Part shown: in pieces, positions 1 through 64,000 of the stretch | Layout: the number at the start of each line of letters is the position of its first letter | Numbering within the stretch: the first letter of the stretch is position 1 | Source: Iamia majanohamensis | Lineage (GTDB): Bacteria; Actinomycetota; Acidimicrobiia; Acidimicrobiales; Iamiaceae | Length of the DNA stretch: 64,000 nt | Assembly (NCBI RefSeq): GCF_028532485.1 | Contig: NZ_CP116942.1 | Location: 3,658,001 to 3,722,000, forward strand | Direction of reading: 5' to 3' | The notes under the pieces: generated by a model | What the model was told of the DNA's origin: nothing | Databases searched by the model: none | Seen by the model: the letters and a program-made list of their open reading frames with translations, nothing else | Position numbers and translations under genes: made by a program

Positions 1-1
1 G

Positions 2-757
2 ACGGTGCAGAACCTCGGAGCCGCGATGCGTGCGCTCGTCACGTTCGCCTTTAAGAACCGTTGGCTCCCGCGTGAGGCGGACCCGATGTGGAAGGTGCAG
101 TACACGCCGAAGCCGGAGCATCAAGGTGAGGCGACCGGCTACGTCCCCCGCGACGATCTGCCCACCGACGAGCAGTGCGCCGCCCTCTTCGCTGCGCTCG
201 CCGGCCAGGGCCACCCGGACTGGGCGCTGGCCATGAGGCTCAAGCACCGAAGCGGTCTCCGCTGGGGCGAGCTCATCGCCCTTCGCCCGTCCGACCTGAC
301 CTTCTCGCTGAAGCGCAGCGTCGCCGTGGTGCGCGCGGTCGAGCAGTCCCGGCAGGGCTTCGCCATCAAGACGACCAAGAACCGGCAGCGCCGGCAGACG
401 ATCTTCCCCGCCAGCCTTCGCGACGACCTCGCCGCCTGGTGCGATCAGCGCCCCTCCGACGGCTTGCTGTTCACCGGCACCGACGGCGACTTCGCCAACC
501 GCCGGACGGTTCAGCGCTTCTGGGCCCGGGCTGCCAACGCCGCCGGCTGGCCGATGCAGGGACCCATGTCCTCGATCTGGCACCCCCACGACCTACGGCA
601 CGTCGCCGCCTGCTGGATGCTCTTCGACGTCGGCCTCGAGGCGCCCGCGGTGAGCGCCATGCTCGGCCACGCCAACACCGCCTTCACCCTCAGCCGCTAC
701 GTCAGCGTCCGAGGCGACCTCGCCGCCACCGCCACCGCCGCCACCGATGCGTGGTAA
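2..757 (+). CDS. Tyrosine recombinase/integrase, C-terminal part (runs off the left edge)
   Basis: Site-specific recombinase that would integrate and excise the mobile element occupying the next 23 kb. Visible in the sequence are the catalytic domain residues of the tyrosine recombinase family: an Arg in SGLRWGEL (about residue 86 of the visible part), the HDLRH box (about 195-199), the second His in MLGHAN (about 222) and the nucleophilic Tyr in SRYVS (about 232). The reading frame is open to the window edge, so the first in-frame GTG at position 5 is probably not the true start and part of the N-terminal core-binding domain is missing. It faces the operon to its right tail to tail. Integrases normally sit beside an attachment site, which must lie outside this window. 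Confidence 0.9.
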   Translation, partial: TVQNLGAAMRALVTFAFKNRWLPREADPMWKVQYTPKPEHQGEATGYVPRDDLPTDEQCAALFAALAGQGHPDWALAMRLKHRSGLRWGELIALRPSDLTFSLKRSVAVVRAVEQSRQGFAIKTTKNRQRRQTIFPASLRDDLAAWCDQRPSDGLLFTGTDGDFANRRTVQRFWARAANAAGWPMQGPMSSIWHPHDLRHVAACWMLFDVGLEAPAVSAMLGHANTAFTLSRYVSVRGDLAATATAATDAW

Positions 758-1012
758 TTATCACCTCTCAGCCCGTTGCTACGCCAACGAGAGCCTGAAT
801 GTGGGCGCCTTCGCTCGGCCGTCGAATCGCCGGCGGACAGCAGGGGTCCATCCCGTGCGGAGGAGGAACCGAGCGGCACGCCAACCTGCCGAACAGAGGC
901 GGCGCGCGCATGTGCTGTGCTGGCCGCGACGCCTGTCGCTAGCCGAGTCCGCGAGCGGCACCGGCAGCAATGCGGTGGCCCCGCTTCGAGTCTCTCAAGT
1001 TGGTCTGGATCG

Positions 1013-2296
1013 CTACGCCGTGGGCAGCAGCGCAGTGAGGTCTTCCTCGGCAACGGGATACTTGCGGCCCTTCAGCGCCCGGTACTCGGACGTCGCACGC
1101 TTGATCTCGGCCTTGAACTGAGGGGCAAGGTGGACAAGCAGCAACTTGAACAGGAGTTCGTTGAAGCCCTTGCCGGAGGCCATTTTCGGCTTGACGTCGC
1201 CACCGCCTTCGATCCAGACGGTCGAGAACGGTGCAGAGGAGAGCTCCCACGTCAGGCTCTTCATGCCCTTCAGGTAGTCGTCCCACGTGAGCAGCTCCTG
1301 CTCGACGAGGTGGCGGGCCGCTCGTGCTACCTGGGTCTGCACGACCGGGCGCATCAGCGGGTGCCCGCTGCTCTCGCGGCCCTTCGGACCTCGGATATCT
1401 CGTGCGCTCTTCCCCGACTCAATCGTGCGCTTGAGATCGCCACAGGCATCCAAGAGTGCGACGAGGCGGTCGGCGAGCGCTATGTATGCGGCATCGAGCA
1501 CCTCGTCTGACGGGCGCTTCGCCTTGTTTTCCATGCTCGGGTCTAGATCGAATCCGAGCGAGCGGAGCACGTTGTACAGGACACCGATCGACGTCCACGC
1601 TGGAGAGTTCGCCGTGATGTTGGCGCTAGCGAGAGTCAGTTCGCCCGACTCGCCGACCTTCTTGATGACGGCGACGCGACCGGGAACCGAGAAGAAGGGG
1701 TGCTCGTCGAGCAGCCGGCGGGTGATGATCGCATATCCGTCGTCCTCGTCGAGCGCGATGTTCTCCTGCGCGGAGGTCGCCTTGGCGTTGCGGTTGATGT
1801 TGGAGAACAGCCGGCGGGTCCGCTGCCGGCCCTTCACGTCGTCGAAATGGGGAACCACAATCACGCCGATGTCATCGTCACCGAGGTGCGGGTCCTTCTT
1901 GATCGCGTCCTTGATGGCGCGGAGCCGGTGCTGTCCGTCGAGGGCGAAGAACTGGTGCGAGCCGTCGAAGGTCAGGACGCCGAACTCGCGGTCGACGCCG
2001 GACAGCAGTCCTTCGGCATCGGCCATCTCCACCGGCACGTACTCGGCGTGCCCGCCGAAGGCTGCCACTACGAGCGAACCGAGGAAGTGGTGCTCGTTGT
2101 TGAGAAGGTAGTCACGGATCTCCGTCGTCCGCTCGGTGATGCCTCGCTGGATCATCGTGCCGAGGTCTTGATTGCCACCGAGTTCGTAGGCGAACCCGAC
2201 CGAACGCGCGACTTCGGCGTACTTCATCATGCAAAGGAAGTACTGCCAGTCTCCGGCGGAGGCCCGGAAGGCCGGGATGAGAGTCTTGTTGGACAT
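1013..2296 (-). CDS. DndB-like DGQHR-domain protein at the end of the phosphorothioation operon
   Basis: A 427-residue protein with the DGQHR motif (residues 120-124) that defines the DndB/DGQHR family. In canonical dnd loci DndB is a repressor of the modification genes. The chosen ATG at 2296 is preceded by an AGAAAGG ribosome site; a longer frame upstream has shadow-like composition and overlaps the previous gene. It lies 11 bases after the GIY-YIG gene and is the last gene of the leftward sspA-sspD operon, which is unlike the upstream position usual for dndB. Whether it regulates transcription, senses modified DNA or contributes to restriction cannot be told from sequence. Family assignment is fairly secure, role is inferred. 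Confidence 0.75.
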   Translation of the reverse strand: MSNKTLIPAFRASAGDWQYFLCMMKYAEVARSVGFAYELGGNQDLGTMIQRGITERTTEIRDYLLNNEHHFLGSLVVAAFGGHAEYVPVEMADAEGLLSGVDREFGVLTFDGSHQFFALDGQHRLRAIKDAIKKDPHLGDDDIGVIVVPHFDDVKGRQRTRRLFSNINRNAKATSAQENIALDEDDGYAIITRRLLDEHPFFSVPGRVAVIKKVGESGELTLASANITANSPAWTSIGVLYNVLRSLGFDLDPSMENKAKRPSDEVLDAAYIALADRLVALLDACGDLKRTIESGKSARDIRGPKGRESSGHPLMRPVVQTQVARAARHLVEQELLTWDDYLKGMKSLTWELSSAPFSTVWIEGGGDVKPKMASGKGFNELLFKLLLVHLAPQFKAEIKRATSEYRALKGRKYPVAEEDLTALLPTA

Positions 2297-2307
2297 GGGT
2301 GACCTTT

Positions 2308-2916
2308 CTAGGTCGATGGCATCCGGAACGCAGGCTCCGGCGACTTTGGACGTCCCTTGGGGGTCAGGGAGTCGTTGAGCGGCGGGTTTAGAACCTTGAT
2401 CAGCCTGTCTTCGAGGGGAGCCACCTGGAAGGGATCCTCGACGACGCTGAACCAGAACTCGAGCGGCCGGAGGGGAAGGTAGCGCTTGAGGCGCGAGCTC
2501 CTCGTCGAGACACCCTCCGCCTCCCAGATCCGCTCCGGACTGCCGGAGAGGAACTTCAGGTAGTCCCGGTACCGATCCCGGAGCGTCCGGCTGCTGTTCG
2601 CGCCACCGGATCTTCCCACGTAGAGGATCTGGTGAAGCGCGTCGCACCGGCCCTGCCCAGCGAGGTGGAAGCGAAATTCCGGTCGCCAGACAAACATGTA
2701 GATGCCCGGCTGCTCAGGTAGCGCCTGCCACAGGCGTTGCGTGGCCTGGTGCACCTCCCACTCGCCACAGTGCGCTTCGAGGGCCCGGACGAGATGCGAC
2801 ACCTCTGGGTCGAGCAGTCGCTGTAGGGCCCAACTGGAATCGAGCATCGGGCTCGGTCGATCGCGGTTCGCTGCGACCAGGTCGGCGAACGTCCTCTCCA
2901 TTCCCCCTGGTGCCAT
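2308..2916 (-). CDS. GIY-YIG nuclease-like protein linked to the Ssp operon
   Basis: A 202-residue protein whose central and C-terminal parts match the GIY-YIG endonuclease pattern: GIY at 71-73, YVG at 99-101, an Arg-rich helix after it (TLRDRYRDY, 111-119), a Glu in LEDRLIKVLNPPLND (E169) and the closing Asn (N181). These are the residues that normally bind metal and cleave DNA. The first 65 residues do not resemble a known domain and could bind DNA or a partner. It starts 3 bases after the sspD stop and is followed 11 bases later by the DndB-like gene, so the three are almost certainly co-transcribed. A restriction role against unmodified (or modified) DNA is inferred from this placement; no SspE (DUF262/DUF1524) gene is present nearby. 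Confidence 0.72.
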   Translation of the reverse strand: MAPGGMERTFADLVAANRDRPSPMLDSSWALQRLLDPEVSHLVRALEAHCGEWEVHQATQRLWQALPEQPGIYMFVWRPEFRFHLAGQGRCDALHQILYVGRSGGANSSRTLRDRYRDYLKFLSGSPERIWEAEGVSTRSSRLKRYLPLRPLEFWFSVVEDPFQVAPLEDRLIKVLNPPLNDSLTPKGRPKSPEPAFRMPST

Positions 2917-2919
2917 TGC

Positions 2920-3738
2920 TCAGAGCTGGCACATCTGACAGGCCAGGGTGTCGTCGTCCTCGTCGAGCACACCAGCCATCACGTCGATCAGTGGGACGTT
3001 CGTCTGCTTCCGACGCTCCCTTGCTAGAGCGGCTTCGTGCTTAGTCATGATCTCGACGCGACGGCCGGCCAGCTCGCGCAGCGACTCCTTGTGCGACCAC
3101 GTGTAGCTGCGGCCTTGCATGGCTTGCGCCTCGTACCCAGCCTTCTCCTCGAACGCGACCGCCTGCTCGAAGAGGTCTGGGTGCCGCTCGGCGAGGCCGA
3201 CCCACTCAGCCTTCCGCTGGAAGAAACAGAAGTAGCAGCCCGACCTAGTCCGCCACTCGTAGTAGCTGGGCAGGCCAATGCCGGCATCGTCAAGGATCCG
3301 CATCACACCCGCCTTGTCGATCCCGTCCTCCTTGAACGGGTACACGGCGCTGATGTTGGGCTTGTGGGAGATGTACCCGTCCCGGTTCTCGTCGGCGCGA
3401 ATGGCCACGTAGCTGACTGTCTCGGCCTCGCCGATCCAGGCCTCGAGGGGCTTAATCTTGAGGACCTTCGTACACCACCGCATCTGCGGGGACGGAAGCG
3501 CGCCCTGGTAGACGCGGAGCCAGTGCTCAAAGCCCTGCTCAGCGTTGAGTCGCGCTATCGGCTTGCCCAGCCCGACCTCGAGCCGTTGGAGGTACTCGTA
3601 CGTCTCCGGCAGTTCGGCGCCGGTATCGCAGAAGAAGTACTCCATCTCCGGCACCCGATCGCGCATGTGGAGCGCGAGGGCGGCGCTGTCCTTGCCGCCC
3701 GAGATACCCATGACGTGTCGCACAGCCGCATCAGGCAC
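2920..3738 (-). CDS. sspD: SspD-like PP-loop sulfurtransferase (PAPS reductase family)
   Basis: Predicted to activate the DNA backbone with ATP so that sulfur can replace a non-bridging oxygen. The PP-loop SGGKDS is near the N terminus (residues 13-18 from the chosen start). Cysteines sit in FFCDTGAE, RWCTKV, RSGCYFCFFQRK and the C-terminal CQMC, as expected for an iron-sulfur sulfurtransferase. At 272 residues it is short like SspD rather than long like DndC. I prefer the GTG at 3738 over the ATG at 3756 because a GGAGGAGGG ribosome site lies just before the GTG, giving an 8-base GTGCCTGA overlap with the sspC stop. It belongs to the sspABCD operon. Family is clear; the Ssp subtype rests on the neighbours. 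Confidence 0.85.
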   Translation of the reverse strand: MPDAAVRHVMGISGGKDSAALALHMRDRVPEMEYFFCDTGAELPETYEYLQRLEVGLGKPIARLNAEQGFEHWLRVYQGALPSPQMRWCTKVLKIKPLEAWIGEAETVSYVAIRADENRDGYISHKPNISAVYPFKEDGIDKAGVMRILDDAGIGLPSYYEWRTRSGCYFCFFQRKAEWVGLAERHPDLFEQAVAFEEKAGYEAQAMQGRSYTWSHKESLRELAGRRVEIMTKHEAALARERRKQTNVPLIDVMAGVLDEDDDTLACQMCQL

Positions 3739-6700
3739 TTCGGCCCTCCTCCGCATTTGAGTCTTCCACCTCTGGCCGCCAGGTGCTCGTGGTCTGTTGC
3801 GCCGCTCTGATGCTGAGCGCCGAGATAAGCGCCGTCAGGGCTCGAGGTCCGAGCGATTCGGACAACGAGCCGAGCAACTCGTCCGCTCTTTCGAGGACGT
3901 ACTTCCTATCGGCGTCGTCGAGCCAGTGCACATCGACGACCTCGCTCCCGTCCGGCGAGGTGATCGTGACGCGCACGGCCTCGAACCCCTCACGTCCATC
4001 AGCTTCCGACTCGTAGTGGAGCGCCCTCACGCGGCGGAACGTGGCGGCCAGGTCCACCAGCTTGAGGGAGAACCGGCGGACATCGTCGTCGCCCCAGCTG
4101 TTCGGCGGCGTAGCCGTCACCGTGAGTAGCAAAGCTTCAAGCCAGTCGATGTCGTCATCGAACGCCTCGCTCATCGCCTGCTGGATGAAGGGCCTAAGGC
4201 TCCGGTCGATCACCCGGCCGACGAGGGGTCGACAATGGGCTCGCAGGTCAGATCGCAGGTCGCCCAGCTCGGGCACCAGCCTGAACGCTGCTGCCATCGT
4301 GGTGACGAGTTCGTCGAGCATTCGCGGGTAGGCCTGCTGCAGCTCGTCTAACGCCGACCGAACACGCTCGACGAGGACCTCGGCCTGAGCCCGATCGACC
4401 GTCGCGTCGCCGGGGATCGCCGGCATCTCGCAAGCCTCGGGAAGCCTCTCGAAGAGGAGCTCCACCGGATCCCGGGCGTCGATCACTGCGCTCCGGACTC
4501 GCCGGGCGTCGTCGCTCAGCTCAGAGGTCTTGGAGGCATAGGTGGGAAGACCGCGGACCACGTCGAGGATCGGGACGACCGCCCTCAGGACGCTGGCGTT
4601 GCGGGTCGCGGCGGGAAGGCGCGCCGGCTGACCCCCCAGCATCTCCGCCACGAGCGCACGCTGCCCCACCGCAGCAACCCGGCGTGCGCGAAAGCGCTCC
4701 GGAGACTTGATCAGCCGGCTTATCAGCGCCGGTGTCACGGACGGGACGAAGGTGCCGTCCTCGGACACGGCGATGTCGTCGGTGTGCACCAAGAGGTACG
4801 CAGCTAGGAGGACCGGGATCGGACCGCCGGTCAAGCCGATCGGAGGCGCCGCAAGCTCGTCATGCAGGTCCGCGAAACTCACGCCCTCGCGCTCCGCCGA
4901 CGCCAGGGCGGAGTCGAGAGCCGCCCAAGCGGGCTGCCACGTCGAGCCCTCTTCCGGTGCGGCGAACGCCCACCTGTCGTCGCCCGCACCGTGCATCCCC
5001 GTGTGTCGCAGAACGGCTTCGTACATAGCTCGCTCGGGTCCGTAGCCTCCGTCGAGACCGAGGTGTGGTTCCGCTTCACGGGTGAACATCGCCTCGAGAA
5101 GGAGGCGTCGGGCCTTGGCTCCCTGGGAGGTCAGCTCGCGTCGCGCCAGCATCTCGTTCCGCACGTGCGGGGCGTCCGAGTACGCCACGTCGCACACCGC
5201 AGAAAGAAGACGCGACAGGTTGCCGTCAGCCGCGAGGTCCCTGCGATTGGCGACCCATTTCGCCCGGGTGCTGCCCGCCAGCATGCGACCCATGATCAGA
5301 CGAACACGCTCCCGGGCGATCGCCAGGTTCTCTTGCAGCTCGCGCCGGGCAACCCAGTCATCCCGCAGCTCAGCGGCGGCCGACGTCATCAGAGCGGAAA
5401 TGGCGGCCGCCTCGCGCACGGCGAGCTCGAAGTCGGACGACGCCGGCACGGTGACGCACACCAAAGGTCGAGTATCAAGCGTTCGCAGCCGAGGCTGCTC
5501 ATCGGCGAGAGCGATCACCAGCAGCCCATCAGCATCGACGGAGGCGGGCGTCAGGGTGGTGTCCCCCGGACCCAGGAACTGGACCTCGAAGTACCTAAGG
5601 ATGCCAACCTGCTGGCTGTGGCGCCCCGCCACGACCGGACGCAACGGCTGGACCCTGGAGACGATGCTGTCCAGCGGTTTGTGGGCGATCTGCTGTCTGG
5701 CGTCCTCGATCCGTCCAGCGATCGGGAAGTCCGATCCCTGCCAAACGCGATATTCGTCAGCGAAGGCGCGGAAGGATAGGACGCCGCTCGCCTGGAGCTT
5801 CTCGAGCGCGTCCTGGACCTGGCGCCGCCCCCGCTTGTCGCCCTTGCCGAGTGCGGCGGCTACAACCGCTGGGCTCGCCCGCAGAGGACCCCCTGCGGAC
5901 ACGAGGTTCAGAACACCAACGGCCTTGGCGCACCGCTCCTCGATGGGAGATAGGCCCCGGGCGTCGCTCAGCCGTGCGCTGATCTCCAGCCAGCGCGACC
6001 CGTCGCCGCTGGCGCGCACCGTGCTAGTCGTCGACGCCAGGAAGTAATCCCACAGCTCCACCACACCGATCGTCGGAAGGGTGCCGCCCCCGACCTCCGT
6101 CCGGTCCAGCAGATCGGGCATGGCGCCAGGCTCCCGACCAGAGAGGAAGCTGAACATCGTTCGTTCGTTCTGCCCGAGCCGACGGCTGAGATCGGCCAGG
6201 GCGATGGCGGCCACAGGGTTCAGCGGGTAGGCAGTCTCCACCTGGGCCCGGTCCCGTACGAGCCGGGGCACGAGCCCGAGTTGACGGGCCTCCTCAAACG
6301 CTGCCTGTGCCCATTTGTCGAGTCGCTCGCCGAACTTCGGCTGGGCTCGGTCTTGTCGGAGGGTCGTGCCGATGAGCGCGACCGAGTCCGTCACGTCGCC
6401 TACGAAGCTCACCTCTTCGAAGCGACCCTGCACCTTGACCCACTCGCGAACGTGCGCTGCGTCCTTGTCCGAGGCGTACTGCTCGAAGGCGACGTGTTGG
6501 AACGTCACAAGCGCACCGGGTCCGGCGTCCGATCCGCCCAGACGCTCCGCTAGCTCCTGCAGCACGAAGAGATCCGAGGATGGTGAACCAGCGAAGGCCT
6601 CGAGCGACTTGCCGAACTCATCGAGCACCAACATGACGGGCGCCGTCTCACTGATGCGGAGCACCAGCTCAGCAAGGCTCCGTGCATCGGGCGAGCCCGC

Positions 6701-7204
6701 ACGGGCTTCGCGCAGCGCCGTTCGAAGACCTCGCGGCACCTTCCCGCTCCAGAAGCGTTCGACACCGTGATCGAGGGCCCGCACTATCGTCGATGCCACG
6801 GGCTCACGTTGTGCCGTCGCGGTAGCCCTCAGCATCCCGCTGCGGGCGACCCCGAGTGTGTCGAGGACTCCCGCGAAGGCACGCGCCATCTCCTGGTCTG
6901 CGGACTCCAGCGAAGTTCGGGCGGATCGGGTCGCCGGGTCGTCCATCGGTCCGACCAGAGCGTCGAGGAACACGCCGAAGGACGACTTGCCGGATCCGTA
7001 TGGCCCTGTGACAGCGAACGCACGCTGCCCTTTGCCGGGGTGCAGAGCCCTGGTCAGCCGCTGAAGCACCTCGAGGCTGCGGGGGGTCGGAAGGTAGCGG
7101 GCGACGACCTCGACGGTCGGATCGACCTCGAGGTTGACGGCTCGTCGGAAGCCGGACGTCGTGCTCACGAGGTCAGCAAGCACGGCGGGCTCACCTTCCT
7201 TCAT
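3731..7204 (-). CDS. sspC: SspC-like large P-loop ATPase
   Basis: An 1157-residue cytoplasmic ATPase, the energy-using subunit expected in an Ssp phosphorothioation complex. An N-terminal NTPase domain shows Walker A GPYGSGKSS at 67-75 and Walker B VMLVLDEFGK at about 190-199. The remaining 800 or so residues are mostly predicted helical and carry no motif I recognise. The ATG overlaps the sspB stop by 4 bases (ATGA) and its stop overlaps the sspD GTG start, so translation is coupled through the operon. It also resembles in a general way the large ATPases of BREX-like systems; the DUF4007 and PAPS reductase neighbours decide for SspC. Confidence 0.78.
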   Translation of the reverse strand: MKEGEPAVLADLVSTTSGFRRAVNLEVDPTVEVVARYLPTPRSLEVLQRLTRALHPGKGQRAFAVTGPYGSGKSSFGVFLDALVGPMDDPATRSARTSLESADQEMARAFAGVLDTLGVARSGMLRATATAQREPVASTIVRALDHGVERFWSGKVPRGLRTALREARAGSPDARSLAELVLRISETAPVMLVLDEFGKSLEAFAGSPSSDLFVLQELAERLGGSDAGPGALVTFQHVAFEQYASDKDAAHVREWVKVQGRFEEVSFVGDVTDSVALIGTTLRQDRAQPKFGERLDKWAQAAFEEARQLGLVPRLVRDRAQVETAYPLNPVAAIALADLSRRLGQNERTMFSFLSGREPGAMPDLLDRTEVGGGTLPTIGVVELWDYFLASTTSTVRASGDGSRWLEISARLSDARGLSPIEERCAKAVGVLNLVSAGGPLRASPAVVAAALGKGDKRGRRQVQDALEKLQASGVLSFRAFADEYRVWQGSDFPIAGRIEDARQQIAHKPLDSIVSRVQPLRPVVAGRHSQQVGILRYFEVQFLGPGDTTLTPASVDADGLLVIALADEQPRLRTLDTRPLVCVTVPASSDFELAVREAAAISALMTSAAAELRDDWVARRELQENLAIARERVRLIMGRMLAGSTRAKWVANRRDLAADGNLSRLLSAVCDVAYSDAPHVRNEMLARRELTSQGAKARRLLLEAMFTREAEPHLGLDGGYGPERAMYEAVLRHTGMHGAGDDRWAFAAPEEGSTWQPAWAALDSALASAEREGVSFADLHDELAAPPIGLTGGPIPVLLAAYLLVHTDDIAVSEDGTFVPSVTPALISRLIKSPERFRARRVAAVGQRALVAEMLGGQPARLPAATRNASVLRAVVPILDVVRGLPTYASKTSELSDDARRVRSAVIDARDPVELLFERLPEACEMPAIPGDATVDRAQAEVLVERVRSALDELQQAYPRMLDELVTTMAAAFRLVPELGDLRSDLRAHCRPLVGRVIDRSLRPFIQQAMSEAFDDDIDWLEALLLTVTATPPNSWGDDDVRRFSLKLVDLAATFRRVRALHYESEADGREGFEAVRVTITSPDGSEVVDVHWLDDADRKYVLERADELLGSLSESLGPRALTALISALSIRAAQQTTSTWRPEVEDSNAEEGRSA

Positions 7205-8304
7205 GCCACAACCCCCTCAAGCAGCAGCAGCTCCGCGTCGATCGCCGCCACGTGCGAGGTCGCTCTGAGTACATCGATCGTGTCGCTCTGCTCCGTCAAG
7301 GTCTGCCTAGCCTTCTTGAGCTCAGACGTGCGCGTTCCCACCATGCTCTCCCACGAGCGCACATCTGCGGCCCTCTCGAAATGAACACCAAGCAACTTGT
7401 GACCGACCGGCGCCGGCGAATCGTTCACGTGGAGCTGACGAAGGCCCGCAGGCTCGGCGACCGAGAGGTCGGCGTCTGAGGTGCTCACGCGCTCGAGCGC
7501 TTCGAAGAGCGCACGTTCACCGACCTTGAAGGCCTGCCCCGGCGAACCGGGGTCTCGGGCGAGGCGAGCGAGGCTGATCGAGCGAGCGCCCGGCGACACG
7601 CGAGCCATGAACATCAGCGAGGCATACGCGATCACCTCGTCCGGCAGTGTGGCCTTAGGGGCGGTGTTGAACCGGTACCGCCGAGCCTCACCCTCGACCG
7701 CTTCGATCAGCCCCAGGTCCCGGAAGGGGCAATCCAGCAGATCGTCGAGACCCTGCCGGCCCGAACTCCGTGACGCGTAGGTGCGCAGGACGCAATCCGC
7801 ATCCTTCTTGATGGACCCCGGCACGACGTTGTCCCAACCTTCGAAAGACCGGACGGCCTCGGCGATGCACTCCGCCAGCACGGTGTCGTCGAACTGCTGA
7901 GCATCGAGGAGGTTGAACGCGACCCACCAGGAAGGTGCAAGGCACGGAGGCTGCAGAAGGTTCCAGTGGAGCACCCATAGGGTCGCCGGGTCCTCGACGA
8001 ACGGGTCCCACCCGCCTTCGTCGAAGATGGCTCGGGCAAGGGGCGTGGGTACGTAGCGCTCGATCCGATCGCCCGGCCGCTTGTACGGCGCAAGGACCCC
8101 GAACGCCACCGACCAGTATCGGATGGCGTTCACCATGTTCTTGCCGACCCCGAGCGCGACGGTCGCATCAGAGCGGTGGAACACGGACTCCGCCGACGGG
8201 TCGTTGCGCTCGTAGGCCTTGCGTAGCCAGCCGAAGCGCGGGTGAAAGGTCTCGTGTCGAGCGAAGGACGGCTCGCACCACTCTCCAAGGTCGACGGCCC
8301 TCAT
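7201..8304 (-). CDS. sspB: SspB-like DUF4007 protein
   Basis: A 367-residue protein with the N-terminal signature of DUF4007: FARHETFHPRFGWLRK near residues 14-29, then VALGVGKNMVNAIRYW about 20 residues later. DUF4007 genes are typically linked to PAPS reductase-like genes, and SspB of Ssp systems belongs to this family as I recall it, where it is reported to nick DNA. The start ATG overlaps the sspA stop by 4 bases, and the stop overlaps the sspC start in the same way. A short coiled-coil-like stretch (RTSELKKARQTLTEQSD) lies near the C terminus. No classical nuclease motif is evident to the eye. Confidence 0.8.
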   Translation of the reverse strand: MRAVDLGEWCEPSFARHETFHPRFGWLRKAYERNDPSAESVFHRSDATVALGVGKNMVNAIRYWSVAFGVLAPYKRPGDRIERYVPTPLARAIFDEGGWDPFVEDPATLWVLHWNLLQPPCLAPSWWVAFNLLDAQQFDDTVLAECIAEAVRSFEGWDNVVPGSIKKDADCVLRTYASRSSGRQGLDDLLDCPFRDLGLIEAVEGEARRYRFNTAPKATLPDEVIAYASLMFMARVSPGARSISLARLARDPGSPGQAFKVGERALFEALERVSTSDADLSVAEPAGLRQLHVNDSPAPVGHKLLGVHFERAADVRSWESMVGTRTSELKKARQTLTEQSDTIDVLRATSHVAAIDAELLLLEGVVA

Positions 8305-9473
8305 GACGCGTTCCTGGCCGGCAGCGACTCAGAACGAGCCGCCCGCACAGCGTCGGTCACGAGAATGACGGCCCGGTCGATCTCCTGCTCCGTGGTGAAA
8401 CGGCCGACGCCGAAGCGGAGGGCGCTGAGCGCCTCGTCGTAGGAGCGTCCGATGGCGAGCAGGACATGCGATGGCGCCGGGCTCGCAGAGCTGCACGCGC
8501 TCCCGGTGGAAGCTGCCAGCTGGGGCATCCTGAGCAGCAGGTCCTCGCCATCGACGCCTCCGAAGCAGTAGCTCCGGTTTCCAGGAAGGCGATCGGAGAT
8601 CGGCCCGTTGAGGATGACGTCGCCCACTCCCATGACGCCGGCGTGGAGCCGCCCGGCCAACCGCTCCAACTCGGGCTCCTCGACACCCAACACCGATCCA
8701 GCTACCTCGCAGGCCCGACCAAGGCCGACCACCCCCGGGACGTTGAGCGTTCCGCTCCGCAGGCCGCGTTCGTGCCCACCACCGTGGATGATCGGCTCGA
8801 TAACCGCCTGTCCCCGGCGGCTCACGTGCACCGCACCCACTCCCTTGGGGCCGTACAACTTGTGGGCAGAGAGGGTGAGGAAGTCGATCTCGGACGCACG
8901 GACCGAGATCGGGAGCCTTCCCACACCCTGCGTGGCATCGCAGTGAAAGAGGGCGCCACTGGCATGAGCGATGTCGGCGATCTCGGCCACCGGGGCGACC
9001 GTCCCGATCTCGTTGTTCGCAAGCATCACTGACACCAAGGCCGTTCTGGTCGTGACCTTTGCTCGGAGGTCATCCAGGTTGATCCGACCGTCGGTATCTA
9101 CATCGACCAGGGTCAGCTCGGTCCCGGACTTCGCCATCGCTGCAACCGTGTCCAGCACCGACAGATGCTCCGTGCGGCACACCACCACGTTCGGCCGGCC
9201 GACCTCATAGCCTGCCGCACCCTGGAGGACGAGGTTGTTGGCCTCCGTCGCTCCGCTGGTGAAGACGACGCCGCTCGGGCGACCGTCGATGAGGGCTCCG
9301 ACGCTGTCGCGAGCGTCATCGACGGCGAGAGCGGCTCGCCGGCCAGCGAGATGGTGGCTCGAGGCGTTGCCGAAGTCGCCTGAAAAGAAGGGGAGCATCG
9401 CATCGAGGACGATCGGGTCCACCGGTGTCGTGGCCTGGTGGTCCAGGTAGATCAGATCGGTCGACTGCGGCAC
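8301..9473 (-). CDS. sspA: SspA/DndA-type cysteine desulfurase
   Basis: PLP-dependent cysteine desulfurase that would supply sulfur for DNA modification. The class V aminotransferase fold is evident from YLDHQATTPVDP at the N terminus, the PLP lysine in SAHKLYGPKG (K205) and the persulfide cysteine in STGSACSSASPAPSH (C327). I chose the GTG at 9473 (390 residues), which places YLDHQATTP at the usual distance from the start and leaves 10 bases after the stop of the preceding small gene; a longer frame overlaps that gene and adds residues with no family match. It could in principle serve general iron-sulfur assembly, but its 4-base overlap with sspB ties it to the Ssp operon. Confidence 0.88.
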   Translation of the reverse strand: MPQSTDLIYLDHQATTPVDPIVLDAMLPFFSGDFGNASSHHLAGRRAALAVDDARDSVGALIDGRPSGVVFTSGATEANNLVLQGAAGYEVGRPNVVVCRTEHLSVLDTVAAMAKSGTELTLVDVDTDGRINLDDLRAKVTTRTALVSVMLANNEIGTVAPVAEIADIAHASGALFHCDATQGVGRLPISVRASEIDFLTLSAHKLYGPKGVGAVHVSRRGQAVIEPIIHGGGHERGLRSGTLNVPGVVGLGRACEVAGSVLGVEEPELERLAGRLHAGVMGVGDVILNGPISDRLPGNRSYCFGGVDGEDLLLRMPQLAASTGSACSSASPAPSHVLLAIGRSYDEALSALRFGVGRFTTEQEIDRAVILVTDAVRAARSESLPARNAS

Positions 9474-9483
9474 CCCGACGACA

Positions 9484-9882
9484 CTACCGAGGGGGTGCGA
9501 CAGCGCTGGGGACGTCGTCGGCTGCTCGGCCGCCTGGATGGCCGTAGGCGGGCCCCCCGGAGGGAAGCTTGAAGCCTGCTTGGCGCAACACGTCATCAGG
9601 CACACCCAACGCTCGAAAGGCGTACGCAGGAACGTCCTCGGCGTCAGCCCATGCCTTCGCGCCGGCGACGAAGGCCGCTTCGAAGGCAGACTGATCGACC
9701 ACCCGACCTCGTTCTTCGCGGTCTAGCTCGGCGAGCAGCAGGAGTTTCGCCATGACGTCGGTCTCCGTACTGATGCGGTCGCGAAGCGCCTGGATGGCGG
9801 GCTCGTCAAGTGCGGGCTCGCTGCAAGCGCCCACCACATCGAGGTACGCCCGAATGGCGTCAACGACCTCTTCGGTCGGCAC
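9484..9882 (-). CDS. Small unknown protein leading the ssp operon
   Basis: Not recognised. A 132-residue protein starting at GTG 9882 (VPTEEVVDAIRAYLDVVG). It looks mostly helical and soluble; the middle (AELDREERGRVVDQ) could form a coiled coil, and the second half has a compact block (FVAGAKAWADAEDVPAYAFR, then ALGVPDDVLRQAGF). It ends only 10 bases before sspA and reads in the same direction, so it is probably the first gene of the operon. An in-frame ATG at 10002 would add 40 Arg-rich residues that look like non-coding translation. A role in regulating or accompanying the phosphorothioation system is only suggested by position. Confidence 0.6.
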   Translation of the reverse strand: MPTEEVVDAIRAYLDVVGACSEPALDEPAIQALRDRISTETDVMAKLLLLAELDREERGRVVDQSAFEAAFVAGAKAWADAEDVPAYAFRALGVPDDVLRQAGFKLPSGGPAYGHPGGRAADDVPSAVAPPR

Positions 9883-10150
9883 ACAACGAGTGTGACGGCG
9901 TCGCTCGGTCCAGCGCAAGCGGTTGGCGCCTCGGAAGGTCGGGCTTGGCGTGTCCTCGCTCGAGGCCCGAGTGATCGGCGTCCCCAACCCGGCGGATCGC
10001 AAGCCCGGACGGCGAGGACGATGTCGACATCGAGTTGCGTTCGCCCCGGCGATCCGCCCTCCCCAGGCTCCGAGCCACTAGTGGCCCATCGGCCATCGGC
10101 CGCTGTCCCGCTAAGAGGCATGGGGCGGAACCCTCTGCCCCTGTTCCGCC

Positions 10151-10462
10151 TCACCGGGCAAGCCCTGCGACACGTTGTGGACGGTGGCGCGCCTGCGTGC
10201 TGTCGAGGGCTGAACGAGCCGCCTCGACTCGATCCCGCACCCACAGCTCCTGCTCACCAGCGGAGGCGACGCGGCGAAAGCCAGCTGTCCCGAGCGCGAC
10301 TCGGGTGCGATCGCCGATGTCGGAGTCGGTCCTGACGAGCTGGTGGCGCCGCGGGTCGTAGACCACCTCGACCTGCTTGCCGCCCCAGAGCCCTGCCGGC
10401 TCCGCCACCCAGCCGACCGGAGCAAGGCGGCCCCTGTCGACGGGACGCATGAACGGCTTCAC
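10151..10462 (-). CDS. Small unknown protein coupled to the T4 coupling protein gene
   Basis: A 103-residue basic protein with no recognised domain. Its ATG overlaps the stop of the coupling-protein gene by 4 bases, so it is translated with that gene and probably belongs to the transfer module. It contains a run that reads like a beta-rich core (GGKQVEVVYDPRRHQLVR) and a helical tail. About 270 bases separate it from the small gene ahead of sspA, with no convincing gene between. Confidence 0.55.
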   Translation of the reverse strand: MKPFMRPVDRGRLAPVGWVAEPAGLWGGKQVEVVYDPRRHQLVRTDSDIGDRTRVALGTAGFRRVASAGEQELWVRDRVEAARSALDSTQARHRPQRVAGLAR

Positions 10463-12270
10463 CGACCCCGCTCCCCTCGCTCAGGTAGCGGCAGAGCGGC
10501 CCGGCGAGCCAGATGCCGGGAGCGGTGGAACGGCCGGCTCCGTACGTGCGCCGGCGGGAGGGTCCCGTGCACGAGCAGGGCATCCCCGGGTCGCATCTGG
10601 CGCAAGACGTGGGGAGGTGCGAGGGGCGTTCGGGCCGTCGAAAGCTGCATCGAGCCTCGACCACCGCCGTCGCCAACTGACCGGGAGCGCGAATCGACCT
10701 CGGCCTCGCCGAGGATCTGGCTCACGTACTTCAACGAAGCGCCGTCCGACAGCCCGGCGTAGAAGAGCTTGCTCAGGTGGTTCGTGAGGATGGTGTCCGC
10801 CGACCGCCCGTGGGACGACTCGATCTGTGCGAGCGACTGCCAGATCGTCACCAACAGCACGCCGAGCCCGGCCAAGGTCGACGCGTACTCGGCCAGCGCC
10901 CGCAGCGGCGTGTTGCCTGCCTCGTCGATGACGATCAGCAGGGGCGGATCGAGCGGCTTCCCGGTAGCCGCGACGTGGCGATACACCTGGGCCACGAGGT
11001 CGTTGAGCAGGCCGCCGAAGGCTGGCGCCAGGCGGCGTTGATCCTCGATCGGCGAGCAGAGGTACAGGCTGTTCGGGCCGCTGAGGAGCCAGGCCAGGTC
11101 CACCCCGGCCGCATCGGCCTCGCAGCGGCGGGAGGATGCCGCCACGTCCGGATCGGACCAGGGCCACACCACCGTCTGAGCCGTGGCATAGACGCTGGAT
11201 CGGGTTCGCTCGTCCATCTCCCAAACGGCCACCAAACCCTGGGACGCATCGGTCGCACCGAGCGCCACCTCGTCGTCCTCATTGACCATGAAGGCGTCGA
11301 GCGCGGTGCGGACCTCACCGGGCCCGAGCTCGCCCGGCTGGTCCTGGCGGAGGACCCACTCGCAGACCGTCCCCATGTCCCGCTGGGCGTGATGCGCGAC
11401 CCACAGCAGGCCCGAGAGGAGGATCTCCGACTGCGACAACCAGAAGTCCAGGCCACCCTCGACCCCACCCCGAGGAGCCGCGTCGCAGAGGGCACGTGCT
11501 GCTCGCTGCGCACCCGAGATGGTGCCGGCGCCATCGACGGGTGACCACCGGGCCTCTGCCCCGATCTGCCTGGTCGACCCCGTCGGGTCGTAGACCCGCA
11601 CCTCACCGAGCGTCGACCGCCAGCCGGCGGTGGAGCCGAGCAGATCCGCCTTCACCGAGCTGAGGACAGCGGGGCCGTCCCACTCGAGGATCCCCGACAC
11701 CGCCGCGCTCGTCTTGCCTGACCTCGACGGGCCGACGAGCGCCACTGCCCCTCGATCGCCGGCACGCCGCGTCGACCACCTCGAGCGGCCCTCACGACGG
11801 ACCTCTGTGGCGACGAGCCAGCGGCCGAACCGGGCGAGGATGAACCGGCCCGACGCCGGGCCACGCACGAGTACCGGCGCAAGGTCCCGCCGGCGGGCGA
11901 AGGCGGGTCGCGCATCGACGCCCAAGGGTCGGCGCTTCGACGTCCCCACCCGCGACCAGCGCGACCAACGAAGGACGACGGCGCCGAGCACCACAAGGGC
12001 CGCGGCGACGAGCCCCGTGCAGGCCCAGTAGGTGACCGGGCCCGGCAGCTCACCGGCCAGGGGTGGGCCCCACGCCTGAGCCGGATCACCCATCCGGTCA
12101 GGCATCCGACCGAGCGCCTGCCCGGCCTCGTTGATGCCGACCAGCTGCGGCGCACCGGCCACGGCCAGCGCCAAGACCGCGCCCGCCCACACGACGCCAA
12201 GGAGGCCCAGCGTCACGCCTGCCCCAAAGAGGACCAGAACCTCGAACCCACTCAGGCCGTCGTGCTGCAC
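10459..12270 (-). CDS. VirD4/TraG-type coupling protein of a conjugation system
   Basis: A 603-residue membrane-anchored ATPase that would deliver DNA to the transfer channel. Two hydrophobic segments lie at about residues 10-40 and 80-100, Walker A GPSRSGKTS at about 180-188, and Walker B LLIVIDEAGN in the C-terminal half, followed by a WQSLAQIES segment typical of TraG/VirD4 proteins. It is the second gene of a leftward pair with the HTH gene at 12569 and overlaps the following small gene. The C-terminal tail is rich in Arg and Pro and could bind DNA or a relaxosome partner. No relaxase gene is seen in the window. Confidence 0.88.
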   Translation of the reverse strand: MQHDGLSGFEVLVLFGAGVTLGLLGVVWAGAVLALAVAGAPQLVGINEAGQALGRMPDRMGDPAQAWGPPLAGELPGPVTYWACTGLVAAALVVLGAVVLRWSRWSRVGTSKRRPLGVDARPAFARRRDLAPVLVRGPASGRFILARFGRWLVATEVRREGRSRWSTRRAGDRGAVALVGPSRSGKTSAAVSGILEWDGPAVLSSVKADLLGSTAGWRSTLGEVRVYDPTGSTRQIGAEARWSPVDGAGTISGAQRAARALCDAAPRGGVEGGLDFWLSQSEILLSGLLWVAHHAQRDMGTVCEWVLRQDQPGELGPGEVRTALDAFMVNEDDEVALGATDASQGLVAVWEMDERTRSSVYATAQTVVWPWSDPDVAASSRRCEADAAGVDLAWLLSGPNSLYLCSPIEDQRRLAPAFGGLLNDLVAQVYRHVAATGKPLDPPLLIVIDEAGNTPLRALAEYASTLAGLGVLLVTIWQSLAQIESSHGRSADTILTNHLSKLFYAGLSDGASLKYVSQILGEAEVDSRSRSVGDGGGRGSMQLSTARTPLAPPHVLRQMRPGDALLVHGTLPPAHVRSRPFHRSRHLARRAALPLPERGERGR

Positions 12271-12365
12271 ACCCCCTCTAGGCCGTTGGAGCCTCCGAAA
12301 CCTCGCGGCCGATCACCTAGATCCCCCGAGGGCGTCCAGCTGGTCGCTCGGAGCCCTGAAGTGCG

Positions 12366-12569
12366 TTAGCGAAGCCGCCCGGTTGCCCTCGCCCAAGCCT
12401 CGATCTCGGACCAGAGCCAGATGCGGAGCCTGCCGAGGGTGGCGACGGGTGCGGGGAAGTCCTCGTGTCGCTCTCGGAGCTTGTGGACGTTCTGACTGTG
12501 CGACAGGCCGAGGCGCTCGGCGATGAGCACGGCATCGACCAGGTCACCCGCGTCGACCATGCGTCCCAC
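12366..12569 (-). CDS. Small helix-turn-helix protein (AlpA/excisionase-like)
   Basis: A 67-residue protein with one winged HTH of the MerR/AlpA kind: IAERLGLSHSQNVHKLRER followed by DFPAPVATLGRLRIWLWSEIEAWA. Such proteins act as excisionase-like recombination directionality factors or as small regulators on mobile elements. It reads toward the coupling-protein gene 95 bases downstream and away from the rightward cassette at 12717, so it may control the intergenic region between 12570 and 12716, where direct repeats of CGTTGAC are found. Confidence 0.7.
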   Translation of the reverse strand: MGRMVDAGDLVDAVLIAERLGLSHSQNVHKLRERHEDFPAPVATLGRLRIWLWSEIEAWARATGRLR

Positions 12570-12591
12570 GCGCCGGACGCTAGGTCACAGT

Positions 12592-12622
12592 CGTTGACTC
12601 GTTGACGAGACAGTGGTACTTC
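12592..12622 (+). promoter_or_regulatory. Candidate promoter with CGTTGAC direct repeats
   Basis: Two copies of CGTTGAC lie 8 bases apart, and the second sits inside a short inverted repeat with arms CTCGT and ACGAG. TTGACT (12594-12599) is 17 bases from TACTTC (12617-12622), a plausible -35/-10 pair reading right toward the cassette at 12717. The repeats could be sites for the HTH protein encoded just to the left. Inferred from spacing only. Confidence 0.35.
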
Positions 12623-12655
12623 TGGTGTGCGCGTCGACACCCCGAGAGCGTGAGT

Positions 12656-12686
12656 GGCCCCGGCGCAGCTGGAACTGCCCGGGGCC
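12656..12686 (+). promoter_or_regulatory. GC-rich hairpin ahead of the rightward cassette
   Basis: Perfect 8-base arms GGCCCCGG (12656-12663) and CCGGGGCC (12679-12686) enclose a 15-base loop. It ends 30 bases before the ATG at 12717 and has no U tract, so a 5'-leader structure or protein-binding site is as likely as a terminator. Confidence 0.4.
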
Positions 12687-12716
12687 GTGGCCGAACCCTG
12701 ATTGGAGGGCCCGACG

Positions 12717-12929
12717 ATGGCTGAGATTACGCGCGCACGCTCACAGCGTGTGACTGCTCAAGGCGTCCCACAGCCCCGGTATTCGAGGTCCCGTGAGGGC
12801 AGCGACGTCGTCCCGCGGACATCGGAACCTCCCTCGCCTCGACCGTGGGCAATGTCCGTCGAACACGAGGGCCTGTTTCCCCACGTCTACGAGGAGGGCC
12901 AGGCCGATGTCTCGATCGACCCCTCGTAG
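12717..12929 (+). CDS. Small unknown protein, first gene of rightward cassette
   Basis: A 70-residue protein without a recognised domain. The ATG at 12717 is preceded by a GGAGG ribosome site (12702-12708 region). The N-terminal half is basic and the C-terminal part acidic (MSVEHEGLFPHVYEEGQADV). Its end overlaps the next gene start by 23 bases. Together with the next two genes it forms a cassette inserted between leftward transfer genes. Supported by ribosome site and coupling rather than by homology. Confidence 0.45.
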   Translation: MAEITRARSQRVTAQGVPQPRYSRSREGSDVVPRTSEPPSPRPWAMSVEHEGLFPHVYEEGQADVSIDPS

Positions 12930-13260
12930 GCGCTGCTCGCCAGCGGCCTCCCGTCCAGGTGCAGCCGCCGGACGGGGGGTCGCTGGCACCCCCATAGGCG
13001 CGATCACCAGATCGCCCGACGCGCCGCCGTCCGCACTGCCGTGGCAGGTGGAGGTCGTCCTGTTGGCCGAGCCGTACCTCTGCATGGCGAGCGGCCGCCC
13101 GTTGCACCACCTCGCACTGATGCTGACCCCGACTGCTCTGGGTCCCTTCAGCCGGCCGATCCTCCTCGACCCGGCTCTGCTCTCCGGCCTCATCGACTCG
13201 GCGATGACGGTTCTCGAAGCCGGCATCGATTTCGTCACCGAGGAGGACGAGGAATGGTGA
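12907..13260 (+). CDS. Small unknown protein, second gene of cassette
   Basis: A 117-residue protein starting at ATG 12907 after a GAGGAGG ribosome site. The first 45 residues are Arg/Ala/Pro-rich; the rest is more protein-like (QVEVVLLAEPYLCMASGRPL, then FSRPILLDPALLSGLIDSAM) and ends in a very acidic tail (FVTEEDEEW). Its stop overlaps the next start in ATGGTGA. No family recognised. Confidence 0.5.
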   Translation: MSRSTPRRRCSPAASRPGAAAGRGVAGTPIGAITRSPDAPPSALPWQVEVVLLAEPYLCMASGRPLHHLALMLTPTALGPFSRPILLDPALLSGLIDSAMTVLEAGIDFVTEEDEEW

Positions 13261-13508
13261 CGGTCCCAGGCGCTCAGCTCCGACCTCAGGGTTTCACCTC
13301 TGCGTCCTTCCGCGTCGCAGGTTGGCGCTACATGGGGGCCGAGATCAACTACGAGCAGACGATCGCCGTCGCAAGCCGCCCACTGTTGTTCGCAGCGCTG
13401 GCTGGCACGAGCGCAATGGTGAATCGACGACGACGGCTCGAAGCTGCTCGCCTCGCCGCGCCTCAGTGGCGCCTGCTCGGCGACGTCACAGTCGTGGCTG
13501 AGGAAGGC

Positions 13509-13533
13509 GGGACTGCCGCGCGGCGGGGTGACA
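13509..13533 (+). repeat. IS left inverted repeat
   Basis: Matches the reverse complement of 14759-14783 in its outer 14 and inner 7 bases with a few mismatches between. Confidence 0.85.
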
Positions 13534-13579
13534 TCTGATCTGTGGTGCCGGGAGGTGCTGCAGGGAGAGGATGTGCACC

Positions 13580-13867
13580 ATGCCCAAGCCGTACCCCAGG
13601 GAGTTCCGGGATGAGGTCGTCCGGGTCGCGTTGAACCGGGAGGAGGGTGTTCGGATCGCGGACATCGCTCGGGACTTCGGGATCACCGAGTCGTGTCTCG
13701 GGAACTGGCTCGCAGACGCCCGCCGCGACGGGCGCGAGCCCGAGGCCCGCAGTGAGATGGCCGAGCTCCGGGAGGCGAAGAAGCGGATCCGCCTCCTCGA
13801 GCAGGAGAACGAGGTCCTGCGCCGAGCAGCCGCGTACCTGGGGCAGGCGAACCTCCCAAAAGGCTGA
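13580..13867 (+). CDS. IS3-family transposase OrfA
   Basis: A 95-residue protein with an N-terminal HTH (FRDEVVRVALNREEGVRIAD, then IARDFGITESCLGNWL) and a C-terminal leucine-zipper-like helix (KKRIRLLEQENEVLRRAAAY), the standard OrfA layout. I prefer the ATG at 13580 because the GGGAGAGG ribosome site abuts the alternative ATG at 13571. The frame ends LPKG-stop at CCAAAAGGCTGATG; the A4 run and the TGATG overlap offer either a -1 frameshift or re-initiation into orfB. Confidence 0.9.
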   Translation: MPKPYPREFRDEVVRVALNREEGVRIADIARDFGITESCLGNWLADARRDGREPEARSEMAELREAKKRIRLLEQENEVLRRAAAYLGQANLPKG

Positions 13868-14751
13868 TGTACCCGCTCGTGCGCGAGCTCGCCGTCGACG
13901 GGATCCCCGTCGCGGTGTCGTGTCGGGTACTCGGTCTCGCTCGCCAGCCCTACTACCGGTGGCTCGCCACGCCGATCATGGACAGCCAGCTGGCCGAGGC
14001 CTACCTGGCCAACGCGATCCACGACGCCCACCGCGACGACCCCGAGTTCGGCTACCGGTTCCTCGCCGATGAGGTCCGCCGGATCGAGGAGCACGCAGCC
14101 GTGTCGGACCGGGTGGTGTGGCGGATCTGCCGCGACAACCAGTGGTGGTCCCGGTTCGGCAAGCCCAAGCGGGGCAAGGGCTCCAGGCCGGGGACACCGG
14201 CCCATGACGACCTCGTCTGCCGGGACTTCACCGCGGATGCCCCGAACCAGCTGTGGCTCACGGACCTGACCGAGCACCGCACCGCCGAGGGCAAGCTCTA
14301 CCTCTGCGCCATCAAGGACGCGTTCTCGAACCGGATCGTCGGCTGGGCCATCGACGAGCGCATGAAGGCCCGCCTCGTCGTGTCGGCGATCGAGATGGCC
14401 GTCGCCCGCCGAGACGGTGACGTCGCCGGCTGCATCCTTCACAGCGACAGGGGCAGCCAGTTCAGAGCTCGAAAGGTGCACCGGACCCTGGCCCGGCATC
14501 GGATGGTCGGCTCCATGGGCCAGGTCGGCGCAGCCGGCGACAACGCCGCCATGGAATCGTTCTTCGCACTCCTCCAGAAGAACGTCCTCGACCGGCGCCA
14601 TCGCTGGGACACCCGCGACCAGCTCCGCATCGCCATCGTCACCTGGATCGAACGGACCTACCACCACCGACGCCGCCAGGCCCGCCTCGGCCGATTGACC
14701 CCCATCGAGTTCGAGATGATCATGACCCCCCAGACGGCAACCGCCGCCTGA
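13867..14751 (+). CDS. IS3-family transposase OrfB (DDE)
   Basis: A 294-residue protein with the rve integrase core: first Asp in WLTDLTEH, second Asp in HSDRGSQF, Glu in NAAMESFFALLQ, spaced as in IS3-family transposases, and the C-terminal LTPIEFE motif. It lies in the -1 frame relative to orfA and could be made as an OrfAB fusion or on its own from the ATG inside TGATG. It appears full length and intact. Confidence 0.93.
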   Translation: MYPLVRELAVDGIPVAVSCRVLGLARQPYYRWLATPIMDSQLAEAYLANAIHDAHRDDPEFGYRFLADEVRRIEEHAAVSDRVVWRICRDNQWWSRFGKPKRGKGSRPGTPAHDDLVCRDFTADAPNQLWLTDLTEHRTAEGKLYLCAIKDAFSNRIVGWAIDERMKARLVVSAIEMAVARRDGDVAGCILHSDRGSQFRARKVHRTLARHRMVGSMGQVGAAGDNAAMESFFALLQKNVLDRRHRWDTRDQLRIAIVTWIERTYHHRRRQARLGRLTPIEFEMIMTPQTATAA

Positions 14752-14758
14752 CCAACCG

Positions 14759-14783
14759 TGTCACCTCCACGCGCGGCAGTCCC
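14759..14783 (-). repeat. IS right inverted repeat
   Basis: Reverse complement begins GGGACTGCCGCGCG and ends GGTGACA, pairing with 13509-13533. Followed by the GGC target duplication. Confidence 0.85.
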
Positions 14784-15111
14784 GGCCGTCTCCTAGTCCT
14801 GCACGAAGGTGAGTGGGCATCGGTGTGGTTCGACGCAGTCATTGACGTGTGGCGCCACGGGGACGGAGCCGTCACCTTGCTCTTCGCCGATGACCCTCCC
14901 TATGCCTTCACCGGTGGGTGGGCAGGGCAGGTTGCGCTTGTCCTCGAACATGCGCTCTCTGCGCGACATCACCGGTTAGCGACCTGACGGGATAAGGGGA
15001 GCAACCGCCGTCCGTATGCTCGACCTCAACGGTCGCCACTTGGCGGTCGGAAGGTCGGCTTGACCCCCCGGGCCACCCAAGACTCCGACTTGGAGCGTTG
15101 GAGACTGGAAG

Positions 15112-16038
15112 GTGTACTTGTGCGCCGTGGCCCGACTGCCGGATCCAATGCTGGCGCAGACCGGCGTGCACCGGACCGGGTCTCGGGTGGTCGCCGAGGT
15201 CAAGTACGACGGCTGCCGGGGGATCGTTGCCGTCGACGGACACCGCATCCGGGCCCGCTCTCGACCGGGGTCCAGCATGGTTGGTTGGTTCCCAGAGCTC
15301 GGCAGCCTCGCTAAGGATCTCGCCGGCCGTCGGGTGGTGCTCGACGGCGAGGTGATCGCGGCCGATCCCTCCGGGCGCCCGGACTTCGGGCGCTTGCAGC
15401 GCCGGATCGGGCGCACTCCTCGACGGCTCGTTGGACTTGACCCCGTGCGCTTCGTCGCCTTCGACGTCCTCAGCGTGGACGGCTCGTCCGTGTGCGACCG
15501 TCCCTGGCAACAGCGGCGCGAGCTGCTCGAGGAGCTGGGCGAAAGCGCTGGCCCGCAATGGCAAGTCGCCCCCGTGTTCGACGACATCGATGCCGCCGTC
15601 GACGCCACCTCCGAGTTCGGCCTCGAGGGAGTGGTCGTAAAGGACCGGTCGGCGCCGTACCGCCCGGGTCAGCGGACCCGCGCGTGGATCAAGGTCAAGC
15701 ACACCACGGTCAGCCGGTTCGTGGTCGGGGGATTGGCCACGACGTCACGCTGCCGGGATGCACTCCTCGTAGGCGACCTCCTGCCCGACGGACGGATCGC
15801 CTACCGAGGCTGCGTCGAGGTAGGGACTGCGAAGGGCCGGAGGGCGGAAGCCGCACACCTCCTGCGGCAGGCGACGACCGAGGCCAGCCCCTTCGACTCT
15901 CCCCCCGGCTTCTCCCAGGTCGTCTGGGTCGAGCCCTTACTCATCGTCGAGGTCCGCCACCTGGGCACCACGCGAGGTGGGCGGCTTCGGGAGCCGATGC
16001 TGATGGCACCGGTCGACGTGGTCCGGGGCGGCTTGTGA
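15112..16038 (+). CDS. ATP-dependent DNA ligase (LigC/LigD ligase-domain type)
   Basis: A 308-residue DNA ligase with adenylation and OB domains only. Visible motifs: adenylated Lys in EVKYDGCRG near residue 30, motif III VRFVAFDVL, motif IV LEGVVVKDR, and motif V RAWIKVKH. The N terminus matches the LPDPMLAQTG start seen in bacterial LigC-like enzymes. The GTG at 15112 is a weak choice; a slightly later start is possible. No Ku or polymerase gene is next to it. It lies between the IS-broken cassette and the transfer genes and may repair nicks made during transfer or by the phosphorothioation system; that link is speculation. Confidence 0.85.
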   Translation: MYLCAVARLPDPMLAQTGVHRTGSRVVAEVKYDGCRGIVAVDGHRIRARSRPGSSMVGWFPELGSLAKDLAGRRVVLDGEVIAADPSGRPDFGRLQRRIGRTPRRLVGLDPVRFVAFDVLSVDGSSVCDRPWQQRRELLEELGESAGPQWQVAPVFDDIDAAVDATSEFGLEGVVVKDRSAPYRPGQRTRAWIKVKHTTVSRFVVGGLATTSRCRDALLVGDLLPDGRIAYRGCVEVGTAKGRRAEAAHLLRQATTEASPFDSPPGFSQVVWVEPLLIVEVRHLGTTRGGRLREPMLMAPVDVVRGGL

Positions 16039-16042
16039 CGAG

Positions 16043-16294
16043 CTACTTGCTCTTCTTGCCTGACTCCTTCGCCGGCTTCTGAGCGAGGGCACTGCCAGCG
16101 GCGCTCTTCGTCGCCTTTGAGGACCCCTTCGACTTCATCGTCTTGGACGCCGCCGAGGCGGCACCCTTACCGGTGACCTTCGAGTTGCCTGTCTGAGACA
16201 GGGCGCTACCTGCCGCCGTCTTCGACTTCTTGCCGCCCTTCTGATCGAGCGTCTTGCCGGCGTTGGATGCAGCCTTCTTGCCTGTCTTGGCCAT
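16043..16294 (-). CDS. Small Lys/Ala/Ser-rich repeat protein
   Basis: An 83-residue, strongly basic protein made of Lys, Ala, Ser and Gly, with two copies of AAGSAL followed by S/A-Q, and several K-S/T-K steps. A strong GAGGAGG ribosome site precedes the ATG at 16294. Similar small proteins of unknown function with AAGSALSQ tails occur in many bacteria; the composition suggests DNA or RNA binding or a disordered stress protein. It ends 4 bases after the convergent ligase stop. Confidence 0.65.
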   Translation of the reverse strand: MAKTGKKAASNAGKTLDQKGGKKSKTAAGSALSQTGNSKVTGKGAASAASKTMKSKGSSKATKSAAGSALAQKPAKESGKKSK

Positions 16295-16371
16295 GGTCGG
16301 GTCCTCCTCGAGGGGATGGGAACTGTCCGAGTCTCCCCCAGCTGTCGGGCGACAAGCGGCGGCGTGGAGCC

Positions 16372-17424
16372 TCAGCGAACGAGGCTCCGACCGACGCTCT
16401 CCAGCCGCCGCGCATCTGCGACCGCCGCCTCGAGCTGCGTGGGCCAATCGTTGGATCCCACCATCCACTCGTTGAGGTCGCCGCCAGGCGGGCGCACGTT
16501 GAGCGCAGTGCGGTGATGGGCCTTCAGGAGCTCGCCGAGGTGGGCGGCGCTCCGCTGGCCCTTGCCCTCCTCGGGGTCGAAGGCCATCACGAGTGGGGCC
16601 GGAAGTCGGGCGAGGGCCAGAGCGTGGGAGGCATCCGGGCATCCGGTCCCGAAGAAGGGGACAGCGACGTACCCCGCCGCTGCGGCGGAGAGCCCATCGA
16701 TCGCTCCCTCGGTGATCACGATCTCGTCGTGAAGCCGTTGAGCGGGCTCGTACCTGCACATGCGCGGGCTCGGTGCGAGGTCGTAGGCCGGGTTGAGGTA
16801 CCGGGTCCGACCGGGACCTGGACGCATGACCCGGATGTGGGCGTAGATCGGTTGGCCGTCGACGATGGTCGGAAAGACGGCACCGGCGGCTCGTGGCATG
16901 CCGTCGGGACGGAACTGACGGCGCGATCCCGTATCAGCCCCGATCTCGTTGACGCGCAGGACATCCTCGGGCAGGCCGCGCTCGTCGGTGAGCCAACGAA
17001 GGACCGGCGCGCCCGCTGGGGTCCAGAGCGTCGCGGCGCACTCCCGTGCGTAACGCGCCAATCCCTCGGGATGCCGCTCGCAACGAGGCCGGGGAGGGCG
17101 GCGTGCCAGCCCGACCACGGCGTCGTCCGGGCGCTGGCCGGCCCTCGCGGCCAGGTAGTCGAATGCGCTCCGGACGCTCCCTCCATGGACGGCGAGCACC
17201 AGGTCGATGGCCGTGCCGCCCGTGCCGCAGCCGAAGCACCCCCAGCGTTGCTCACCCCATCGCGTCGTGTAGATGCCGAGAGGCGGCGTCCGTCCCGTCT
17301 GCGCATGGTTCGGGTTCGGGCACGGCCAGGTCGCCGATCGCTCCGTGCCGTGGTGTGGGCCCAGCAGCTCGTCGGCGAGCGCCTCGAGCGACACCGAGGC
17401 CAGGAGGGCAGAGCGGTCGTACAC
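16372..17424 (-). CDS. DNA primase-like protein (CHC2 zinc finger plus toprim)
   Basis: A 350-residue protein. The N terminus carries a CHC2-type zinc ribbon (CPNPNHA, then WGCFGCGTGG); a toprim core follows with EIVITEGAIDGLSA and VMAFDPEEGKGQ. Such primases on conjugative elements prime replication of transferred single-stranded DNA. It follows the VirB4-like gene by 3 bases and is the last of the leftward transfer operon running from 22585. The helicase-binding domain of chromosomal DnaG is absent, which fits an element-borne primase. Confidence 0.85.
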   Translation of the reverse strand: MYDRSALLASVSLEALADELLGPHHGTERSATWPCPNPNHAQTGRTPPLGIYTTRWGEQRWGCFGCGTGGTAIDLVLAVHGGSVRSAFDYLAARAGQRPDDAVVGLARRPPRPRCERHPEGLARYARECAATLWTPAGAPVLRWLTDERGLPEDVLRVNEIGADTGSRRQFRPDGMPRAAGAVFPTIVDGQPIYAHIRVMRPGPGRTRYLNPAYDLAPSPRMCRYEPAQRLHDEIVITEGAIDGLSAAAAGYVAVPFFGTGCPDASHALALARLPAPLVMAFDPEEGKGQRSAAHLGELLKAHHRTALNVRPPGGDLNEWMVGSNDWPTQLEAAVADARRLESVGRSLVR

Positions 17425-17427
17425 GCC

Positions 17428-18723
17428 TCATGCCGCTTCGGATCGGCCCTGCATCCGGGCATCGGTGTCGGTGAGGGGCGCCTCGCCCGGAGCGAGCAGG
17501 TGCTGGACGAGGGCGCTGCGACCGCCGATGTGCCAGAGGGCGCGGCCCCGAGCGAGCTGCCCGACGACGCGCGTCTCCGGCTCGGTCAGGCCGAAGTGCG
17601 TCGCGGCCGCGCTGAGCTGGTCCGGTGCCTGGCGCAGGATGATCGTCGTCGCCGCGTCGGCGAGGAGGCCGGCGGCGATCTTGGCTGTGCTGGTTCCGTC
17701 GTCGGCCTGGGCGGCGAGGTCGGAGGCCCTGTGGGCGACGCAGAGGTTGGCGACGCCGTACGTCCGGCCGAGCTTGCATGCGCTCTGGAGGTAGGCCGCG
17801 GTGTGGCGGTTGGCGAGGAGCGCCCAGGCCTCGTCGAGCACCTGCATGCGTTGCGGCCCGGGGCAGGCCATCAGCTGCTGGAGCCAGCCGGCCGCGGCGA
17901 CCATCACGAGTGGCAGAGCGTCGGAGTCGACGGGGACGCCGGAGAGGTCGAGCACGAGACCCGGGCCATCCCAGCGGAGCGGGACGGTCGACGGTCCGTC
18001 GAACATGCCGCGCAGCGATCGAGTGAGGAGCTTGTCGAGCGCGTAGGCGACGGCGGACGCGTCGACCGCGACCTCCTCGCTCGTGCGACGGAGACGGGTC
18101 GCCATGTCGGCGGTGGGGGCCGTGAGGAGTCGTGCGACATCGACGAGGGTCGGTTCCGACCCCGTCGAGGACTGGCGGAGCTGCTCGACCGCGGCGAACG
18201 TGGCCGCGTCCTCGATCGGGCTCAGCGAGCGTTCGAGGACCGTGGCGACGAGGGCCGTGCACATCTCGGCCTGACGGATGGTCTGCTTCGAGGCGGGCTC
18301 GTGGTCGGCGGCCGGGCCAGGGGCGAGCGGGTTGATGCGCACCGTGCCGCCAGGGCTGAGGCGGATGACGGTGAGATCGAGGCGCTCGGCGAGCACGCTG
18401 TACTCGCCCTTCGGGTCGACGACCGCGAACCACCGACCGGTGGGCCCGGTTCCGTAGACCGCGGCCTGGCGCCACAGCAACGTCTTGATGAGCGCCGACT
18501 TGCCGTTGCCCGGTTCACCGAGAACCCAGGCGTTCGGGTTCGTGATGTGGCCCTGGGCATAGGAGTCGAACGGATCCCAGTAGAACGCGCCGTTGCCGGC
18601 CAGGAGGTCGAGGCCGACGTACGTGCCCCTGTGACCGAGGCTCGTCTGGACCGAGAACGGGTAGAGCGAGCAGACGTGGGCGGTGGTGCCGCGGTGCAGC
18701 GGGATGCGCAGCGTGGGTCTCAC
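17428..18723 (-). CDS. VirB4/TraE-like conjugation ATPase
   Basis: A 431-residue ATPase that would power the mating channel. Walker A GEPGNGKSA is at about 69-77, a DPKGEYS segment follows, and Walker B appears as QVLDEAWALL with a downstream R-T-Y-G-V sensor-like region, all typical of VirB4. Start is the GTG at 18723 inside GTGA, overlapping the stop of the SCO6880-like gene; the larger open frame upstream is a shadow of that gene. In actinomycete elements the N-terminal VirB4 half is often a separate protein, and here the upstream gene fills that place. Confidence 0.87.
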   Translation of the reverse strand: MRPTLRIPLHRGTTAHVCSLYPFSVQTSLGHRGTYVGLDLLAGNGAFYWDPFDSYAQGHITNPNAWVLGEPGNGKSALIKTLLWRQAAVYGTGPTGRWFAVVDPKGEYSVLAERLDLTVIRLSPGGTVRINPLAPGPAADHEPASKQTIRQAEMCTALVATVLERSLSPIEDAATFAAVEQLRQSSTGSEPTLVDVARLLTAPTADMATRLRRTSEEVAVDASAVAYALDKLLTRSLRGMFDGPSTVPLRWDGPGLVLDLSGVPVDSDALPLVMVAAAGWLQQLMACPGPQRMQVLDEAWALLANRHTAAYLQSACKLGRTYGVANLCVAHRASDLAAQADDGTSTAKIAAGLLADAATTIILRQAPDQLSAAATHFGLTEPETRVVGQLARGRALWHIGGRSALVQHLLAPGEAPLTDTDARMQGRSEAA

Positions 18724-20195
18724 GACGTGAAGAGGGTCGAGGGCGCGAGGCCCAGGGGCAGAGCGGCGGCCCAGGCGACGTCCTGGCGCGCGTCGAGGAC
18801 CCGGATGTCCATCCCATGCTCTCGTGCCAGCTGCTCCACGATCTCGCCGTGCTCGTCGAGCAGTTCGAGGCTCGGCGCCGACACGGTGACCAGCCCTGCG
18901 TAGGCCACCTCCGGGTAGCCGGCGACGAGCTCCTCCTCGCGGTCGAGGATGGCCTGGGTAGCCCGACGGTGTCGTGCATCGACACGCCGCCCCTTCTCCT
19001 CCCGGGTCGTCGCGTCCGAGTCCAGCTTGACCAGGTCCCGTTCGATGCGCCGGCGGCTCTGGTGGGTGGGGACCGGCACCAGGACCACTGTCATGGCACG
19101 CGTGATGCCGCCAGCAGCGAGGAACGGCTCGAGCCAGCTCGGGGCGACAGCGAGGCGCGGCCAGCTCCCGATCCACCAGGTGCGGTGCCACGCCGAGTCG
19201 ACACGGACCTCGTGCCATCTGGACTCGACGGCCAAGGGACCAGCGGTCGATGCGACCACGTGCTGGAGGCGATCGGCCAGTCGCCCGGCCAACGGACCCT
19301 GCTTCGTTGCGTGCGGAGCGATGCGAAGGCGAACGAGGCGTTGGAGCGCTCTCGGGTCCAGAGGCTCCGCGGCCGTGAGCCCGGCTGCACGCAGCCCGCG
19401 CAGCAGCGCCTCCACCGATGTGACCAGTGCTCGTGAGAAGCGATCCTCGGCATCACCACCCTGGCGTCCGAGCCGGTCGCGGGCGACCGTGAGCGTGACG
19501 ACGACCTCGTGGGAGGTGGTGGCGTCGGCCCCGCGCCGGAGGAGCTCCCGGTAGGACGACTCGGCCTCGGGGTGAGGCGTGTCCCGGTCGTGGTGCTCCA
19601 ACCAGGCGGTGTGCTCCTGGAGGCCCGCAGGACGGGCCAGGTCGGACCACGCGAGGTGGGCGACGACGCTGCGCTCGACCGCGAACTGTGCGAGGAGGTC
19701 GCCCCACCCGGCGAGCAGACGCTCTTGCTCGATCGCCGGTTGGACCACGAACTCGGGCCCGGTGACCGGGACCGCGACGGTCAGGGTCGAGCGCTGGTGG
19801 TCTCTCACCGCGCCGAGGTCGCCGGTGGCCCGCCAGTCGATCGGAACGATCTCGAGCCCGTCCAGGCACGGCGGGGCCGGCGCGGGGTCGACCGTTGGCC
19901 ACAGCGGGAGCGCCGCGTGCCAACGTCGCCCGCGCCGGCATCCGGCCCATGACCACTCGACGAGGAGCGGGACCCACTCCCATACGGCGCGACCGCCGAT
20001 GCGACCGAAGGCCACGGCCACTGCGGTCAGGAGCGGCGCCGCCGCCACCGGCACGGGCGCACCAGCGCTGATGGCGAGGACCGCTCCCAGGATCCCTGCT
20101 CCGAGCACCACGCACTGGAGGACGCCCAGGCCCAGGAACACGCCCGACTGGTCCAACGGTTCCAGTCGGTAGCTACGGGCGGGGGTCTCAGACAT
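18720..20195 (-). CDS. SCO6880-like conjugation membrane protein
   Basis: A 491-residue protein with two hydrophobic helices near residues 15-60 (GVFLGLGVLQCVVLGAGILG onward) and a long soluble part without nucleotide-binding motifs, matching the SCO6880 family that partners VirB4 ATPases in actinomycete ICEs. The ATG at 20195 overlaps the previous stop in ATGTCTGA; longer upstream sequence in this frame is Arg/Pro-rich shadow. Its stop overlaps the VirB4-like GTG, so the two are co-translated. Confidence 0.8.
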   Translation of the reverse strand: MSETPARSYRLEPLDQSGVFLGLGVLQCVVLGAGILGAVLAISAGAPVPVAAAPLLTAVAVAFGRIGGRAVWEWVPLLVEWSWAGCRRGRRWHAALPLWPTVDPAPAPPCLDGLEIVPIDWRATGDLGAVRDHQRSTLTVAVPVTGPEFVVQPAIEQERLLAGWGDLLAQFAVERSVVAHLAWSDLARPAGLQEHTAWLEHHDRDTPHPEAESSYRELLRRGADATTSHEVVVTLTVARDRLGRQGGDAEDRFSRALVTSVEALLRGLRAAGLTAAEPLDPRALQRLVRLRIAPHATKQGPLAGRLADRLQHVVASTAGPLAVESRWHEVRVDSAWHRTWWIGSWPRLAVAPSWLEPFLAAGGITRAMTVVLVPVPTHQSRRRIERDLVKLDSDATTREEKGRRVDARHRRATQAILDREEELVAGYPEVAYAGLVTVSAPSLELLDEHGEIVEQLAREHGMDIRVLDARQDVAWAAALPLGLAPSTLFTS

Positions 20196-21585
20196 CGCCG
20201 GCACCTTCGGCAGGTCCCGGGTGGGCCGGCGCCTTTGCCGGTTCACCATTCGGCGCACGTGACCTCGGCGGGGCGGAGGTCGTCGGTGCACCTCCGTCGG
20301 CGACGGCCTCGGCGCTTCCGGTTCCCGCGGCGGCGCCCTTCCGGGCGGCACCGACCGCAGCGGAACCTGCGGCGGCCGCCACGACCGCGGCGGCTCCGAT
20401 CGGGCCCGCAGCGCCTGCGCCGCCGGCCGCCGCTCCCCCTCCGCCGGCTGCCGCTCCGCCTGACCCGGATGCCGCTCCCCCACCCGATGCGGCGCCGCCG
20501 CCTGCGCCTCCGGGAGCGGACGAAGCGCCCGCCCCGGCGGGGACCGAGCCGCCGCCTCCGAGCTGGCTGATGCGACCCTTCGACAGCGACCGGGTGGAGC
20601 TGGAGAGCAGGAGACCTTGCTGGGCCGCCCGTGCGGGTCCACCGCGGACGCCCTGGGACACCACCGCCGCCTCCGTGAGCGGCATCAGCTTCGCGATCAG
20701 CAGCGGCGAGAAGGCGGCCACGCCGAAGGCCGCGGCGGCCGTGAGAAGGATGCCGACCGCCTGGCCCACCGATCCCTGCGGGTCCTCGGCGAAGGCCTCA
20801 GGGGTCGGAAGCGCCGTCACCTCGCCACCCGACCCGGCGCCGACGGCCGCCGCCGCAGCGACGGCCAAGGCCACGGCGATGACGAGCTTCGACAGGATCA
20901 ACGCGCACAGCAGCTCCAGCAGCTTGCGCGTGGCGCCCCTGGTGGCCGGCCACAGGCGGGCGGCGAACACCAGCGGCGCCAGGGCCACGACGATGTAGAT
21001 CAGCGCGGATCGGATGACCAGCTCGGCCATGAGGACCAGGCCCGCGCACACCGTCACCAAGCCGAGGAGGAACACGACGAGGGCGGTCGACGTCCCGCCC
21101 TGAAGTCGTTCCAGCGAAGCGACGACCGCGCCGAACTCGGCGATGTCGTCCTGGAAGGTGGACATCAGGTGGCCCGAGAGTGCGTCGGTCAAGGCGATCA
21201 GCGCCTGGGTCACCGTGACGAGGCCGACCATGCCGAGGATCGACACCGGAAGATCCAGAGCGATCGCCCGGAGCATCCCGCTGACGTCCGCGCTCAGGAT
21301 GCCTTGGACGATGGCGGCGAAGAGGAACAGGAGCAGCAGCGCGCCCCCGATGCTCACGGTCGTTGCGTAGGGACCATCACCAGTGATGAACCAGTCGGCC
21401 TGGACGTTCGGGTCGGTGGCATCGATGAAGAAGTTGAAGACCCCTCCGACGACCCAGACCACGGCGTCGACCACCCAGGCGACCAAGCCTCCGATCACCA
21501 GCTCGAAGCCGACCGTGGCTGTGCCCTGGACGAACCCGGACACCTGATCGATGGCCCAGTCCACGGGGTTCCAGAAGGCGATCAC
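20188..21585 (-). CDS. TrbL/VirB6-like polytopic membrane protein
   Basis: A 465-residue protein with at least six strongly hydrophobic stretches in its first 310 residues (for example VSIGGALLLLFLFAAIVQGI), then a long Gly/Ala/Ser-rich tail and a Pro-rich end. This is the usual layout of the TrbL/VirB6 channel protein in Gram-positive conjugation systems. It overlaps its neighbours on both sides (4 bases with the upstream gene, 8 with the downstream gene). The low-complexity tail probably faces the wall or the cytoplasm and is not informative. Confidence 0.8.
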   Translation of the reverse strand: MIAFWNPVDWAIDQVSGFVQGTATVGFELVIGGLVAWVVDAVVWVVGGVFNFFIDATDPNVQADWFITGDGPYATTVSIGGALLLLFLFAAIVQGILSADVSGMLRAIALDLPVSILGMVGLVTVTQALIALTDALSGHLMSTFQDDIAEFGAVVASLERLQGGTSTALVVFLLGLVTVCAGLVLMAELVIRSALIYIVVALAPLVFAARLWPATRGATRKLLELLCALILSKLVIAVALAVAAAAAVGAGSGGEVTALPTPEAFAEDPQGSVGQAVGILLTAAAAFGVAAFSPLLIAKLMPLTEAAVVSQGVRGGPARAAQQGLLLSSSTRSLSKGRISQLGGGGSVPAGAGASSAPGGAGGGAASGGGAASGSGGAAAGGGGAAAGGAGAAGPIGAAAVVAAAAGSAAVGAARKGAAAGTGSAEAVADGGAPTTSAPPRSRAPNGEPAKAPAHPGPAEGAGDV

Positions 21586-22295
21586 CGCACCGGCTCCCCG
21601 TCCAGACGAACGAAGCCCTCCAAGGCTTCGTCGAAGGGAATGGCGTCCCAGGGCCGATCACCGGGACCCACCATGGGCGTCGGGCCCGCGGTGTCCCGGA
21701 TGTCCTCGAGCGTCCAGTCGCCGCCGCTCCAGGCGAGGTCGACGGTGAAGGTCCGCCACTCGGCCTGGGGCGCAGCGACCTCAGCGGCGGAGAGGACCGT
21801 GACGGCCCACACCTCGACGGTTGCACGCTCGTCGGAGCGGTCGAGCACTGACCATGCCAGCGGTCGCACCAGCCACCAGACGCGCCCGGGCGACTCGCCC
21901 AGCTGCTCCCGAGCCTTGCTCACCTCCTCGACGACCCTTGCCACCAGTTCGTCGGCCGAAGAGGGCGTGGCGATGGCCCGCACCGCCGCTTCGACCTCGT
22001 CGTCGCCGAAGTAGAGCCATCGCTGGGACGCCGTGGCGAACGCGACCGCGGCCGAGACGGCCCCCGTCTCATCCCGGGAGTAGCCGACCGGCATGCCGGC
22101 CCGTTCCTCGGCGGGACCCGACGGCACCGCCGAGGTCTGGACCCTCGGCGGTCCGGTCGTCGCAGTCGGGGCTCGCCGCTCGTTCGAGCCGGTCGTCCCC
22201 ATCGCGAGGGCCACGAGGATGGCGACCACCACAAGCGCCCCCGCAGCGATCATGAGCCAGCGGCGTGGCGCCAGGTCGTGAGTCGAGGTGCCCAT
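21582..22295 (-). CDS. Membrane-anchored transfer-module protein
   Basis: A 237-residue protein with one N-terminal transmembrane helix (WLMIAAGALVVVAILVALAM, about residues 13-32) and an extracytoplasmic domain containing TASQRWLYFGDDEVEAAVRA and WRTFTVDLAWSGGDWTLEDI. The layout resembles VirB8/TcpC-like or conjugal transfer lipoprotein-like proteins but no motif proves it. The ATG at 22295 shares one base with the stop of the preceding small gene (TGATG). Confidence 0.6.
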   Translation of the reverse strand: MGTSTHDLAPRRWLMIAAGALVVVAILVALAMGTTGSNERRAPTATTGPPRVQTSAVPSGPAEERAGMPVGYSRDETGAVSAAVAFATASQRWLYFGDDEVEAAVRAIATPSSADELVARVVEEVSKAREQLGESPGRVWWLVRPLAWSVLDRSDERATVEVWAVTVLSAAEVAAPQAEWRTFTVDLAWSGGDWTLEDIRDTAGPTPMVGPGDRPWDAIPFDEALEGFVRLDGEPVR

Positions 22296-22585
22296 CAGCC
22301 CGCCGCCTCGAAGAGGAGGTTGACCGCCGAGGGCGCCAAGCCGGCCAGGATCGCCCCGACGACGCCACCCAGGGCGAAGGACTTGCCCTTGCTGGCCGCC
22401 CCATAGCTGCCGCCCTCCCGAGCCAGCCCGTACATGGCTGCCCCGAGGAGGATGGAGCCCAGGCTCGCCCAGAGGGCGATCATCTGCGCCCAGTCCAGCA
22501 GCTGCTGGATGAGGTCGGCACCTGGGAGTCCCTCGGACGACGCATCGACGTCCACCTGTGCGAGCAACCCGATGAAGGAGCTCAT
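22295..22585 (-). CDS. Small two-helix membrane protein (VirB2/TrbC-like position)
   Basis: A 96-residue protein with two hydrophobic segments (MIALWASLGSILLGAAMYGL and ALGGVVGAILAGLAPSAVNL) separated by a short basic loop. Size and topology match pilin-like VirB2/TrbC proteins. It is the first gene of the leftward transfer operon; the ATG at 22585 is preceded by GGAGGTGG. Homology cannot be claimed from sequence alone. Confidence 0.6.
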   Translation of the reverse strand: MSSFIGLLAQVDVDASSEGLPGADLIQQLLDWAQMIALWASLGSILLGAAMYGLAREGGSYGAASKGKSFALGGVVGAILAGLAPSAVNLLFEAAG

Positions 22586-22690
22586 CGGACCACCTCCTTC
22601 GCGGTCGAGATGCGCCCCTAGGCCTCACAGCGACCCGAATCGCGACATCGACCGCGGCAGAAATCGCGGACCAGGTCGGCCTAGGCCGAC

Positions 22691-23743
22691 ATGGCGACGG
22701 GGAAGACAATCGGAGTGACGAGTGCCGCGGCGCTCGTCGTCCTGCTCGCAGCGACGATCGGCCTGCCGGTCCTCACGGTCAGCGGGCTGTTCGACCGCCC
22801 GGAGCTCGGCTTCGGACCGTCCGCAGCCAGCCTCGACGGCGTTCCCCCCGTCGCGGCCGACGCCTACCAGCGCGCCGCGGCCGCCGCGCCTTCCTTCTCA
22901 CCGCCCTGTTCGGTGCCGGCGTCCCTTCTCGCTGGCGTGGGTGAGGTCGAGAGCGGCCACGGCACCCATGGAGGCGCGACCGTGAGCGGCAACGGGGACG
23001 TGCGGCCGCCGATCGTCGGCATCCCGCTACCTCAGCTCGGCGAGGACACCGACGGCGGATCGTGGGACGGCTCGACCACCGTCGACCATGCCGTCGGTCC
23101 GATGCAGTTCATCCCCAGTACCTGGCGCGCCTACGGAGCAGACGGCAACGACGACGGTGCCACCGATCCTCACAACCTCTACGACGCGGCGCTGGCCGCC
23201 GCCCGCTACCTCTGCGCCAGCGGCTCCCCGATGGCGACCGAGAGCGACTGGCGCCGTGGCCTCTGGGCCTACAACCACTCCGAGGCTTACGCCGACGACG
23301 TGATCAAGGCCGCCAGGCGCTACGAGCCTGCCGAGACGTCACCCACATCGGGCACCGGCGACGTCCAGCTCGTCGAGGTCGAGGGCATCGGCCCGACCAA
23401 CATCGTGTGGGCCCACCAGGTCCGCTCCCTCCTCGCCGCTGCAGCAGCCGACGGGGTGCCGCTCACCGGCAGCTCGTATCGCAACCCGGACGAGCAGATC
23501 GCCCTTCGCAAGGCCCACTGCGGCAACAGCCACCACGCCATCTACGAGATGCCGTCGTCCCAGTGCTCGCCGCCGACCGCCCGCCCCGGCACCTCGCAGC
23601 ACGAGCAGGGACTCGCGATCGACTTCGACGCCTGCTCGACCCGTGCGACTGCATGCTGGCGCTGGCTCAGCGCCCACGCGTCCAGCTTCGGCATCCACCC
23701 GCTGTCCAGCGAGCCCTGGCACTGGAGCATCGACGGCCGCTAG
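22691..23743 (+). CDS. Secreted lytic transglycosylase fused to a VanY-type peptidase
   Basis: A 350-residue exported protein that would open peptidoglycan for the mating channel. Residues 7-31 form a signal or membrane anchor. The first domain has the transglycosylase features GEVESGHG and AVGPMQFIPSTWRAYG; the second has the zinc D,D-carboxypeptidase signature TSQHEQGLAIDFD and EPWHW. It is divergent from the main transfer operon with about 105 bases between. Its TAG overlaps the stop of the convergent MMPL gene in the palindrome CTAG. Confidence 0.88.
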   Translation: MATGKTIGVTSAAALVVLLAATIGLPVLTVSGLFDRPELGFGPSAASLDGVPPVAADAYQRAAAAAPSFSPPCSVPASLLAGVGEVESGHGTHGGATVSGNGDVRPPIVGIPLPQLGEDTDGGSWDGSTTVDHAVGPMQFIPSTWRAYGADGNDDGATDPHNLYDAALAAARYLCASGSPMATESDWRRGLWAYNHSEAYADDVIKAARRYEPAETSPTSGTGDVQLVEVEGIGPTNIVWAHQVRSLLAAAAADGVPLTGSSYRNPDEQIALRKAHCGNSHHAIYEMPSSQCSPPTARPGTSQHEQGLAIDFDACSTRATACWRWLSAHASSFGIHPLSSEPWHWSIDGR

Positions 23744-26172
23744 GCAGTGACCAGCACGGCGCTCACGACGCCGAGGAGTGCGACGATGCCGAGGGTGACG
23801 ACGCCGGTTTGGATGGCGAGGCCCCGGCGTGTGTCGGCTCGTCCGTGGGCGGGCCAGAAGGCGATGTCACCGACGAGTGCGGTGATGGCGGGGACGAGGA
23901 ACGTCCGCACCACGAAGGTGTCGATCAAGACGCCGATGGTGACTGCGAACCCGATCTGTTGGAGGCTGGGCAGTGGCGCGGCGATCAGGGCTGCGAAGGT
24001 CCCGGCGAGCACCAGGCCGGCAGAGGTGATGACCCGTCCCGTGGCGACGAGCCCTCGCACCGCAGCCTGGGCCGCGGTTGCACCGGCTGCGGCTTCCTCC
24101 CGTATGCGGGACATGACGAAGATGTTGTAGTCGGCTCCGAGGGCCACGAGGATCACGAAGAGGAACGGCGGCATCCAGAACGTGATCCCGTCTTGGCCCA
24201 GGATCGTGCGGAAGACGAGGACGGTGAGGCCGAGGGTCGCGGTGTAGGACAGGACGACCGTGGCCAGGAGGTAGAAGGGCGCAACGAGCGACCGCAGCAG
24301 CAGGGCCAGGACGATGAAGATGCCGAGGACGAGCACGGCGCTCATCACCCGGAAGTCGCGGGTGCCCACCTCTTGGATGTCGGCGTAGAAGCTGGTCGGT
24401 CCGGCGACCTCGATCTCGCTGCCGGCGAGACTGGTGTCTTCCAGGCTGTTGGTGGCGATGTCGTCGAGCCGTCGGAAGTCGGCGAGGGCGTCAGGGGCGT
24501 AGGGGTTGCGGTCGAAGCTGACGACGACGCGGGGCCAGCGCTGGTCGGTGCCGAGGAGGAACGGTTCGAGGATGTCGGCGACGGGTCCTGCGGCGTCGAG
24601 CAGCTCAGGGGTGACCTGGAGTCCTTCGGGCGTGTCGAGCTGGCCGACGGCATCGGCGATGGCTGGGTCGGCGGGGTCGAGGCCGGCGAGCAGCTCTTCC
24701 TGGCCGCCGGGTAGGAGCTCGTCGAGCTGGTCGGTGGTGAGGGGCCCTCCGGCGGGTTGGGTGATCGAGCGGGCTTCGGCGACGCCAGGGGCGTCGGCGA
24801 GGGCGTCGGTCAGACCACGCATGGCATCGAAGTCCTCGGTGGTGCGCACATCGTGATCTGCGTCGACGATGAGGAACACCGGGGAGAGCCGGCCGGTCGG
24901 GAGGTGGCCTTCGAGGCTGGAGAAGCCCTCGCGAGCGTCGGCTGATGGTGGGAGGTCGTTGACGAGGTCGAAGGACTGGCGGAAGTCGAGCAACCCGGCG
25001 GATGCGAGGAGGAGCGGAACCAGCGCGCCGATGAGAGCGGCCTTGGGGTGGTGCTCGACGACGGCGCCGATGCGGCGCCAGCGAGGGTGGTCGTGCTCGG
25101 CGTGCTCTCGGGTGCGCTCGAGGCTGCGGGGCCAGAACGCGTGGCTTCGGAGGACCTGGAGGATGGCAGGCGTGAGCGTGAGTCCGGCGAGGAGGGTTAG
25201 GGCGATGGCGATGGCGAGGCCGGGACCCATCGACCGGTAGAGGCCGAACTGGGCGGTGAGCAGTGAGCTGAAGGCGACGATGACGGTCGCGGCCGAGGCG
25301 GCGATGACGCCGGCGATGACCGTCATGGTGCGCCGGAGGGTGGCTTGGACCGGGTCGCCCTTGGTCAGCTCCTCCTGGTAGCGGGAGACGATGAAGAGGC
25401 AGTAGTCGGTTCCTGCTCCGAAGATCATCACGACCATGAAGGTCTCGATGAGGCTCGAGACCTCGAAGCCGGCGTCGGCGAGGAGCGCAATGGCTCCACG
25501 GGCGACGAGGAAGGCCACCGCGATCGTGACGAGTGGGACCAGGGCCGCGACGATCGATCGGTAGACGATGACGAGGATGATCAAGACGAGGAGGATCGAG
25601 GCGATGGCGGTCGTCTCGAAGCTTCGGGTCAGTCCCTCGGCTTGGTCTGCGGCGAGGCCCGGCAGTCCTGTGAGGTGGTGTTCGAGGCCTTCGGGTGCGT
25701 GCTCGTCGAGGAGGGCGCGGACCTCGTTGGCGTCGTCGGTCGTCTGGGTGGCGAACGGTGCGGTGGAGAAGTCGACGACGGCCAGCTCGGCTGCTCCGTC
25801 GGGGGATCGCAGGAACGCTCCGAGTGCGGGCGACGCGTCGGCCGTCTCGACGGTCTCGACTCCAGAGACCTGAGCGAGGAGTTCGGGTAGCCCTGCGATG
25901 AAGGTCCGGTCCTCCGGTTCGAGGCCATCATCCCGGACGAACACGAGGTAGGCGGCGTCGCGGGAGGGATCGTCCGGGTAGGCCCCGCGGAGGGTGTCGT
26001 CGGCGGCGACCGAAGGCGAGGAGTCGGGGAGGAAGCTGGCGTCGTCTTGGACGCCCACCTCGCTGAGGGCCGGAGCGACAAGTGTGAGGGCAACGGCGAT
26101 GCCGATCCAGACGGCGATGACGAGCCCGGCCCGTCGTTGCACCCAGTCGATGACCGCAACGAGGGCGCTCAC
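23740..26172 (-). CDS. MMPL/RND-family transporter
   Basis: An 810-residue polytopic membrane protein with two repeated halves, each a helix, a large extracytoplasmic loop and a cluster of five to six helices, as in mycobacterial MmpL and related lipid or drug exporters. Examples are ASILLVLIILVIVYRSIVAA in half one and VLVLGIFIVLALLLRSLVAP in half two. The start is GTG 26172, which overlaps the TGA of a thioesterase remnant. It is the first gene that looks chromosomal after the conjugative element. Substrate is unknown; nearby thioesterase and TetR sequences suggest lipid export. Confidence 0.85.
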   Translation of the reverse strand: MSALVAVIDWVQRRAGLVIAVWIGIAVALTLVAPALSEVGVQDDASFLPDSSPSVAADDTLRGAYPDDPSRDAAYLVFVRDDGLEPEDRTFIAGLPELLAQVSGVETVETADASPALGAFLRSPDGAAELAVVDFSTAPFATQTTDDANEVRALLDEHAPEGLEHHLTGLPGLAADQAEGLTRSFETTAIASILLVLIILVIVYRSIVAALVPLVTIAVAFLVARGAIALLADAGFEVSSLIETFMVVMIFGAGTDYCLFIVSRYQEELTKGDPVQATLRRTMTVIAGVIAASAATVIVAFSSLLTAQFGLYRSMGPGLAIAIALTLLAGLTLTPAILQVLRSHAFWPRSLERTREHAEHDHPRWRRIGAVVEHHPKAALIGALVPLLLASAGLLDFRQSFDLVNDLPPSADAREGFSSLEGHLPTGRLSPVFLIVDADHDVRTTEDFDAMRGLTDALADAPGVAEARSITQPAGGPLTTDQLDELLPGGQEELLAGLDPADPAIADAVGQLDTPEGLQVTPELLDAAGPVADILEPFLLGTDQRWPRVVVSFDRNPYAPDALADFRRLDDIATNSLEDTSLAGSEIEVAGPTSFYADIQEVGTRDFRVMSAVLVLGIFIVLALLLRSLVAPFYLLATVVLSYTATLGLTVLVFRTILGQDGITFWMPPFLFVILVALGADYNIFVMSRIREEAAAGATAAQAAVRGLVATGRVITSAGLVLAGTFAALIAAPLPSLQQIGFAVTIGVLIDTFVVRTFLVPAITALVGDIAFWPAHGRADTRRGLAIQTGVVTLGIVALLGVVSAVLVTA

Positions 26173-26423
26173 GTCCTCTCACGCCGCTCGGCAATGGTCA
26201 CGGTGCTCTGCGCGGCGCCAACGAGGCGTTCGCCGTTGGTGGCATCGATGCGCACCACGGCGGTACGTCGGCTCATGGAGATGACCTTCGACCTAGCGGA
26301 CAGAGATCCTTCCCGAACCGGAGCGAGCACGATGAGCTCGGGAAACCTGGTCCAGGGCCGACGTCGGCGAGGCGAGGCCCGATGAGGGCCTTCGCCCGAC
26401 GTGGTCCCAATGGCCGTGATGCT
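26169..26423 (-). pseudogene. Remnant of a PaaI/hotdog-fold thioesterase
   Basis: A frame of about 84 codons without a convincing start codon ends in GTGA at the MMPL start. Its last 55 residues resemble the C-terminal half of a PaaI-type thioesterase: RFPELIVLAPVREGSLSARS, then SRRTAVVRIDATNGERLVG and AAQSTVTIAE. The N-terminal half with the usual HGG motif is missing and a TAG closes the frame upstream. It probably was coupled to the MMPL gene; compare the intact thioesterase that follows the second MMPL gene at 41459. Confidence 0.5.
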
Positions 26424-26455
26424 CTAGGCGATAGCGGGGTCGTCGTTACCGAACT

Positions 26456-27448
26456 TCATGAGGCGCGGTAGCGGATCGGGCGATCGGCGATCCGGGTCAC
26501 GAGTGCGTCGTCCTCGAGGAGGTCGAGGTGGCCGAGCGCCTCGGACACCCCGAGCATGTGGCTGAAGCCCTGGAGCTTGGGGAACATGGCGACGGCGACG
26601 TCGAACGCCGTCGGCTCCCCGAGGGATCTGACGATCTCCAGGACATCGAGCGCCCGGGCGACGTGGTGGCTTCGTGTCAGCCCGACGAGCGACGGGACGT
26701 CCGTGAAGGCCGCTCCGTGGCCCGGCAGCACGAGGCCTGGGTCCATGGCGACGAACCTGTCGAGCGAGCCGAGGTACTCAGTGAGGCTGCGCCGACGGCC
26801 GTCGGGGAGGTCGCCGTCCGGTTCGAGCACGGGGTTGGGGGTGATGTGGCCGAGGAGGTGATCGCCTGAGATCAGCGTGTCTCCGGCGTCCGCGCGGAGT
26901 GAGAGGTGGCCTGCGGCGTGACCGGGCGTGACGTGAGCCGTCCATGATCGACCACCGAGCTCGATGACATCGAGGTCGTCGAGGGGGGCGAGGCGATGCT
27001 CGGCGATCGGTGATGTGAGGGGGCGGACAAGCTCGTAGAAGGCGGAGAAGTCCTCTCGCATGGTCTCGGGGATCCCGAGGATGGCGGTGAGGTCGGAGCC
27101 TCGCAGGCGCCCGAAGTCGCCGCTGAGCTTGCTGACCTCGGCCCGGCCGCACACCACCGGTGCGTCGGCGGCGTCGGCCAGCCAACCGGCGGCGCCGAAG
27201 TGGTCTGGGTGCCCGTGGGTCACCACCACGGCATCGACGTCGGGTTTCGTGATGCCGGCCTCGGCGAGAAGCGCCTCCACCTGGCTGGTGCTGTCGCGCC
27301 ACATCATGCCTGGGTCGACCACGGCGACGGTCGGACCGAGCAGGAGGTAGCAGTTGACCGTTCCGACCGGGAACGGCGTCGGCAGCTGGGCGCGCAGGAC
27401 CCCTCCGGGGAGCTCGGTCACGGCGGGGACGAGCATTGGCGCCGTCAT
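26456..27448 (-). CDS. Metallo-beta-lactamase fold hydrolase
   Basis: A 330-residue hydrolase with the MBL metal-binding motif THGHPDH (77-83), then TPGHAAGH and SGDHLLGH further on, which supply the remaining metal ligands. A C-terminal winged-helix-like domain (about 250-330), common in the glyoxalase II/LACTB2-like branch, follows. The ATG overlaps the TetR stop by 4 bases and forms an operon with TetR and P450 upstream. It may hydrolyse a thioester or lactone; substrate unknown. Confidence 0.85.
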   Translation of the reverse strand: MTAPMLVPAVTELPGGVLRAQLPTPFPVGTVNCYLLLGPTVAVVDPGMMWRDSTSQVEALLAEAGITKPDVDAVVVTHGHPDHFGAAGWLADAADAPVVCGRAEVSKLSGDFGRLRGSDLTAILGIPETMREDFSAFYELVRPLTSPIAEHRLAPLDDLDVIELGGRSWTAHVTPGHAAGHLSLRADAGDTLISGDHLLGHITPNPVLEPDGDLPDGRRRSLTEYLGSLDRFVAMDPGLVLPGHGAAFTDVPSLVGLTRSHHVARALDVLEIVRSLGEPTAFDVAVAMFPKLQGFSHMLGVSEALGHLDLLEDDALVTRIADRPIRYRAS

Positions 27449-28029
27449 CGGGTTCCCTCCGGTCGGAGCCCGGACCAGAACATCGGCAGGATCTGCTCGC
27501 TGACGGCCTCGACATCGATGCCGCCATCGACCACCAGGCAGCGCAGCCCGACGACGGTGACGGCGCCGTACAGGGCGGTCGCCGCCAGCTCGGGGTCGAC
27601 GGCGCGGATCGAACCGTCGGCGCCGCCGAGGGCGAGCAGCCGGCGCACCGGTTCGTGGAACGACGCGTTGATGGCCGCGGCGATGTCGGGCAGCTTGCCG
27701 GCCTTGCCCAGGTTCGAGGTCAGGAGCTGGGCCGTGGCGGGGTACTCGGCAAGGTGGGCGAGCTGGGCCCGCACAACCGCGGCGAGGCGTTCCGGCACGG
27801 CCATGGCCTCGTCGTCGGCGCTGGCCACCGACTCGGTGAGGCGGTCCAACATCCGCCGCAGGAGGAAGGCCAGCACGTCTTCCTTGCTCGAGAAGTAGTA
27901 GTAGAGCGTCGCTCGCGGCACGCCGCTGGCGGCGGCGATGTCATCGATGCGCACGTCATCCCACGAAGCGACGAACTCCCCGGCGGTCGACATGAGCTTC
28001 TCGGCCATTGCTTCGGGCACGGCCCTCAT
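27445..28029 (-). CDS. TetR-family regulator
   Basis: A 194-residue regulator with the N-terminal HTH RIDDIAAASGVPRATLYYYF and SKEDVLAFLLRRM, followed by a helical ligand-binding domain. It lies between P450 (overlap ATGA) and the MBL hydrolase (overlap ATGA), so it is probably autoregulated with them. The first ATG at 28029 is taken; a second start at MAEKL is possible. Confidence 0.88.
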   Translation of the reverse strand: MRAVPEAMAEKLMSTAGEFVASWDDVRIDDIAAASGVPRATLYYYFSSKEDVLAFLLRRMLDRLTESVASADDEAMAVPERLAAVVRAQLAHLAEYPATAQLLTSNLGKAGKLPDIAAAINASFHEPVRRLLALGGADGSIRAVDPELAATALYGAVTVVGLRCLVVDGGIDVEAVSEQILPMFWSGLRPEGTR

Positions 28030-29303
28030 GCGTCGACCCCGGGCGCGATGACCGCGCTGACGCGCAAGCCCTCCAGGCCTCGGAGCGTGATGCTCTGACG
28101 CCAGACCGGCTCCTCGGCGAGGTCGATGCGGGCGAACCGGTCGAGCATGCGACCGAAGACCACCTCCCCCTCGAGGCGGGCGAGGTGGGCTCCGAGGCAG
28201 TGGTGGATCCCCCACCCGAAGCTGAGGGGGCTGTTCGGGCTGCGTGCGACGTCGAAGACGTCGGGTTCGGCGAAGACCTGCGGGTCCCGGTTGGCCGCCC
28301 CGAGGAACGTCACGACCGAGGTCCCCGCCTCGACCCGGCGCCCGGCGACCTCGGCGTCGACGAGGGCGCTGCGGGCGTCCAGCTGGACAGGGCTCTCGAA
28401 CCGCAGCATCTCCTCGACGGCGCTGAGCAGGAGGGAAGGGTCGTCGCGGAGCCGGGCCATCTGGTCCGGATGGCGGAGCAGGCACAAGGTGCCGTTGCCG
28501 ATGAGGTTGGTGGTCGTCTCGAACCCAGCCCCGAACAGCAAGATCGCCGTCGAGACCAGCTCGTCCTCGGTGAGGCGGTCGCCATCCGCGTCCTCGATGG
28601 CGATCATCGCCGAGAGCAGGTCGCCCGACGGCTCCCTCCTCCGCCGGGCGACCAGATCGTGGAAGTAGTCCGACATCTCACCCATCGACCGCTGGGCCTC
28701 GGCGAGGGCCTCGGCGCTCGGCGAGGCCTCGATCATCGCCGTCGACGCCCGCACGAGGGTGCGGAACTGGTCCCTATCGGCTTCGGGCACACCGACCAGC
28801 TCTCCGATGACCGCCACCGGGAAGCGGAAGGCCACGGCATCGAGCAGGTCCACCTCCTGGTCGCCGGCGACGACGTCGAGCAGCGGGTCGACGAGGTCTA
28901 CGAGCCGGGGTCGAAGCTCCTCGACACGACGCGGGGTGAATGCCCGTGACACCAAGCCCCGGAGTCGGGTGTGATCGGGAGGGTCGGCGAAGAGCATGTT
29001 GCGCGACGAGCGGCGCATTTCGCCCGATCGCTCGGCCACCTCGGCGTCGGCCAGCGCCCCCATCATCGAGCCCTCGCCCCGGCCGAACCGAGGATCGTGG
29101 AGCACCTGCTTCGCCACGCCGTAGTCGCTGACGAACCAGACCCCCGTCGACGGCGAGCTGTGCACCGGCCGCCCCTCGCGGAGCCGTCGGTAGAGGGGGT
29201 AGGGGTCGGCTCGGCCGGTCTCGCCGCCGAGGATCTCGAAGACGACCTCGTCGGCCTCCTCTGCACTGATCGCTCCAACGACAGATCTAGACGTCACGTC
29301 CAA
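28026..29303 (-). CDS. Cytochrome P450
   Basis: A 425-residue soluble bacterial P450. The oxygen-binding I helix reads GAGFETTTNLI, the ExxR motif is EEMLRFESP, and the heme-thiolate loop is FGWGIHHCLGAHLAR. The usual Ala/Asp-Thr of the I helix is Glu-Thr here. First gene of a three-gene operon with TetR and an MBL hydrolase. No ferredoxin gene is linked. Substrate unknown. Confidence 0.92.
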   Translation of the reverse strand: MDVTSRSVVGAISAEEADEVVFEILGGETGRADPYPLYRRLREGRPVHSSPSTGVWFVSDYGVAKQVLHDPRFGRGEGSMMGALADAEVAERSGEMRRSSRNMLFADPPDHTRLRGLVSRAFTPRRVEELRPRLVDLVDPLLDVVAGDQEVDLLDAVAFRFPVAVIGELVGVPEADRDQFRTLVRASTAMIEASPSAEALAEAQRSMGEMSDYFHDLVARRRREPSGDLLSAMIAIEDADGDRLTEDELVSTAILLFGAGFETTTNLIGNGTLCLLRHPDQMARLRDDPSLLLSAVEEMLRFESPVQLDARSALVDAEVAGRRVEAGTSVVTFLGAANRDPQVFAEPDVFDVARSPNSPLSFGWGIHHCLGAHLARLEGEVVFGRMLDRFARIDLAEEPVWRQSITLRGLEGLRVSAVIAPGVDA

Positions 29304-29351
29304 GACACTAGACCGGCGGCGGCTGCCGGGGACAACGACGGCGCACGCGTG

Positions 29352-29561
29352 TCACCGGGCCATCGGGGCGAGGCAATGATCGAGCGCCGCCGAGCAGCGT
29401 CGACCGCGACCGACGCCGCCCCAGGGGGCGGGGTCGGCGTCCGTCGTCGGCCACCACCACCTCGCCGGCACGACCGCTTGCGCGGCCAGGTCGTCGAGCA
29501 GCAGCGAGAGACGTTCCTCTTCGTTTCGCAGCGGGATGCCGACCGAGACGCGCGGCTGCAT
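29352..29561 (-). pseudogene. Fragment of a family 2 glycosyltransferase
   Basis: The leftward frame opens with PRVSVGIPLRNEEERLSLLL and DDLAAQ, the classic N terminus of a GT2 enzyme. The expected next element (VVVADDG) appears in a different frame at once, and nothing of the rest of the enzyme is found. This 29304-29671 gap otherwise holds no supportable gene. Probably a decayed scrap. Confidence 0.45.
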
Positions 29562-29671
29562 CGCTCCAGCCCGGCGACGTCCTCGCCGGATGCCGGCTGA
29601 CGGCCGTCACAGGACGAGCCACCCACTGCCCAACCGATGCCCACCAAGACCAGCCCGGCTGTCGGGGCGAC

Positions 29672-30562
29672 CTACGGGAGAGGCTCATGGGCCTCCTGGG
29701 CGTCTCCACCGGCTGGCGGCTGCCACGGGCGAGGCTTCGCACCGGCCAGCTGGGCGTGGATCTCGCCCAGCGCCCACCGGCGGCAGGCCGCGATCTCGAC
29801 CGACGACGGCGGCGACAGCAAGATGCCCTGTCGGGCCAGCCCGTCGGCGAACTCGACCATGGCCAACCGATCGCGAGCTGCGTTGCCGGCCTCCTCCGTC
29901 AGGGGGATCTGGAGGTCGGCCGCCGGCCCGACAGCTGCACCGACCACGTCGAGCACCGGGCTCAGGTCCAGGGTCGGCGGGGTCCACCCGTCCGGGAACC
30001 GCTCGGCGAGATCGCCGGCCAGGACGACGTACATGAGATCGCGGAGCAGAGACTCACCGTGCTCCATAGCCGACTTCACGAGCTCGATCGGCGCGCCCAG
30101 GAGAGCGATCGTGACCTGCTCGCGAGGACGATCCTCCGTCAGCGGGGCCTCGACATCGTCGGGCCGGTCACCAAGCTCGAACCAGACGAGCTTCCCGCTG
30201 GGAACGTGGTGCACCCCCCAATCGGCCGCCAGCGCCTCCACCAGCGCGATGCCCCGACCGGTCGAGGCCCGCTCGCTGTAGGCGCGAGCGGCGGGGATCA
30301 GATCTGAGCCGTCCTGCACCTCCACCCGAACCCACCCGGGCACCGCCAACACCCGCAGGTGTAGCGCCCCGGTCCCGTGGAGGACTGCGTTCGTGCACAG
30401 CTCGCTGACCAGGAGCACGCAATCTTGGGCCCACGTGCCCTTGAAGCCGACGAGGGTCTCCGCTGCGAACGAGCGACCGATGGCGGCGGCCGTCAAGTCC
30501 GAAGGTAGGTCGCAGCTTCGGTCGATCACGGACGGCTGCCACGATGCTCGGGCCCGGTACAC
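29672..30562 (-). CDS. Anti-sigma/RsbW-type ATP-binding regulator
   Basis: A 296-residue protein whose first 140 residues form a HATPase_c domain: N box ELCTNAVLHG, G1 VEVQDGS, G2 GRGIALVEALA. Such serine-kinase-like proteins bind anti-anti-sigma factors or sigma factors in actinobacterial stress signalling. The C-terminal 150 residues are helical and of unknown role. No sigma factor or STAS gene is next to it. Confidence 0.8.
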   Translation of the reverse strand: MYRARASWQPSVIDRSCDLPSDLTAAAIGRSFAAETLVGFKGTWAQDCVLLVSELCTNAVLHGTGALHLRVLAVPGWVRVEVQDGSDLIPAARAYSERASTGRGIALVEALAADWGVHHVPSGKLVWFELGDRPDDVEAPLTEDRPREQVTIALLGAPIELVKSAMEHGESLLRDLMYVVLAGDLAERFPDGWTPPTLDLSPVLDVVGAAVGPAADLQIPLTEEAGNAARDRLAMVEFADGLARQGILLSPPSSVEIAACRRWALGEIHAQLAGAKPRPWQPPAGGDAQEAHEPLP

Positions 30563-31106
30563 ATCGTGCCACGGCCGGCCCTGATCGGCGGGACTGAGGA
30601 TTCGAGTCCAGGCGAAGTCGGGTCGGCAAGGGGGCGGCCATGCCGATCTCTGCCAGACATGGCGAATGGTCGGGACGGGGTCCGGTCAGAACCGGCCCCC
30701 GCAGCTGCGTCGTGATGGCGTTGATCGACGGCACCAGCGCCGGTGGCATCGAGCTGCGCCTTCGCAACCATCGTCCCTGTTGCCAGGACCGTTCCGGGGC
30801 GCGGCCCTCCGTGGAGGTCGACCACCGACTCGAGGACTTCGATCCGCACGACGGGCGAGGTCCTCGGTGGTGCGCTCCCGATCGTCCTCTCGTCTTGCAC
30901 TGCGACCGTCTCTCGCATGAGGGCGCATTGGCTGGCGCGTGCCTCGTCGTGCTTGGTCGGGTGCCGAGCGATCATCGTCGCCGCATCGCTACGAATCGCT
31001 CGCTGTCCAACGCGACGCCCACAATGACACGAACCTCTGGGAGCCAAGCGCTCCCGGGATCGCGATGGTGAGGGATCGCCTCCCCAGAGCTGCGGAGACG
31101 AAGCGC
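30563..31106. other. Intergenic stretch without a supportable gene
   Basis: About 540 bases between two leftward genes. Open frames on both strands have Arg/Pro/Gly-rich translations typical of high-GC shadows. A leftward frame with VVRIEVLESVVDLHGG looks slightly protein-like but has no recognisable domain or clear ribosome site. Confidence 0.5.
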
Positions 31107-31661
31107 TCACCTCAGCAGTCGCTCGACGGCGTCAGCGACGAGGCCAGGGCGACTCCAAGACGTGGGAGCGCCAGCGAGATCCAGCTCGGCGGGCGCGGAG
31201 GCCCAGACCGTGGCGATGTGGTGGACGAGCATCAGGGTGACGTCTGGCGGATATCGATCCGACACGCGACCTTCGCGCTGGGCTGCGGCGATGGTGTCCA
31301 CCCGAGCCCGGATGTTGTGGCAGGCGACCTCGTGCGGACCATCGCTCGACCGTTCGAGACGGTGCCAGGTCGCGAGTCGCCGCAGGTCGGGGTGCTCCTC
31401 GTAGGCCTCGACCAAGCGAGCGGCGTAGCCGGGCAGGTCGTACACGTCGAGTGGGATGCCAGTGACCACTTCTTCGACGACGGTGGAGAAGACAGCGTCG
31501 AACAGTTCGTCCTTGCTCTCGAAGTAGTGGTACATCAGGGCCTTGTTCGCCTTGGCGATCACGGCGATCCGGTCGACGCGGGCGCCTGCGATGCCGTGGG
31601 CGGCGAACTCCTTGCGGGCGGCGGCGAGAATGCGCCGTCGGGCGGGATTGCGGTCTCTCAT
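31107..31661 (-). CDS. TetR-family regulator
   Basis: A 184-residue regulator with an N-terminal HTH (ILAAARKEFAAHGIAGARVD, then KANKALMYHYFESKDELFD) and a helical C-terminal domain. It reads leftward, alone, and 165 bases separate it from the next gene upstream. Target genes are not evident; the SRPBCC gene upstream on the same strand is a candidate partner. Confidence 0.88.
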   Translation of the reverse strand: MRDRNPARRRILAAARKEFAAHGIAGARVDRIAVIAKANKALMYHYFESKDELFDAVFSTVVEEVVTGIPLDVYDLPGYAARLVEAYEEHPDLRRLATWHRLERSSDGPHEVACHNIRARVDTIAAAQREGRVSDRYPPDVTLMLVHHIATVWASAPAELDLAGAPTSWSRPGLVADAVERLLR

Positions 31662-31826
31662 GGGGTCACAACCGATCTTCCTGGCGCTCGCTCACAGGGG
31701 TGCGGCATTGCGCCGACCCGGCGCACCCGGTCGACGAGGCAGAGCCTGGGAATCCGCACCACGCCGAGGGGTGCTTCTCGAATGCGGCATGTCGCCCCTC
31801 CGGGCCTGGCGAAGCGTGGTCAACGG

Positions 31827-32255
31827 TCAGCATGTGTCGAGCTCGAGCCGGAGGTGGTCGAGGCCGCGCCGGAGGACGTCTCGGACCATCGCGGTTACCC
31901 GCACCGCTCGATCGGCCGGTCCGATCTCGACGTGGGTCCAGATCTCGGTGCCCGGATGGAGGTACGGGTTAGCCCCAGGGCGCATCACCGCTCGCACGGT
32001 GAGGTGGGCGCGAAACCACAGGTCACCGGTGGTCCCGACCACCAGCAGGGCACCGTCGTCGGGCAGCCATTCCTCGTGAGCTCGCTCGAGCACGAGGTCG
32101 CCGGGTCCTGACGCGATCGTGGTTCGCGGTCCATCGCGGAGGCCGCCGAACCAGGCGGCGATCGCCGTCGGCCCGTCCAGACACGAGAGCGCCTCATGGG
32201 GCGGACACGCCACGACGACGTGCTCGTCGACCCGGACGAAGCCCTCCCTCACCAT
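31827..32255 (-). CDS. SRPBCC/START-like small-molecule binding protein
   Basis: A 142-residue protein with the pattern of the SRPBCC fold: VDEHVVVACPPHEALSCLDG near the N terminus, a beta-rich centre and a long C-terminal helix (VRVTAMVRDVLRRGLDHLRL). These proteins bind hydrophobic ligands in a deep cavity. No catalytic motif is visible. Call rests on pattern and size. Confidence 0.6.
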   Translation of the reverse strand: MVREGFVRVDEHVVVACPPHEALSCLDGPTAIAAWFGGLRDGPRTTIASGPGDLVLERAHEEWLPDDGALLVVGTTGDLWFRAHLTVRAVMRPGANPYLHPGTEIWTHVEIGPADRAVRVTAMVRDVLRRGLDHLRLELDTC

Positions 32256-32340
32256 GGCCTCCTCGCCGCCTCGGCAGCGCAGCCACGTGCCACGATCGGC
32301 GTGTGTTGCGCATCGGCTGGGCTCATCGGGAGTGGCACGT

Positions 32341-32777
32341 TCACGCGTCGGGCGGAACTACGAGTACAGGTCGGTCGCACTCGTGCACGAGCCGCTCACT
32401 CACGGGCGTGCGTGATCCGCAGGGGAAGCGTCGCCGCGCGCTGCGCCCGATGGCAACCCAGCTCGCGTCGTGGTCGGTCGCAGCCCGGGCCAGCTCGGTG
32501 ATCGGATCACCGCGGCGAACCTCGAACCGCCACCGGACATCGGTGCCGGCCAGACGACTTCGCAGTCCAGGTGACAACGATCGACGACCTCGTCGTCGGT
32601 GACGGCAAGCGCTCCGGCGCCGCTGACGGGAGCGGTGGTGACGAGAGGGTGAGCGCGGACCACGTGGACGGCCACGATGCGGTGGCCGGCCAGGTCGGCC
32701 TGTCGAGCAGCGACGGCGAGCGCGGCCAGAGACCCATCGGATCCGTCGAGGCCCACCACGACGACTAGCGCCTCCAT
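32341..32777 (-). pseudogene. Universal stress protein split by a frameshift
   Basis: The N-terminal half (VVVVGLDGSDGSLAALAVAA, IVAVHVV) reads from ATG 32777. After DDEVVD the homologous continuation (SPGLRSRLAGTDVRWRFEVR, then DHDASWVAIG and CDRPVLVVP) is in another leftward frame ending at 32341. The change lies near 32575-32590 and would be explained by loss of one base in GATCGTTG. Either a decayed gene or a sequencing error. Confidence 0.7.
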
Positions 32778-32798
32778 GACCTCACGCCCACGTCCTCA

Positions 32799-34532
<1,734 letters not shown>

Positions 34533-34537
34533 GGACT

Positions 34538-35047
34538 ATGCTCGGTGGCGTGCCTGAGCCCCTCGCAGACATCGACCCAGTCGCGGAGCGGATCCGGGTT
34601 GCGTGGCGAGATCTCCGGAGGACGGGCTCGACAGGGCCCGTGCGGGCGTTCCTGTACGAGCCGGACCCACCCCTCGACGTCGCCCAGGCCGACGCCCTCG
34701 ATCTCATCGTGTCCCACGCCCCGGTGCGGATGAGTGAGGTGGCGGCCCTGCTGCGCGTCGATCCGTCGACGGCCACGCGGACCGTGGCCCGCCTGCAGAA
34801 GCTGGACCTGGTCGAGCGGACCACGGACTCCGGCGACGCCCGGGTGGTCCTGGTCGTGCCGAGTGGGGGTGGTCGACGTCTGCACGCCAGGGTGCGGGGC
34901 CGGTCGAACGACCTGCTCTCCGAGCTGCTGGACACCTTCGACGCCGAGGACCGGGAGCGCCTGGCGTCGTTGATGGAGCGGCTGGTCGGTGCCGTCGAGG
35001 CGCAGCGAGCCGCTCCAGGCGCTCGCGCGTCCACCGCGTCAGCGTGA
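34538..35047 (+). CDS. MarR-family regulator
   Basis: A 169-residue regulator with a winged HTH: VRMSEVAALLRVDPSTATRT, VARLQKLDLVERTTDSGDAR, and a beta-wing VVLVVPSGGGRRL, flanked by helices for dimerisation. It is divergent from the DHA2 exporter and sits next to a strong inverted repeat. The ATG at 34538 is only 6 bases from the repeat; a GTG at 34550 is an alternative start. Its stop overlaps the convergent second exporter by 9 bases. Confidence 0.88.
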   Translation: MLGGVPEPLADIDPVAERIRVAWRDLRRTGSTGPVRAFLYEPDPPLDVAQADALDLIVSHAPVRMSEVAALLRVDPSTATRTVARLQKLDLVERTTDSGDARVVLVVPSGGGRRLHARVRGRSNDLLSELLDTFDAEDRERLASLMERLVGAVEAQRAAPGARASTASA

Positions 35048-36655
35048 GTGATCGCCCTCGATCGGTGGCTCGTCGCCGCTCGGACCCGGACGCGATTCCA
35101 CCTGGACCGGCTTCTTGGGGCCACGGAGAGCGGTGAAGACGGCCGCAACGAGCGCCAGGCCCGCCGCCAGGTACAACGCTGGAGCCATGCCGTCGACGAA
35201 GGCCTGTCGGGAGGCGTCGACCAGGGCGGTTCCGTCCGCACCCATCCGTCCCGCCGCGGCGAGTGCACCGCCGATTCCCGAGGTCACCGGTTCAGCGACC
35301 TCGGGTGGCAGGGAGACGGCGGTCGGCTCGATGTTCGACCGATAGGCAGAGTTCAGGACCGAACCGATCAGGGCGATGCCCACGGCGCCGCCCATCTCGC
35401 GCACCGTGTCGTTGAGCGCCGAGGCGACACCCTGCTTCTCCTCGGGGAGCGAAGAGGTGATCGCTGCGGTGGACGGGCTCATGGCGAGTCCGACACCGGC
35501 TCCGAGCACGAGGATGCCAGGGAGCACCGAGAGGTACCCTCCGCCAGGATCCGCGAGGGTGGCGAAGAGGACCAGACCTCCTGCGAGCAGCAGCATCCCG
35601 GTGACGAGGGTCCGCCGGAAGCCGATCCGCTCGGCGATGGTCGGGGCGATCGTGGACAGCGGCATCATCATCGCCGCCATCGGAAGCAGCCCCGACGCCG
35701 CCTTCAACGCGGAGTAGCCGAGGACGGCCTGGAGGTACTGCACCAGCACCAGGAACAGAGAGAACATGACGGCGAACACCACGAAGAGGTTGATCGAGCC
35801 GGCGGCGAGGCCGCGGAGCGCGAAGACGCGCACGTCGACCAGCGGGTGATCCCGGCGGAGCTCGACGAGCACGAACGCGACGGTGCCGAGCAGTCCGGCA
35901 GCCACCGCAGCCACCGTGACCGCATCGGTCCACCCCCGCTCGGGCCCCTCGTGGAAGGCCAAGACGAGCCCACCGACGGCGAGGATCGACAGCAGCGAGC
36001 CCGCGATGTCGAAGCCCGCACCGGTGTGTTCGACCGAGTGCGGGACGAACGCTGCGGTCAGCACGAAGGAGACAGCAGCCAGAGCGATCGGAAGGGCGAA
36101 GACCCACGGCCAGGTGGCGTTGTCGATGATCGCGGCCGAGGCGAAGAGCCCGATGATGCCGCCCGCACCCGCGAACCCTGCCCAGGTGCCGATGGCCTTG
36201 GCTTGCTCCTCTCGCGGGAAGCTCGTGGTGATGACCGACAGGGTGACGGGCATCACCATCGCTGCGGACAGTCCGGCGAGGACGCGCAGCGCGATGAGCA
36301 CACCCGGCTCGCTCGCGAAGGAGGAGGCCAGGTTGATCAGCGAGAACGCCACAAGACCGATCATGAGGACCGGCTTGCGCCCCCATCGGTCGCCGATCGC
36401 CCCCACGGGCATGAGGAGCGCAGCGAGGGCGAGGGTGTAGCCGTTGATGATCCACAGCAGCTCGCTCTGGGAGGCATCGAGATCCGCAGCCAACGCCTGT
36501 TGCGCGACGTTGAGGCCCGACACCGAGGCGACGACCGCCACGAGCGCGACGCACATGGCGGCCAGGACGAGCAGCCGACGACGCGGGTCCACGATGACCT
36601 CGTCGTGGAGGCCCGGGATCTCAGGCGGCGGGCCGAGTTGGGTGGTGGTCGTCAA
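35039..36655 (-). CDS. DHA2-family MFS exporter
   Basis: A 538-residue, 14-helix exporter, intact. Visible motifs include MPVGAIGDRWGRKPVLMIGL (motif A between helices 2 and 3) and the long hydrophobic halves on either side of a central loop. Divergent from a TetR gene 104 bases away, which probably represses it. Substrate unknown. Confidence 0.88.
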   Translation of the reverse strand: MTTTTQLGPPPEIPGLHDEVIVDPRRRLLVLAAMCVALVAVVASVSGLNVAQQALAADLDASQSELLWIINGYTLALAALLMPVGAIGDRWGRKPVLMIGLVAFSLINLASSFASEPGVLIALRVLAGLSAAMVMPVTLSVITTSFPREEQAKAIGTWAGFAGAGGIIGLFASAAIIDNATWPWVFALPIALAAVSFVLTAAFVPHSVEHTGAGFDIAGSLLSILAVGGLVLAFHEGPERGWTDAVTVAAVAAGLLGTVAFVLVELRRDHPLVDVRVFALRGLAAGSINLFVVFAVMFSLFLVLVQYLQAVLGYSALKAASGLLPMAAMMMPLSTIAPTIAERIGFRRTLVTGMLLLAGGLVLFATLADPGGGYLSVLPGILVLGAGVGLAMSPSTAAITSSLPEEKQGVASALNDTVREMGGAVGIALIGSVLNSAYRSNIEPTAVSLPPEVAEPVTSGIGGALAAAGRMGADGTALVDASRQAFVDGMAPALYLAAGLALVAAVFTALRGPKKPVQVESRPGPSGDEPPIEGDHSR

Positions 36656-36759
36656 AGTTGGCTCCTGGTGTCATCGATCCGGCAACCGAGGGGCACCGTC
36701 TAGCACGTATCGTCATCTAGAGGACAACCTGTAGCGGAGAGGATGGTACGTTCGTCCAC

Positions 36760-37368
36760 GTGAGCGACGGGCCGAGCGTTGATCCGCGCGTGGCACGCAC
36801 CCGCCACGACGTCTTGGCCGCGGCGCGCGCTGTCCTCCTCGACGAAGGATGGGAGCGTGTCACCCTGGCCAGGGTTGCCGAGCGCAGCGGGTACGCCCGC
36901 ACGACCTTGTACCGACACTGGCCACAGCGCCTCGACCTGCTCAGGGACCTGATCCGCGAAGAAGGTCGCCTGACCCACACCGCCAAGACGGGCGACCTGC
37001 GCGCAGACCTCGTCGCAGAGCTGGAAGCGTTCCGGGTTGCCCTCACCACCACTGGCTTCGGCTCGGTGTTCATCGCCATCGGCCAACAGGCGGGCGACGA
37101 TCCTGAGTTCGCAGACCTGAACCGGGAGATGCGCGCCGAGGGCGGGCGGGTCCTGCACGGGATCGTGGCCGACGGGGTGCAGCGTGGCGAGCTCGCGAGC
37201 GACCTCAGGCCAGACGCAGCCATCCCGCAGTTGGTCGGTCCAGTGCTGTTCCGCCATCTGTTCGAGCCCGACGACGTCCTCGATTCCGAATTCGTCCTGT
37301 CGGTGGTCGACTGGTTCCTGGCTGCTGCCCGGGAGGGCGAACCCGTGTCGCCGGCACCCTCCGGCTAG
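36760..37368 (+). CDS. TetR-family regulator divergent from an MFS exporter
   Basis: A 202-residue regulator starting at GTG 36760 with HTH VTLARVAERSGYARTTLYRH and WPQRLDLLRDLI, then a helical domain with a TetR_C-like end (VVDWFLAAAREG). The 104-base gap to the divergent exporter contains TCTAG and CTAGA half sites separated by 13 bases (about 36701-36723), a possible operator. Confidence 0.88.
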   Translation: MSDGPSVDPRVARTRHDVLAAARAVLLDEGWERVTLARVAERSGYARTTLYRHWPQRLDLLRDLIREEGRLTHTAKTGDLRADLVAELEAFRVALTTTGFGSVFIAIGQQAGDDPEFADLNREMRAEGGRVLHGIVADGVQRGELASDLRPDAAIPQLVGPVLFRHLFEPDDVLDSEFVLSVVDWFLAAAREGEPVSPAPSG

Positions 37369-37564
37369 TCGCCGGGCCTGCGCCCCGACGACGGCGGCGT
37401 CCGGGTGGAGCGCGCCGCGACTCCCGTCGAACCCGCGGGTGCACACCCGTGAGCGACGACCGGAGAGTCCGAGGGGCGGGCTGCGCTGCGTGACACATTT
37501 CGGCGGGGGGCTCGTGCAGCTCGCGGTACGGGGACAGCCCTTCCCGGAGGCCAGGCACCCGGTC

Positions 37565-37579
37565 TAGACAATTGGTCTA
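37565..37579. promoter_or_regulatory. Candidate TetR operator
   Basis: Perfect arms TAGAC (37565-37569) and GTCTA (37575-37579) around AATTG. It lies 54 bases before a deleted TetR gene and the operon that follows, so it may be the operator that regulator once used. Confidence 0.55.
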
Positions 37580-37632
37580 AACGCGAGTTAGAACCGGCAG
37601 CACACCGCGATGGTCAAGACGGGAGGTGACAG

Positions 37633-37947
37633 ATGAGGGAGGTCACTCACCCCGTTGCGGACGCGCCCCCCAAGGCTGCGGCGGTGTTCGCTGCCCGCGG
37701 CGTCGATGACACGCGCATGGAGGACGTCGTCGGTGCGACCGCCCTGGCACGGTCATCTCCGCCTAGGTCCACTGACCACATCGCCGAAGACGAGATGACC
37801 GCCTCGGCCATCGTCGGTGCCGTCACCATGGTCGGTCTCCACCACGTCCTCGCTGGCAGACCCGTCGACCCGCCGGCCATGTCCCAGCGACTCGACGGCC
37901 TGATCCTGCACGGTCTCGCGCCCACCCCGGCAAGGAAGAACCAATGA
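37633..37947 (+). pseudogene. TetR-family regulator with an internal deletion
   Basis: A 104-residue product. Residues 10-42 match the first part of a TetR HTH (AAAVFAARGVDDTRMEDVVG, ATALARS). It then jumps to a typical TetR C terminus (ASAIVGAVTMVGLHHVLAGR, LDGLILHGLA). The recognition-helix end and about 100 residues of the ligand domain are missing, so it cannot be a normal repressor. Its stop overlaps the next start in ATGA. Confidence 0.6.
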
Positions 37948-39065
37948 CGACCATCCGCATCCGGCCTCAGCACGACCGACGCAAACCCCCACGCCTCCGC
38001 TACACGAGGGACGAGCTGCTCGCCGACCCCCCCTTCGTCACGCGCATCGAGCGCGACGGGGTCCTCCTGCACGGCGGCTACGACGCCGAGGGCCGCTACC
38101 TGCCGCCTCGATCGACGTTCAGGGTGCCGGCCATCGCAGCGTGGAGCGAACAGCTCGCCTCGGCCGGAGCTCCGAGCCGGGTCATCGAGCCCGACGCCGT
38201 CGACCGGGCGTTCGTGCCCAACACCGAACAAGCAAAGATGCTCCTGCGAAACGGCGCCACTGGCGCCATGACCCGAATCCTGACCCTCATCGGAGTCGTC
38301 GAAGGGTTCGGCAACGACGGCATCAAGCTCATCCCGGAGATGGACCTCCAGGAGTTCGTGGTCGAACCTCTCGACGAGACCTGCCTCGGTCACCTCTTCG
38401 ACGGACTTCTCGAGGCTCACGGGAACGACGAGGCCGGGCGAGGCGACGAGGCCGGACATGACCAGATGTGGTTCGCCGTCCGCAACGCAGCGCTGGCGGA
38501 CCCGCCGGTCACGCTCGACATGTTCGAGAACCTCCCGATCGCGCCACCGCCCGGCTACCAGGGTCCGGCCAAGCCAGCCCCCGAGGCGATCACCGTCGGT
38601 GGCATGCTCGACGGGCTCCGCGAGGACGTCGCCCCCGAGCTGCAGCTGCTCGTGCGGGCCATGGTCCAGATCCTGGTGATCGAGCTCCTCGCATATCACA
38701 CCTTCGCGTGGGCATCGGAGGTGCTCGGCGACCCGACCTGCAGCGCCGACGCCGAGTTCGCCCGGGCCACCATCGACCACATCCGCACCGACGAGGACAT
38801 CCATGTCGGCTACCTCCAATGCGGCCTCGCCGAGCTCGCCACCCTGACGGTGCGCACCACCGACGGCGGCACCATCGCTGGGGCCGACCTGGTCGATGCC
38901 GCCTGCCGGTCCGCTCTCGCCAACCAGACCGGTGCCCGCTTCGACCGCATCCTCGAGTACCGCCTCGCCCAGGTGCGCGCCGAGCTCGCCGCCCACTCCG
39001 ACGGCGAACGGCTGACCGCCGAGTTCGACGCCCTCGCCACGCAGCCCGCCGAAGCACTCAGGTGA
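37944..39065 (+). CDS. Unknown protein with two ExxH motifs (possible diiron, ferritin-like)
   Basis: A 373-residue soluble protein of no family I recognise. Two ExxH motifs in helical context, EAGH at 169-172 and EDIH at 284-287, with further acidic residues in helices between (IELLAYH near 246-252), resemble the metal sites of ferritin-like diiron oxidases. That reading is inference. It is coupled to the TetR remnant (ATGA overlap) and followed by MMPL and thioesterase genes, so it probably acts in the same lipid-related operon. Confidence 0.6.
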   Translation: MTTIRIRPQHDRRKPPRLRYTRDELLADPPFVTRIERDGVLLHGGYDAEGRYLPPRSTFRVPAIAAWSEQLASAGAPSRVIEPDAVDRAFVPNTEQAKMLLRNGATGAMTRILTLIGVVEGFGNDGIKLIPEMDLQEFVVEPLDETCLGHLFDGLLEAHGNDEAGRGDEAGHDQMWFAVRNAALADPPVTLDMFENLPIAPPPGYQGPAKPAPEAITVGGMLDGLREDVAPELQLLVRAMVQILVIELLAYHTFAWASEVLGDPTCSADAEFARATIDHIRTDEDIHVGYLQCGLAELATLTVRTTDGGTIAGADLVDAACRSALANQTGARFDRILEYRLAQVRAELAAHSDGERLTAEFDALATQPAEALR

Positions 39066-39218
39066 CGGTCGCCATCGACCTCGACCTCTGCCATTGCCGC
39101 GACCGAGACCACGGGCTCGATCGCGTCAGTTCGAGCTCGGCCACGCCACGCCACGACGCCCCCTGGCGCGACGTCGCCGGCGCTCCGGCATCCGCTTGAC
39201 CGGCCCTCCGGGAGCTCC

Positions 39219-41462
39219 ATGAACTCGCGGCTGTACCGCTTGGGCCGCTTCTCCGCGACCCATCCACGGCACGTCATCGCCGGGTGGCTGATCGGCATCG
39301 GGGTGATCGCTGCGCTGTCCATCGGGTTCGGCGAAGCGACCACCGACAACATCGAGGTGCCCGGAACACCGTCACAGCAGGCTCTCGACCAGCTCGAGCG
39401 ACGCTTCCCGGAGCAGGCCGGAGGGCGGGCCGTCGCCGTGTTCGCGACCACCGACGGACGCGTCGACGACCCTGACAACCAAGCTGCGATCGGCGAGACC
39501 CTCGAGCGCATCGCGGCCCTCGACCACGTGGGCCAGGTCATCGACCCCTTCGGGCCCGCAGCCGCGCTGCTCCAGTCCCCCGACGGGACGGTCGCCTACG
39601 CCCAGATCATCTACGACATCGGCGCCCGGTCGGTGCCGGGGGATCAGATCGAAGCACTGTTCGACACCGCCGGCCCGGCCCGAGCGGCCGGGATCGAGGT
39701 CGGCTACGGAGGTCAGGTCGTCGAACGAACCGATCCTGAGCAGGCGCGGACCTCCGAGATCATCGGGCTGGTCGTCGCAGTGATCGTCCTGCTCGTGGCG
39801 TTCGGCTCCGTGATCGCCATGACCGCCCCCCTGCTGGGCGCGATCCTCGGAGTCGGCGTCGGACTCCTCCTCATCAGGCTCCTTGCCACTGGCATGGACG
39901 TCATCTCGGTCGCCCCGACCATGGCGTCGATGATCGGGATCGCAGTCGGCATCGACTACGCCCTGTTCGTCGTCACCCGCCACCGGCAACACCTCGCCGA
40001 CGGCCTCGACCCCGCTGAGTCGATCGGCCTGGCCATCGACTCTGCGGGCCGCTCGGTCATCTTCGCTGGCGTGACCGTGATTATCTCGATGCTGGGCCTG
40101 ACACTGGTCGGCATCCCGCTGATCGCCAGCATGGGTGTGTCGGTCGCGATCACCGTGGCCGTTGCGGTGGTCGTCGCCATCACCTTCCTGCCCGCGATGC
40201 TCGGCCTGGTCGGCTCCAACATCGACCGGCTCCGGACCCCCTTCGTGCGGGTCCGCGCCGAGGTCGACCCCGAATCCGCGTCGGCGTGGAGCGCACGATG
40301 GGCACGAGCCGTCACCAGCCGGCCCTGGACGGCACTCGCGGTTGGTGTCCCCCTGCTCCTCGTGCTTGCCATACCTGCGTTCAGCCTGCACACCGGATGG
40401 CCCGACGCCCGCAACCGACCCGAGGGATCGCCGCCTCGCGTCGCCTTCGACCTGCTCACCCGAGGTTTCGGCATCGGAGCCAACGCGCCACTGCTCGTGG
40501 TCATCGATCTGACCGACGCCGAACCCGACGCCGCCGGAACCATCGCTGAGAGACTCGGCCGCCTGCCCGAGGTCCAGCAGGTCACGCCTCCGCTGCCCAA
40601 CGAAGCGGGCACCAGTGCGATCGTGCTGGTCACCCCCTCCAGCGGCCCCGAAGACGAAGCCACGGCCGACCTGGTGCGGGCCATCCGCGCCCAGACCGCA
40701 ATCGAAGATCAGACCGGAACGCAGCTCGAGGTGACCGGCGCGACCGCCTTCTACATCGACATCTCCGAACGCCTCAACGACCGCCTCCCCATCTTCATCG
40801 CGTCCGTCGTCCTGCTCAGCTTCCTCCTGCTCACCGCCGTGTTCAGAGCCCCAGTCGTCGCAGCCAAAGCGGCGGCCATGAACCTCCTGGGCATCTCCGC
40901 CTCGTACGGCGTGATCGTCGCAGTGTTCCAGTGGGGCTGGGCCAAGGATCTCATCGGGCTCGAGCAGACGGTGCCCATCATCTCGTTCCTGCCGATGGCA
41001 CTGTTCGCCGTGCTCTTCGGCCTCTCCATGGACTACGAGGTGTTCATCCTGTCGCGGGTCCGCGAGGCATGGCTCGCCAACGGAGACAACACGAAGGCCA
41101 TCGTGCACGGCCTCACCGCCAGTGCACGGGTCATCACCGCCGCCGCCGCCATCATGTTCGCGGTGTTCGCCAGCTTCGTCGCTGGCGATAGCACGGAGAT
41201 CAAGATGTTCGGCCTCGGTCTCGCCGTCGCAGTCCTGCTCGACGCGACCGTCATCAGGCTGCTGCTCGTGCCGGCCACGATGCGCCTTCTCGGCGACGCG
41301 AACTGGTGGATCCCCAGATGGCTCGACCGGGCCATGCCACACCTCGACGTCGAGGGCGTCGAGGACGGCGCACACCTCGACGTCGAGGGCGTCGAGGACG
41401 GCGCACACCTCGACCCGCCCCCCGACAAGGTCCGTGACCGGACTGATGTGGAGACCCGATGA
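39219..41462 (+). CDS. MMPL/RND-family transporter
   Basis: A 747-residue polytopic membrane protein with the two-half RND layout: first helix near 12-30, loop, helices from about 180 to 330, second loop, then helices from about 510 to 700 (IIGLVVAVIVLLVAFGSVIA; LPMALFAVLFGLSMDYEVFI). The C-terminal tail carries an 11-residue tandem repeat. The thioesterase gene follows with a 4-base overlap. Likely exports a lipid or acyl product; substrate unknown. Confidence 0.87.
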   Translation: MNSRLYRLGRFSATHPRHVIAGWLIGIGVIAALSIGFGEATTDNIEVPGTPSQQALDQLERRFPEQAGGRAVAVFATTDGRVDDPDNQAAIGETLERIAALDHVGQVIDPFGPAAALLQSPDGTVAYAQIIYDIGARSVPGDQIEALFDTAGPARAAGIEVGYGGQVVERTDPEQARTSEIIGLVVAVIVLLVAFGSVIAMTAPLLGAILGVGVGLLLIRLLATGMDVISVAPTMASMIGIAVGIDYALFVVTRHRQHLADGLDPAESIGLAIDSAGRSVIFAGVTVIISMLGLTLVGIPLIASMGVSVAITVAVAVVVAITFLPAMLGLVGSNIDRLRTPFVRVRAEVDPESASAWSARWARAVTSRPWTALAVGVPLLLVLAIPAFSLHTGWPDARNRPEGSPPRVAFDLLTRGFGIGANAPLLVVIDLTDAEPDAAGTIAERLGRLPEVQQVTPPLPNEAGTSAIVLVTPSSGPEDEATADLVRAIRAQTAIEDQTGTQLEVTGATAFYIDISERLNDRLPIFIASVVLLSFLLLTAVFRAPVVAAKAAAMNLLGISASYGVIVAVFQWGWAKDLIGLEQTVPIISFLPMALFAVLFGLSMDYEVFILSRVREAWLANGDNTKAIVHGLTASARVITAAAAIMFAVFASFVAGDSTEIKMFGLGLAVAVLLDATVIRLLLVPATMRLLGDANWWIPRWLDRAMPHLDVEGVEDGAHLDVEGVEDGAHLDPPPDKVRDRTDVETR
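41338..41414 (+). repeat. 33-bp tandem repeat inside the MMPL tail
   Basis: Two full 33-base units (41338-41370, 41371-41403) and a third partial unit of 11 bases, apparently identical, encode HLDVEGVEDGA repeated in frame. Length is a multiple of three, so copy number can change without breaking the gene. Confidence 0.85.
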
Positions 41463-42148
41463 ACCTGGACGAATCCTCAGAACAGCTCGCCGCCCGAACC
41501 GATCTCGCCGCTGCGATGCAGGAGCTCGGCCACGCCCTGGTCGGCCACCACCTGGACCTCGCCACGGCGACCGAGCTCGCAGAGACAGCGCGCAAGTACA
41601 CCGCGACCGTTCAACAGGGCCAACCACGAGACCGCGCAACCGAGATGATGACCAGCCCACGAGCGGCCGCTGCGCTCGGTGGACGTCGGGCGCTCATCGA
41701 GGACGGCGAGGAGATCGACCTTTTCCGCGACTCGATCGTGTCCGGGCGCACCAACCCCATGGGCATCAACGTCCACGTCGTCCGCCGAGGCGACGCGGCA
41801 GTGGCCGTCACCGCGCTCGGGCCGGCATTCGAAGGTGCGCCCGGCCGGGCTCACGGCGGGATCGTGGGCGCCATCCTCGACGAGACGATGGGCCACGTCC
41901 TGCCCCTCATCGGCGAGATGGCCTACACCGCGAACCTCACGATCGACTACATCGGGCCAGCGCCACTCGGGGTCGAGGTCACCTTCACCGCACGCCTACG
42001 GGACCGAGCCGGTCGAAAGCTCTGGATCGAAGCCGTCGGCGAGTCCGCCGACGGCGTCTTCGTGCGCGCCGAAGCTCTCTTCCTCGCCGTCGACCTCACC
42101 AGGTTCACCAGCTCAGACCGTCCGGCCAGCCCGCGGCAGACCCCGTGA
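41459..42148 (+). CDS. PaaI-type hotdog thioesterase
   Basis: A 229-residue protein whose C-terminal 140 residues form a 4HBT hotdog domain, with the active-site segment GRAHGGIVGAILDETMGHVL and a typical strand pattern after it (TANLTIDYIGPAPLGVEVTF). The N-terminal 80 residues are helical and not assigned. It is coupled to the MMPL gene (ATGA overlap). It would hydrolyse an acyl-CoA, releasing acid for export or turnover. Confidence 0.82.
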   Translation: MNLDESSEQLAARTDLAAAMQELGHALVGHHLDLATATELAETARKYTATVQQGQPRDRATEMMTSPRAAAALGGRRALIEDGEEIDLFRDSIVSGRTNPMGINVHVVRRGDAAVAVTALGPAFEGAPGRAHGGIVGAILDETMGHVLPLIGEMAYTANLTIDYIGPAPLGVEVTFTARLRDRAGRKLWIEAVGESADGVFVRAEALFLAVDLTRFTSSDRPASPRQTP

Positions 42149-42223
42149 GGTTCTGCGGGCCGCGAGCCTGGTCGCGGCTCCTGCGACCCGAGCGGGCTGG
42201 TCAGGAACAGGAGAGCCGGCGGC

Positions 42224-43360
42224 TCACGCCGTCTCGGCCTCTTCGGCGAAGCGGACCACGACATCCGCGTACTCGTTGACCATGTCGAGAACGACCTGGC
42301 CGGCCCTTCTGGTCGTGTTCATCTGCCCCACGACCTGCCCGACGAAGTAGGTGGCGAGCTCCTGGGCGCCGGAGCCGGGCGTACTGGCGGAACGGTTGAT
42401 CCGGACCTGCGCTTCGGAGACGAGCAGCGGCTGCAGCGGCATGCCGAGCGGTCCCGGCCCGTCCGTGCGCTCCCACTCCTCGGTCCAGCTGGTCTTGAGC
42501 ATCCGTGCCGGCTTGCCCGTGATGGAGCGCGACCGCACGGTGTCCTTGGACCGGGCGGCGAGGTACTTCTCCTTGATGACCGGTAGCGTCTCGGCCTCCT
42601 CGGTGGTGAGCCACACAGAGCCGCACCACACTCCCTGGGCCCCCAAGGCCATGGCTGCGGCGACCTGGCGCCCGTTGCCGATGCCGCCCGCCGCCAGCAC
42701 CGGGATGGGGGCGACAGCATCGACCACCTCTGGAACCAGCACCATGGTGGCGACCTCACCGGTGTGACCGCCGCCCTCGGTGCCCTGGGCGACGACGATG
42801 TCGACCCCGATCTCCTTGTGCCGCAGCGCGTGCTCCCTGGTGCCGGCAAGCGCTGCCACCAAGACGTCGTCGGCGTGGGCCCGCTCGATCAGAGCGGCGG
42901 GAGGCGGCCCGAGGGCGCTGGCGATGAGCCTGATCGGATGCTCGAAGGCCACGGCGAGAAGCGGCTCGTAGCCCTTCGGCGACACGTTCATGCCGCCCAT
43001 TCGCGAGATCGCCCGGCGTTGCTCGTCGTCGAGCTCAGGTACGCCGTACCTGACCATGATGTCATCGACGAACGCCTGCTGTTCGGCCGGGAGAAGGTGG
43101 CGGAGGGCTTCTCGGTCGAGGCCTCCCTCCTCGGCTCCCTCGTACTTCTGCGGCAACAGCAGATCGACACCGTAGGGCTTGCCGCCGACGTGCTCGTCGA
43201 TCCAGGTGAGATCGATCTCGAGCTGCTGGGGTGTGTGGGCAACCGCGCCGAGCACCCCGAAGCCACCGGCGTTCGTCACCGCGGCAACCACGTCGCGGCA
43301 GTGGCTGAACGCCAGGATCGGATACTCGACACCGAGCATGACGGCGACTGCCGTCTTCAT
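42224..43360 (-). CDS. Nitronate monooxygenase-like FMN enzyme
   Basis: A 378-residue TIM-barrel flavoenzyme of the 2-nitropropane dioxygenase family. Visible: YPILAFSHCRDVVAAVTNAG at the N terminus, GTEGGGHTGEVATM with the usual active-site His, and the FMN phosphate site LAAGGIGNGRQVAAAMALGA. Many members act on unsaturated acyl-CoA or are uncharacterised. A second family member is at 59800. It follows the P450 gene at 43391 by 30 bases and may share its transcript. Confidence 0.85.
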   Translation of the reverse strand: MKTAVAVMLGVEYPILAFSHCRDVVAAVTNAGGFGVLGAVAHTPQQLEIDLTWIDEHVGGKPYGVDLLLPQKYEGAEEGGLDREALRHLLPAEQQAFVDDIMVRYGVPELDDEQRRAISRMGGMNVSPKGYEPLLAVAFEHPIRLIASALGPPPAALIERAHADDVLVAALAGTREHALRHKEIGVDIVVAQGTEGGGHTGEVATMVLVPEVVDAVAPIPVLAAGGIGNGRQVAAAMALGAQGVWCGSVWLTTEEAETLPVIKEKYLAARSKDTVRSRSITGKPARMLKTSWTEEWERTDGPGPLGMPLQPLLVSEAQVRINRSASTPGSGAQELATYFVGQVVGQMNTTRRAGQVVLDMVNEYADVVVRFAEEAETA

Positions 43361-43390
43361 GTTCTCACAACCCCTGGTCGTCCATGTCGG

Positions 43391-44641
43391 TCAGAAGGAG
43401 ATGGGCACGCAGCGGGGGCCGCGCACCTGCCCGCCCGTCCAGGTGACGGCGTCTGGGTCAGAGAGGCGAAAGGTCGGGACCCGCTGGAGGAACGTCGTCA
43501 GCGCAACCCTGATCTCCATGCGCGCCAGGTTGGATCCCAGACAGCGATGGATGCCCGAACCGAACGCGAAGTGACGGTTCCGCTGCCGGTCGATGACGAA
43601 ACGGTCTGCGTCCTCGAACAATCCGGGGTCGTGGTTTCCCGCCGGGAAGGCCATGAGGACCTTGTCCCCCTCTCGCATGGGGCACCCCTTGAACTCGGTG
43701 TCCTCGGTCACGTAGCGGGCCATGGTCACAGGGCTGTAGAAGCGGAGGAACTCCTCGACCGCCGTCGGCATGAGCTCGGGCTCGTCTCGCAGGCGCTGCT
43801 GATCCTCGGGGTGGGTGGCCAGATGCCACAGAGCCGACCCGATGTTGCTCCACGTGGTGTCGATGCCGGCCACCAGCAACAGGAAACAGGTGCCGAGGAG
43901 ATGCTGGTCGGAGATTGGCTCGCCGGTCTCGGCCTCGATGAGCATGGTGATGATGTCGTCGGGCCGCGTGCCCGGCGCCATCGCTCGGCGCTCGGCCACT
44001 GCGTCCATGAAGTACAGGGTCATCTCGCCCAGCGCGTCCATGGCGCCATCGATGTTCTGGAAGCCGTTCTGAAGGGTGCGGACGACCCAACTGGTGAACC
44101 TCTCCTCGTCCTCGACGGCCACGCCGAGCATCTGGGCGATGATCCGCACCGGGATGTGTCGCGCATAGTCGGACGCCGCGTCGCCTCGGCCGTCACTGAA
44201 GTGCTCGTCGATCAGCTGGTGGGCCAGCTCGCCGGTGATCGGCGTCATCTCGTCGATCGCCGTCGGACCGAATGCGGGCAGGAGCAGCCGCCGCGCCCAC
44301 GTGTGCACCGGCGGGTCGGAGCTGATGGGAGGAACGGGCAGTACGTCGTTGATGGGCTGATCGAAGGGGGAGGCGACGATGATGTCCCGCGACGAGAACC
44401 GGTCGGTGTCGTGCGCGATGTCGGACAGGTCTTCGTACCGCACCGGCAACCACGTGCGCTGGCGGCGGTCGGTGAAGGCGATGGGGCACCGTTCACGCTG
44501 CTCCGCCCACCGCCGCTCGGGGTGGACGACGTAGTCAGGATCCATCAGGTCGAAGTCGGTCGCCCAGTCGCCGACGGGTCCGTGGTCCTGCTCAACGCCG
44601 CTACGGAACCGGAGACCGCCGTTGGGGGTGGTGTCAGTCAT
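43391..44641 (-). CDS. Cytochrome P450
   Basis: A 416-residue P450 with I helix AGIDTTWSN, ExxR in EEFLRFYSP, and heme loop FGSGIHRCLGSNLAR. The ATG at 44641 has a GGGGAGAA ribosome site. Closely similar along its length to the P450 at 56791. A 3Fe-4S ferredoxin gene lies 135 bases upstream on the same strand, its likely redox partner. An inverted repeat (44668-44692) sits in that gap. Confidence 0.92.
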   Translation of the reverse strand: MTDTTPNGGLRFRSGVEQDHGPVGDWATDFDLMDPDYVVHPERRWAEQRERCPIAFTDRRQRTWLPVRYEDLSDIAHDTDRFSSRDIIVASPFDQPINDVLPVPPISSDPPVHTWARRLLLPAFGPTAIDEMTPITGELAHQLIDEHFSDGRGDAASDYARHIPVRIIAQMLGVAVEDEERFTSWVVRTLQNGFQNIDGAMDALGEMTLYFMDAVAERRAMAPGTRPDDIITMLIEAETGEPISDQHLLGTCFLLLVAGIDTTWSNIGSALWHLATHPEDQQRLRDEPELMPTAVEEFLRFYSPVTMARYVTEDTEFKGCPMREGDKVLMAFPAGNHDPGLFEDADRFVIDRQRNRHFAFGSGIHRCLGSNLARMEIRVALTTFLQRVPTFRLSDPDAVTWTGGQVRGPRCVPISF

Positions 44642-44667
44642 CACTGATTCTCCCCTTGTGGTGAGGT

Positions 44668-44692
44668 GATGAGACATTATACGCCGCTCATC
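44668..44692. promoter_or_regulatory. Inverted repeat ahead of the P450 gene
   Basis: Arms GATGAG (44668-44673) and CTCATC (44687-44692), perfect, spaced by 13 bases that include TTATAC. Possible operator or promoter element. Confidence 0.4.
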
Positions 44693-44776
44693 TCGTGAAT
44701 CGACAATGGCGGCGTCGTGCGGAGGGTGCGGCGGACCTCGGCGACGCCCTCCCACGAGCGGGTCAGCCATGCCCGA

Positions 44777-44974
44777 TCAGTCGTCGGTGATGGTGATCGC
44801 ATACTCCGGGCAGTTGTCGAGAGCGAGCCGCGCTGCCTCCTCTTGCCCTTCGGGAACGACGCCAGCGCCCTTGACCCACGCCGTGCCGTAGTCGTCCACC
44901 TCGAACAGGTCGGGGGCCAGGGCGACACACCGGTTGTGGCCCTGGCACTTCTCCTGATCCACGTGAACGCGCAT
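44777..44974 (-). CDS. Small [3Fe-4S] ferredoxin
   Basis: A 65-residue ferredoxin with Cys10, a His at 13 in place of the second cysteine, Cys16 and Cys55-Pro, the pattern of P450-linked single-cluster ferredoxins (CQGHNRC and NCPEYAI). It would pass electrons to the P450 encoded downstream. The ATG at 44974 starts MRVHVDQEKC; longer frames upstream are shadows. Confidence 0.88.
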   Translation of the reverse strand: MRVHVDQEKCQGHNRCVALAPDLFEVDDYGTAWVKGAGVVPEGQEEAARLALDNCPEYAITITDD

Positions 44975-45144
44975 GCCGCGAACGATAGCCAGCGCGCACA
45001 ACATGAGTCGAACCTCGCCTGGTGTCGTATGACTGCTCCATCTGATGCTGGGCGTCGCTGCCGCTTCCAGAACGCGAGACGATTCCCGATACGTGTCGCA
45101 CGTCGCTACTGTCCGTTGCGATCTTCGAGGAGAGGAGCGAGCTG

Positions 45145-47909
<2,765 letters not shown>

Positions 47910-47921
47910 GGGTGCGCCACT

Positions 47922-47938
47922 TGACGCAACATGCGACA
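47922..47938. promoter_or_regulatory. Candidate regulator site upstream of the alcohol dehydrogenase
   Basis: TGACGCAACATGCGACA, a near-palindrome, 46 bases before the dehydrogenase ATG. Thirteen of 17 bases match 58094-58110 between the second P450 and the thiolase gene, and the core CGCAACAT recurs inverted at 52713-52720. Possibly one regulator's site. Confidence 0.4.
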
Positions 47939-47983
47939 GTCGAAGTCCAGTGATACACGCTGAACGCCGGACCCGAGGACGAC

Positions 47984-49075
47984 ATGAACGCCGCCGCCAT
48001 GGTGCTCACCGCACCGCACACCTTCGAGCTGCGAGAGCTGCCGCTCCCACCGATCGGCGCCGACGATGCCCTGCTCCGGGTCGAGGCCTGTGGGTTGTGC
48101 GGGACGGACCACGAGCAGTACAGCGGCCAGCTCCATCCCGGATACCCCTTCATCCCCGGTCACGAGGCGGTCGGCCTGATCGAGCAGATCGGACCGGAGG
48201 CCTCTCAGCGCTGGGGCGTATCTCAGGGGCAGCGGGTCGCGGTCGAGGTCTTCCGATCCTGCCGACGGTGCGAGGCCTGCCGGTCCGGCGTCTACCGGCG
48301 GTGCGTGCGCAACGGCCTGGCCACCATGTACGGGTTCGTGTCCGTCGACACGGCCCCGGGGTTGTGGGGCGGTTACGCCACCCACCAGTACCTGGCGCCG
48401 GACTCGATGGTGCTGCCGGTGCCCAAGGACCTCGACCCGGTCGTTGCCACGCTGTTCAACCCGCTGGGGGCAGGCATCCGCTGGGGGGCCTCGGTGCCAG
48501 GCACCGGCGCCGGCGATGCGGTGGCGGTGCTCGGGTGCGGGGTGCGGGGCCTTGCGGCGGCGGTCGCCGCCAAGGACGCCGGCGCCGACTTCGTGATGGT
48601 CACCGGCGCCGGCGAGCGCGATCATTCCCGCCTCGAGGCCGCGCTGCGCTTCGGCGCCGACCTGGTGGTCGACGTCACAGAGGACGACCCGATCGAGCTG
48701 TTCCGGGGCGCCACCGGACGTGCGGGTGCCGACGTCGTCATCGACGTCACCGCCAAGGCGCCGCAGGTGGTGGCCCAGGCGGTGCGGCTGGCCGCCACCG
48801 GTGGACGCATCGTCATCGCCGGAACCCGCGGCGGCGGGGCCCCAGGGTTCGACCCCGACCACGTCGTGTACAAGGAGCTGCGCATCGAGGGCGCGCTCGG
48901 AGTGGACGTGACCGCCTACCAGGCCGCCCTCGACCTTCTCGGCTCGGGGCGATACCCGTTCGCCGATCTCGAACGGATCACCGTCGGGCTCGACGGCATC
49001 GAGGGGCTTCTGCGGACCATGGCCGGCGAAGGCGGCACTCCACCCATCCACGGAGTCGTGCTGCCGGACTCCTAG
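47984..49075 (+). CDS. Zinc-dependent alcohol dehydrogenase (MDR family)
   Basis: A 363-residue medium-chain dehydrogenase. Catalytic zinc ligands lie in ACGLCGTDHEQY and PGHEAVG; the structural zinc lobe is CRRCEACRSGVYRRC; the nucleotide site is VLGCGVRGLAAAVAAKDAGA. It would oxidise the alcohol made by a P450 to the ketone used by the BVMO. Placed 74 bases after the BVMO gene on the same strand with a possible regulator site between. Confidence 0.9.
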   Translation: MNAAAMVLTAPHTFELRELPLPPIGADDALLRVEACGLCGTDHEQYSGQLHPGYPFIPGHEAVGLIEQIGPEASQRWGVSQGQRVAVEVFRSCRRCEACRSGVYRRCVRNGLATMYGFVSVDTAPGLWGGYATHQYLAPDSMVLPVPKDLDPVVATLFNPLGAGIRWGASVPGTGAGDAVAVLGCGVRGLAAAVAAKDAGADFVMVTGAGERDHSRLEAALRFGADLVVDVTEDDPIELFRGATGRAGADVVIDVTAKAPQVVAQAVRLAATGGRIVIAGTRGGGAPGFDPDHVVYKELRIEGALGVDVTAYQAALDLLGSGRYPFADLERITVGLDGIEGLLRTMAGEGGTPPIHGVVLPDS

Positions 49076-49158
49076 TCGTCGGCGTCAGAGACCCTGCGGC
49101 GGGTGGCCGCCGAGCTCCTCTGCACGCATCAGCGCCGCACACAGATCTCGGGCTCGGC

Positions 49159-50634
49159 TCACGCGTCGTCGCCGGTCCCGTCCGATGCGCCGGAGCTCAC
49201 CTTGTACTGGGTGAGATCTGGGGTTCGCATGACGTCGCGGAAGTGGTCGATGCTCCAGGGCCACGCCGCCGGGATGCCCCGGTCGTCGAGGTACCAGCTG
49301 CGGCACCCGGTCACCCACACGGTGCCCTTGGTCGCCTCGACCCGTGCGACCTCGAAGGCCTCTGCCGCCTCGACCGTGGGCTCCACCGCCTCGGCACCGT
49401 CGCGGAGCACGTCGAGGAGCTGGATCGTGTAGTCGAGCTGGAGCTCGGCGACGTCGATGAGCGAGAAGTTCCCGACCGGCCCGTTGGGCCCGTTGAGCAG
49501 GAACAGGTTGGGAAAGCCGGGCACGACGAGGGCGACGTGGGCACTGGGGCGCTCAGCCCACACGTCGTCGAGGCAGATGTCGTCGCGGCCCCGGACCCGG
49601 ATCGGGCGCAGGAAGCGGTCGGAGCGGAACCCGGTGGCGAGCACGAGGACGTCGAGCTCGTGCAGCTCTCCGTCGACCGTGCGGACGCCGGCAGCTTCGA
49701 TCCGCTCGATTCGCTCGGTGACGACCGAGGCATTGGGTGCCTGGATGGCATCGTAGAACTCGCCCGATGCGACGAGGCGCTTGCAGGCAGCGCGGTAGTC
49801 GGGGCGCAGCTTCTCCCGCAGGACCGGATCGGCGACCGTCTCCAGATGGGCGCGGCACGCCTCCTCGATCGCGGCCATGGCTGGCGAGTCGGCGTCGGTG
49901 ACGGCATTGGCGAAGTGGTCGGCGAAAGCCCGACCGAGGCCGTCGCGCGCCCGACGCATCAGAGCGGGGTCGTCCCGGAACGCCCGGCGCTGGGCCTCGT
50001 CGTAGGGGACGTTGTCGACCGGCATGATCCACTGGGGTGTGCGCTGGAACAGATCCAGGTGCGCAGCCCGGTCGACCAGCGCGCCGGTGATCTGCACCGC
50101 CGAGGAGCCGGTGCCGATCACGCCGATCCGGCGCCCGTCGATGGGCACGTGGTGGTCCCAACGGGCACTGTGGAAGGCGGCGCCGGCGAAGGAGCCCAGA
50201 CCCGGCAGGTCGGGGAGGTTGGGGTGGTGGAGGACACCGGTGGCGGCGATGACGACGTCGAAGACGTCCCGGTACCCGCTGGCCGTGGCGAGCGTCCATC
50301 GTCCGCCTTCGTAGTCGAGCGACACGACCTCGTCGTCGAAGCGGGTCCGCTCGTGCACGCCCTCGCAGCGGGCGACGCTCTCGAAGTAGGCCCAGATCTC
50401 ATTGCCGGGAGAGAACGTGTGCGTCCAGTCAGCATTGGGTGCGAAGGAGTAGCTGTAGAGGTGAGAGGGCACGTCGCACGCGATGCCGGGATAGGTGTTC
50501 TCCCGCCACGTTCCCCCCACGTCGTGGGCCTTCTCGAAGACGGTCACGTCGTCGAATCCGGCCTCGCGCAGCTTGATCACGCTGGCGATTCCGGCCATGC
50601 CAGCGCCGATGACGGCGACGCACAGGTCTCGCAC
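49159..50634 (-). CDS. Second Baeyer-Villiger-type FAD monooxygenase
   Basis: A 491-residue flavoprotein with GAGMAGIASVIKLREAG, the BVMO fingerprint FAGAAFHSARWD, and a second GTGSSAV Rossmann motif. It differs clearly from the 46299 enzyme and converges on the alcohol dehydrogenase. The intergenic region upstream separates it from the enoyl-CoA hydratase gene. Substrate unknown. Confidence 0.88.
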   Translation of the reverse strand: MRDLCVAVIGAGMAGIASVIKLREAGFDDVTVFEKAHDVGGTWRENTYPGIACDVPSHLYSYSFAPNADWTHTFSPGNEIWAYFESVARCEGVHERTRFDDEVVSLDYEGGRWTLATASGYRDVFDVVIAATGVLHHPNLPDLPGLGSFAGAAFHSARWDHHVPIDGRRIGVIGTGSSAVQITGALVDRAAHLDLFQRTPQWIMPVDNVPYDEAQRRAFRDDPALMRRARDGLGRAFADHFANAVTDADSPAMAAIEEACRAHLETVADPVLREKLRPDYRAACKRLVASGEFYDAIQAPNASVVTERIERIEAAGVRTVDGELHELDVLVLATGFRSDRFLRPIRVRGRDDICLDDVWAERPSAHVALVVPGFPNLFLLNGPNGPVGNFSLIDVAELQLDYTIQLLDVLRDGAEAVEPTVEAAEAFEVARVEATKGTVWVTGCRSWYLDDRGIPAAWPWSIDHFRDVMRTPDLTQYKVSSGASDGTGDDA

Positions 50635-51011
50635 GGTGTCTCCTCCGGTAGGTGTTGTCCAGGCCGGCGCCTCTGTCGCCGCTCACGTGTCGGCCGGGCA
50701 GCTCGCCAGCGGGTGCGCCGCCAGTATCCACGCCGGGCCCGTCGGTGTGCGGTACCACTCGGCGCATCGCAGCAGACGATGGCCGGGGGCCGGATGCCCG
50801 ACCCGCCGGCGGAGCAGTGCCGGCTGCAACGCCCGTGCCGTCGTCGACACCTGCCGGGCAGGCCACCGGCAGCGGGACCGGCGAGGTCCAGGACGACATC
50901 ATGGCCCGAACGGGCCTGAGCCTTGCGAGGGCTGTCCATCGGCGCCATCCCCCATCCGTGACGTGCGAACCGTCGCCTCGCCTCCGGCGGGGCCCTACCC
51001 AAGGAATCCCA
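50635..51011. other. Divergent intergenic region, no gene seen
   Basis: About 375 bases between the leftward BVMO gene and the rightward enoyl-CoA hydratase. Open frames here have biased Pro/Arg/Gly translations. It probably contains both promoters, though no clear -35/-10 pair stands out. Confidence 0.5.
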
Positions 51012-51824
51012 ATGACCGACCCGCACCTGCTCGTCGATGCTCACGACGGCATCACCGTGCTCACCATGAACCGACCTGACAAGCGCAACGCGCTCAGCCC
51101 GGAGATGCTCGTGCGCCTTGCACAGGCCTGGCGACGGATCCGCGACGACGACTCCGTCCGTGCGGCCATCCTGACCGGCGCCGGCGACAAGGCGTTCTGC
51201 GCGGGGGCCGACCTGGGCCGGCTGATCCCGCTCATGACCCGCCAACGAGGACCGGAGGACGAGTGGGACCACGCTCTGCTGTCGGACAAGGCCGCCTTCG
51301 CCGACGGACTGCTCCGCGGCTTCACCATCGACAAGCCGATCGTCTCGGCCATCGCCGGCGATGCCCTCGCCGGGGGCACCGAGCTGGCCCTTGCCACCGA
51401 CCTGCGGGTCGCCGCCATCGGCATCACGATGGGGCTCACCGAGGTGGCCCGGGGCCTGATCCCCGGTGGCGGCGGCCTGAGCCGGCTGCCGCGTCAGGTC
51501 CCGCGTGCCAAGGCCATGGAGATCCTTCTGCTCGGCCAGGCCATGCCGGTGGAGGAGGCATGGCGCATCGGCCTGGTCAACGAGGTCGTCCCCCACGACG
51601 AGGTGTTCGACCGGGCCATGGACATGGCCCAACGGATCGCCGCCAACGGACCCCTCGCCGTGCGGGCGGTCAAGGAGGCGGTCCGCCGGTCCGAGGGAAC
51701 CGGGCTGGACGAGGCGTTGCGCATCGAATCGGAGGTGGGCGTGCCGGTGTTCACCTCACAAGACGCCGTCGAGGGCCCGCGAGCGTTCATGGAGAAGCGC
51801 CCGCCCCTGTTCACAGGGCGCTGA
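51012..51824 (+). CDS. Enoyl-CoA hydratase/isomerase family protein
   Basis: A 270-residue crotonase-fold enzyme. It shows MNRPDKRNALSPEM, the oxyanion-hole region AFCAGADLGRL and the second loop SAIAGDALAGGTELALATDL, and GLIPGGGGLSRLPR around the usual catalytic position. It would hydrate the product of the acyl-CoA dehydrogenase. The ATG at 51012 is preferred over upstream in-frame starts, whose translation is shadow-like. Confidence 0.9.
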   Translation: MTDPHLLVDAHDGITVLTMNRPDKRNALSPEMLVRLAQAWRRIRDDDSVRAAILTGAGDKAFCAGADLGRLIPLMTRQRGPEDEWDHALLSDKAAFADGLLRGFTIDKPIVSAIAGDALAGGTELALATDLRVAAIGITMGLTEVARGLIPGGGGLSRLPRQVPRAKAMEILLLGQAMPVEEAWRIGLVNEVVPHDEVFDRAMDMAQRIAANGPLAVRAVKEAVRRSEGTGLDEALRIESEVGVPVFTSQDAVEGPRAFMEKRPPLFTGR

Positions 51825-51899
51825 GCCGGACGGTCGGTCGATGAGCTAGGGCAGTCGGCGGCACGGGGACAGGGCGCTGCGACGACGCACTCCGCACGT

Positions 51900-52574
51900 T
51901 CAACCCGAGACCCTCTCGAGAAACGCCCGGAGGTGGCTGCCCACCAGGTCGGAGTGGGTCTGGTGGCAAAGGTGGCCTGCCCCGTCGACCACGACCAGCT
52001 CACCGTCGGGGACCTCGTCGACGACGATGCGACTGCCGGCGTGGTACCGGGCATCGTCGCCGCCGACGATGACGAGGACGGGGACCCGGACCCGGGTCAA
52101 CCCCTCAAGCACGAGCCCGTCGGGCTGCTCGGCCGTCCCGCGAGCCGTCTGGGGGATGCCATGCCGGTCGGCGTAGCGCGCGATGAACGCGCTCCAGCTC
52201 CGTTGTTTGGCCGGATCCCGGAAGCCAGGTCCCGTGGAGACGAGAACGAGCCCGGCGATCCCGGTGGCGTCGATCACGGCCCGGCACAGCGACAAGTAGC
52301 CACCGAGGCTGTGGCCGACGAGCACGGCCGATCCGGCACCGGCGGCGATGGCTGCGGCGTCGAGCCATGTCATCGCCACGGCCCGCGAGGACGGCTGCGA
52401 CCCGATCGCCGACGCCCCGTGGCCAGGGAGGTCCCAGCGAGCCACGCGGTATCCGGAGAAGGCGGGGCGGAGGTGGTCGAAGGTCGAGGAGTCGTCGGCG
52501 AACCCGTGGGTGAGGACCACGGCGGGGCCGGTCCCCTCCACCGTCAGGTACATGCCGGCGGGGGTTGTCGTCAC
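51900..52574 (-). CDS. Alpha/beta hydrolase
   Basis: A 224-residue hydrolase with oxyanion region LTHGFADDS, nucleophile elbow VGHSLGG (Ser89), acid in VGGDDARYH and catalytic His in GAGHLCHQ. Starts at GTG 52574. A candidate to open the ester or lactone made by the neighbouring BVMOs. Divergent from the acyl-CoA synthetase at 52952; the 377-base gap holds only a CGCAACAT-type site (52713-52720, inverted). Confidence 0.87.
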   Translation of the reverse strand: MTTTPAGMYLTVEGTGPAVVLTHGFADDSSTFDHLRPAFSGYRVARWDLPGHGASAIGSQPSSRAVAMTWLDAAAIAAGAGSAVLVGHSLGGYLSLCRAVIDATGIAGLVLVSTGPGFRDPAKQRSWSAFIARYADRHGIPQTARGTAEQPDGLVLEGLTRVRVPVLVIVGGDDARYHAGSRIVVDEVPDGELVVVDGAGHLCHQTHSDLVGSHLRAFLERVSG

Positions 52575-52951
52575 CCGGTGATCCTGCGCCGCCACCGACG
52601 GTGGAGCAAGGCGGCGCGACGCGACCCGGCCTTGCATCGGTGCACGGCGGGGCCGGGTGCTGCCGAGTGCCGAGACGCCGAACCCGATGAGCGTCGAGAC
52701 ACGTAGCGTGTTATGTTGCGCGTTCCGCGGCGGTGGCGTCAGTCACCGAACGCCATGATCCCCGGGAGAGTCGACCGTGCCCGATCCGCTGCGCCGCCGC
52801 CACGTCGGACACGACGATCGCTCGATGCGGGGGGGCCCGAGCGGGGAGGCGAAGCCGTCCGTCGAGCTCTGCGGCGGCCGGCGCCTGCCGAGCTTCTGAG
52901 CCGCCGACCGCTGAAACGACTGAACGAGAACGACGACAACCCAGGGGGACC

Positions 52952-54496
52952 ATGTACCCAGAAGCCCATGCAACCAGCACGCCGGACAAGCCGGCCGTGA
53001 TCATGGGGGGGAGCGGCGAGGTCGTCACCTACCGCCAGATGGACGAGCGGTCGAACCAGCTCGCCCGGCTGTGGCGCCTGCACGGATTGCAGCCTGGCGA
53101 CCACGTCGCCATCTTCAGCGAGAACCAGGCGCGGTACCTGGAGGTGATGTGGGCGGCCCTTCGCTCCGGCCTCTACGTCACCACTGTCAACAGCTTCCTG
53201 TCGGCCGAGGAGGTGGCCTACATCCTCAACGACTCAGGCGCTCGTTCGCTGGTGACGACCACTGCCAAGGCCGATGTCGCCGCCGCGGCATTGGGCGATG
53301 CTCCGGAGGTCACGCTTCCGCTGCTGATCGGCGACCCCGACCCCCGTTTCGAGCCCTACGTCGCTGCCATCTCGACGATGTCGACCAGCCGTCTCGAGGA
53401 CGAGCCAGCCGGGGAAATGATGCTGTACTCGTCGGGCACCACCGGCCGACCCAAGGGCATCAAGCGGCCACTGTCGGGCAAGGCGATCGACGAGGGCCTG
53501 ATGATCTCCGGCCTCGTCGGCGGGGTGTTTGGCATGGACGCCGACACCGTCTACCTCTCTCCCGCGCCCCTCTATCACTCCGCTCCGATCGGGTTCAACC
53601 TCGGCGTGCAGTCGCTGGGCGGTACGGCCGTGGTCATGGAGAGCTACCACCCGCTCGATGCCCTGCGGCTGATCGAGGAACACCGGGCCAGCCACTCGCA
53701 ATGGGTGCCGACCATGTTCGTACGCATGCTCAAGCTCGATGCCGAGGACCGGCAGCGCTACGACGTCTCATCGATGCAGGTCGCGGTCCACGCTGCCGCC
53801 CCGTGCCCCCTCGCGGTCAAGCGACAGATGATGGAGTGGTGGGGCCCAGTGCTGTGGGAGTACTACGCCGGCACCGAGCTCAACGGGTTCTGCCTGGTCA
53901 GGCCGGAGGAGTGGCTGGAGCGGCCTGGCACGGTCGGCAAGCCGCTCATCGGGGAGATCCACATCCTCGACGACGACGGGAAGGGGCTCCCCCCGGGCGA
54001 GGCCGGGACCATCTACTTCGGGGGCGGGCCGCCCTACGAGTACCACAACGCCCCGGAGAAGACCGAGAGCTCCAAGGATCCGGGCGGTCACGGGTGGACC
54101 ACCCTGGGCGATGTCGGCTACCTCGACGACGACCGCTGGCTGTTCCTCACCGATCGGAAGGCGTTCATGATCATCTCGGGTGGGGTGAACGTCTATCCGC
54201 AGGAGATCGAGGACTGCTTGGTCATGCACCCCAAGGTCGCGGACGTGGCCGTCTTCGGCATCCCCGACGACGAGATGGGCGAGCAGGTGATGGCGGCGGT
54301 GCAGCCGGCCGAGGGCGTCAAGGCGGGCACCGAGCTCGAAGCCGAGCTGCGATCGTTCGCCCGTGAGCACATCGCCGGCTACAAGGTCCCGAGGCGCTAT
54401 CAGTTCCTCGACGAGCTGCCGCGGTTGCCCACGGGCAAGCTCTACAAGCGCAAGCTGCGTGACCAGTACTGGCTGGATCACGAACGCCGCATCTGA
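52952..54496 (+). CDS. AMP-forming acyl-CoA synthetase
   Basis: A 514-residue ANL-family ligase, complete, that activates a carboxylic acid as its CoA thioester. P-loop-like motif YSSGTTGRPKGIKR, the EYYAGTEL core, GDVGYLDDDRW and the C-terminal lysine region LPTGKLYKRKLRDQYW are all visible. The ATG at 52952 has a GGGGG ribosome site. A second synthetase follows 34 bases downstream. Confidence 0.9.
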   Translation: MYPEAHATSTPDKPAVIMGGSGEVVTYRQMDERSNQLARLWRLHGLQPGDHVAIFSENQARYLEVMWAALRSGLYVTTVNSFLSAEEVAYILNDSGARSLVTTTAKADVAAAALGDAPEVTLPLLIGDPDPRFEPYVAAISTMSTSRLEDEPAGEMMLYSSGTTGRPKGIKRPLSGKAIDEGLMISGLVGGVFGMDADTVYLSPAPLYHSAPIGFNLGVQSLGGTAVVMESYHPLDALRLIEEHRASHSQWVPTMFVRMLKLDAEDRQRYDVSSMQVAVHAAAPCPLAVKRQMMEWWGPVLWEYYAGTELNGFCLVRPEEWLERPGTVGKPLIGEIHILDDDGKGLPPGEAGTIYFGGGPPYEYHNAPEKTESSKDPGGHGWTTLGDVGYLDDDRWLFLTDRKAFMIISGGVNVYPQEIEDCLVMHPKVADVAVFGIPDDEMGEQVMAAVQPAEGVKAGTELEAELRSFAREHIAGYKVPRRYQFLDELPRLPTGKLYKRKLRDQYWLDHERRI

Positions 54497-54530
54497 GCCC
54501 GATCCGACACCACGAGTCTGGAGAGACGAC

Positions 54531-56126
54531 ATGCCCGGTTGGAACTTCGCCGAGATCTGGGAGGCGGCCGCCGACCGCCTGCCCGATGCGCCATTCGCGA
54601 ACCATGGCGACAGGACGGTCACCTGGCACGAGGCCGACCGCCGGGCCGACGGCATCGCCCGCACCCTGCTCGAGGCCGGCGCCGGCAAGCAGGACAAGGT
54701 GGCCCAGTACCTCTACAACTGTCCTGAGTACCCGGAGACGCTCTTCGCCTGCTTCAAGGCGTCGCTGGTGCCGGTGAACACGAACTACCGGTACACACAG
54801 GACGAGCTCGTCTTCCTCTGGGGCAACGCAGATGCCGTCGCCGTGGTGTTCCACGGCTGCTTCGTCGACACGATCGAGGCGGTCCGCGGCCGTGTGCCGA
54901 AGGTGGAGACCTGGCTTTGGGTCGACGACGGCTCCGGTCCGTGCCCGGACTGGGCGACGCCGTACGAGGAAGCCGCGGCGTGCCGGACCGAGAGGGTCCT
55001 GCCTGACCACGGTCGCGATGGCGACGACCTGTACATGCTCTACACCGGCGGGACCACCGGCATGCCCAAGGGCGTCATGTGGCGCCAGGACGACCTCGTG
55101 ATCGTGCTGTGCGGCACGCTCGGCACGCCGCTGCCCGAGCTACGGGATCCGACCGTGCTCGCGACCATGTTCGAGAACCCCGGTGCCGTCGGCATGCCCG
55201 CCTGCCCGCTGATGCACGGCACCGGCGCGTTCACGTCGTTCTCGGTCCTCTCGGCCGGCGGCTCCCTCGTGCTGCTCCCATCCCGGCACTTCGATCCCGC
55301 CGAGCTGCTCGACGAGGTCGAGGCCAAGGGTGTGAACGCCATCGCCATCGTCGGGGACGCCTTCGCCAAGCCGATCCTCGGAGCCCTCGAGGCCAACGAG
55401 GGCCGCTGGGACCTGTCGTCGCTCATGGCCATGACCTCGTCGGGGGTGATGTGGAGCGAGGAGACCAAGCAGGGCCTCCTCCGTCACAACCCCAACATGT
55501 TCCTCATGGATGCGTTCTCCTCCTCGGAGGCGCTCGGCATGGGACAGTCCGTGTCCGGTGGCGGGAAGGCGGCCAAGACCGCCACCTTCGAACCCAGCCT
55601 GAACACGATCGTCGTCGGAGAGGACGATCGGCGCATCACCGAGCCCGGGGTGATGGGCCGCCTGGCGGTCGGCGGCCGCCAGCCCATCGGGTACTACAAG
55701 GACCCGGAGAAGTCGGCCCGGACGTTCATCACCGTCGACGGCAAGAGGTACTCCTGCCCGGGTGACTACGCAGTGCTCGAGCAGGACGGGTCGGTCACCG
55801 TCCTGGGCCGCGGTTCGGTGTGCATCAACACCGGCGGCGAGAAGGTGTTCCCGGAGGAGGTGGAGGAGGCGATCAAGACGCACGCCGGCGTTCGGGACGC
55901 CGTGGTCGTCGGCGTCCCTCATGAGCGCTTCGGTGAGATGATCGTCGCCATCGTGGAACCCGAGGCCGAGGCGCCGGCGGAGCAGGCGGTCGTCGACCAC
56001 GTCCGCGATCGCCTCGCCGCCTACAAGGCCCCCCGACGAGTGCTCACCATCCCCACCATCGGCCGAGCACCCAACGGGAAGGTGGACTACAAGCGCCTCC
56101 GCGAGTACGCCATCGCCACGCCCTGA
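54531..56126 (+). CDS. Second AMP-forming acyl-CoA synthetase
   Basis: A 531-residue ANL-family ligase with MLYTGGTTGMPKGVMW, the acceptor loop MDAFSSSEALGMG, GDYAVLEQDG and the closing APNGKVDYKRLREYA. It differs in the substrate-binding region from the synthetase just upstream, so the pair may activate different acids. Same transcript likely (34-base gap). Confidence 0.9.
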   Translation: MPGWNFAEIWEAAADRLPDAPFANHGDRTVTWHEADRRADGIARTLLEAGAGKQDKVAQYLYNCPEYPETLFACFKASLVPVNTNYRYTQDELVFLWGNADAVAVVFHGCFVDTIEAVRGRVPKVETWLWVDDGSGPCPDWATPYEEAAACRTERVLPDHGRDGDDLYMLYTGGTTGMPKGVMWRQDDLVIVLCGTLGTPLPELRDPTVLATMFENPGAVGMPACPLMHGTGAFTSFSVLSAGGSLVLLPSRHFDPAELLDEVEAKGVNAIAIVGDAFAKPILGALEANEGRWDLSSLMAMTSSGVMWSEETKQGLLRHNPNMFLMDAFSSSEALGMGQSVSGGGKAAKTATFEPSLNTIVVGEDDRRITEPGVMGRLAVGGRQPIGYYKDPEKSARTFITVDGKRYSCPGDYAVLEQDGSVTVLGRGSVCINTGGEKVFPEEVEEAIKTHAGVRDAVVVGVPHERFGEMIVAIVEPEAEAPAEQAVVDHVRDRLAAYKAPRRVLTIPTIGRAPNGKVDYKRLREYAIATP

Positions 56127-56156
56127 CCGGACTGGGTCGGGAGAACACCGCCCACA

Positions 56157-56762
56157 TCAGGTGAGCTCGGTGGCCACCGGGTTCCGAGCCGGATCGGGCA
56201 GGGCGCCGTCGGGCGGCCACGGGTCGACGCCTTCCTCCAGCGGAACCTCGAGGGACCGAAGGAGCTGGGCGAACATCGACCAGTTGGCGATGGCCAACAC
56301 CACCTCCAGGCGGGCTCGGTCGTCGGGGACCGTCGCCTCCAGCTCGGCCCACGTGCTCGCGCTGATGGCCCCGCCACCGAGGGTTTCGTCGGTGGCGGCG
56401 AGCACAGCTCGGTCGGCACGATCGAAGCGGTCGCTCGCCTTCCACTCGCGCACGGCGACGAGGTCCTCCTCGGGGATCTCGAGCATGCGGGCGACCCGCC
56501 AGTGCTGGGTCCACTCGTACACCGAACCCTGACGCCAGCCGATTCGCATGATGATCAGCTCGCGCAGACGGGCGTCGAGCGACCCGTTCCACAGAAGCTG
56601 GTGGAGCAGCCCGTGAACCCCGGCGGCGAGGTCTTCATGACGCAGCAGCACCTTGAACACCGACAGTCGAGCCATGCCCTCGGGCACGCCGACGCCAGAG
56701 GCGGCGACTCGGGCGGCGTCGACAGAGAGCATCGGGATGCGGGCATCGGGGGCGGTCGTCAT
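56157..56762 (-). CDS. Carboxymuconolactone decarboxylase/AhpD-family protein
   Basis: A 201-residue helical protein with the CMD motif RELIIMRIGWRQGSVYEWTQ followed by HW, lacking the CxxC of AhpD peroxidase forms. Members without the cysteines often accompany catabolic oxygenases with unknown function. It follows the P450 gene at 56791 by 28 bases on the same strand. Confidence 0.82.
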   Translation of the reverse strand: MTTAPDARIPMLSVDAARVAASGVGVPEGMARLSVFKVLLRHEDLAAGVHGLLHQLLWNGSLDARLRELIIMRIGWRQGSVYEWTQHWRVARMLEIPEEDLVAVREWKASDRFDRADRAVLAATDETLGGGAISASTWAELEATVPDDRARLEVVLAIANWSMFAQLLRSLEVPLEEGVDPWPPDGALPDPARNPVATELT

Positions 56763-56790
56763 CGCAAGGTCCCTGGCTGTTCCCGGTCGT

Positions 56791-58014
56791 CTACCACCGC
56801 ACAGGGACGCTGCGCGGGCCTCGGACCTGCCCACCGCTCCACGTGACGGCGCTGGGATCGGCGAGCTCGAAGGTGGGGATGCGGTCGAGGAACCGCTCGA
56901 CGGCGACGCGCAGCTCCATCCGGGCCAGGTTCGAGCCGAGGCATCGGTGGATGCCGGAGCCGAACGCGAAGTGGCGGTTGCGCTGCCGATCGATGACGAA
57001 CTCGTCGGGTCGCTCGAAGTGCTCGGGGTCGCGGTTGCCGGCGGGGAACGCCATCAAGATCTTGTCCCCCTTCTTCATCGGGCAGCCGGCGTGCTCGGTG
57101 TCCTCAGCGACGTAGCGCGCCATGGTCACGGGGCTGTAGAACCGCAGCAGCTCCTCGATCGCCGTGGTCATCAGCTCGGGCTCCGACCGCAGGCGGGCCT
57201 GGTCATCGGGGTGGGACGCCAGGTGGTAGAGGCTCGATCCGATCGAGCTCCAGGTCGTGTCGATGCCGGCGAGCAGGAGCAGGAAGCAGCTTCCGATGCG
57301 GTGGTTGTCGTCGAGCGGATCACCCTCGTGGCGAGCCTCGACGAGCATGGTGACCAGATCGTCGGGCCGCTCTCCGTCCGGCACCCGCTCCCGCTCGTCG
57401 AGCTTGTCCCCGAAGTAGGTGATGACCTCCATGATCGCGTCGATGGAGCCCTGGATGTCGTGGAACCCCTGCTGGAGGATGGTGACCGCCCAACCAGTGA
57501 AGGTGTCCTCGTCCTCGAGGGGCACACCGAGCATGCGGGCGATGACGCGCACCGGGATGTGCTGGGCGTAGTCCTTGGCGGCGTCGGCTCCGTCGGCATC
57601 CGAGAATGCGTCGATGAGGTCGTCGGCCAGTGCATGGGTGACCGGAGTGAGCTCCTCGATCCGGCTCGGCCCGAATCGCGGCAACAGCATGCGACGGGCC
57701 CAGGTGTGCACCGGCGGATCAGAGGTGATGGGGGGGGCGATCAGCATGATCGCCGCCTCCGGGTTCAGCTCCCGGCCAGGAGTGATGACGGCGACGTCCC
57801 TCGACGAGAAGCGCTCGGTGTCGTGCGCGATGGCGGCGAGATCGTCGTATCGGGTCGGCAGCCAGGTGGAGCCGTACCTCTCGGTGTGGGCGATCGGGCA
57901 GCGTGGACGCAGGTCGGCCCACACCTGGGCCGGGTCCGCGACGTAGTCGGGGTCGAGGATGTCGAAGTCGGAGCTCCAGTCGTGGACCTCGGAACTCGGA
58001 TCGATGGCGGTCAT
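56791..58014 (-). CDS. Cytochrome P450, paralogue of the 43391 gene
   Basis: A 407-residue P450 with AGIDTTWSS in the I helix, EELLRFYSP, and FGSGIHRCLGSNLAR at the heme. Long stretches are shared with the P450 at 43391 (RYVxEDTE, FVIDRQRNRHFAFGSGIHRC), which points to duplication. Divergent from the thiolase operon; the 130-base gap carries an inverted repeat. Confidence 0.92.
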   Translation of the reverse strand: MTAIDPSSEVHDWSSDFDILDPDYVADPAQVWADLRPRCPIAHTERYGSTWLPTRYDDLAAIAHDTERFSSRDVAVITPGRELNPEAAIMLIAPPITSDPPVHTWARRMLLPRFGPSRIEELTPVTHALADDLIDAFSDADGADAAKDYAQHIPVRVIARMLGVPLEDEDTFTGWAVTILQQGFHDIQGSIDAIMEVITYFGDKLDERERVPDGERPDDLVTMLVEARHEGDPLDDNHRIGSCFLLLLAGIDTTWSSIGSSLYHLASHPDDQARLRSEPELMTTAIEELLRFYSPVTMARYVAEDTEHAGCPMKKGDKILMAFPAGNRDPEHFERPDEFVIDRQRNRHFAFGSGIHRCLGSNLARMELRVAVERFLDRIPTFELADPSAVTWSGGQVRGPRSVPVRW

Positions 58015-58084
58015 CGGGCGTCCTCACGAGTCGGCGGATGCGTCGGGCGGGAACGAGCCCACACCGATGCAACACTAGCGCCAA

Positions 58085-58112
58085 GTTGTCTCTTGACGAA
58101 ACACATGACAAC
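58085..58112. promoter_or_regulatory. Inverted repeat between P450 and thiolase operons
   Basis: Arms GTTGTC (58085-58090) and GACAAC (58107-58112), perfect, with 16 bases between. It contains the 17-base motif at 58094-58110 that resembles 47922-47938. Likely operator for divergent control. Confidence 0.5.
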
Positions 58113-58144
58113 ATCCGTCTCGCACACCGCTACCACCGGATGGA

Positions 58145-59347
58145 GTGTCGATGTCAGGCGAGGGCACAGCACGCGGGCCATGGGGCTCCACCGCCGTGGT
58201 GGGCATCGGCGAGACCGACTACGTGCGTGGCTCAGATGTCCACGTCTGCGACTTGATCCTCGACGCTTCGATGGCAGCGATCAATGATGCCGGACTCAGC
58301 CCGGCCGACATCGATGGCATCATCCCACCGCCGGGGTTCATGAGCACCGAGGAGATTGCCGCCAACCTGGGCGTCCCCGATGTCGCCTACCACGTCAGCG
58401 TGCTCATGGGCGGCGCCTCCCCCACTGCCTCGCTCCAGACGGCGGCGATGGCCATCGATGCCGGCCTGGCCGATGCGGTGCTCGTCACCATGGGATGGAA
58501 CGGCTACTCAGCGTTGCGACCGAAGCCCGATGCCCGGCCGACCCAACGCACCATGAACGTCGGCCCTATGGGCGAGACCGTCCGCAACTTCTACGCCCCG
58601 TACGGGCTGATGTCGGCCGCACAGCACTACAGCCTCTACCTCCGCAGCTACGTCGACACCTTCGGGGTGCCCGAGGATGCGGCCGCCACAGTCGCTCTCG
58701 CGTGCCGTGAGCACGCTCAGTTGAACGACAAGGCCTTCATGCGGGGCCGGCCGCTCACGCGAGAGGAGTACGACGCCTCTCCCTACATCGCAGAGCCCCT
58801 CCGCAAGTTCGACTGCTGCCTCGAGACCGACTGCGCGGCGGCCGTGGTCGTCACCTCGCTTGACCGGGCGCGCGATCTCGCCCACCCTCCCGTCGTGTAC
58901 CTGGGCGGGGCGGAGGGGCATCCGCAGCCGGCGGACGAGATCATCGGACGGCCGGACCTCCTCGAGCTGGGCATCCACCGTGCTGCACCACGGGCGTTTG
59001 CAAGAGCCGGCGTCGGGCCGCACGACATCGATGTGCTCGAGATCTACGACTGCTTCACCTACGTGGTCCTCCTCCAGCTCGAGGCGCTCGGCTACGCCGA
59101 GCCGGGCGGCGCCGCCGACTTCGTGGCCGGCGGCACCATCTCCATCGGCGGCCGCTTCCCGCTCAACACGCACGGCGGCTTGCTCTCGCAGGGCCATTGC
59201 TGGGGTTTGAACCACGTGGTGGAGGCGACACGCCAGATGCGAGGCGGTGCCGGCGCGGCTCAGGTGCGGGACGCCGAGCTGGCTCTGGTCACCGGGTACG
59301 GCGACCTGGGCGACGGCAGCGTCGCCATCCTCGGGGTCGACCGGTGA
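58145..59347 (+). CDS. Non-condensing thiolase (SCP2-thiolase/lipid-transfer type)
   Basis: A 400-residue thiolase-superfamily protein. It shows [15 protein letters not shown] at the start, DALVTMGWN-like helices, [13 protein letters not shown], and [14 protein letters not shown] near the end, with the C-terminal His and Cys in place but no clear first catalytic Cys at the usual site. Such proteins pair with DUF35 partners and act as aldolases or lipid-transfer proteins in steroid side-chain degradation. Start could be GTG 58145 or ATG 58151. Confidence 0.85.
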
Positions 59348-59763
59348 GCGGCACCTACGTCCCCAAGCTCGAGTGGCTCGTCCTGGACTGGCACCGAGCC
59401 TGCCTCGAAGTCGGGGCGCTCGCCCTGCAGCGCTGCGACGCGTGCGGGAGGTGGCGCCACCCGCCGCGGCGGTTCTGCGCCGAGTGCGGTAGCTCGGCGT
59501 CGTCGTTCGAGCCGGTGGAGGGGACGGGGACGGTCCTGTCCCTGGCGGTCAGCCACCGCAGCCTCGACCCGGGCTGGCAGGCCGAGGTCCCCTACGCCAC
59601 GCTGGTCGTCCAGCTGGTCGAAGGCCCCCGCGTGCTGGCTGCCACCAAGGCCTCTCCGGGCGAGGTGGGCATCGGCGCGGCGGTGCGCTGCTCCGTCGAG
59701 CCTCGATCCGATGACTTCGTGCTCGTGTGGGCCGAGCCGGCAACGGGCACCACCGCCGACTGA
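59344..59763 (+). CDS. DUF35 OB-fold, zinc-ribbon partner of the thiolase
   Basis: A 139-residue protein with a rubredoxin-like zinc ribbon [20 protein letters not shown] (C31, C34, C45, C48) followed by an OB-fold ([19 protein letters not shown]). The GTG start overlaps the thiolase stop in GTGA. DUF35 proteins bind acyl-CoA and form complexes with their adjacent thiolase-like partner, as in the ChsH2/Ltp2 steroid system. Confidence 0.87.
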
Positions 59764-59799
59764 CGAAGGAGGTCGACGGACCGCCGTCGAGCACCCACA

Positions 59800-60780
59800 A
59801 TGCACACCAGATTGACCGACCTACTCGACTGCGAGCACCCAGTGATGCTCGCCGGGATGGGTGGCGTGTCCTACTCCGCCCTCGTCGCTGCGGTGAGCGA
59901 TGCCGGAGGGTTCGGCACGCTCGGCGCCGCCCCCATGGGAGTCGACCGCCTGAGGCGAGAGATGGCCGAGGTGCGCGAGCGAACCCGCGCACCATTCGGC
60001 GTCGACCTGCTCACCGCTCTGCCCGAGGGCATGGAGGAACAGATCGACGCGATCATCTCAGGCGGCGCGTCGGTCTTCGTGGCCGGCCTGGGCGTGCCGC
60101 GCGAGGTGGTGGACCAGTGTCACCGCTCCGGGGTCCTGGTCATGAACATGTGCGGCAAGGTTCGCCACGCCGTGGCCGCCGTCGAGGCCGGTTGCGACGT
60201 CGTCATCGCTCAGGGCACCGAAGCAGGTGGGCACACCGGCACCGTGGCCACCATGCCGCTCGTCCCCCAGCTCGTCGATGCCGTCGGCGACCGGGTACCG
60301 GTGGTGGCGGCCGGCGGCATCTTCGACGGCCGAGGTCTGGCCGCAGCCCTCGCCCTGGGTGCCGATGGCGTGTGGGTGGGCACTCGCTTCATCGCCACCC
60401 CGGAGGCGCACGTGGTGTCGGGCTACCGCGAGGCCCTCGTCGACGGTCGCGATGACGACACGGTGATCACCCGGGCCTTCACCGGCAAGACGCTGCGGGC
60501 CCTTCGCAACGACTACACGAGGTTCTTCGACCAGCACCCCGAGGAGCTGGCGCGGTTTCCTGAACAGATCGGCCGCTCGATGTCCGACGGAGCCATGCAC
60601 CTCGGCGCCCCTCCCGACACCGAGGGGATCGACCCAGCCAAGGAGTGCTACGCCGCCGGGCAGGGCCTCGGAGGCATCCATGAGGTCCTGCCGGCTGGCG
60701 AGCTGGTCCACCGGTTCCTCCAAGAAGCCGAGCGGGAGATCGACCGACTCTGCTCGCTGCGAGCGCCGGAGCGGCGCTGA
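59800..60780 (+). CDS. Nitronate monooxygenase-like FMN enzyme
   Basis: A 326-residue TIM-barrel flavoenzyme of the same family as the 42224 gene, with EHPVMLAGMGGVSYSALVAA, GTEAGGHTGTVATMPL and VVAAGGIFDGRGLAAALALG. It may oxidise a conjugated acyl-CoA or a nitronate. Part of the rightward thiolase operon; 36 bases after the DUF35 gene and 2 before the LLM gene. Confidence 0.85.
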   Translation: MHTRLTDLLDCEHPVMLAGMGGVSYSALVAAVSDAGGFGTLGAAPMGVDRLRREMAEVRERTRAPFGVDLLTALPEGMEEQIDAIISGGASVFVAGLGVPREVVDQCHRSGVLVMNMCGKVRHAVAAVEAGCDVVIAQGTEAGGHTGTVATMPLVPQLVDAVGDRVPVVAAGGIFDGRGLAAALALGADGVWVGTRFIATPEAHVVSGYREALVDGRDDDTVITRAFTGKTLRALRNDYTRFFDQHPEELARFPEQIGRSMSDGAMHLGAPPDTEGIDPAKECYAAGQGLGGIHEVLPAGELVHRFLQEAEREIDRLCSLRAPERR

Positions 60781-60782
60781 CG

Positions 60783-61706
60783 ATGGCCACCCCGTTGCGC
60801 GTCGGCGCTGCCCCGCCACCGCCGGCAGAGCCAGGCCCTGGCGCCCAGGCCGCCATCCTGCAAGCCATGGCCGACGCCGGCTGTGACCACCTCGTCGTCG
60901 GCGACCACGTCTGCTTCTTCGGCGGCTGGGGCGTCGACGGCCTGGTCGAGGCCACGGCGCTCTCCATGCTCCACCCTGCGTTGCCGGTTCACACCAGCGT
61001 CTACCTGCTCGGACTCCGGCACCCCGTGGTGGTCGCTCGCCAGATCTCGACGCTGGCGGCGCGAGCTCCGGGCCGCCTGGTGCTGGGCGTCGGCGTCGGA
61101 GGCGAGGACCGCGACGAGGTGCGGGCGTGCGGCGTCGACCCCACCACCCGGGGACGGCGGATGGACGAAAGCCTGGCGGTGCTGCGTCCACTCCTCGACG
61201 GCCGCGCGGTGGACCACGACGGTGAGTTCTTCTCGTTGTCCTCCGTATCCATCCGACCGGCCCCACCAGCGCCTGTTCCCGTCGTCGTCGGTGGACGTTC
61301 CGCCGCGGCGGTGCAACGGGCCGGCCGCCTGGGCGACGGCTGGCTCGGCATCTGGGTCTCCCCCGAGCGGTTCGCCGCGGCCACAGACCAAGCGCGAGCC
61401 GCCGCCGACGACATCGGCCGAGCCGGTGTGGACTGGCAGCATGGGATGACGGTGTGGTGCGGCTTGGCCGACGATCGCAGATCGGCCACTGACGCCGTCT
61501 CCCAGGCCATGGAGGGCATCTACGGTCTGCCCTTCGAACGCTTCGCCCGGTACGTGCCCGCCGGCGCTCCCGCCGACGTCGCCGACGCCCTCCGGCCCTA
61601 CGTCGACGCCGGCTGTCGCACGTTCAACCTGCTCACCCAGAGTCCCGACCCGTCCATGATCCCGGGAGCCGTCGGCGAGGTCCGCCTGCTCCTCGCGTCA
61701 GTCTGA
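60783..61706 (+). CDS. LLM-class (luciferase-like) oxidoreductase
   Basis: A 307-residue TIM-barrel flavin or F420 oxidoreductase with DAGCDHLVVGDHVCFFGG, LGVGVGGEDRDEVRACGVDP, and PVPVVVGGRSAAAVQRAGRL. The VGxGVGG and phosphate-binding VVVGGRS patterns fit F420-dependent actinobacterial members, though FMN cannot be ruled out. Starts 2 bases after the previous stop. Confidence 0.85.
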   Translation: MATPLRVGAAPPPPAEPGPGAQAAILQAMADAGCDHLVVGDHVCFFGGWGVDGLVEATALSMLHPALPVHTSVYLLGLRHPVVVARQISTLAARAPGRLVLGVGVGGEDRDEVRACGVDPTTRGRRMDESLAVLRPLLDGRAVDHDGEFFSLSSVSIRPAPPAPVPVVVGGRSAAAVQRAGRLGDGWLGIWVSPERFAAATDQARAAADDIGRAGVDWQHGMTVWCGLADDRRSATDAVSQAMEGIYGLPFERFARYVPAGAPADVADALRPYVDAGCRTFNLLTQSPDPSMIPGAVGEVRLLLASV

Positions 61707-61721
61707 CACGGGAGAATCGCC

Positions 61722-62972
61722 ATGACCGAGACCGGGGACACGCTCGACATCGACGCCTGGCTCGACGAGAGGTGGGCCCCCGATCTCCCGGTCCACGAGT
61801 GGTGAGACCGGCTGGCCGACGCCCGCCTCACCCATCCGATGTTGCCTACCCCGTGGGGCCGGGACTGGTCGCGAGCCGAGACCTCTCGGCTGGCTCGGGC
61901 CATGGTGCAGCGCAGGACGCTGGGTCCGCCGTCCGGGCTGGGGATGATGCTCGCGGCCCCGACGCGCATCGCGCACGCGTCCGGGGAGCTGCAGCGCCGC
62001 CTTCTCCCCGACATCCTCAGCGGCCAGCAGGGCTGGTGCCAGCTGTTCTCCGAGCCCGGGGCCGGCTCCGACCTCGCCGGCCTGCAGTGCCGGGCCGAGC
62101 GGGACGGTGACGAGTGGGTTGTGACCGGCCAGAAGGTGTGGACGTCCCTCGGCCAGTGGGCCGACTACGGCATGCTCATCGCCCGCACCGACCCCGACGC
62201 ACCCAAGCACCGGGGCATCACCTACTTCGCGTTCCCCATGCTCCAGGACGGAGTGGAGGTGCGGCCACTGCGGGAGATGACCGGCAGGGCCCTGTTCAAC
62301 GAGGTGTTCCTCGATGAGGCACGCGTCCCCCACGGCAACGTCGTCGGAGACGTCGGGGACGGTTGGCGAGTGGCGAACACCACGTTGATGGTGGAGCGCA
62401 GCGGCATCGGCGGGAACAACGTCGCCGCCCCGAGCGCTGCCCTCCCCGGCACCATCGCCGGCCACCTCGCCCGACCCGCGGGTTCCTTCGAACATGAGGT
62501 AGCCGTCCTCGGCGAGGGCGGGGTCGGGCCTGACTGCGTCGCAACGCTGATCAGGCTGGCGGAGGAGAACCACAAGCTCGCCGACCCCACGATCCGAGAC
62601 GACCTCATGCGCCTGCACTCGATGGCGGAGATCACCGGTTGGCACCTGGGGCGCATGAAGTCCGGTAACGCAGCCACCGGCGGCGAAGGCAACCTGGCCA
62701 AGCTCCGCAACAGCGAGGCGATTCGTCTAGCACGCGATCTCGGCTGCCGGATCCTCGGCGCCGACGCCACCCTGGTCGGACCCGACGCCGGCTCCGGAGG
62801 CTCGATCCAGGAGATGACCGTGTTCTCGCCGTCCCCGTCGATCTACGGCGGCAGCGACCAGGTGCAGCGCAATATCATCGGCGAGCGGATCCTCGGCCTC
62901 CCCAAGGAGCCGGGCCCCGACAAGGTCACGCCGTTCCGGGATCTGCCACAGAACACCTCGCCGTCGCGCTGA
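61722..62972 (+). pseudogene. Acyl-CoA dehydrogenase with an in-frame TGA at codon 28
   Basis: From ATG 61722 the frame reads MTETGDTLDIDAWLDERWAP to HEW, then TGA at 61803-61805, and continues in the same frame as DRLADARLTHPMLPTPWGRD and a complete dehydrogenase ([48 protein letters not shown]). A TGG to TGA change explains it. Re-initiation at ATG 61839 would give a 377-residue protein lacking the first 39 residues. TGA is used as a stop by many genes here, so recoding is unlikely. Confidence 0.8.
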
Positions 62973-63177
62973 TCCGGAATCCGTTCGGCCCGACAGGCGG
63001 GTGTGGAGTGAGGTCAGGCCGACGCCCTGCCACGACGCCCTACTGGTGCGAGACTCCTCGGGCTCGCATGGTCGGACCACACGCGACCGGCCGGCCAGAT
63101 GGTGGAGACGGGCGGCTGGGCCGACGACGCGTCAGCGACCTGGCGGCGGCTGGGGCGCGAGCGGATAGGAGGTGCGT

Positions 63178-63999
63178 TCAGCCCGCCCGCTCGCCGATGA
63201 AGCGGGCGACGCGCGCGACGCCCTCGTCAGCCTCGGGCACGGCGCCTGCGAAGAAGTGCCAGACGTGGATCAGGTCCTCGCCCTCGAACAGCGTCACGTT
63301 GACACCCGCAGCGCGGGCCCGTTCGGTCAGCCGGCGTGCGTCGTCGAGCAGCACCTCGGCGGTGCCGACCTCGACCAGCAGCGGAGGCAGGCCCACCAGG
63401 TCGGCGAACAGCGGGCTCAACCCCGGCGAACCGGGGTCCTCTTCGGAGCCAGCGTAGGCCGCTGCCCAGCGGCCCAGGTCCTCGGGGTGGACCATGGGGT
63501 CGGCGTGGGCCTTCTCCGAGATGGTCGCCCCCGCCTGCGTCAGGTCGACCCACGGCGAGAGGCACACGCCGGCCGCCGGCAGTGGGTCGTCGGCGTCGCG
63601 CAGGGCCACCAGCGTCGCCACAGCGTGGCCGCCCCCGGCCGAGTCACCGGCCACGACCACCCGTGCTGGGTCGGCATCGCCTGCGACCAGCCATCGGTAC
63701 GCTGCGCAGGCGTCGTCGAGGGCGGCTGGAAAGGGGTGCTCGGGCGCCAGCCGGTAGTCGACGGCCAGCACTCTGCCCTCGATGGCAGAGGCGAGGTGGG
63801 TGAGCATGCAGCGGTGGCTGTCCAGCGAGCCGATGCAGTAGCCGCCGCCGTGGAGGTAGAGCACGGTAGGTCCGCCGCCGGCTCCGATGCACTCGGCCCG
63901 CACACCGCCGGCGTCGACCTCCTCCACGCCGATGCCCTGTGCCGCAGGGAGCATGGCTCCGAGGCCGTCGTAGGCCTCGCGCCACTCATCGACGGTCAT
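63178..63999 (-). CDS. Alpha/beta hydrolase of the hormone-sensitive lipase family
   Basis: A 273-residue esterase-like hydrolase with HGGGY (50-54), nucleophile GDSAGGG (Ser120), the acid region near EVGTAEVLLDD and the catalytic His in HVWHFF. It starts at ATG 63999, at the window edge, and may be longer. It converges on the broken acyl-CoA dehydrogenase, with about 205 bases between and no clear terminator. Confidence 0.87.
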   Translation of the reverse strand: MTVDEWREAYDGLGAMLPAAQGIGVEEVDAGGVRAECIGAGGGPTVLYLHGGGYCIGSLDSHRCMLTHLASAIEGRVLAVDYRLAPEHPFPAALDDACAAYRWLVAGDADPARVVVAGDSAGGGHAVATLVALRDADDPLPAAGVCLSPWVDLTQAGATISEKAHADPMVHPEDLGRWAAAYAGSEEDPGSPGLSPLFADLVGLPPLLVEVGTAEVLLDDARRLTERARAAGVNVTLFEGEDLIHVWHFFAGAVPEADEGVARVARFIGERAG

Positions 64000-64000
64000 C

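Follow-up and report, generated by a model that had tools for sequence, protein, structure and literature searches.

With moderate confidence, we explain this stretch as the decayed accessory operon of an Iamia conjugative element, with a regulatory RNA module at its head. The host element is a T4SS-type conjugative element of Iamia, an environmental bacterium, and the operon remnant lies inside it; there is no free-standing trio of genes. Its decay is the work of a deletion and of a jumping gene, an insertion sequence (IS). In front of the operon stands a leader, a copy of a folded RNA switch that mobile elements of many related bacteria share and that is probably an antisense RNA. In the window (the whole 64,000-nucleotide stretch of Iamia majanohamensis DNA analysed), the features are:

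10459-12270, minus strand: traG/virD4-type coupling protein gene (Pfam T4SS-DNA_transf, E 3.6e-29)
12366-12560, minus strand: AlpA-like small helix-turn-helix (HTH) gene, divergent from the leader (gene call; Pfam AlpA E 0.018, below cut-off)
12654-12718, no strand assigned: leader element, hairpins H1 and H2 (covariance model, covariation)
12717-12929, plus strand: "gene 1", a 70-codon deletion fusion (blastn and global alignment to loci L007 and L008)
12724-12729, minus strand: predicted -10 box TAATCT (pattern match to TANNNT) of a leftward antisense promoter, within the first gene 1 codons
13048-13260, plus strand: gene 2, conserved core of 70 codons (coding score; a longer frame starts at 12907)
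13254-13508, plus strand: gene 3, 5' part of 85 codons (a hydrophobic segment, then a basic stretch and the beginning of the PH-like domain)
13506-13508, no strand assigned: left GGC target-site copy (sequence)
13509-14783, plus strand: IS3-type insertion sequence, 1,275 bp (inverted ends, orfA/orfB Pfam matches, boundaries from other copies)
13571-13867, plus strand: IS orfA (Pfam HTH_Tnp_1)
13867-14751, plus strand: IS orfB (Pfam rve integrase core)
14784-14786, no strand assigned: right GGC target-site copy (sequence)
14787-14987, plus strand: gene 3, 3' part, 66 codons and stop (rest of PH-like barrel, C-terminal helix)
15112-16038, plus strand: ATP-dependent DNA ligase gene, a cargo gene behind gene 3 (Pfam)
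16372-20195, minus strand: primase-like, VirB4-type and SCO6880-family transfer genes (NCBIfam)

The coupling protein, a VirB4-type ATPase and an SCO6880-family protein occur here together, the combination that marks an SCO6880-type T4SS element. Within 16372-20195 the SCO6880_fam match lies above its NCBIfam cut-off, and the dnaG and VirB4-type matches lie under theirs (VirB4-type E 6.3e-18, curated cut-off).

Sequence comparison shows that the 65-nt leader ending at the gene 1 start is a conserved element of two hairpins. It recurs in Actinomycetota and frequently precedes genes of mobile elements. The element was defined from a seven-sequence alignment. H1 (12656-12686) has a GC stem and a 6-nt variable loop, and H2 (about 12691-12714) contains the Shine-Dalgarno sequence of the downstream start. 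With cmsearch, the window copy scored 88.4 bits (E 9.9e-15) against model R1, which was built including this sequence. At E 0.01 covariance models found the leader in 48 of the 397 order genomes searched (40 of 203 genera) and in 29 of 198 from the phylum, 22 of these 29 outside the class; at E 1e-4 the counts were 31/397 and 15/198. Four viral contigs carry the leader by pattern, and the model also matches all four. Genes behind leader copies include integrase, resolvase, excisionase-like and HNH genes; among 17 chosen downstream proteins, Pfam placed eight as integrase, resolvase, HTH_17 or HNH and one as a pilus protein, and found nothing for eight.

Pairing was assessed in two alignments, A13 (34 rows; best-match loci only, one per genome as a rule, rather than every match in the order) and A14 (22 further rows), in which some rows share a genome. 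In A13, 96.8% of cells were paired and 15 of 22 pairs were compensatory; both alignments were fitted to the covariance model, so that pair counts lean towards it. Covariation reached 0.340 in A13, compared with 0.100 in shuffled alignments (0 of 500 as high) and at most 0.087 in slid ones, and 0.337 compared with 0.096 in A14. A start codon stands at the fixed place behind the leader in 30/34 A13 rows and 14/22 A14 rows and is missing there from 4/34 and 8/22; some leader matches are probably due to chance. We kept the 41 of 56 rows with this start codon and enough upstream sequence, and the promoter-box, loop and folding counts below use 40 of them that also have 90 nt downstream.

Several known identities were considered for the leader. 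As a known Rfam RNA it was rejected, with no match at the gathering score; Rfam 15 gave no matches in the window, and E-value scans of 6 and 11 other leader loci gave nothing near the cut-off. Its inverted repeat was rejected as an att recombination site, as it occurs once per element in genomes G000 and G002 and not at two ends. BLASTN of the leader against phages returned only a 37-bp match (E 0.6), and against plasmids 11 records: an Iamia plasmid at E 9e-24, the one convincing match, and others at E 0.2 or worse. None of the literature matches listed describes the element; the "Int-alpA" motif lay outside that comparison.

We read the leader, from its sequence pattern, as a putative cis-antisense RNA that silences mobile-element genes. 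TANNNT is the -10 consensus, and on the opposite strand it occurs at +8 to +13 of the gene in 35/40 rows, with at most two rows at each of 76 other offsets. The opposite strand of the leader folds better in all 40 rows, by a mean of 6.8 kcal/mol. For H2 alone the antisense strand is more stable in 29/40 rows (mean 3.0 kcal/mol), and for control segments, which were 30 nt long, in 26/40, with a mean near zero. As in cis-antisense systems, a covarying stem carries a variable loop: the H1 loop position holds 31 distinct strings in 40 rows, and these are not random, many ending in AA. The A-rich plus strand before H1 would be U-rich in the predicted antisense RNA, although the antisense U-tract after H1 is a weak one, with 2 to 4 U among 8 nt in 34/40 rows. 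No -35-like sequence was found behind the TANNNT box (at most 1/40 rows at one spacing). We rejected a forward -10 box set at a constant distance upstream of H1, since no single distance had it in more than 4/40 rows; a forward TANNNT lay somewhere in the 100 nt before H1 in 30/40.

On this antisense reading, RNA polymerase would start leftward at about the start codon and make an RNA of about 65-75 nt or longer, covering the ribosome site and both hairpins, which would end at H1 or continue into the divergent alpA-like gene. The RNA would pair with the sense leader through the variable loop and, until induction of the element, allow little translation of the integrase, excisionase or regulator gene; recognition by the loop would be element-specific. 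FinP/traJ, CopA, RNA I and RNA-OUT, antisense RNAs known from plasmids and transposons, are stable stem-loops that control mobile-element genes. The leader resembles them in its stem-loops and variable loop and, on the proposed reading, in lying antisense to a translation start, but differs in being one conserved cassette on unrelated genes, with a predicted promoter-like box in the first codons. A FinP match on the opposite strand of locus L114 was not significant (E 1.3). The wider proposal is tentative, and we place it somewhat short of even: an antisense-RNA cassette that is portable, and whose promoter box lies in the first five codons of any gene it controls, may silence recombination and regulatory genes across Actinomycetota mobile elements, the loop serving as an element-specific recognition code. 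Mobile elements here means conjugative elements, prophages and transposon-like units.

On another, unlikely reading the leader would act on the sense strand as a translational switch in the manner of riboswitches or ribosomal leaders, with H2 hiding the ribosome site and a protein or ligand binding H1. The leader adjoins the start codon, H2 contains the Shine-Dalgarno sequence, and the stems covary in A13 and A14. In sense-strand H2, G-U cells outnumber A-C cells by 48 to 4 (A13) and 21 to 4 (A14), which favours the sense strand; in A13 the outermost pair and two pairs that involve the ribosome site account for nearly all of the 48 G-U cells. However, many rows (14 listed) have A-C mismatches in sense-strand H2 that are G-U on the other strand, the conserved ANNNTA in the coding start has no role in such a switch, and the loop is variable, with no fixed ligand site visible there.

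Less probable still is that the element supplies the divergent alpA-like gene, transcribed into a leftward mRNA, with its promoter and 5' leader, the overlap with the rightward gene being incidental. The TANNNT box does lie on the opposite strand, and by eye an AlpA-like gene stands upstream of the leader in 23/34 loci. The other 11/34 have no such gene by eye. Contig ends truncate two of them, and 7 of the other nine keep the start codon at the fixed place.

Papers on cluster K mycobacteriophages (Pope 2011, PMC3203893; PMC7302621; PMC12699233) describe the SAS/ESAS elements, a 13-bp GGGATAGGAGCCC-like sequence 3-7 bp before the start and, upstream of it, 17-bp inverted repeats; Pope 2011 (PMC3203893) reports little support for base pairing of the repeats. 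SAS/ESAS and the leader share an inverted repeat with a variable spacer upstream of a conserved AGGAG-containing sequence a few bases before start codons, those of phage genes in SAS/ESAS. The leader differs from SAS/ESAS in its sequences, in pairing that covaries, in the TANNNT box on the opposite strand and in being carried by many Actinomycetota genomes. We rejected it as SAS/ESAS on the different sequences and the absence of a significant model match in 30 kb of phage Anaya (best E 0.21).

Downstream of the leader, the last gene of the operon is split. The earlier note held that an IS cuts it, and we confirmed a 1,275-bp IS3-type element at 13509-14783 flanked by GGC copies. Elements of the IS3 family have an orfA with HTH, an orfB with an rve core, terminal inverted repeats and a 3-bp target duplication, and also a programmed -1 frameshift between orfA and orfB. 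The first four of these were found: an HTH orfA, an rve orfB, inverted ends of 26 nt (88% complementary) and the GGC duplication. The IS ends are supported by copies from two further genomes of the genus, which are 80% identical and align over positions 1-1275. Without the IS the frame is restored, with 85 codons before it and 66 and a stop after, as proposed.

Intact homologues of gene 3 span the junction (L003/L007, L004/L008 and an own-genome paralogue, L002/L011, which belongs to another element of the I. majanohamensis genome), which bears out the claim that the gene was intact before the insertion. The L003/L007 homologue is 70% identical over the first part. In profile searches the two pieces match neighbouring parts of the intact family, one after the other (19-106 and 106-179; in further searches 27-115 and 117-187, and 39-115 and 116-193). 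Both halves are under purifying selection (dN/dS 0.23-0.38 against L007 and L008). Profile searches found the family in 14/397 order genomes and 4/396 phylum genomes. Its members have a predicted PH-like fold, and in Acidimicrobiia elements their genes stand between those for traG and primase, on the strand opposite to the transfer genes. A T4SS gene lies near gene 3 in 14 of 26 loci with longer flanks and is absent nearby in 12, several of the loci coming from one genome (L007-L010 from G002, with L009 a near-copy of L008); the match in L074 is TrbL-like (24% identity, E 7e-7). The 3-kb loci L070, L072 and L073 and the duplicates L026, L050 and L051 are excluded from the 26, in which tblastn found no match to the DNA ligase gene at E 1e-4. 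As a plasmid- or phage-wide family gene 3 was rejected: 13 pattern-matched viral-contig stretches contained no relative, and one plasmid record did.

The fold was modelled in a relative, L024: in the model the cropped PH-like domain has a seven-stranded barrel and a C-terminal helix (mean pLDDT 78.3, pTM 0.66). Foldseek with this domain gave no match at E 0.001 against the PDB, and nearly all of the 50 matches listed were PH, FERM or PTB proteins, including bacterial 3dcx; the best VIA Z was 7.2, none reaching 8. A full-length model was poor (pLDDT 41.8) and was kept out of the fold search. By sequence, the gene 3 pieces had no Pfam or NCBIfam match at E 1, neither they nor their relatives matched Pfam PH families at cut-off, and the family had a single PDB match (E 1.9), taken as chance. 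Compared with bacterial PH domains (PF08000/DUF1696; PMC2817789), the family shares the seven-stranded barrel, here predicted, and the C-terminal helix, with 3dcx among the Foldseek matches; gene 3 adds an N-terminal hydrophobic and basic segment and is located in conjugative elements.

It is very unlikely that gene 3 belongs to a toxin-antitoxin system. The relative in Iamia sp. SCSIO 61187, an isolate from ocean sediment, (L008) has a VbhA antitoxin tail and precedes a Fic gene (PF18495, E 1.8e-9; PF02661, E 3.5e-6), and the plasmid record names it "antitoxin VbhA family protein". Yet, copies of L008 excepted, no homologue C-terminus inspected has the tail, and Pfam found the VbhA domain in L008 but in neither window piece; the Fic frame is broken by an in-frame stop; and the window, L007 and L008 have different genes behind gene 3, which fits an insertion hot spot. 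VbhTA/FicTA modules on conjugative plasmids (PMC5675462) likewise combine a VbhA domain with an adjacent Fic gene, as in L008's conjugative element. L008 differs in having VbhA fused to a PH-like protein, and the window in having neither domain in its gene 3 pieces and a DNA ligase gene in place of the Fic gene.

Gene 2 is real, though its start is uncertain: the gene caller places it at 13048, compared with 12907 for the longer frame, and the stretch before 13048 is open in relatives under weaker constraint. The core is 81% and 71% identical to its relatives (dN/dS 0.18 and 0.22). It was found in 3 of 248 order genomes (its own, G002 and one at E 9.7e-4), with no Pfam or NCBIfam match at E 1.

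"Gene 1", by alignment, is a deletion fusion of the start of an HTH-regulator gene to the end of its neighbour. Blastn and global alignments to the Iamia relatives L007 and L008 match its first ~45 nt to the HTH gene start and its last ~48 nt to the final part of the gene behind that one, and ~640 bp between the two parts are missing. Both parents are separate genes in L008; a profile search of the I. majanohamensis genome for the second gave no match at E 0.001, and gene 1 had no Pfam or NCBIfam match at E 1. The cassette in the earlier note stands in part: three overlapping rightward frames (12717-12929, 12907-13260 and 13254 onward) do lie amid leftward transfer genes, by eye a purine-rich stretch precedes each start and the IS is real, but gene 1 is a deletion scar and the whole is the remnant of an accessory operon. 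That a recent IS alone broke a functional three-gene cassette is highly improbable despite the overlapping frames, good ribosome sites and intact gene 3 homologues, as two genes are fused in gene 1 with about 640 bp gone and this short gene is absent from both relatives compared (L007 and L008).

The gene 3 product, lost here, may have served the transfer apparatus near the membrane, in an accessory or regulatory role, and with the PH-like family actinobacterial conjugative elements gain a further recurring accessory protein, so far unnamed. If the portable antisense cassette is real, one small RNA module would time the switch-on of very different mobile elements in a large phylum, the leader would be a sequence handle for the regulated genes of unannotated elements, and element-specific silencing or incompatibility would be a directly testable idea.

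All three rightward frames are present as the earlier note described them, and so are the IS3-type insertion and both GGC copies. They lie within a single 4.58-Mb contig and inside a conjugative element that carries traG (10459-12270) together with primase-like, VirB4-type and SCO6880-family genes. The features considered here are as follows.

12654-12718, plus strand, leader with hairpin H1 (12656-12686, variable 6-nt loop) and hairpin H2 (about 12691-12714, holding the Shine-Dalgarno sequence)
12717-12929, plus strand, gene 1
12907-13260, plus strand, gene 2, with a conserved core at 13048-13260
13254-13508 and 14787-14987, plus strand, the two pieces of gene 3
13509-14783, IS3-type insertion sequence of 1,275 bp, with GGC copies at 13506-13508 and 14784-14786

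The left part of the element (1013-9473) contains matches to SspA, SspB, SspC and SspD and a DndB-like gene, a set that we read as a putative phosphorothioate-type defence system on the element. In addition, a conserved transfer-region gene (22691-23743; 19639-20691 in another locus, L101) is labelled as vanY resistance in a plasmid table at 28.86% identity; it is more probably an enzyme that acts on the cell wall as part of the transfer machinery.

Another genome of the genus Iamia holds two related conjugative elements 77 kb apart in the chromosome (C1:3962696 and 4039736; loci L007 and L008). Along the compared stretch, the plasmid NZ_CP050949.1 (77,252 bp; Iamia sp. SCSIO 61187) resembles L008 most as far as about 16.5 kb and matches L007 exactly from there on. 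By this pattern it would seem to be a recombinant of both chromosomal elements, and it could be a circle excised via recombination between the tandem elements. In L008, ThiF-type and Mov34/JAB-type genes (5952-8292) adjoin traG, a candidate ubiquitin-like defence cargo at the same hot spot.

Three profile searches aligned both pieces of gene 3 to successive positions of one protein family, and intact relatives read through the IS junction. The proposal that gene 3 was intact before the insertion is borne out: the IS is real, and so is the gene that it interrupts. An intact paralogue lies between primase and traG genes in a second element of the same genome. The dN/dS values of the 5' part (0.25 against L007, 0.27 against L008) and of the 3' part (0.38 and 0.23, respectively) argue for purifying selection over much of the gene's history. 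A T4SS backbone gene was found near gene 3 in 14 and was absent in 12 of 26 loci with longer flanks, several of which share one genome. Seven of the 101 stretches matched in a scan of named genomes were gene-3 relatives; the labels of six read Acidimicrobiia, Acidimicrobiales or Microthrixaceae, and that of the seventh Phycisphaerales. More distant relatives occur in 7 of 61 genomes of one large-genome genus of the phylum. Three individual loci may be recorded. A more distant relative in another genome of the order (L052, 8070-8453) is flanked by genes that read by eye as rpoC and rpsL; a frameshift interrupts a homologue in L029 (about 8001-8580), which makes it another instance of loss; and in L008 (9937-11284) a relative ends in a VbhA antitoxin domain, and the Fic gene behind it is interrupted by an in-frame stop.

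The gene-3 domain starts at a conserved AAPQWR and is predicted to form seven strands and a C-terminal helix. Foldseek returned no match at E 0.001; nearly all of the best 50 matches listed were PH, FERM or PTB proteins, the TM-scores reaching about 0.5, and VIA-align gave middling Z-scores (up to 7.2, none at 8). Because of the topology and the uniform list of fold matches, the modelled product likely has a PH-like fold. Several members carry a hydrophobic stretch and then arginines ahead of the domain, which suggests possible membrane contact. Gene 3 most likely encodes a predicted membrane-near accessory protein of transfer.

Gene 1 had been taken for a gene of its own. At the corresponding start, L008 has a 139-codon HTH gene (HTH_31, E 7.6e-12), followed by a 147-codon gene, gene 2 and gene 3. 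The window matches the start of the HTH gene to about 12761 and, from 12882, the end of the 147-codon gene, with about 120 nt between these matches versus about 763 in L008; we therefore read gene 1 as a fusion left by a deletion. The frame of gene 2 is real, but its start needs re-reading. The gene is conserved from about 13048 (81% and 71% identity to relatives). In these relatives the longer frame stays open too, and its additional part has dN/dS of 0.34 and 0.51 against them.

The most interesting part of the stretch, absent from the earlier note, is the leader. A 49-base block before gene 1 is identical to L008, far above the neighbouring genes, and contains an inverted repeat whose arms are invariant and whose 6-nt centre varies. 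Allowing up to 3 mismatches, this pattern occurred at eight places in three of the four genomes of the genus (backward control pattern, none), and a second hairpin covers the ribosome site after the repeat in the seven aligned examples. With one covariance model, run on 397 genomes of the order, the leader turned up in 48 at E 0.01, and 31 of these also pass E 1e-4; a second model, run on 198 genomes of the phylum, gave 29 at E 0.01 and 15 at E 1e-4, E-values being rough and weak matches possibly chance in GC-rich DNA. Of those 29 genomes, 22 come from other classes, and five are members of the order that had already been searched or that overlap with the order set. Across 34 aligned rows, 96.8% of cells were paired, 15 of 22 pairs showed compensatory change and the covariation score was 0.340 (shuffled, 0.100; slid, at most 0.087); a second set of 22 rows scored 0.337 (0.096 and at most 0.039), all figures flattered by alignments fitted to the model. 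Given the same alignment and no structure, RNAalifold recovered H1 and the core of H2. The start codon held a fixed place in 30/34 and 14/22 rows. Pfam assigned eight of 17 selected downstream proteins to integrase, resolvase, HTH_17 (excisionase-like) or HNH families (one integrase match being below its cut-off) and one to a pilus protein; eight gave nothing. Another copy in the same genome (L163, about 858145) sits among prophage-like genes with, by eye, HNH-like and terminase-like proteins.

Among the described elements that we found, the ESAS/SAS of cluster K phages come nearest; they are alike in layout and different in sequence, their authors seeing little support for pairing (PMC3203893). 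The leader model had no match in the searched part of phage Anaya, Rfam 15 gave none in the window and no relevant one among 17 other loci, and the element did not appear in the open-access literature as far as short listings reach.

Past the start codon, outside the model, 35 of 40 rows share an A at +8 and TA at +12/+13; at 76 other offsets the same pattern occurs in at most two. Read on the opposite strand, the kept bases give TANNNT, the usual actinobacterial -10 box, and by its place this predicted box would start a leftward transcript at about the start codon. No -35-like sequence was found behind it in the 40 rows (at most one row at any one spacing); this and the sense-strand G-U pairs of H2 count among the chief doubts about an antisense reading. 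In many rows H2 forms a continuous helix on the opposite strand. The whole leader folds more stably on the opposite strand in 40/40 rows (mean 6.8 kcal/mol, a figure without a same-length control); H2 alone does so in 29/40 (mean 3.0) versus 26/40 for 30-nt control segments (mean near zero). Just ahead of H1 the plus strand is rich in A (0.38-0.39 versus 0.20-0.24 further out); past the strong hairpin an antisense RNA would thus encounter some U, which would make a weak terminator at best. The loop position holds 31 distinct strings in 40 rows, many with AA at the end. The simplest reading of the leader, to which we lean slightly on these sequence patterns, is a predicted antisense RNA that would cover the site where translation of mobile-element genes begins.
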